Under the pieces are notes generated by a model. It was not told the origin of the DNA, made no database searches, and saw only the letters and a list, made by a program, of their open reading frames with translations. From NCBI GenBank assembly GCA_030248135.1, contig JASANC010004233.1, forward strand, positions 1 to 23,633: DNA of 23,633 nt, in the 5' to 3' direction. Positions 1-23,633 of this stretch are shown here, in pieces. The position numbers and the translations under genes were made by a program. Positions within the stretch are counted from its first letter, which is position 1; each line of letters starts with the position of its first letter. This stretch comes from Theristus sp. LFF4_11. Taxonomy: Eukaryota > Nematoda > Chromadorea > Monhysterida > Xyalidae.

Positions 1-702
1 AATTTTTAAAAGAAACTAGCCGCACGCTGGCGTTTGTACCCAGCTTTCGATTCTCTTTCATTTTTATTCCCTAAAAACACCATCAACATGGTTCATGATT
101 CATGATACCAGGCGTCGTATGGTCCACATAAAAAACATCTGTCTTTTTACGAATGATAATTTTTGAAAAACAGCCGTGGACAAGACGGCGGCCGCAATTA
201 TGAATGAACGCATCAAATTCATGTGCAACGGTTTTGAGCTAGTTCCTGACGAGAAAAAAGATGCCGTTTATGGAGGCGCGTCGTATTCGGCGGGATGGAT
301 AAACACCTGTCGCGAGCATGCAAAGTGAAATTCGGTATATCGCAGATTGATATTAGGCAAACTACAGTCGAACTGTATTATCTTTCTTTCGTTTTTGCGA
401 CACAAATGCGTTTGCTTTTTGCACGCAGGTAGAATTTCGCACCTGACGGGGCATTTCAAAATCGAACCGACCCGTGTGACCTGTGTAACGTGTTACTAAG
501 AGAAGAGTTTATAATTTTTTGTTTTAATTTTTTTTCAAAGTTAAATTTTAATTGACCAGGAATCGGTTTTAGTTTTTAAACCAAAACTTTCAAAAGTTTT
601 TAAAATGTTTTAAACTATAAAAATCAGTCAAAACTTTTCTTTGAACTTTTTTTTGAAAGAACATGCATTTGAGACACTTTCCGCAGAAATTCATGTGCTG
701 TG
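1..702. other. 3' flank and spacer of unit 1; no gene seen
   Basis: This is non-coding sequence equivalent to 8405-8576 joined to 9899-10451 in unit 2, so it lacks the transposon found there. It holds a poor open frame on the minus strand (268-459) that recurs at 10019-10204 only because the units are recent duplicates. AT-rich tracts occupy 500-660. Nothing here supports a gene. Confidence 0.6.
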
Positions 703-927
703 TATTATCTTTTCGTGTGAAGGAGGCGGAGTAATGTTGAATGATGTGTGGAAAAGACGCACAGCTGAAAAAATGTTTCGCGCCAGAGCGCAGAACGAAT
801 ATGAATTGAAATAAATTTTGTTTAGTGAGAAAAGGTTCTGACTAGTTTTTTATCAATTTCTTGCATTGCACAAATATGTCGTCAGAATACGTTAAGTTTT
901 GCTGATTTCAAATTGCCGCGCAGCCAT
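703..927 (-). mobile_element. MITE-like copy, inverted and truncated (unit 1)
   Basis: Starts with TATTATCTTTTCG and reads as the reverse complement of the 3' half of the dimeric insert at 12562-12845. Shared sequence includes the CGCCTCCTTC/GAAGGAGGCG tract and the CTGCGCGGCAATTT tract, and the match breaks off at the CATG near 927. The same truncated inverted copy is at 10452-10672. It has the look of a non-autonomous terminal-inverted-repeat element with one end lost. Confidence 0.6.
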
Positions 928-2100
928 GATTTTGCTCAAGGTGTGTGTCGATTTTTAATCCCAGTGGGCGACTTTTCCACAAGAAACTTACAAAGACAAA
1001 ACAATAAAACCAAAAGAGAAAATGATGCTGCAACACTTATTGACAAGAAAGAAAAAGCAAACAAAGCGGAAAACTTGCAAACGGACATCGAATGTGTCAG
1101 CGATTGTATACCCGGGATGAATAATTTCGAAAATTGAGTTCACGTAATTGGAACTTTCAAACGATTTTTATACACACAATCAATGCCAAACATTTCTCAA
1201 TCAATGTTACAATTTTCAGACCAAAGCATTAATTAAAAAGCAGACTCGAGAACAAGCCGTTTAGCCCATTATTTGTAGTTTTTTTGCAAAAACCCTGTAA
1301 TGTTGCAGTGCAGGTGCACCAGTGCCAATTTCCAGCAGTCCATTTTTTTATCCATCCGAGGAAACCACCGGAATGCAGAAAAATAATGCGCGTGCAGATA
1401 CACATGTAGATGCACTTGCTTGTGCACTAATTGATGCAGATGCACAAACCCGTGCCATTGATCTATTCAGATTACTCTTCAGAAGATTTCAGAAGCAAAA
1501 AAACGGCTGCATCTGAATTGTTGTATCCATAAGAAATAAGGCCTGTTACAGATTTTGTTCGGCGGGTTTTCAAAACTTTAATTTACAAAAACTTGGGAAG
1601 TTCACAATATTTTAAACTCATTCAGAGGTTCGGTTTGCGTGTGACCTTGTCATTTTCAATTGCGTGGCTTTTCCAGCGCCGCGCCGTGCGTGCAAACTGC
1701 AAGCCATTCAACATTTTGGTTAGCTTTTGTGAAAGAGGTCGGGTTGGTCTTTGGGCATGTTTGGAGTTTTCGTTTGATTGCAATGTTAAGTGATACCGTG
1801 CAGTTCACAGTTGTTTTTGGACATTTGGGAGGGTTTTTTGATACGATTTTAATTGATTAAAATCTGGTTGTACCATCAGTTGCTTTTCGTATCGTGTGGT
1901 AAACGTGTGATTTCCGGTATTTCTTAAGTCACTTTTGCGAAAGGACAAGTCAAGTCACTGGTGTGCAAAAACAACATCGACGATGCTTGCGGGCTACATT
2001 ATTCACCCGAAATGAGCTTCACAGCGTTGTGAATTACAGTTGGTTTGGTTGGTCGACAGTCCACTGTCGTTTGTTCTTCAGAAAGCCTCCTCGTGATACT
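928..2100. other. Conserved unit spacer (unit 1); no gene seen
   Basis: Highly similar to 10673-11833 and 14840-15979. Open frames of 60-75 codons occur (for example 913-1137 and 1322-1516), but small indels between the copies break the frames, so coding is not supported. The part around 1380-1460 has irregular short repeats of GATGCAC type. The ancestral target of the Foldback-like insertion is at the right edge. Confidence 0.6.
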
Positions 2101-2129
2101 AAGCCAAGCGGCGTGCGTTCATTTGCGTC

Positions 2130-2287
2130 CCGTTATTTCCGGCCCACGCATTTCCGGCCCAACATTTCCGGCCCACTCATTTCCGTCCCACTCATTTCCG
2201 GCCCACCCATTACCGGCCCCGTTCATCTGCGTCCTACGCATTTCCGGCCCACTCATTTCCGGCCCAGCCATTACCGGCCCAGCCTAA
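2130..2287 (+). repeat. 15-bp minisatellite, left end of Foldback-like element
   Basis: About ten imperfect copies of a 15-bp motif of the form ATTTCCGGCCCACTC, with CATTACCGGCCC and CATCTGCGTCC variants. It is the inverted partner of the array at 6405-6567. The frames running through it are repeat translations, not genes. Confidence 0.9.
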
Positions 2288-2477
2288 CAATTTTCTTCCA
2301 GTGACTTCAACCGCCATCCACTGCTATATTTCATTAAGAAACTCACATTGATTAGGCGGTTACACTTTGAACTTAGGGTTCGATTTTTTAATTCTTTTTT
2401 TTTCATTCGGATTTTTTCGTGATGCATCATGAAAAAATGCAAAAACTAAATTGATCATTTTCACCTTATCAAAAAGG

Positions 2478-2530
2478 CTTGGCTTAGGATTAGGATTAGG
2501 TTTAGGATTAGGAATGATTAGGATTAGGAA
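2478..2530 (+). repeat. Short interstitial TTAGGA-type repeat
   Basis: Five to seven copies of TTAGGA/TTTAGG-like hexamers lie inside the left arm of the Foldback-like element. They resemble telomeric repeats of TTAGG or TTAGGG type but are imperfect, and the related sequence at 6157-6175 has only one or two copies. Local slippage is as likely as a telomeric origin. Confidence 0.6.
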
Positions 2531-2874
2531 ACACGACCTGTGGATCCACATGTCCAAATTTGGTTAGATGGGTAATTTTCATAGTTTAAGAATTGATGTA
2601 GGCTAATTTTAAGAATTAAAATGATTGAATTTGGCTCTGTGTCCAATGCAAAATTCGAACTCAGCGCGTCAATGCGGTTTGAAAAAGCTCCAATTTTTTG
2701 TCGACCTATCAGACATGTTGTTGTTATTGAAATTGAATGTGCAAAATCAATCGGAACAAAGCAATAAATAAAAACACGTCAACTGATTCATCGACGAAAT
2801 TCAAACTGAAGCATTTGTTCCAATGTCATGAACAAATAGAAGCGAAACAAGGACGAAAACTGAAAGAAAAAATT

Positions 2875-3475
2875 TAAGATAGGCTTTTTGAGTCGACCGA
2901 CCCGGCCTCCACACCTCTAGGCACAATTTCAAAAAAGTTTTCAAATTCAGTCAAATTTCGGACCAATCGAACCGCCTTGATGCCCTGAGTTCGAAAATCA
3001 TTTTTTTATCCTAATCAAAGCCTTTTTTATGCTTCAAAATTAGGAAAAACCTAATTTTCGACCTCCTTGTAGTGAAACTGCTCTAGCTCGCTTCTGCTTA
3101 AAGCTATTAACAAAAATCAAACAGCAATCGATTCCCCTTGTGCTCGCGCACATTTTTCGTTTTTATACTATGGGTTGAAAACGTTTTTTCATGCTTTGTA
3201 TTTATAAAAAACTGCAGAGGTTGGTGGTTTTTTACGTTTTTCGGTACTTTAGAAACGTTTGTGGGGTATAGTTGCTAAGTAATTCTGAAAGATCTGTGAA
3301 AAATGTATATTCATGTAAAATTTCAGCTTCATAAAGGGTCGCCGGGAGTCACACGATACAAAACAAAATGGCTTGTCGCATGCGTTTTTGGTCAATATGC
3401 CGCATGCATACTGTACATGCGCACACACACACAGTCACAGTGCACGCGAGCAGTGTGTGCGCTGCTGTTCACCCC
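2875..3475. repeat. Left long inverted arm of Foldback-like element
   Basis: Reverse complement of about 5725-6300 with few mismatches. Landmarks include GCACAATTTCAAAAAAG, the GTATAGTTGCTAAGTAATTC tract and a CA/TG-rich stretch near 3420-3465. A left-specific block (about 2300-2870) separates this arm from the terminal minisatellite. Confidence 0.85.
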
Positions 3476-3724
3476 ATTCACCCTGCTGTTATGCAATACA
3501 CCTAAAAATATTACCCATGACACTTTAGCCGTACCAAAAAAACAAGCTGCTGAAAATTGCTCAGTTTCACATGTTGCACAACATTGAGGCCAAACCTCTT
3601 CTGCATATGATGTTGCCAAGGCCGAAATGCAGAGAACCATTCTACAATTTGGTTGATTAGTGAAAGTTTTATCTTTTGTTACATGCAGTTGAAATGTAAA
3701 AAACCAATACGATAAAAAAGCGTT

Positions 3725-4422
3725 CGCATAAAACTGCGTTTGCAAGTTGTTTGTTGTTCGCTTTGCACAATCACGGATGTAGCGCGAAACGCGCGCAGTG
3801 GCACAATCACGATGTAGCGCGTAAACTGCGCTGGCAACTTGCTTGTTGTTCGTCTTGCACAATCACGATGTAGCGCGTAAACTGCGCTTGCAAGTTGTTT
3901 GCTGTTCACATTGCACAATCACGATGTAGCGCGTAAACTGCGCCTGCAAGTTGTTCGCTGTTCGCTTTGCACAATTACGATGTAGCGCGTAAACTGCGCT
4001 GGCAACTTGCTTGTTGTTCGTCTTGCACAATCACGATGTAGCGCGTAAACTGCGCTTGCAAGTTGTTTGCTGTTCACATTGCACAATCACGATGTAGCGC
4101 GTAAACTGCGCCTGCAAGTTGTTCGCTGTTCGCTTTGCACAATTACGATGTAGCGCCTAAACTGCGCTGGCAACTTGCTTGTTGTTCGTCTTGCACAATC
4201 ACGATGTAGCGCGTAAACTGCGCTTGCAAGTTGTTTGCTGTTCACATTGCACAATCACGATGTATCGCGTAAATTGCGCTTGCAAGTTGTTTGCTGTTCG
4301 CTTTGCACAATCACGATGTAGCGCGTAAACTGCGCTTGCAAGTTGTTTGTTGTTCGCTTTGCACAATCACGATGTAGCGCGTAAACTGCGCTTGCAAGTT
4401 GTTTGTTGTTCACTTTGTTGGG
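3725..4422 (+). repeat. 56-bp minisatellite with three-unit higher-order repeat
   Basis: About 12 copies of a 56-bp monomer beginning GCACAATCACGATGTAGCGC. Clear starts at 3857, 3913, 3969 and 4025 give the exact period. Three monomer variants, distinguished by their last 15 bases (ending CGTCTT, CACATT or CGCTTT), recur in the same order, giving a 168-bp higher-order unit. Each monomer contains AGCGC...GCGCT, which can form a short hairpin. Open frames here are translations of the repeat. Confidence 0.9.
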
Positions 4423-5551
4423 GGTGCACTATTGTAGAAAAATTTCTGGGGGGTGCACACCCCCCACCCCACCCATGATATTTTTTCGCTTAAATTTTGA
4501 AGGGAAAACGCTAAATTTTGCGGCAAAATTACAATGAAGAATGTCAAGTTATCATATATTCAGCTTATATTATGGACTTTATAGACAAAAAAATCATGAT
4601 TTTTAAGCAAAAGTTCATGATTTTTGGATGGTCCGAGAAAATTTTTGGGGTTGTCATTGTAACTTAAGGTCCATGTGAGGGGGGGTGGGTGGGGTGTCAA
4701 GCAAATTTCGAAAGGAGTGTGGATGGTCCAGTGTTCAGGTTTTAAGGTTTGGTGTCGCGTGACCCCACCCCCCACGCGGAGGTCTCGGGTGCTCTATGGG
4801 GGGGGGTGTACGTACCCCCCCCCCACCCCCACGTCTTCGGTACTGAACCCGTGGGGCCTACTTTCAGACGTATGACTTTTTCATGCTCATGCAATATCAT
4901 GTGAACGGTATCCATCATAAATATCTATCAAGCACATAAATACAACTTTCAGTGCACTGTACACGCCCACCACAGACGCTTTTAATCAAAAATTTCAAAT
5001 TCAAATAACAAAAATTCTTCAAAATTTTGAATTTCAAAAAAACCCATACACAGGATTACCCAGCAGAACGAGGGCTTTCATATGAGCCATCAATCAGCGC
5101 GCTGCGATGAAGTTTGAGCGGACCCATATTTTGAAGGAGTACCGAAAAAAGGACGGACGGACAAACACGGCACAATGAGAAGATTAAGACAACACAGCCA
5201 CAGTCAAAAGATCGCGTAGTGACCGCACGCTAAATGAAAATGTCCGACTTTGTGTCCGATGTCCTACTCCTGTCCGCCGCGGTGTCCGGTCCCTGAACTC
5301 AAAGTTTCGGAAAAACGCTCGGGGCAAGACCCCGACGGGAGGGGTATAATTGCGGCCCTCTAAATGTGGCCTGAAAAGGCCTGAAGAGTTCCGGTCCGCT
5401 CATTATACTTTTGATACTTTTTTGTTGAATGAAAGTTGCGATATTTTTATTTGAAGCTTCATTTGATCAACGTTGCACAAAAAGCGTGCACGCATGCGCA
5501 TCTTTCTTCATTCGATGCGTATTTGAGTTGTTCTGTTGCGTTGCAACGAGA
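4423..5551. other. Core of Foldback-like element; no gene seen
   Basis: Unique sequence between the opposed 56-bp arrays. It contains G- and C-runs (4430-4480, 4675-4860), a GGACGGACGGAC stretch near 5150, and AT-rich filler. No open frame resembles a transposase or any known domain. Confidence 0.6.
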
Positions 5552-5724
5552 CGCTACATCGTGATTGTGCAAAGCGAACAACAAACAACTTGCAAGCGCA
5601 CTTTACGCGCTACATCGTGATTTTTTGTGCAAAGCGAACAACAAACAACTTGCAAGCGCAGTTTACGCGCTACATCGTGATTGTGCAAAGCGAACAACAA
5701 ACAACTTGCAAGCGCAGTTTTCGC
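5552..5724 (-). repeat. Inverted 56-bp minisatellite, right arm
   Basis: Three copies of the 56-bp monomer of 3725-4422 in reverse orientation, one with a short T-rich insertion near 5620. Together with the left array it continues the inverted symmetry of the element inward, although the copy number differs widely between the arms (about 12 against 3). Confidence 0.9.
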
Positions 5725-6300
5725 ACACACTGCTTGCGTGCACTGTGACTGTGTGTGTGCGCGCATGTACAGTATGCATGCGGCACATGTACCAAAAACG
5801 CATGCGACAAGCCATTTTGTTTTGTATCGTGTGACTCCCGGCGACGCTTTATAAAGCTGAAATTTTACATGGATATACATTTTTCATAGATCTTTCAGAA
5901 TTACTTAGCAACTATACCCCACAAACGTTTCTAAAGTACCGAAAAACGTAAAAAACCACCAACCTCTGCAGTTTTTTAAAAATACAAAGCATGAAAAAAC
6001 GTTTTCAACCCATAATATAGAAACAAAAAATGTGCGCGAGCACAAGGGAAATCGATTGGTGTTTGATTTTTGTTAATAGCTTCAAGCAGAAGCGAGCTAG
6101 AGCAGTTTTACTACAAAGAGATCGAAAATTAGGTTTTTCCTAATTTTGAAGCATAAAAAAGGCTTGGATTAGGATAAAAATATGATTTTCGAACTCAGGG
6201 CATCAAGGCGGTTCGATTGGTCTTAAATTTGACTGAATTTGAAAACTTTTTTGAAATTGTGCCTAAGGAGGGTCGGTATTGTGAAAAAGCCTATCTTAAG
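5725..6300. repeat. Right long inverted arm of Foldback-like element
   Basis: Reverse complement of about 2875-3475. The frames here (for example on the minus strand at 5554-5880) mirror those of the left arm and have no independent support as genes. Confidence 0.85.
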
Positions 6301-6404
6301 TATTTTTGTAAAAAGCATGTCGGTGAGCAGGGAGTACAATTTAGAGTGCGGTTTCAGTTCATTTTCGTTGTCCGTGGCGAAATACAGCGCAGAAAGATGA
6401 TTAT

Positions 6405-6567
6405 TGGGCTGGGCCGGTAATGGGCGGGCCGGAAATGAGTGGGCCGGAAATGAGTGGGCCGGGATTGTCGGGCCGGTAATGCGTGGGACGGTAATGCGTG
6501 GGCTGGTAATGGGTGGGCCGGAAATGTCGGGACGCTAATGCGTGGGCCGGAAATGCGTGGGCCGGAG
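6405..6567 (-). repeat. 15-bp minisatellite, right end of Foldback-like element
   Basis: About ten copies of GGGCCGGAAATGAGT-type units (variants GGTAATGCGTGGG and GGAAATGTCGGG). This is the inverted partner of 2130-2287. It ends at GACCCCGCACC just before the right copy of the 9-bp target duplication. Confidence 0.9.
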
Positions 6568-6589
6568 TTGACCCCGCACCAAGCCAAGC

Positions 6590-6957
6590 CTATTCCTAAC
6601 GTATTCCTTACATGACTATAATCTGGTGAAAATGTGAAACATCTGTTAATGGTGGCTCCTTCTTTCAATGGGGTGAATTATGCAGCTTTTGACGATCGAG
6701 GACAAACATTTTGAAAAATAACGCCCGAAGGGTTGGTTGCTTTGAATCTAAAACATTCTTCCGCTGTATGTGACCTGAAATACTTTTATTTTTCCAGAGA
6801 ACCTTTATTTGAAGTCTCGATCCACACCACACAAACTAAATAATCAAAAAATTCATGTTTAACTGTAAATTACGAAACGTGGTTACGATTATGAGTAACC
6901 GAGAGATCAATCGAAATCCACACGAATGCAAAAATTAACAAATATGGGCGTAACATA
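6590..6957. other. Conserved unit spacer after the insertion (unit 1)
   Basis: Resumes the unit exactly where 2100 left off and matches 11843-12227 and 15989-16380. Units 2 and 3 carry a short extra segment (around AGACGGAGTTTTTATTGATAG) that is absent here. No gene seen. Confidence 0.6.
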
Positions 6958-7355
6958 CCGTATTACCCCCATTAACCCCCCCCCCACCATTAATCCCCCC
7001 CCCCCACCAATAAACCCCCACCCCGCGACCAATTTCCCAAAAATCCCCCCCCCAAAAAGATGCGGGGGGGGGAGATAGGGGGACCCGATATAAAACAAAA
7101 GCGGGCAGTGGCGGGGGGGGGTGGAGGTGACGAGATGAAGTGAAGGCCCCAAATGGGTGAGTTAATAGTGATTTCATACAAAAGGCTGTTATAAAAGGAA
7201 ATTTCTATGTAGAGTAGAAGTTTCTGCGACTTTCTTGCCTGCCATGCAATGTATTTTTGCTATTTTTCAACAAACCCCCCCCCCTAGAAATTTTTGTAAA
7301 ATAACCCCCCCCCCCCCCCCACCAATAATCCCCCCCCCCCAACACAAAATATCGG
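6958..7355. mobile_element. Poly-C-rich MITE-like element with TA duplication
   Basis: A 398-bp insertion flanked by TA. Unit 2 reads ACATAGTATTG across the same place, so the insertion duplicated TA. The ends are CCGTATTACC and, read from the other side, CCGATATTTTG, a short imperfect inverted repeat. Most of the inside is C or G runs of 7-17 bases separated by short A/T spacers. TA duplication and short inverted ends fit a Tc1/mariner-like non-autonomous element, but the family is not identified. Homopolymer lengths may be unreliable. Confidence 0.6.
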
Positions 7356-7357
7356 TA

Positions 7358-7832
7358 GTATTGACATCGAATTTCTAAGTGAAAATGTCTGCCCCGACAA
7401 ATATCTAGTTATGTTCAATATGAGCCCAATTCAAACGGCCGGGCGCAAACAAGCGCTGTGCAAGAATACCAGGGGTAATTAATTGGATTTTTTTGTTCAT
7501 GAGGTAACGGTTTGGTCCACCCACTACATTGCTTACAGAAAATCATATTCCACCCACATCCGTCTGTCATCAAATATGTTCAAATCATGTTTGTTTCGCG
7601 GTCTTTTTTCTCTGTTCCATAGCTAAAAATACCACACAAAAAGCCTCAACCCACGTTCAACCTGTGCGTCAACAAAGTAGTTAGATCTGCACAATCTCAT
7701 CTTCAGTCGACCGCCATTGTCTCGCATTCGCAAAAATCTGCACATCCACAGCTACAAAGCTTGAACTTGCTAGTCAAACCAAAAGAAGTGGCCTGAAAAA
7801 ACCAAACAGAAAAAACTTCAAGCGCAACAAAC
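7358..7832 (+). promoter_or_regulatory. Upstream region of P1
   Basis: Matches 12846-13198 and 16992-17334 upstream of P2 and P3. A TCAGTC initiator-like motif (A at 7705) lies 128 bp before the ATG, the same relative place as in the other copies. The MEF2-like box CTAAAAATAG of P2 and P3 reads CTAAAAATAC here (7623-7632). The start context is CAACAAACATG. Because the copies are recent duplicates, conservation alone does not prove function. Confidence 0.35.
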
Positions 7833-8335
7833 ATGAACATTGTCGGAACTGCGCTGTTCATTTTGGTGTCTGCAACGGTGGTTATGACAAGTCCACTACT
7901 GCACAATGAAGATGGTACGGTAAAGAAATACCAGCAAACAAATTTTCAAAAACTCTTTCTTCAAACAACAGTGGTAAACTCTTTTTAGGATTTGCCAATG
8001 ATTACCTGCCAATTGGTAAGTAAGAAAGTTTTATCATATTGTTTGAAATGCATTTGTTCATTTTGTTGACCTTGTATTTCTCAATAATTATTTCAGACAC
8101 AAACGCGACTGTTAAGGAACTGCGCGATATAGTGTGGATCCGTGAATGTCAGTTTTGGTTGCGAGTTCCGCCAGAAACACGTGATGTACTTCTACAATCT
8201 TTTCAAAATGCCACCGCCACTTCTATTATCATGTCTAAATGTGAAAGGAGGGCCGAAGCGGGCGAGTTCCCTCGTCTGCCGATGTTTGGTAACAATGTTT
8301 TCTTCAAAGATTTGGCTTTTGGCGCTTGCTTTTAA
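7833..8335 (+). CDS. P1: small secreted protein of tandem family (3 exons, 115 aa)
   Basis: Family not recognised. Proposed exons are 7833-7914, 7989-8015 and 8097-8335, with introns of 74 and 81 bp, both phase 1. The first intron uses G|GTACGG and a strong CTCTTTTTAG acceptor; the second uses GTAAGT...TTTCAG. Residues 1 to about 19 form a signal peptide (MNIVGTALFILVSATVVM), so the product should be secreted or lumenal. The mature part has NAT glycosylation sequons, a conserved LRVPPETRD block, and a nearly invariant C-terminal block ending FPRLPMFGNNVFF...DLAFGACF. Cysteines sit in ECQ, KCE and the final GACF. The N-terminal Cys of P2 and P3 (MTCP) is Ser here (MTSP). Read without intron 1, the frame hits TAG at 7986-7988, so the copy is intact only if spliced. 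Exon 3 differs from P2 at 20 codons, all replacements. The role is unknown; a defence, toxin-like or reproductive secreted protein would fit the pattern. Confidence 0.75.
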
Positions 8336-8576
8336 ACACCGTCTACACATCCAGAATTTTTGATTGAAAACTCAGCCATAAACTTTTTTTCTGGAGACAT
8401 TTCGAATTTTTAAAAGAACTAGCAAGCCAGCCGCAGGCTAGCAACTGTTTGTACTCAGCTTTCAATTCTCTTTCATTTTTATTTCCTATAAAAGTAAAAA
8501 CACCATCAATATTAGATTTCATGATACCAGTGCGTCGTATGGTTCATATAAAAAACATCTGTTTGTTTTTGTATAT
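8336..8576. other. 3' flank of P1
   Basis: Nearly identical to the 3' flanks of P2 and P3. A CATAAA near 8379 is the nearest thing to a polyadenylation signal; no canonical AATAAA is present close to the stop. Confidence 0.4.
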
Positions 8577-9898
8577 AGTCGCCCTGAATATTTTGTAGTA
8601 TTAGCTGATTGGTTGCCTAAACATCAGGTTTAAAAAAGAAATTAAATCCGTTTTTTTATTGCACTTTTTCGATTCACAACTTTCTTTGAAAGCAAATCAA
8701 AAGAAAGCAACTGTGTGATCCAGTCGAGCCTGACAAAACGCCTCAGAACAACAGAATGCCTCAAAGTAAGTGGAATCAAAAAAGGAAATGACATGAAAAT
8801 GTCCGGTTTTTAAGTGAATTGTTGACACAACTGAGAAAAAAAGTCAACCGAAACAAACACTCGAACACTACAACACAGTCGCGATACGACTAACAAAACA
8901 AAACCGACTCTGACAGTCAGACTGAAACTGAAAACTGTTGATTGAAAAAACTAAGACAAAATAAAATTGGTTGAGTTACGAGTTCGTCGAATCGCTGGTT
9001 TACGAATAACCACATCGTATGAAGTCACGAATAACCACACCATAGCTGTCGCAGCACACGTACACAAAGCGAATCACTGACGGGCACAAGCACACAAACG
9101 AAGCAAAATCAAGTAAGCGGCTGTCACAATGTCGACCGTTTGGGGCAAGTTGTATGGAACTATCGAGATGAAAAATTAGATAATTCTTTTTTCTAACTTT
9201 GTGTTTTCTGTGCGTTTGTTTTGTGTGGATGCACAAAAAGTGAGATTTTGATGGAAAAAAATCTTGTTTGTAATATATGAGATGAAGACATCAAAAGCAG
9301 CTGTTTTCATGGCAAAAAAACTTTACTTTGTTACAAAAAAGAACGACGGCGACGACGACAATTGGAAACCTAAATTCGCTGTCAAATATTAGCTGCTTTT
9401 AATTTTTTTGATCAAGAAAAACGCTTTGGAGGATTTGGGTGACGTACATTTTGTAAAAAAGCAGACGTGTTTTGCTGTCAAATTCCTTTTTTCAGTAACA
9501 ACGACGGCGACGGCGACGACGTTCGTTGTTCTTTTTTGGCAAATTGACATTTCGTTTTAAAATTGTTTCTTTGGAATTATAATTTCTGTTTTAACTTCAA
9601 GTTTAAATTTAGAGCGACAATTTCTGCAGCATAGTTTTTTCCGAAGGGAAACGTCGTCGTTGTCAGTTATCGTTATTTTTTCGAACAAGTTAACGTTTCT
9701 TTACTGTAAAACTTGCTGCTTTTGATTTGTCTGCAACTCACAAATCATGAACAAGATTTTTCCATTAAAAATCTCACTGTTTGCTAGCGCAAAATAAACG
9801 CACAGAAATCATAATATTCAGAAAAAAGAAAAATTTCTTTTTTGAACCTGATGTTTAGGCAACCAATCAGCTAATACCACAAAGTATCGAGGGCGACT
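8577..9898. mobile_element. Long-terminal-inverted-repeat DNA element, non-autonomous
   Basis: The ends AGTCGCCCT...AGGGCGACT are inverted over about 65 bp, including the tract GTATTAGCTGATTGGTTGCC on one side and its complement on the other. Weaker inverted similarity continues inward: 9182-9400 matches the complement of about 9600-9830 (shared AACTTTGTGTTTTCTGTGCG-like and TCAAAAGCAGC tracts). Unit 1 lacks the element at this point, which supports insertion. A clean target duplication was not found, though TGTAT occurs near both ends. No transposase frame is present. Confidence 0.7.
8644..9181. mobile_element. Extra 0.54-kb segment inside the left arm, probably nested
   Basis: The copy of the same element at 22601-22966 runs directly from the equivalent of 8643 to the equivalent of about 9182, and the element's own right arm also lacks this stretch. 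An insertion into the left arm is the simplest reading. It includes a repeated ACGAATAACCACA motif (9003-9045) but no clear inverted ends or genes. Confidence 0.5.
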
Positions 9899-10451
9899 GT
9901 ACTGTATGATAATTTTAAAAAAAGGTGTGGACAAGACGGCGGACGCAATTATGAATGAACGCATCAAACTCTTATGCAACGATTTTGAGCTAGTTCCTGA
10001 CGAGAAAAAAGACGCCGTTTATGGAGGCGCGTCGCATTCGGCGGAATGGAGAAACCGCTGTCGCGCGCATGCAAAGTGAAATTCGGTATACCGCAGATTG
10101 ATATTAGGCAAACTACAGTGTATTGTCTTTCTTTCGTTTTTGCGACACAAATGCGTTTGCTTTCTGCACGCAGGTAGAATTTCGCACCTGACGGGGCATT
10201 TCAAAATCGAACCGACCCGTGTGACCTGTGTAACGTGTTACTAAGAGAAGAGTTTAAAATTTTTTGTTTTAATTTTTTTTTCAAAGTTAAATTTTGATTG
10301 ACCAGGAATCGGTTTTAGTTTTTTAAAAACCAAAACTTTCAAAAGTTTTTAAAATGTTTTAAACTATAAAAATCAGTCAAAACTTTTCTTTGAACTTTTT
10401 TTTGAAAGAACATGCATTTGAGACACTTTCCGCAGAAATTCATGTGCTGTG
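9899..10451. other. Unit spacer (unit 2); no gene seen
   Basis: Continues the 3' flank of unit 1 (equivalent to about 160-702). AT-rich, with no coding support. Confidence 0.6.
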
Positions 10452-10672
10452 TATTATCTTTTCGTGTGAAGGAGGCGGAGTAATGTTGAATGATGTGTGG
10501 AAAAGACGCACAGCTGAAAAAATGTTTCGCGCCAGAGCGCAGAACGAATATGAATTGAAATAAATTTTGTTTAGTGAGAAAAGGTTCTGACTAGTTTTTT
10601 ATCAATTTTTTGCACAATTATGTCGTCAGAATACGTTAAGTTTTGCTGATTTCAAATTGCCGCGCAGCCATG
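10452..10672 (-). mobile_element. MITE-like copy, inverted and truncated (unit 2)
   Basis: The same element copy as 703-927, inherited through unit duplication. It faces the dimeric insert at 12354-12845 in the opposite orientation, so each unit of this type has a potential 2-kb inverted pair. Confidence 0.6.
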
Positions 10673-12353
10673 ATTTTGCTCAAGTGTGTGTCGATTTTTG
10701 ATCCCAGTGGGCGACTTTTCCACAAGAAAATTACAAAGACAAAACAATAAAACCAAAAGAGAAAATATGATGCTGCAACACTTATTGAATCGAAAGAAAA
10801 AGCAAACAAAGCGGAAAACTTGCAAAAGGATATCGAATGTGTCAGCGATTGTATACCCGGGATGAATAATTTCGAAAATTGAGTTCACGTAATTGGAACT
10901 TTCAAACGATTTTTTATACACACAATCAATGCCAAACATTTCTCAATCAATGTTACAATCTTCAGACCAAAGCATTAATTAAAAAGCAGACTCGAGAACA
11001 AGCCGTTTAGCCCATTTGTAGTTTTTTTGGCAAAAACCCTGTAATGTTGCAGTGCAGGTACACAAGCGCCAATTTCCAACAGTCCATTTTTTCTGATGTA
11101 TCCGAAGAAACCATTGCATGCAGAAAAATAATGCGCGTGCAGATACACATGTAGATGCACTTGTTTGTGCACTAATTCATGCAGATGCACAAACCCGTGC
11201 ACTGATCTATTCAGATTACTCTTCAGAAGATTTCAGAAGCAAAAAAACGGCTGCATCTGAATTGTTGTATCCATAAGAAATAAGGCCTGTTACAGATTTT
11301 GTTCGGCGGGTTTTCAAAACTTTAATTTACAAAAACTTGGGAAGTTCACAGAGGTTCGGTTTGCGTGTGACCTTGTCATTTTCAATTGCGTGGCTTTTCC
11401 AGCGCCGCGCCGTGCGTGCAAACTGCAAGCCATTCAACATTTTGGTTAGCTTTTGTGAAAGAGGTCGGGTTGGTCTTTGGGCATGTTTGGAGTTTTCGTT
11501 TGATTGCAATGTTAAGTGATACCGTGCAGTTCACAGTTGTTTTTGGACATTTGGGAGGGTTTTTTGATACGATTTTAATCGATTAAAATCTGGTTGTACC
11601 ATCAGTTGCTTTTCGTATCGTGTGGTAAACGTGTGATTTCCGGTATTTCTTAAGTCACTTTTGCGAAAGGACAAGTCAAGTCACTGGTGTGCAAAAACAA
11701 CATCGACGATGCTTGCGGGCTACATTATTCACCCGAAATAAGCTTCAGAGCGTTGTGAATTACAGTTGGTTTGGTTGGTCGACAGTCATTGTCCACTAAA
11801 TCCTTTGTTCTTCAGAAAGCCTCCTCGTGATACTAAGCCAAGCCTATTCCTAACGTATTCCTTACATGACTATAATCTGGTGAAAATGTGAAACATCTGT
11901 AAATTGTGGCTCCTTCTTTCAATAGGGTGAATTATGCAGCTTTTGACGATCGAGGACAAACATTTTAAAAAATAACGCCCGAAGGATTGGTTGCTTTGAA
12001 TCTAAAACATTCTTCCGCTGTGTGTGACCTGAAAGACGGAGTTTTTATTGATAGCGATAAAGCACTTTTATTTGAAGTCTCGATCCACACCACACAAGCT
12101 AAATAATCAAAAAATTCATGTTTACCTACCCTGTAAATTACGAAACGTGGTTACGATTATGAGTAAGCGAGAGATTAATCGAAATCCACACGAATGCAAA
12201 AATTAACAAATATGGGTGTAACATAGTATTGACATCGAATTTGTAAGTGAAAATGTCTGCCCCGACAAATATAGTATGTTCAATATGAGCCCAAATCAAA
12301 CGGCCGCGCGCAAACAAGCACTGTGCAAGAATTCAGGGGTAATTCACCCACTA
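10673..12353. other. Conserved unit spacer (unit 2); no gene seen
   Basis: Matches units 1 and 3. It includes the uninterrupted AAGCCAAGC site (about 11834-11842) that is occupied in unit 1. Minus-strand frames here (10652-10939, 10975-11202) overlap segments similar to unit 3 but differ by frame-breaking indels, so they are not called. Confidence 0.6.
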
Positions 12354-12845
12354 TATTATCTTTCTTATTAAACGTGACCCAATATGCGTTTGCACGCACA
12401 GATAGAGAAAATGTTTCATGGCTGCGCGGCAATTTGAAATCAGCAAAACTTTACCTGTTTTGACGGCAGATTTGTGCAAGATATCTAGAAAAAAAAACAA
12501 TCAATTTTTTTCTCACAAAGTAAATTTATTTTATTTCATATATACTCACAAATAAAAAGATAATATTATCTTTTTTATTAAACGTGACTCAATATGCGTC
12601 TGCACGCATAGATAGAGAAAATGTTTCATGGCTGCGCGGCAATTTAAAATCAGCAAAACTTAACGTATTCTGACGACAATTTGTACAAGAAATTGAGAAA
12701 AAAAACAGTCAGAATCTTTTCTCACCAAACAAATTTTTTTTTAATTCATATTCGTTCTGCGTTCTGGCGGAAAACTGTTTCAGCTGTGGGGCTTTTCCAC
12801 ACATCATTCAACATTACTCCGCCTCCTTCGCACGAAAAGATAATA
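12354..12845. mobile_element. Dimeric MITE-like insert (unit 2)
   Basis: Two head-to-tail copies, about 12354-12562 and 12563-12845. Each opens with TTATCTTT and closes with AAAGATAATA, so the ends are inverted, and the two share AAACGTGACYCAATATGCG near the start and TTTCATGGCTGCGCGGCAAT further in. The second copy is longer at its 3' side. Unit 1 lacks the insert: there GGGGTAATT runs almost straight into GTTCATGAGGTAACGG. Confidence 0.65.
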
Positions 12846-13198
12846 CCAGGGTTTGTTTCGTTCATGCGGTAACGGTTTGGTCCACCCACTACATTGCTTA
12901 CAGAAAATCATATTCCACCCACATCCGTCTGTCATCAAATATGTTCAAATCATTTTTGTTTCGCGGTCGTTTTTCTCTGTTCCGTAGCTAAAAATAGCAC
13001 ACAAAAAGCTTTAACCCACGTTCAACCTGTGCGTCAACAAAGTAGTTAGAGATCTGCACAAGCTCATCTTCAGTCGACCGCCATTGTCTCGCATTCGCAA
13101 AAATTGCACATCCACAGCTACAAAGCTTGAACTTGCTAGTCAAACCAAAAGAAGTGGCCTGAAAAAACCAAACAGAAAAAAGTTCAAGCGCAACAAAC
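12846..13198 (+). promoter_or_regulatory. Upstream region of P2
   Basis: Contains CTAAAAATAG at 12988-12997, an exact match to the MEF2 consensus CTA(A/T)4TAG, and a TCAGTC initiator-like motif (A at 13072) 127 bp before the ATG. No TATA box sits at the expected spacing. The motif matches are short and could be chance. Confidence 0.35.
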
Positions 13199-13722
13199 AT
13201 GAACATTGTCGGAACTGCGTTGTTCATTTTGGTGTCTGCAGCGGTGGTTATGACATGTCCACTACCGCACAATGAAGATGGTACGGTAAAAAAAATACCA
13301 GCAAACAAGTTTTCAAAAACTCTTTCTTCAAACAACAGTGGTAACCTCTTTTTAGGATTTGCCAATGATTACCTGCCAATTGGTAAGTAAGAAAGTTTTA
13401 TCATAGCATATCATTTGTTCATTTTGTTGACCTGTATTTCTCAATGTTTATTTCAGACACAAACGCGACTGTTGGGGAACTGCAACAAATACTGAAACTC
13501 CGTAATTGTCAGTTGTTGGTGCGAGTTCCGTCAGAAACACGTGATGAATTTCTACAATCTTTTCCAAATACCACCGCCATTTCTATTTCAATATCTAAAT
13601 GTGAAAAGAGGGCCGAAGCGGGCGAGTTCCCTCGTCTGCCGATGTTTGGTAACAATGTTTTCTTCAACGATTTGGCTTTTGCGCTTGCTTTTAAACACCG
13701 TCTACACACCCAGAATTTTTGA
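13199..13722 (+). CDS. P2: small secreted protein of tandem family (3 exons, 124 aa)
   Basis: Exons 13199-13280, 13356-13382 and 13457-13722, with introns of 75 and 74 bp, both phase 1. The signal peptide is followed by Cys in MTCPLPHNEDG. Exon 3 encodes TNATV, a conserved NCQ cysteine, VRVPSETRDEF, an NTT sequon, KCEKRAEAGEF and RLPMFGNNVFFNDLAF. Two oddities set it apart. First, a G is missing after 13680 relative to P1 and P3, which shifts the end of the frame, replaces the usual GACF with ALAFKHRLHTQNF, and removes the last cysteine. Second, intron 1 has eight As where the others have seven. It is 75 bp, free of stops and divisible by three, so retention would simply add 25 residues. Function unknown. 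Confidence 0.75.
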
Positions 13723-13955
13723 TTGAAAACTCAGCCATAAACTTTTTTCTGGAGACATTTCCAATTTTTAAAAAATCGCCCGCCGGGGTTTGCCCTTGCT
13801 CTTCCTCCAAAACACCCTCAACATTAGAGTTTTGTTAGATACCCGGGTGGGTGGCTGGGCCACAAAAAAAATCTGTCTGTATATATGTTGATAAATATTT
13901 TGAAAACAGGGGGGGACGACGGCGGGGGCGCGATTTTTGAAACCCACAACCACTA
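13723..13955. other. 3' flank of P2, degraded or misread from 13768
   Basis: Up to about 13767 this matches the other flanks. From there to about 13945 the order of landmarks is kept (AACACCCTCAACATTAGA, GATACC, CCACA...AAAAATCTGT, GACGGCGG), but many bases have become G or C, in contrast with the clean identity on both sides. No gene seen. Confidence 0.5.
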
Positions 13956-14114
13956 CCTTTCCCCCTTACCCCCCACCCAATAAACCCCCCCCCCAAAAAC
14001 CCCCCCCCCCCGGTTCCCACCCCCCCCCAAACCCCGGGGGTGGGTTACCTAACAAAATGAGGGGGTTGGGGGTGAGCGCGCGATGTAAAGTTATCAAGGA
14101 GGGGGGGGTCCCCG

Positions 14115-14145
<31 letters not shown>

Positions 14146-14182
14146 AATAAACCCCCATGGGGGTTTATTAGAGGTAATACGG
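13956..14182. mobile_element. Second poly-C-rich element, opposite orientation
   Basis: The right end is GGTAATACGG followed by TA, the reverse complement of the left end of the element at 6958. The interior is again long C and G runs, including an unbroken C tract of about 32 bases near 14115-14143. The left end is not clear. Unit 2 lacks the insert between CATCAAACTCTTA and TGCAACG. A proline-rich frame here (13937-14311) is simply translated poly-C. Confidence 0.55.
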
Positions 14183-14184
14183 TA

Positions 14185-16501
14185 TGCAACGATTTTGAGT
14201 CAGTTCCTGACGAGAAAAAAGACGCCGTTTATGGAGGAGCGTCGAAATCGGCGGGATGGAGAAACAGCTGTCGCGCGCCTGCAAAGTGAAATTCGGTATA
14301 TCGCAGTTTGATATTAGGCAAACTACAGTCGAACTGTATTATCTTTCTTTTGTTTTTGCGACACAAATGCGTTTGCTTTTGCACGTAATTAGGTGTGACA
14401 AAATTTCAAAATCAAACCAACCCGTGTGACCTGTTGAACGTGTTACTCAGAGCAGAGTTTAAAAATTTTTGTTTCAATATACAATGTAACTAAAAAAATC
14501 AATCAAAACTGTTCTTTCTTTTAAAAGAAAATGCACATGATACACTTTCCGCAGAAAGTCATGCACGATATGTCAAAAGTTTATTTCAACACTCAAAAAA
14601 TGAGACGCACAGCAAACAATTTCAAGTCAAAGTTAAAAGTCAAATAAATTCACGCTTTTTTGTGTAAAGCCGACCAGAACTCCTGCAAATCCAAAAGCCT
14701 GCTAAATTTATTTATCAAAAATAGCAGAAATTATTTGTTCTCACTTGGTTTAACCTATTCCGAGCTTGTAAAAGACTAGAATTGTATCAAATGACAGAAG
14801 TTTCGCAAAAAAGCAAAAGCTTCTGTTTTTTTTTTCTGCTCATGTGTGTGTCGATTTTTGATCCCAGTGGGCGACTTTTCTACAAGAAAATTACAAATAC
14901 AAAATGATGCAACCAAAAAATGATGCTGCACTGCAACACTTATTGAATCGAAAGAAAAAGCAAACAAAACGGAAAACTCGCAAACGAACATCAAATGTGT
15001 CAGCGATTGTATACCCGGAATGAATTTTAAAGTTTGAGTTCACGTAATTGGAACTTTCAAACGACTTTTATACACATAATCAATGCCAAACATTTCTCAA
15101 TCAATGTTACAATTTTCAGACCAAAGCACTAATTAAAAAGCAGACTCGAGAACAAGCCGTTCAGCCCATTTGTAGTTTTTTGCAAAAACCCTGTAATGTT
15201 GCAGTGCAGGTGCACCAGTGCCAATTTTGCAGCAGTCCATTTTTTTATCTATCCGAGGAAACCACCGGAATGCAGAAAAATAATGCGCGTGCAAATACAC
15301 ATGTAGATGCACATGTTTGTGCACTAATTGATGCAGATGCACAAACCCGTGCACTGATCTATTCAGATTACTCTTCAGAAGATTTCAGAAGCAAAAAACG
15401 GCTGCATCTGAATTGTTGTATCCATAAGAAATAAGGCCTGTTACAGATTTTGTTCGGCGGGTTTTCAAAACTTTAATTTACAAAAACTTGGGAAGTTCAC
15501 AATATTTTAAACTCATTCAGAGGTTCGGTTTGCGTGTGACCTTGTCATTCCGTACGTGCAAACTGCAAGCCATTCAACATTTTGGTTAGCTTTTGTGAAT
15601 TTAAAGAGTTCGGGTTGGTCTTTGGGCATGTTTGGAGTTTTCGTTTGATTGCAATGTTAAGTGATACCGTGCAGTTCACAGTTGTTTTTGGACATTTGGG
15701 AGGGTTTTTTGATACGATTTTAATCGATTAAAATCTGGTTGTACCATCAGTTGCTTTTCGTATCGTGTGGTAAACGTGTGATTTCCGGTATTTCTTAAGT
15801 CACTTTTGCGAAAGGACAAGTCAAGTCACTGGTGTGCAAAAACAACATCGACGATGCTTGCGGGCTACATTATTCACCCGAAATGAGCTTCAGAGCGTTG
15901 TGAATTACAGTTGGTTTGGTTGGTCGACAGTCATTGTCCACTAAATCCTTTGTTCTTCAGAAAGCCTCCTCGTGATACTAAGCCAAGCCTATTCCTAACG
16001 TATTCCTTACATGTGTATAATCTGGTGAAAATGTGAAACATCTGTTAATGGTGGCTCCTTCTTTCAATGGGGTGAATTATGCAGCTTTTGACGATCGAGG
16101 ACAAACATTTTGAAAAATAACGCCCGAAGGGTTGGTTGCTTTGAATCTAAAACATTCTTCCGCTGTGTGTGACCTGAAAGACGGAGTTTTTATTGATAGC
16201 GATAAAGTACTTTTATTTTTCCAGAGAACTTTTATTTGAAGTCTCGATACACACCACACAAGCTAAATAATCAAAAAATTCATGTTTAACTGTAAATTAC
16301 GAAACGTGGTTACAATTATGAGTAAGCGAGAGATTAATCGAAATCCACACGAATGCAAAAATTAACAAATATGGGTGTAACATCGAATTTGTAAGTGAAA
16401 ATGTCTGCCCCGACAAATATAGTATGTTCAATATGAGCCCAAATCAAACGGCCGCGCGCAAACAAGCACTGTGCAAGAATTCAGGGGTAATTCACCCACT
16501 A
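14185..16501. other. Conserved unit spacer (unit 3); no gene supported
   Basis: Matches units 1 and 2 except for a divergent stretch at 14450-14830. A 128-codon frame (15048-15434) is the longest in the spacer. The same DNA in units 1 and 2 is interrupted by stops or indels, and the translation is rich in biased residues, so it is not called as a gene. An empty site for the unit 1 Foldback insertion lies at about 15980-15988. Confidence 0.55.
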
Positions 16502-16991
16502 TATTATCTTTCTTATTAAACGTGACCCAATATGCGTTTGCACGCACAGATAGAGAAAATGTTTCATGGCTGCGCGGCAATTTGAAATCAGCAAAACTTT
16601 ACCTGTTTTGACGGCAGATTTGTGCAAGATACTTAGAAAAAAAAGAATCAGATTTTTTCTCACAAAGTAAATTTATTTTATTTCATATATACTCACAAAT
16701 AAAAAGATAATATTATCTTTCTTATTAAACGTGACTCAATATGCGTTTGCACGCGTAGATGGAGAAAATGTTTCATGGCTGCGCGGCAATTTAAAATCAG
16801 CAAAACTTAACGTATTCTGACGACAATTTGTACAAGAAATTGAGAAAAAAACAGTCAGAACCTTTTCTCACCAAACAAAATTTATATTAATTCATATTCG
16901 TTCTGCGTTCTGGCGCAAAACTGTTTCAGCTGTGGGGCTTTTCCACACATCATTCAACATTACTCCGCCTCCTTCGCACGAAAAGATAATA
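16502..16991. mobile_element. Dimeric MITE-like insert (unit 3)
   Basis: Same insertion as 12354-12845, with the internal AAAAGATAATATTATCTTT junction at about 16703-16720. Sharing of site and dimer structure shows units 2 and 3 descend from one copy that already had it. Confidence 0.65.
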
Positions 16992-17334
16992 CCAGGGTTT
17001 GTTTTGATCATGCGGTAACGGTTTGGTTGCTTACAGAAAATCATATTCCACCCACATCCGTCTGTCATCAAATATGTTCAAATCATTTTTGTTTCGCGGT
17101 CGTTTTTCTCTGTTCCGTAGCTAAAAATAGCACACAAAAAGCTTTAACCCACGTTCAACCTGTGCGTCAACAAAGTAGTTAGAGATCTGCACAAGCTCAT
17201 CTTCAGTCGACCGTCATTGTCTCGCATTCGCTAAAATCTGCACATCCACAGCCACAAAGCTGGAACTTGCCAGTCAAACCAAAAAAAGTGGTCTGAAAAA
17301 AAATCAAACAGAAAAAAGTTCAAGCACAACAACA
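16992..17334 (+). promoter_or_regulatory. Upstream region of P3
   Basis: MEF2-like CTAAAAATAG at 17121-17130 and a TCAGTC initiator-like motif (A at 17205) 130 bp before the ATG. A small deletion near 17028 removes the TCCACCCACTACAT segment present in units 1 and 2. Confidence 0.35.
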
Positions 17335-20300
17335 ATGAACATTGTCGGAACTGCGCTGTTCATTTTGGTGTCTGCAGCGGTGGTTATGACATGTCCACTA
17401 CCGCACAATGAAGATGGTACGGTAAAAAAATACCAGCAAACAAGTTTTCAAAAACTCTTTCTTCAAACAACAGTGGTAAACTCTTTTTAGGATTTGCCAA
17501 TGATTACGTGCCACTTGGGGGTAAGTAAGAAAGTTTTATCATATCATATCATTTGTTTAAATCAATGCTCTTAAATGCTCTCAAATGCAAATTTACTGCA
17601 ACATTTGACTGTTTCAAATGTCCAAAAAAAACATTTGATCCGATTAAAAGCGTCGAACATCGTGAATTGGTTCGTTGACATTTGAAATGTCTCAAATGTA
17701 GTTTAAATGGTCAGAACGCGCAATTGCATTTTATATGTGCATATAACCGGTTTTTAATGCGGGAAAATCATGCGGATGCGCGAGCGAGCGAAGCGAGCGG
17801 ACAGCGCATCACGCATTATATGGCTGGACATGGACCTGCGCGAGTTTTCAAAATTTACGCGTTGTCCTACAGCAACGAACATACATGCTGGAAACTTGTT
17901 ACTGTGCACACGAAGAGACCTGCAGTGGTTGCTAACTGTGCCGAAGAGAAAATTCCATCAGACTTCTTTACGTCCGTTGTAGACACGAAAAACCTATTCT
18001 GAAATCTTGGTTACTTATTCTTGTTTCTCCTTTTTTTTCAGCTATATCATCAAGATGTGTTCGCACTTTCAATTTTTAACTGGGGCATTTTCATAGCCGA
18101 ACAAAAATGTTTCCTGGGGTAATTTCATCCGGAGATTTTGCAAATTGGGTTAATTTTTTACCCAGACCTTGTTTTTGGGTAAAAAATTGGGCATTTTTAA
18201 AAGTTCGCAGGGTTTTCACCAGTTTTAAGTGTTCGCCCTTTCCATTTTTGTCTACAGTGGTTTCATAACCGAATAAAATACTTTCCTAGGGTAATTTCAT
18301 CCGTAGATTTTGAAAATCCGATTACTTTTTTGCCCCGACCTTTCTTTTGGGTAAAAAACTGGCATTTTCAAAAGTTCGGAGGTTTTGACCTAGTTTCAAA
18401 TGTCGCCCTTTCATTTTTTGTCTGAAATTGTTTCATAACCGAACAAAAAAGTTTCCTGGGGTAATTTCAGCTGTAGATTTTAAAAATCCGGTTACTTTTT
18501 TGCCCCGACCCTTTTGGGGTTAAAAATTGGGCAATTTTTGTCTAAAGGTGTTTCGTAATCGAACAAAATGGTTTTCTTGGGTATTTTAATCCGTAGATTT
18601 TAAAAATCCAATTACTTTTTTTGCCCCGACCTTTTTTGGGTAAAAAATTGGGCATTTTTAAAAGTTCGGGGGTTTTGACCTAGTTTCAAATGTCGCCCTT
18701 TCAATTTTTGTCTGAAATTGTTTCATAACCGAACAAAAAAGTTTCCTGGGGTAATTTCAGCTGTGGATATTGAAAATCGGGTTACTTTTTTGCCCCGACC
18801 TTTTTTGGGTAAAAAATTGGGCAATTTTTGTCTAAAGTTGTTTTACAACTGAACAAAACAGTTTCCTGGGTAATTTCATCCGTAGATTTTAAAAATCCAA
18901 TTATTTTTTTGCCCCGACCTTTTTTGGGTAAAAAATTGGGCATTTTCAAAAGTTCGGAGGTTTTGACCTAGTTTCAAATGTCGCCCTTTCAATTTTTGTC
19001 TGAAATTGTTTCATAACCGAACAAAAAAGTTTCCTGGGGTAATTTCAGCTGTAGATATTGAAAATCCGGTTACTTTTTTGCCCCGACCCTTTTTGGGTTA
19101 AAAATTGGGCAATTTTTGTCTAAAGTTTTTTCATAATCGAACAAAATGGTTTTCTTGGGTAATTTCATCCCTAGATTTTGAAAATCCAATTACTTTTTTG
19201 CCCCGACCTTTTTTGGGTAGAAAATTGGGCATTTTCAAAAGTTCGGAGGTTTTGACCTAGTTTCAATTGTCGCCCTTTCAAATTTTGTCTGAAATTGTTT
19301 CATAACCGAACAAAAAAGTTTCCTGGGGTAATTTCAGCTGTAGATTTTGAAAATCCGGTTACTTTTTTGCCCCGACCCTTTTTGGGTAAAAAATTGGGCA
19401 TAACCGAACAAAAAAGTTTCCTGGGGTAATTTCAGCTGTAGATATTGAAAATCGGGTTACTTTTTTGCCCCGACCTTTTTTGGGTTAAAAATATTTGGGC
19501 AGTTTTTGTCTAAAGCTGTTTTACAACCAAACAAAACAGTTTCCTGGATAATTTCATCCGTAGATTTTAAAAATCCAATTACTTTTTTGCCCCGATGTTT
19601 TTTGGGTTAAAAATTGGGCATTTTCAAAAGTTCGGAGGTTTTGACCTAGTTTCAAATGTCGCCCTTTCAATTTTTGTCTGAAATTGTTTCATAACCGAAC
19701 AAAAAAGTTTCCTGGGGTAATTTCAGCTGTAGATTTTAAAAATCCAATTACTTTTTTGCTTCGACCCTTTTTAGGTTAAAAATTAGGCATAACCGAACAA
19801 ATAAGTTTCCTGGGGTAATTTCAGCTGTAGATATTGAAAATCCGGTTACTTTTTTGCCCCGATCTTTTTTGGGTTAAAAATTGGGCAATTTTTTTCTAAA
19901 GTTGTTTCAGAACCGAACAAAAAAGTTTCCTGGGGTAATTTCAGCTGTAGATTTTGAAAATCCGGTTACTTTTTTGCCCCGACCCTTTTTTGGTTAAAAA
20001 TTACGCATAACCGAACAAAAAAAGTTTTCTGGGGTAATTTCAGCTGTAGATATTGAAAATCCGGTTACTTTTTTTTTTGCCCGACCTTTTTGGGTTAAAA
20101 ATTGGGCAATTTTTGTCTAAAGTTGTTTCATAACCGAACAAAATGGTTTCCTATGGTAGTTTCATCCGTAGATTTTAAAAATCCAATTACTTTTTTGCTC
20201 CGACCTTTTTTGGGCAAAAAATCGCGCATTTTCAAAAGTTTGCAGGTTTTGACCTGGTTACAAACGTCGCCCTTTCAATTTTTGTCTGAAATTGTTTCAT

Positions 20301-22357
20301 AACCAAACAAACAGTTTCCTGAGGTAATTTCATCCGTAGATTTTGAAAATCCGGTTATTTTTTACCCCGACCCTTTTTGGGTTAAAAATTGGGCAATTTT
20401 TGTCTAAAGTTGTTTTACAACCGAACAAAACAGTTTCCTGGGCAATTTCATCCGTAGATTTTAAAAATCCAACTACTTTTTCTTCCGGCCCTTTTTGGGC
20501 AAAAAGTTGGGCATTTTCAAATGTTCGGAGTTTTAGCCTGGTTTCAAATGTCGCCCTTTCAATTTTTGTCTGAAATTGGCTCATAACCGACCAAAAATGT
20601 TTCCTGGGGTAATTTCATATATAGATTTTGAAATTATAATTAGTTTTTTGCCCCAACCCAACCCCAGCGCCACCCCAACCTGTGTTGTTGCCGAATGTAA
20701 AGTTCAGAAGAATGTGTGCCCAACGAATTGTGAATTTGGTCCGACCTTCGGGGCTTATGTAAAAGTCAGAATATTATCTAAAAATGCGGGAGACGCATAT
20801 AAAAGGAGGAATATGGCTTTGTGTAAGCAGTGAAAGACTTGGCTCGACAACGCTTTTCAAGCCTCTGATGTGGTACACACGGATACAAGTACATAAGAGC
20901 CATATTTTTGCGCCGTTTATTCATTATTTCGGTTGCACATGGCAACCCTCGTACTCGTACATTGTAGACAAATGAAACTTTCACATTTGCGGTATTTCGG
21001 GCATTTAGCGAGCGACCACTAAAGCTAAAACCACTAAAATAACAATCAGACTTTAGATCGCTGACACTGGTTTGCCCAGGACAAAGTGTATCGCAGAGGC
21101 ATTGGTTTACTCAATGTGCCTTTCTGTGGCAAAGGCAATGGCTCACGGGACGGACGGTTTAGCCTACATTCATACTCCCACGCAAATCAACAAGAGTTTG
21201 GTAAAAAATGGTGAAAATTAACGGAAGACAACACCTTTTCGTCACTGGTGCTGGTGTATACACAGCGGTGCGTACACTACGTTAGCAACGATAATGCTAC
21301 ATGCAGCAGTGTTTTGCAATCGCAGTCTCTGATTGTTGTGTTTTTGCACAGAGTTACAGAATTTCGCTCGAGAATTTCAAACTAAACTGGAGAGGACAAT
21401 TATAAAATAATTTTAAAGCTTTTTTCGCTTTTCAGCAAAACAAACGCGGCACAAAAATATTACTCTTGTGTACTTGTATCCGTGTGTACCACATCAGAGG
21501 CTTGAAAAGCGTTGTCGAGCCAAGTCTTTCACTGCTTACACAAAGCCATATTCCTCCTTTTATATGCGTCTCCCGCATTTTTAGATAATTTATTCAAATG
21601 TTTAGTGCTAGCTGTTCTGTTCAAGTGTTGAGGAAATGTAGTTTCACGTTTTTTTACGACTGTCACAGTGACCGCAGGTGGACCCACGAACGCTCAAAGG
21701 AAAACTGACGCTGCCAATGACGCATAAAACGAAACGAAACGTAATACAAAACATAACAGACCGTGCCTCGATGCAGCATATCGACACAGGCGCATTTGAG
21801 AGCATTTGAATTACAAAATGCGGAGATTAAATGCGTGAACATTTAATCGATCAACTGCGATGGCAGTTTTTGGACCTTTTTAATGTACCCCTCAAATGTT
21901 TCTTGATGTGGTATTATAGGTTTCAGAGGCACTTAAATGTTTCTTGATGTGGTATTATAGGTTTTAAATGTTTCTTGATGTTGGCAACATTTAAGAGCAT
22001 TTGAGAGCATTTAAGAGCATTTAAATTTCTGTTTCTCCTGTGTAAGTAAGAAAGTTTTTTTCATATATCATATCATTTGTTCATTTTGTTGACCTGTATT
22101 TCTCAATAATTATTTCAGACCCAAACGCGCCTGCTGACGAACTGCTGTACATAGCGCGGTTACATGACTGTCAGTTATGGCTGCGAGTTCCACCAGAAAC
22201 ACGTGATGAATTTCAACAACCTTTTCGAAATACTACCGCCAGTTCTATGTTCATGTCTGAATGTGAAGGGAGGGCCGAAACGGGCGAGTTCAGTCGTCTG
22301 CCGATGTTTGGTAACAATGTTTTCTTCAACGATTTGGCTTTTGGCGCTTGCTTTTAA
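17335..22357 (+). CDS. P3: small secreted protein of tandem family (3 exons, 116 aa; 4.6-kb intron)
   Basis: Exons 17335-17416, 17491-17520 and 22119-22357. Intron 1 is 74 bp. Intron 2 is 4598 bp because of a 4.5-kb mobile insertion. Exon 1 differs from P2 by a single silent change. The microexon is 30 nt rather than 27: the extra three bases keep the frame and add a Gly (VPLGD in place of LPID), which supports the three-exon model. Exon 3 is open throughout and has PNAPADEL, HDCQLWLRVPPETRDEF, an NTT sequon, SECEGRAETGEF and the ancestral-looking DLAFGACF end. Four cysteines are present, including MTCP. Exon 3 differs from P1 at 26 replacement codons against 2 silent. The long intron may lower expression or be harmless. 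Function unknown. Confidence 0.65.
17682..18002 (+). CDS. 106-codon ORF in the intronic element, unknown
   Basis: The frame starts at ATG 17682 and ends at TGA 18000-18002. It lies between the left subterminal repeats and the satellite array. The first part covers repeat sequence and a GAGCGAGCGAAGCGAGCGG low-complexity stretch; the second half (about residues 55-106) has balanced composition with Cys in HTCWKL and ANCAEE. I recognise no family. It could be a remnant of the element's own gene or chance. Confidence 0.2.
   Translation: MKCLKCSLNGQNAQLHFICAYNRFLMRENHADARASEASGQRITHYMAGHGPARVFKIYALSYSNEHTCWKLVTVHTKRPAVVANCAEEKIPSDFFTSVVDTKNLF
18080..20660. repeat. Satellite array within the intronic element
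   Basis: About 19 units, each marked by GTAATTTCATCCGTAGATTT or GTAATTTCAGCTGTAG and by CTTTTTTGCCCCGACC. Three unit lengths occur: about 170 bp (with a TTCGGAGGTTTTGACCTAG block), about 120 bp (without it), and about 95-100 bp (shorter still). The long and 120-bp units alternate over much of 18290-19330, a dimeric higher-order pattern of about 290 bp; short units appear only in the right half. Open frames are repeat translations. Confidence 0.9.
20576..20772 (+). other. Non-repeat segment with a Cys-rich frame
   Basis: The satellite decays at about 20660 and a frame reading TPTCVVAECKVQKNVC then PTNCEFGPTFGAY runs on toward the nested element. The four closely spaced cysteines and balanced composition look like a fragment of an extracellular Cys-rich protein, and CCCCAG just before could be an acceptor. 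It is short and no family is recognised, so this may be a captured exon or chance. Confidence 0.2.
20773..21589. mobile_element. 817-bp element with about 125-bp near-perfect inverted ends
   Basis: 20773-20897 (ATTATCTAAAAATGCGGGAG...GGATACAAGTACA) recurs as its complement at about 21466-21589, with no mismatch noticed. Weaker symmetry extends some 30 bp further in. The 0.57-kb middle has no convincing gene. No clear target duplication was found. This is either a non-autonomous transposon or a local inverted duplication. Confidence 0.7.
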
Positions 22358-22600
22358 ACACCGTCTACACATCCAGAATTTTTGTTTGAAAACTCAGCCA
22401 TAAACTTTTTTTCTGGAGACATTTCGAATTTTTAAAAAAACTAGCCAGCCAGCCGCAGGCTAGCAACTGTTTGTACCCAGCTTTCTATTCTCTTTAATTT
22501 TGTTTCCTAAAAAGTAAAAACACCATCAACATTAGATTTCATGATACCAGTGCGTCGTATGGTTCACATAAAAAACATCTGTTTGTTTTTGTATCTATAT
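22358..22600. other. 3' flank of P3
   Basis: Close match to the 3' flank of P1 (8336-8576), more so than to that of P2. No canonical polyadenylation signal. Confidence 0.4.
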
Positions 22601-22966
22601 AGTCGCCCTGGATATTTTGTAGTATTAGCTGATTGGTTGCTTGGCCCTGAACATCAGGTTCAAAAAAGAAATTGGAATGGAAAATTCTTTTTTCTAACTT
22701 TGTGTTTTCTGTGCGTTTGTTTTGTGTGGGTACACAAAAAGTGAGATTTTGATGGAAAAACTCTTGTTTGTAATCTATGAGATGAAGACATCAAAAGCAG
22801 CTGTACTCATGGCAAAAAAAATACTTTGTTACAAAAAAGAACGACGGCGACGACGACAATTGGAAACCTGAATTCGCTGTCAAATATTAGCTGCATTAAT
22901 TTTTTTGATTAAGAAAAACGCTTTGGAAGATTTGGGTGACGTACATTTTTTAAAAAGTCACAGTGA
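22427..22966 (+). repeat. Start of tandem unit 4, truncated
   Basis: This segment matches the start of unit 2 (8405-8643 and then about 9182-9470), including the same transposon insertion point at about 22601. Similarity to the unit stops near 22966, where unrelated purine-rich sequence and then a retrotransposon remnant begin. The array therefore either ends here or is interrupted by another insertion. Confidence 0.75.
22601..22966. mobile_element. Left part of the long-inverted-repeat element, truncated (unit 4)
   Basis: Begins AGTCGCCCTGGATATTTTG at the same unit position as the element at 8577, so the two are one insertion copied by duplication. It lacks the 0.54-kb inner segment of the unit 2 copy and is cut off at about 22966. 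Confidence 0.7.
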
Positions 22967-23084
22967 AAGAAAATGGTTAAGGGAAATGGATGGAAAGTTT
23001 GGTGGGGCGGTGGGAAATGAAGGTGGAGTGAGAGAAAAAGAAAAGTTAGTCAGCTGGCCGAAGCGGCCGGTGCGGTGGGGCCGC
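22967..23084. other. Purine-rich junction sequence
   Basis: A G/A-rich stretch (AAAGAAAATGG...GGTGGAGTGAGAGAAAAAG) between the truncated element and the retrotransposon remnant. It has no match elsewhere in the window. Purine-rich tracts are typical just before the 3' LTR of retrotransposons, but no LTR was identified. Confidence 0.4.
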
Positions 23085-23633
23085 TGATTCGAACAGATAG
23101 TCAGCAAAGAGACTCGCTGGAATACGCTCAACGAACTCCACATCTTCCGGTGACAACGTTGGACGACTATGCGCCGAAGTGATACGGTTGATTGTGTAAG
23201 CATCAATCACCATCGATGTCTTTTCTTTTGTCTGCAAGGTCAGCGACACGGTCTCCACTTTGACCGAGTTGGCACGAACGCTGTTGAATGTTGAGACAGA
23301 CAATGTTTATTCCGTGTTGACGGGCAAACCAAGTTGTTTCCAAAAACGCTTCGTGATGAACGAGTTTTCGCTTCCACAGTCAAGTTAAACTTTGGCCGAA
23401 ATAGTTCGCTCCGGGTGCTTAGGGGAGACGTTGCGTTTGCAATCATCAGGATACCACGCCTTAGTGGCGTGTTGCGAACATGTGCGCGTGACGCCGTACC
23501 TTCTTTTATTGACGCTGTGTCAGAACACGCATCGAGTTGATCCAACCCGACAATGGCTCCCGCAGGGGATGCCACAAATATGTGTTGATTTTTTTTCAAT
23601 TCATTTAACGTTTCACTTGCCACTGCAACTTGA
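23085..23633 (-). pseudogene. BEL/Pao-type retrotransposon polyprotein remnant (protease region)
   Basis: Read on the minus strand, one frame gives a Cys/His cluster (C-S-Q-H...D-D-C, about 23430-23480). It then gives LDCGSENSFITKRFWKQLGL (about 23381-23325), which has the shape of the aspartic-protease start of BEL/Pao elements (family motif D-S/T-G followed by S-x-x-S-F-I). Downstream residues FVERIPASLFAD agree with that region. The active-site triad reads D-C-G rather than D-S-G. In-frame TAA codons at 23387-23385 and 23309-23307 break the frame, so the copy is dead. The rest of the polyprotein is not visible: one side runs off the window and the other ends near 23085. Confidence 0.65.

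What the first reader, a model, noticed from the sequence alone, without database searches (positions are those of the whole stretch)
8097..22357. Secreted tandem family whose main exon changes almost only at replacement sites
Counting exon 3 by hand, P1 against P2 has 20 differing codons and all change the amino acid. P1 against P3 has 26 replacement and 2 silent; P2 against P3 about 24 and 4. Exon 1, both introns and the 3' flank are only a few percent different or less, so the coding exon diverges faster than its introns. Changes concentrate between the microexon and the AExGEF block, while the Cys residues, the NxT sequon and the C-terminal block stay. This is the classical sign of diversifying selection, seen in venom, antimicrobial, immune and gamete-recognition proteins.
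Basis: partly seen in the sequence, partly recalled or inferred. Interest (0 to 1): 0.9.

Follow-up and report, generated by a model that had tools for sequence, protein, structure and literature searches.

The report
Orphan secreted proteins remodelled between copies
In this animal genome, likely a nematode's, a small tandem gene family for which my searches found no relative in any other organism has predicted exons whose differences between copies almost all change the protein while the introns stay nearly identical, so the predicted secreted, two-domain proteins are likely being remodelled by natural selection at a surface that binds some fast-changing partner.

Summary
Another copy, Q2 (probably the gene just upstream), gives the cleanest pair: P2/Q2 differ at 0 of 260 intron sites but at 12 replacement and 1 silent codons of exon 3. 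Codon models give dN/dS 2.7 (p 0.012), and 3.85 when codons may differ in overall rate (p 0.0028; 0 of 162 simulations).

The gene model probably changes. Exon 4 repeats the pattern: P0/P1 10 replacement, 1 silent, 3' flank 1.3%. Exons 3 and 4 look like one duplicated three-helix domain (0 of 300 shuffles).

No homologue, Pfam family or confident fold match was found. The genome is probably a nematode's. Function is inferred: secreted binders of a fast-evolving partner. Known evolutionary mode; new orphan family.

The parts
174..328 (+). Exon 4 of the upstream gene P0 (exons 1-3 lie off the window; probably those of Q2 on contig C2540, whose end overlaps window 3-82 at 97.5%)
   Evidence: tblastn and splice-site reading; contig overlap
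7833..7914 (+). P1 exon 1, signal-peptide-like leader
7989..8015 (+). P1 exon 2, 27-nt microexon, flanked by phase-1 introns
8097..8288 (+). P1 exon 3, first helical domain (Cys at codons 17 and 48); hypervariable part is about codons 1-50 (8099-8248)
   Evidence: donor TTTG|GTAACA
8289..8335 (+).
   Evidence: for intron: likeness ends at the donor in paralogue C2540:12321-12154, and a 1-nt deletion in P2/Q2 lies here; against: C940 resembles it
9925..10079 (+). P1 exon 4 with stop, second helical domain (Cys at codons 18 and 46); predicted P1 product 151 aa
13199..13280 (+). P2 exon 1
13356..13382 (+). P2 exon 2 (microexon)
13457..13648 (+). P2 exon 3
14185..14289 (+). Surviving 3' part of P2 exon 4; its 5' part is interrupted by GC-rich inserted sequence, so P2 may be damaged
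17335..17416 (+). P3 exon 1
17491..17520 (+). P3 exon 2 (30-nt microexon)
17521..22118 (+). P3 intron 2, 4.6 kb, enlarged by inserted repeats
22119..22310 (+). P3 exon 3; its exon 4 was not found and may lie beyond the end of the window

Best explanation
This is a tandem family of predicted four-exon genes whose likely secreted proteins carry two copies of what is probably the same small helical, two-cysteine domain, and whose copies differ chiefly by amino-acid changes in those predicted domain exons, most likely because positive selection keeps altering a binding surface. Shown: the replacement bias in exon 3 and, for the one full pair available, in exon 4; near-identical introns; no homologue in the databases searched. 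Shown if the splicing is right: four cysteines kept in three diverged paralogues. Predicted: splicing, signal peptide, three-helix fold of each domain. Inferred: tandem duplication makes copies; each copy's domain surface is then driven away from its sisters by an antagonist or partner that also changes (host, prey, microbe or mate), while the disulphide-held core stays; exchange between copies may keep leader, introns and flanks alike. My commitment within this is an outward-facing effector or binder in an arms race.
For: Exon 3, codons 1-63, four copies: replacement/silent codons 19/0, 16/1, 25/2, 12/1, 24/4, 23/2 over the six pairs (not independent), with introns 0-4.6% diverged; replacement rate above intron rate in all six pairs, p 1e-4 to 8e-10. 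One-ratio model dN/dS 2.73, p 0.012; M2a over M1a 26.0, p 2e-6 (0 of 24 simulations reached it); when codons may differ in overall rate, dN/dS 3.85, p 0.0028, 0 of 162 simulations. Exon 4, P0/P1: 10 replacement, 1 silent, 3' flank 5/395, p 3e-5. Exon 4 also found behind exon 3 at two diverged loci, with AG acceptors in phase 1. Cys 54, 85, 118, 146 invariant in an alignment of three paralogues. Exon 3 against exon 4 profile: 0 of 300 full shuffles and 0 of 300 Cys-kept shuffles reach the score; both predicted as three helices at matching places. In helix 1 the variable positions lie on one face, p 0.005 weighted, 0.038 unweighted, uncorrected.
Against: P2/P3 has dN/dS 1.15. Silent sites in exon 3 also exceed introns in four of six pairs, which selection on proteins alone does not give. 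C940 still resembles the tail beyond the proposed donor, so an isoform ending there is not excluded. hhalign's own probability for the domain repeat is only 19%, and one Cys-kept shuffle came close (19.9 against 20.4). Helices 2 and 3 show no variable face (p 0.6-0.9), and variable positions of the two domains coincide only weakly (7 of 9, p 0.09). P2 exon 4 is interrupted; its comparisons (7/2 and 5/1) show no excess over their flank (p 0.98 and 1; that flank is 18-19% different). C940 and C2351 read differently at the end of exon 4. Only four close copies; no transcripts; secretion and role untested; species unknown.
Confidence: 0.5

Rival explanations
1. Segment exchange or long-kept old lineages: the exon 3 segment is simply older than its flanks, because gene conversion has homogenised leader, introns and flanks, or because short segments were imported from unsampled donors; selection only preserves the diversity.
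For: Silent sites of exon 3 exceed introns in P1/P3, P2/Q2, P2/P3 and Q2/P3 (p 0.031, 0.0036, 0.0002, 0.0039). P3 is P2-like in exon 1 and intron 1 but P1-like at the start of intron 3. A model with 31% of codons 14 times faster in overall rate fits better than the pure site-class model M2a (lnL -511.3 against -514.1).
Against: No donor found: the nine exon-3 matches in the genome (a lower bound by the tool's warning) fall at six loci. In exon 3 the two-against-two sites mostly agree with one tree (5 against 1 and 1). dN/dS stays 3.85 when rate differences are allowed.
Confidence: 0.3
2. Same selection, other role: gamete, seminal or kin-recognition proteins rather than arms-race effectors.
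For: A small hypervariable peptide serves kin recognition in the nematode Pristionchus (PMC10721034, passages seen). Nothing here excludes such a role.
Against: The two haplotypes of P1 differ little: 2 of 456 coding sites against 5 of 2492 non-coding, and P3 at 1 site of exon 3, whereas recognition loci are expected to be polymorphic (my inference).
Confidence: 0.25
3. A local mutation hotspot without selection.
For: Fast codons carry silent changes too; a neutral two-rate model alone gains 26.8 over the uniform neutral model.
Against: dN/dS of 1 is rejected within the two-rate model (p 0.0028). The two haplotypes show no excess change in the first 144 bases of exon 3: 1 for P1, 0 for P3. Transition/transversion make-up is about 1:1, like that of the non-coding sites.
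Confidence: 0.1
4. Decaying pseudogenes, or an open frame that is not a gene.
For: P2 exon 4 is interrupted; several loci on C2351 show only exons 1-2; the diverged C2540 locus has a stop in its exon-1-like sequence (by eye).
Against: No indel in exon 3 coding sequence among four copies with 13-28 changed codons per pair, while introns gain indels. Replacement excess is not expected of decay. Phase-1 splice sites are kept in diverged loci.
Confidence: 0.07

Closest known systems
Snake venom toxin gene families with accelerated exon evolution (phospholipase A2, three-finger toxins)
   Same: Coding regions diverge faster than introns and UTRs, replacement changes exceed silent ones (PMC2711939, passages seen). 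That leader and disulphide core are kept is recalled.
   Different: No sequence match in the PDB set and no confident fold match; here two exons coding a repeated helical domain; no gland or toxicity evidence.
HYP effectors of potato cyst nematodes
   Same: Nematode, secretion signal, conserved regions around a hypervariable one (PMC11228951 abstract; PMC4177990 passages).
   Different: HYP varies by number and order of tandem motifs, at single-gene loci; here length is fixed and change is by substitution among tandem genes.
SELF-1 kin-recognition peptide of Pristionchus
   Same: Small peptide with a hypervariable part, a second copy in one strain, nematode (PMC10721034 passages).
   Different: Hypervariable C-terminus there; here two internal domain exons. 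Sequences were not compared.
SpTransformer (Sp185/333) genes of sea urchin
   Same: Small clustered two-exon genes with the diversity in the second exon (PMC5491942, listing with start of abstract; PMC8634487, passages).
   Different: There repeats and a mosaic of elements; here substitutions in a predicted folded domain, length fixed in the four close copies.

Membership tests
Gene family under diversifying selection (accelerated exons) | dN/dS above 1 over the coding segment | tested here: met
   One-ratio 2.73, p 0.012; 3.85 with rate differences, p 0.0028
Gene family under diversifying selection (accelerated exons) | Coding exon more diverged than its introns | tested here: met
   All six pairs, p 1e-4 or lower
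Gene family under diversifying selection (accelerated exons) | Silent divergence in the exon equals that of the introns | tested here: not met
   Silent excess in four of six pairs; points to a second process
Secreted cysteine-stabilised protein | N-terminal signal peptide | tested here: inconclusive
   Hydrophobic leader by eye; no predictor available
Secreted cysteine-stabilised protein | Even, conserved set of cysteines | tested here: met
   Four invariant Cys in three diverged paralogues, given the predicted splicing; P3, P2 and Q2 have a further Cys at residue 20 near the leader end; pairing not tested
Venom toxin family | Similarity to a known toxin family | tested here: inconclusive
   No Pfam, NCBIfam or PDB sequence match
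Venom toxin family | Expression in a venom or secretory gland | not testable with these tools
   No transcripts held
HYP effectors | Central domain of variable tandem motifs | tested here: not met
   Exon 3 coding part is the same length in P1, P2, Q2, P3; no tandem motif seen in it by eye
Nematode origin of the genome | Transthyretin-like family PF01060 present | tested here: met
   8 matches from 20 candidates, best 3.8e-13; that the family is nematode-specific is recalled
Nematode origin of the genome | SL1 spliced leader | tested here: inconclusive
   No match to the 22-nt leader with up to 1 mismatch (letters recalled); the Rfam SL1 search rang nowhere and scored 50 of 43697 candidates

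The most novel reading that the evidence does not exclude
An unknown two-domain recognition or effector repertoire, confined to one nematode lineage, in which diversification is held to the domain exons while leader, introns and flanks are kept uniform by exchange between tandem copies, so that a new binder can be made from a shared chassis: P2 and Q2 carry 12 changed residues in exon 3 with no change in 260 intron sites.
Probability: 0.25. Interest if true: 0.75.

Novelty: new member of a known kind. Interest (0 to 1): 0.55.

Why it matters
Copies that share introns but not surfaces are a natural record of what selection changes in a small protein. This family gives two such exons in one predicted gene, a duplicated domain with no known relative, and a pair (P2/Q2) whose introns have not begun to differ. 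If transcribed, it would mark a point of conflict or recognition between this animal and something else, and let one ask whether gene conversion helps to build such repertoires.

Tried and rejected

Species: COX1 and pectate lyase found nothing; the latter's control genomes were silent too. Tubulin did not discriminate. A retroelement-like open frame found no homologue. Two literature searches and passages of one paper (PMC10879605) did not name the species.

Literature searches (listings) brought nothing relevant.

Limits: the M1a simulation reached 24 and the two-rate simulation 162 of 400 planned each, stopped by time. Helix-face tests were eight (four helices, two weightings), uncorrected. 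In one search, P2 exon 4 positions were pooled with P0/P1. The contigs C2351 and C940 were read but for 441 and 3317 bases. The first codon of exon 4 takes its first base from the assumed splice with exon 3; for P0 that exon 3 is off the window.

Full report
1. The observation. Nei-Gojobori dN/dS is 3.60, 1.59 and 1.09, so the raw ratios alone are not uniformly strong. Introns and the upstream 300 bases are less diverged.

2. More copies. The window is contig C2693 of a 159.4-Mb genome in 3744 contigs. Exon 3 has nine matches there, the same nine with a near and with a distant query (a lower bound by the tool's warning): P1, P2, P3; P1a and P3a on C2665, which matches the window at 99.6% over 5.2 kb and which I take for the other haplotype; Q2 on C2540; a diverged locus on C2540 (12321-12154, minus); and a diverged locus on C940, with a 97% copy on C2351 that I take for its other haplotype. 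Exon 1 has ten matches, several without a detectable exon 3. The end of C2540 matches window 3-82 at 97.5% over 80 bases, and Q2 runs towards that end, so Q2 is probably the gene P0 whose exon 4 opens the window. The array would then read Q2/P0, P1, P2, P3 in one direction. This join is inferred.

3. The gene model. Downstream of exon 3 lies a second coding piece, seen first by eye and then by tblastn: window 174-328 (P0), 9925-10079 (P1), the C2665 allele, C940, C2351 and, diverged, C2540. It is entered after an AG in phase 1, and exon 3 leaves in phase 1 at TTTG|GTAACA. P1 then codes 151 residues with a stop. In the diverged C2540 locus, likeness to exon 3 ends just at that donor, and the 1-nt deletion shared by P2 and Q2 lies beyond it. 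Against this, the C940 locus still resembles the block (GNSIFHADF), so an isoform that ends there is not excluded. Splicing is predicted, not shown. P2's exon 4 is interrupted by GC-rich sequence. For P3 and for Q2 no exon 4 was found on their own contigs; both genes run to a contig end. C940 and C2351 read differently near the end of exon 4. In P1, intron 3 is 1636 bases and holds a repeat.

4. Two like domains. Profiles of exon 3 (six rows) and exon 4 (five rows, one an allele) align over 44 columns with both cysteines and the VP turn in register; hhalign gives E 0.0013 but a probability of only 19%. None of 300 column shuffles reaches the score, nor any of 300 that keep the cysteines in place, although the best of those comes close (19.9 against 20.4). 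Predicted models both have three helices at like places (domain 1: 5-21, 25-32, 38-53, pLDDT 78, three sequences; domain 2: 4-23, 26-33, 36-50, pLDDT 86, two sequences). Three diverged products keep four cysteines.

5. Selection. With exon 3 cut at the donor (63 codons), replacement/silent codons are 19/0, 16/1, 25/2, 12/1, 24/4 and 23/2 for P1/P2, P1/Q2, P1/P3, P2/Q2, P2/P3, Q2/P3; intron divergence is 11/259, 11/259, 12/267, 0/260, 6/259, 6/259. P2/Q2 is the telling pair: no intron change, one change in exon 1, 5 of 293 upstream, yet 12 changed residues. A one-ratio codon model gives 2.73 (p 0.012); a class of positively selected sites is preferred (p 2e-6; 0 of 24 simulations). The fairer null lets codons differ in overall rate: dN/dS is still 3.85 (p 0.0028; 0 of 162 simulations). 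Exon 4 repeats the pattern in the one full pair: P0/P1 10 replacement, 1 silent, against 5/395 in the 3' flank, p 3e-5; the P2 comparisons there (7/2 and 5/1) show no excess over a flank that is itself 18-19% different.

6. What selection does not explain. Silent changes in exon 3 exceed the introns in four of six pairs. Part of this is the counting of multi-hit codons: purely silent codons are 2, 1, 4 and 2 in P1/P3, P2/Q2, P2/P3 and Q2/P3. But with P3 the segment looks older than its flanks. P3 resembles P2 in exon 1 and P1 at the start of intron 3, so exchange between copies is likely. The two haplotypes show no clear excess in exon 3, and the mutation make-up is ordinary, which speaks against hypermutation.

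7. Surface. In helix 1 of domain 1 the variable positions favour one face (p 0.005 weighted by number of residues seen, 0.038 unweighted, uncorrected for eight tests), 105 to 138 degrees from the direction of the hydrophobic moment; helices 2 and 3 show nothing. Variable places in the two domains coincide at 7 of 9, p 0.09. This is weak support for a binding face.

8. Whose genome. A full eukaryotic 18S is on C1730; PF01060, which I recall as nematode-specific, has 8 matches. From memory the 18S reads like a nematode's. The canonical SL1 leader was not found. Nematode is likely; the species and its way of life are unknown, so a parasite role cannot be argued from the host.

9. Function. No homologue, family or confident fold match was found. 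The leader, the conserved cysteines, a kept N-glycosylation sequon in the four close copies and replacement-biased change fit a secreted binder whose partner also changes. I commit to an outward-facing effector or binder; reproductive or kin-recognition roles remain open.

10. Novelty. The mode, exons outrunning introns, is documented for snake venom families (PMC2711939, passages). The family and its duplicated domain are new to the databases searched here. Hence: new member of a known kind.

Noticed in passing
window 2110-6589: A 4.5-kb insertion with long inverted arms (2918-3461 and 5722-6265, 96% complementary) and a 56-bp tandem array inside; AAGCCAAGC stands at both ends and once at the uninterrupted site 11835-11843 between P1 and P2.
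   Followed up: partly
window about 8578-9900: A repeat with inverted ends (AGCTGATTGGTTGCC...) inside P1 intron 3; P3 has its start at the same place from about 22600, so the insertion may predate that duplication (by eye).
   Followed up: partly
window about 17557-22040: P3 intron 2 holds an insertion with AAATGCTCTTAAATGC-like inverted ends (by eye) and many repeats at about 290-base spacing; pieces of it also lie downstream of Q2 on C2540.
   Followed up: partly
window 13900-14180; C2351 1855-2310; C2665 17523-17974: A GC-rich mobile-looking repeat with TACCGTATTACC-like ends (by eye) recurs near these genes and interrupts P2 exon 4.
   Followed up: no
C2351 2524, 8416, 13509 (minus) and 19402 (plus): Four further exon-1 copies, with promoter-like likeness; for the three on the minus strand no exon 3 was found in the stretches read. 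They may be remnants or lead to unrecognised exons.
   Followed up: partly
C2540 about 13800-13410 (minus): The diverged C2540 locus has two microexon-like pieces (GSANKDAPI, SAEDVPI) between its leader and exon 3, suggesting microexon duplication; its leader frame meets a stop (by eye).
   Followed up: no
window 23046-23306 (minus): An open frame resembling, from memory, a BEL/Pao retroelement peptidase region; Pfam gave no match above cut-off.
   Followed up: no
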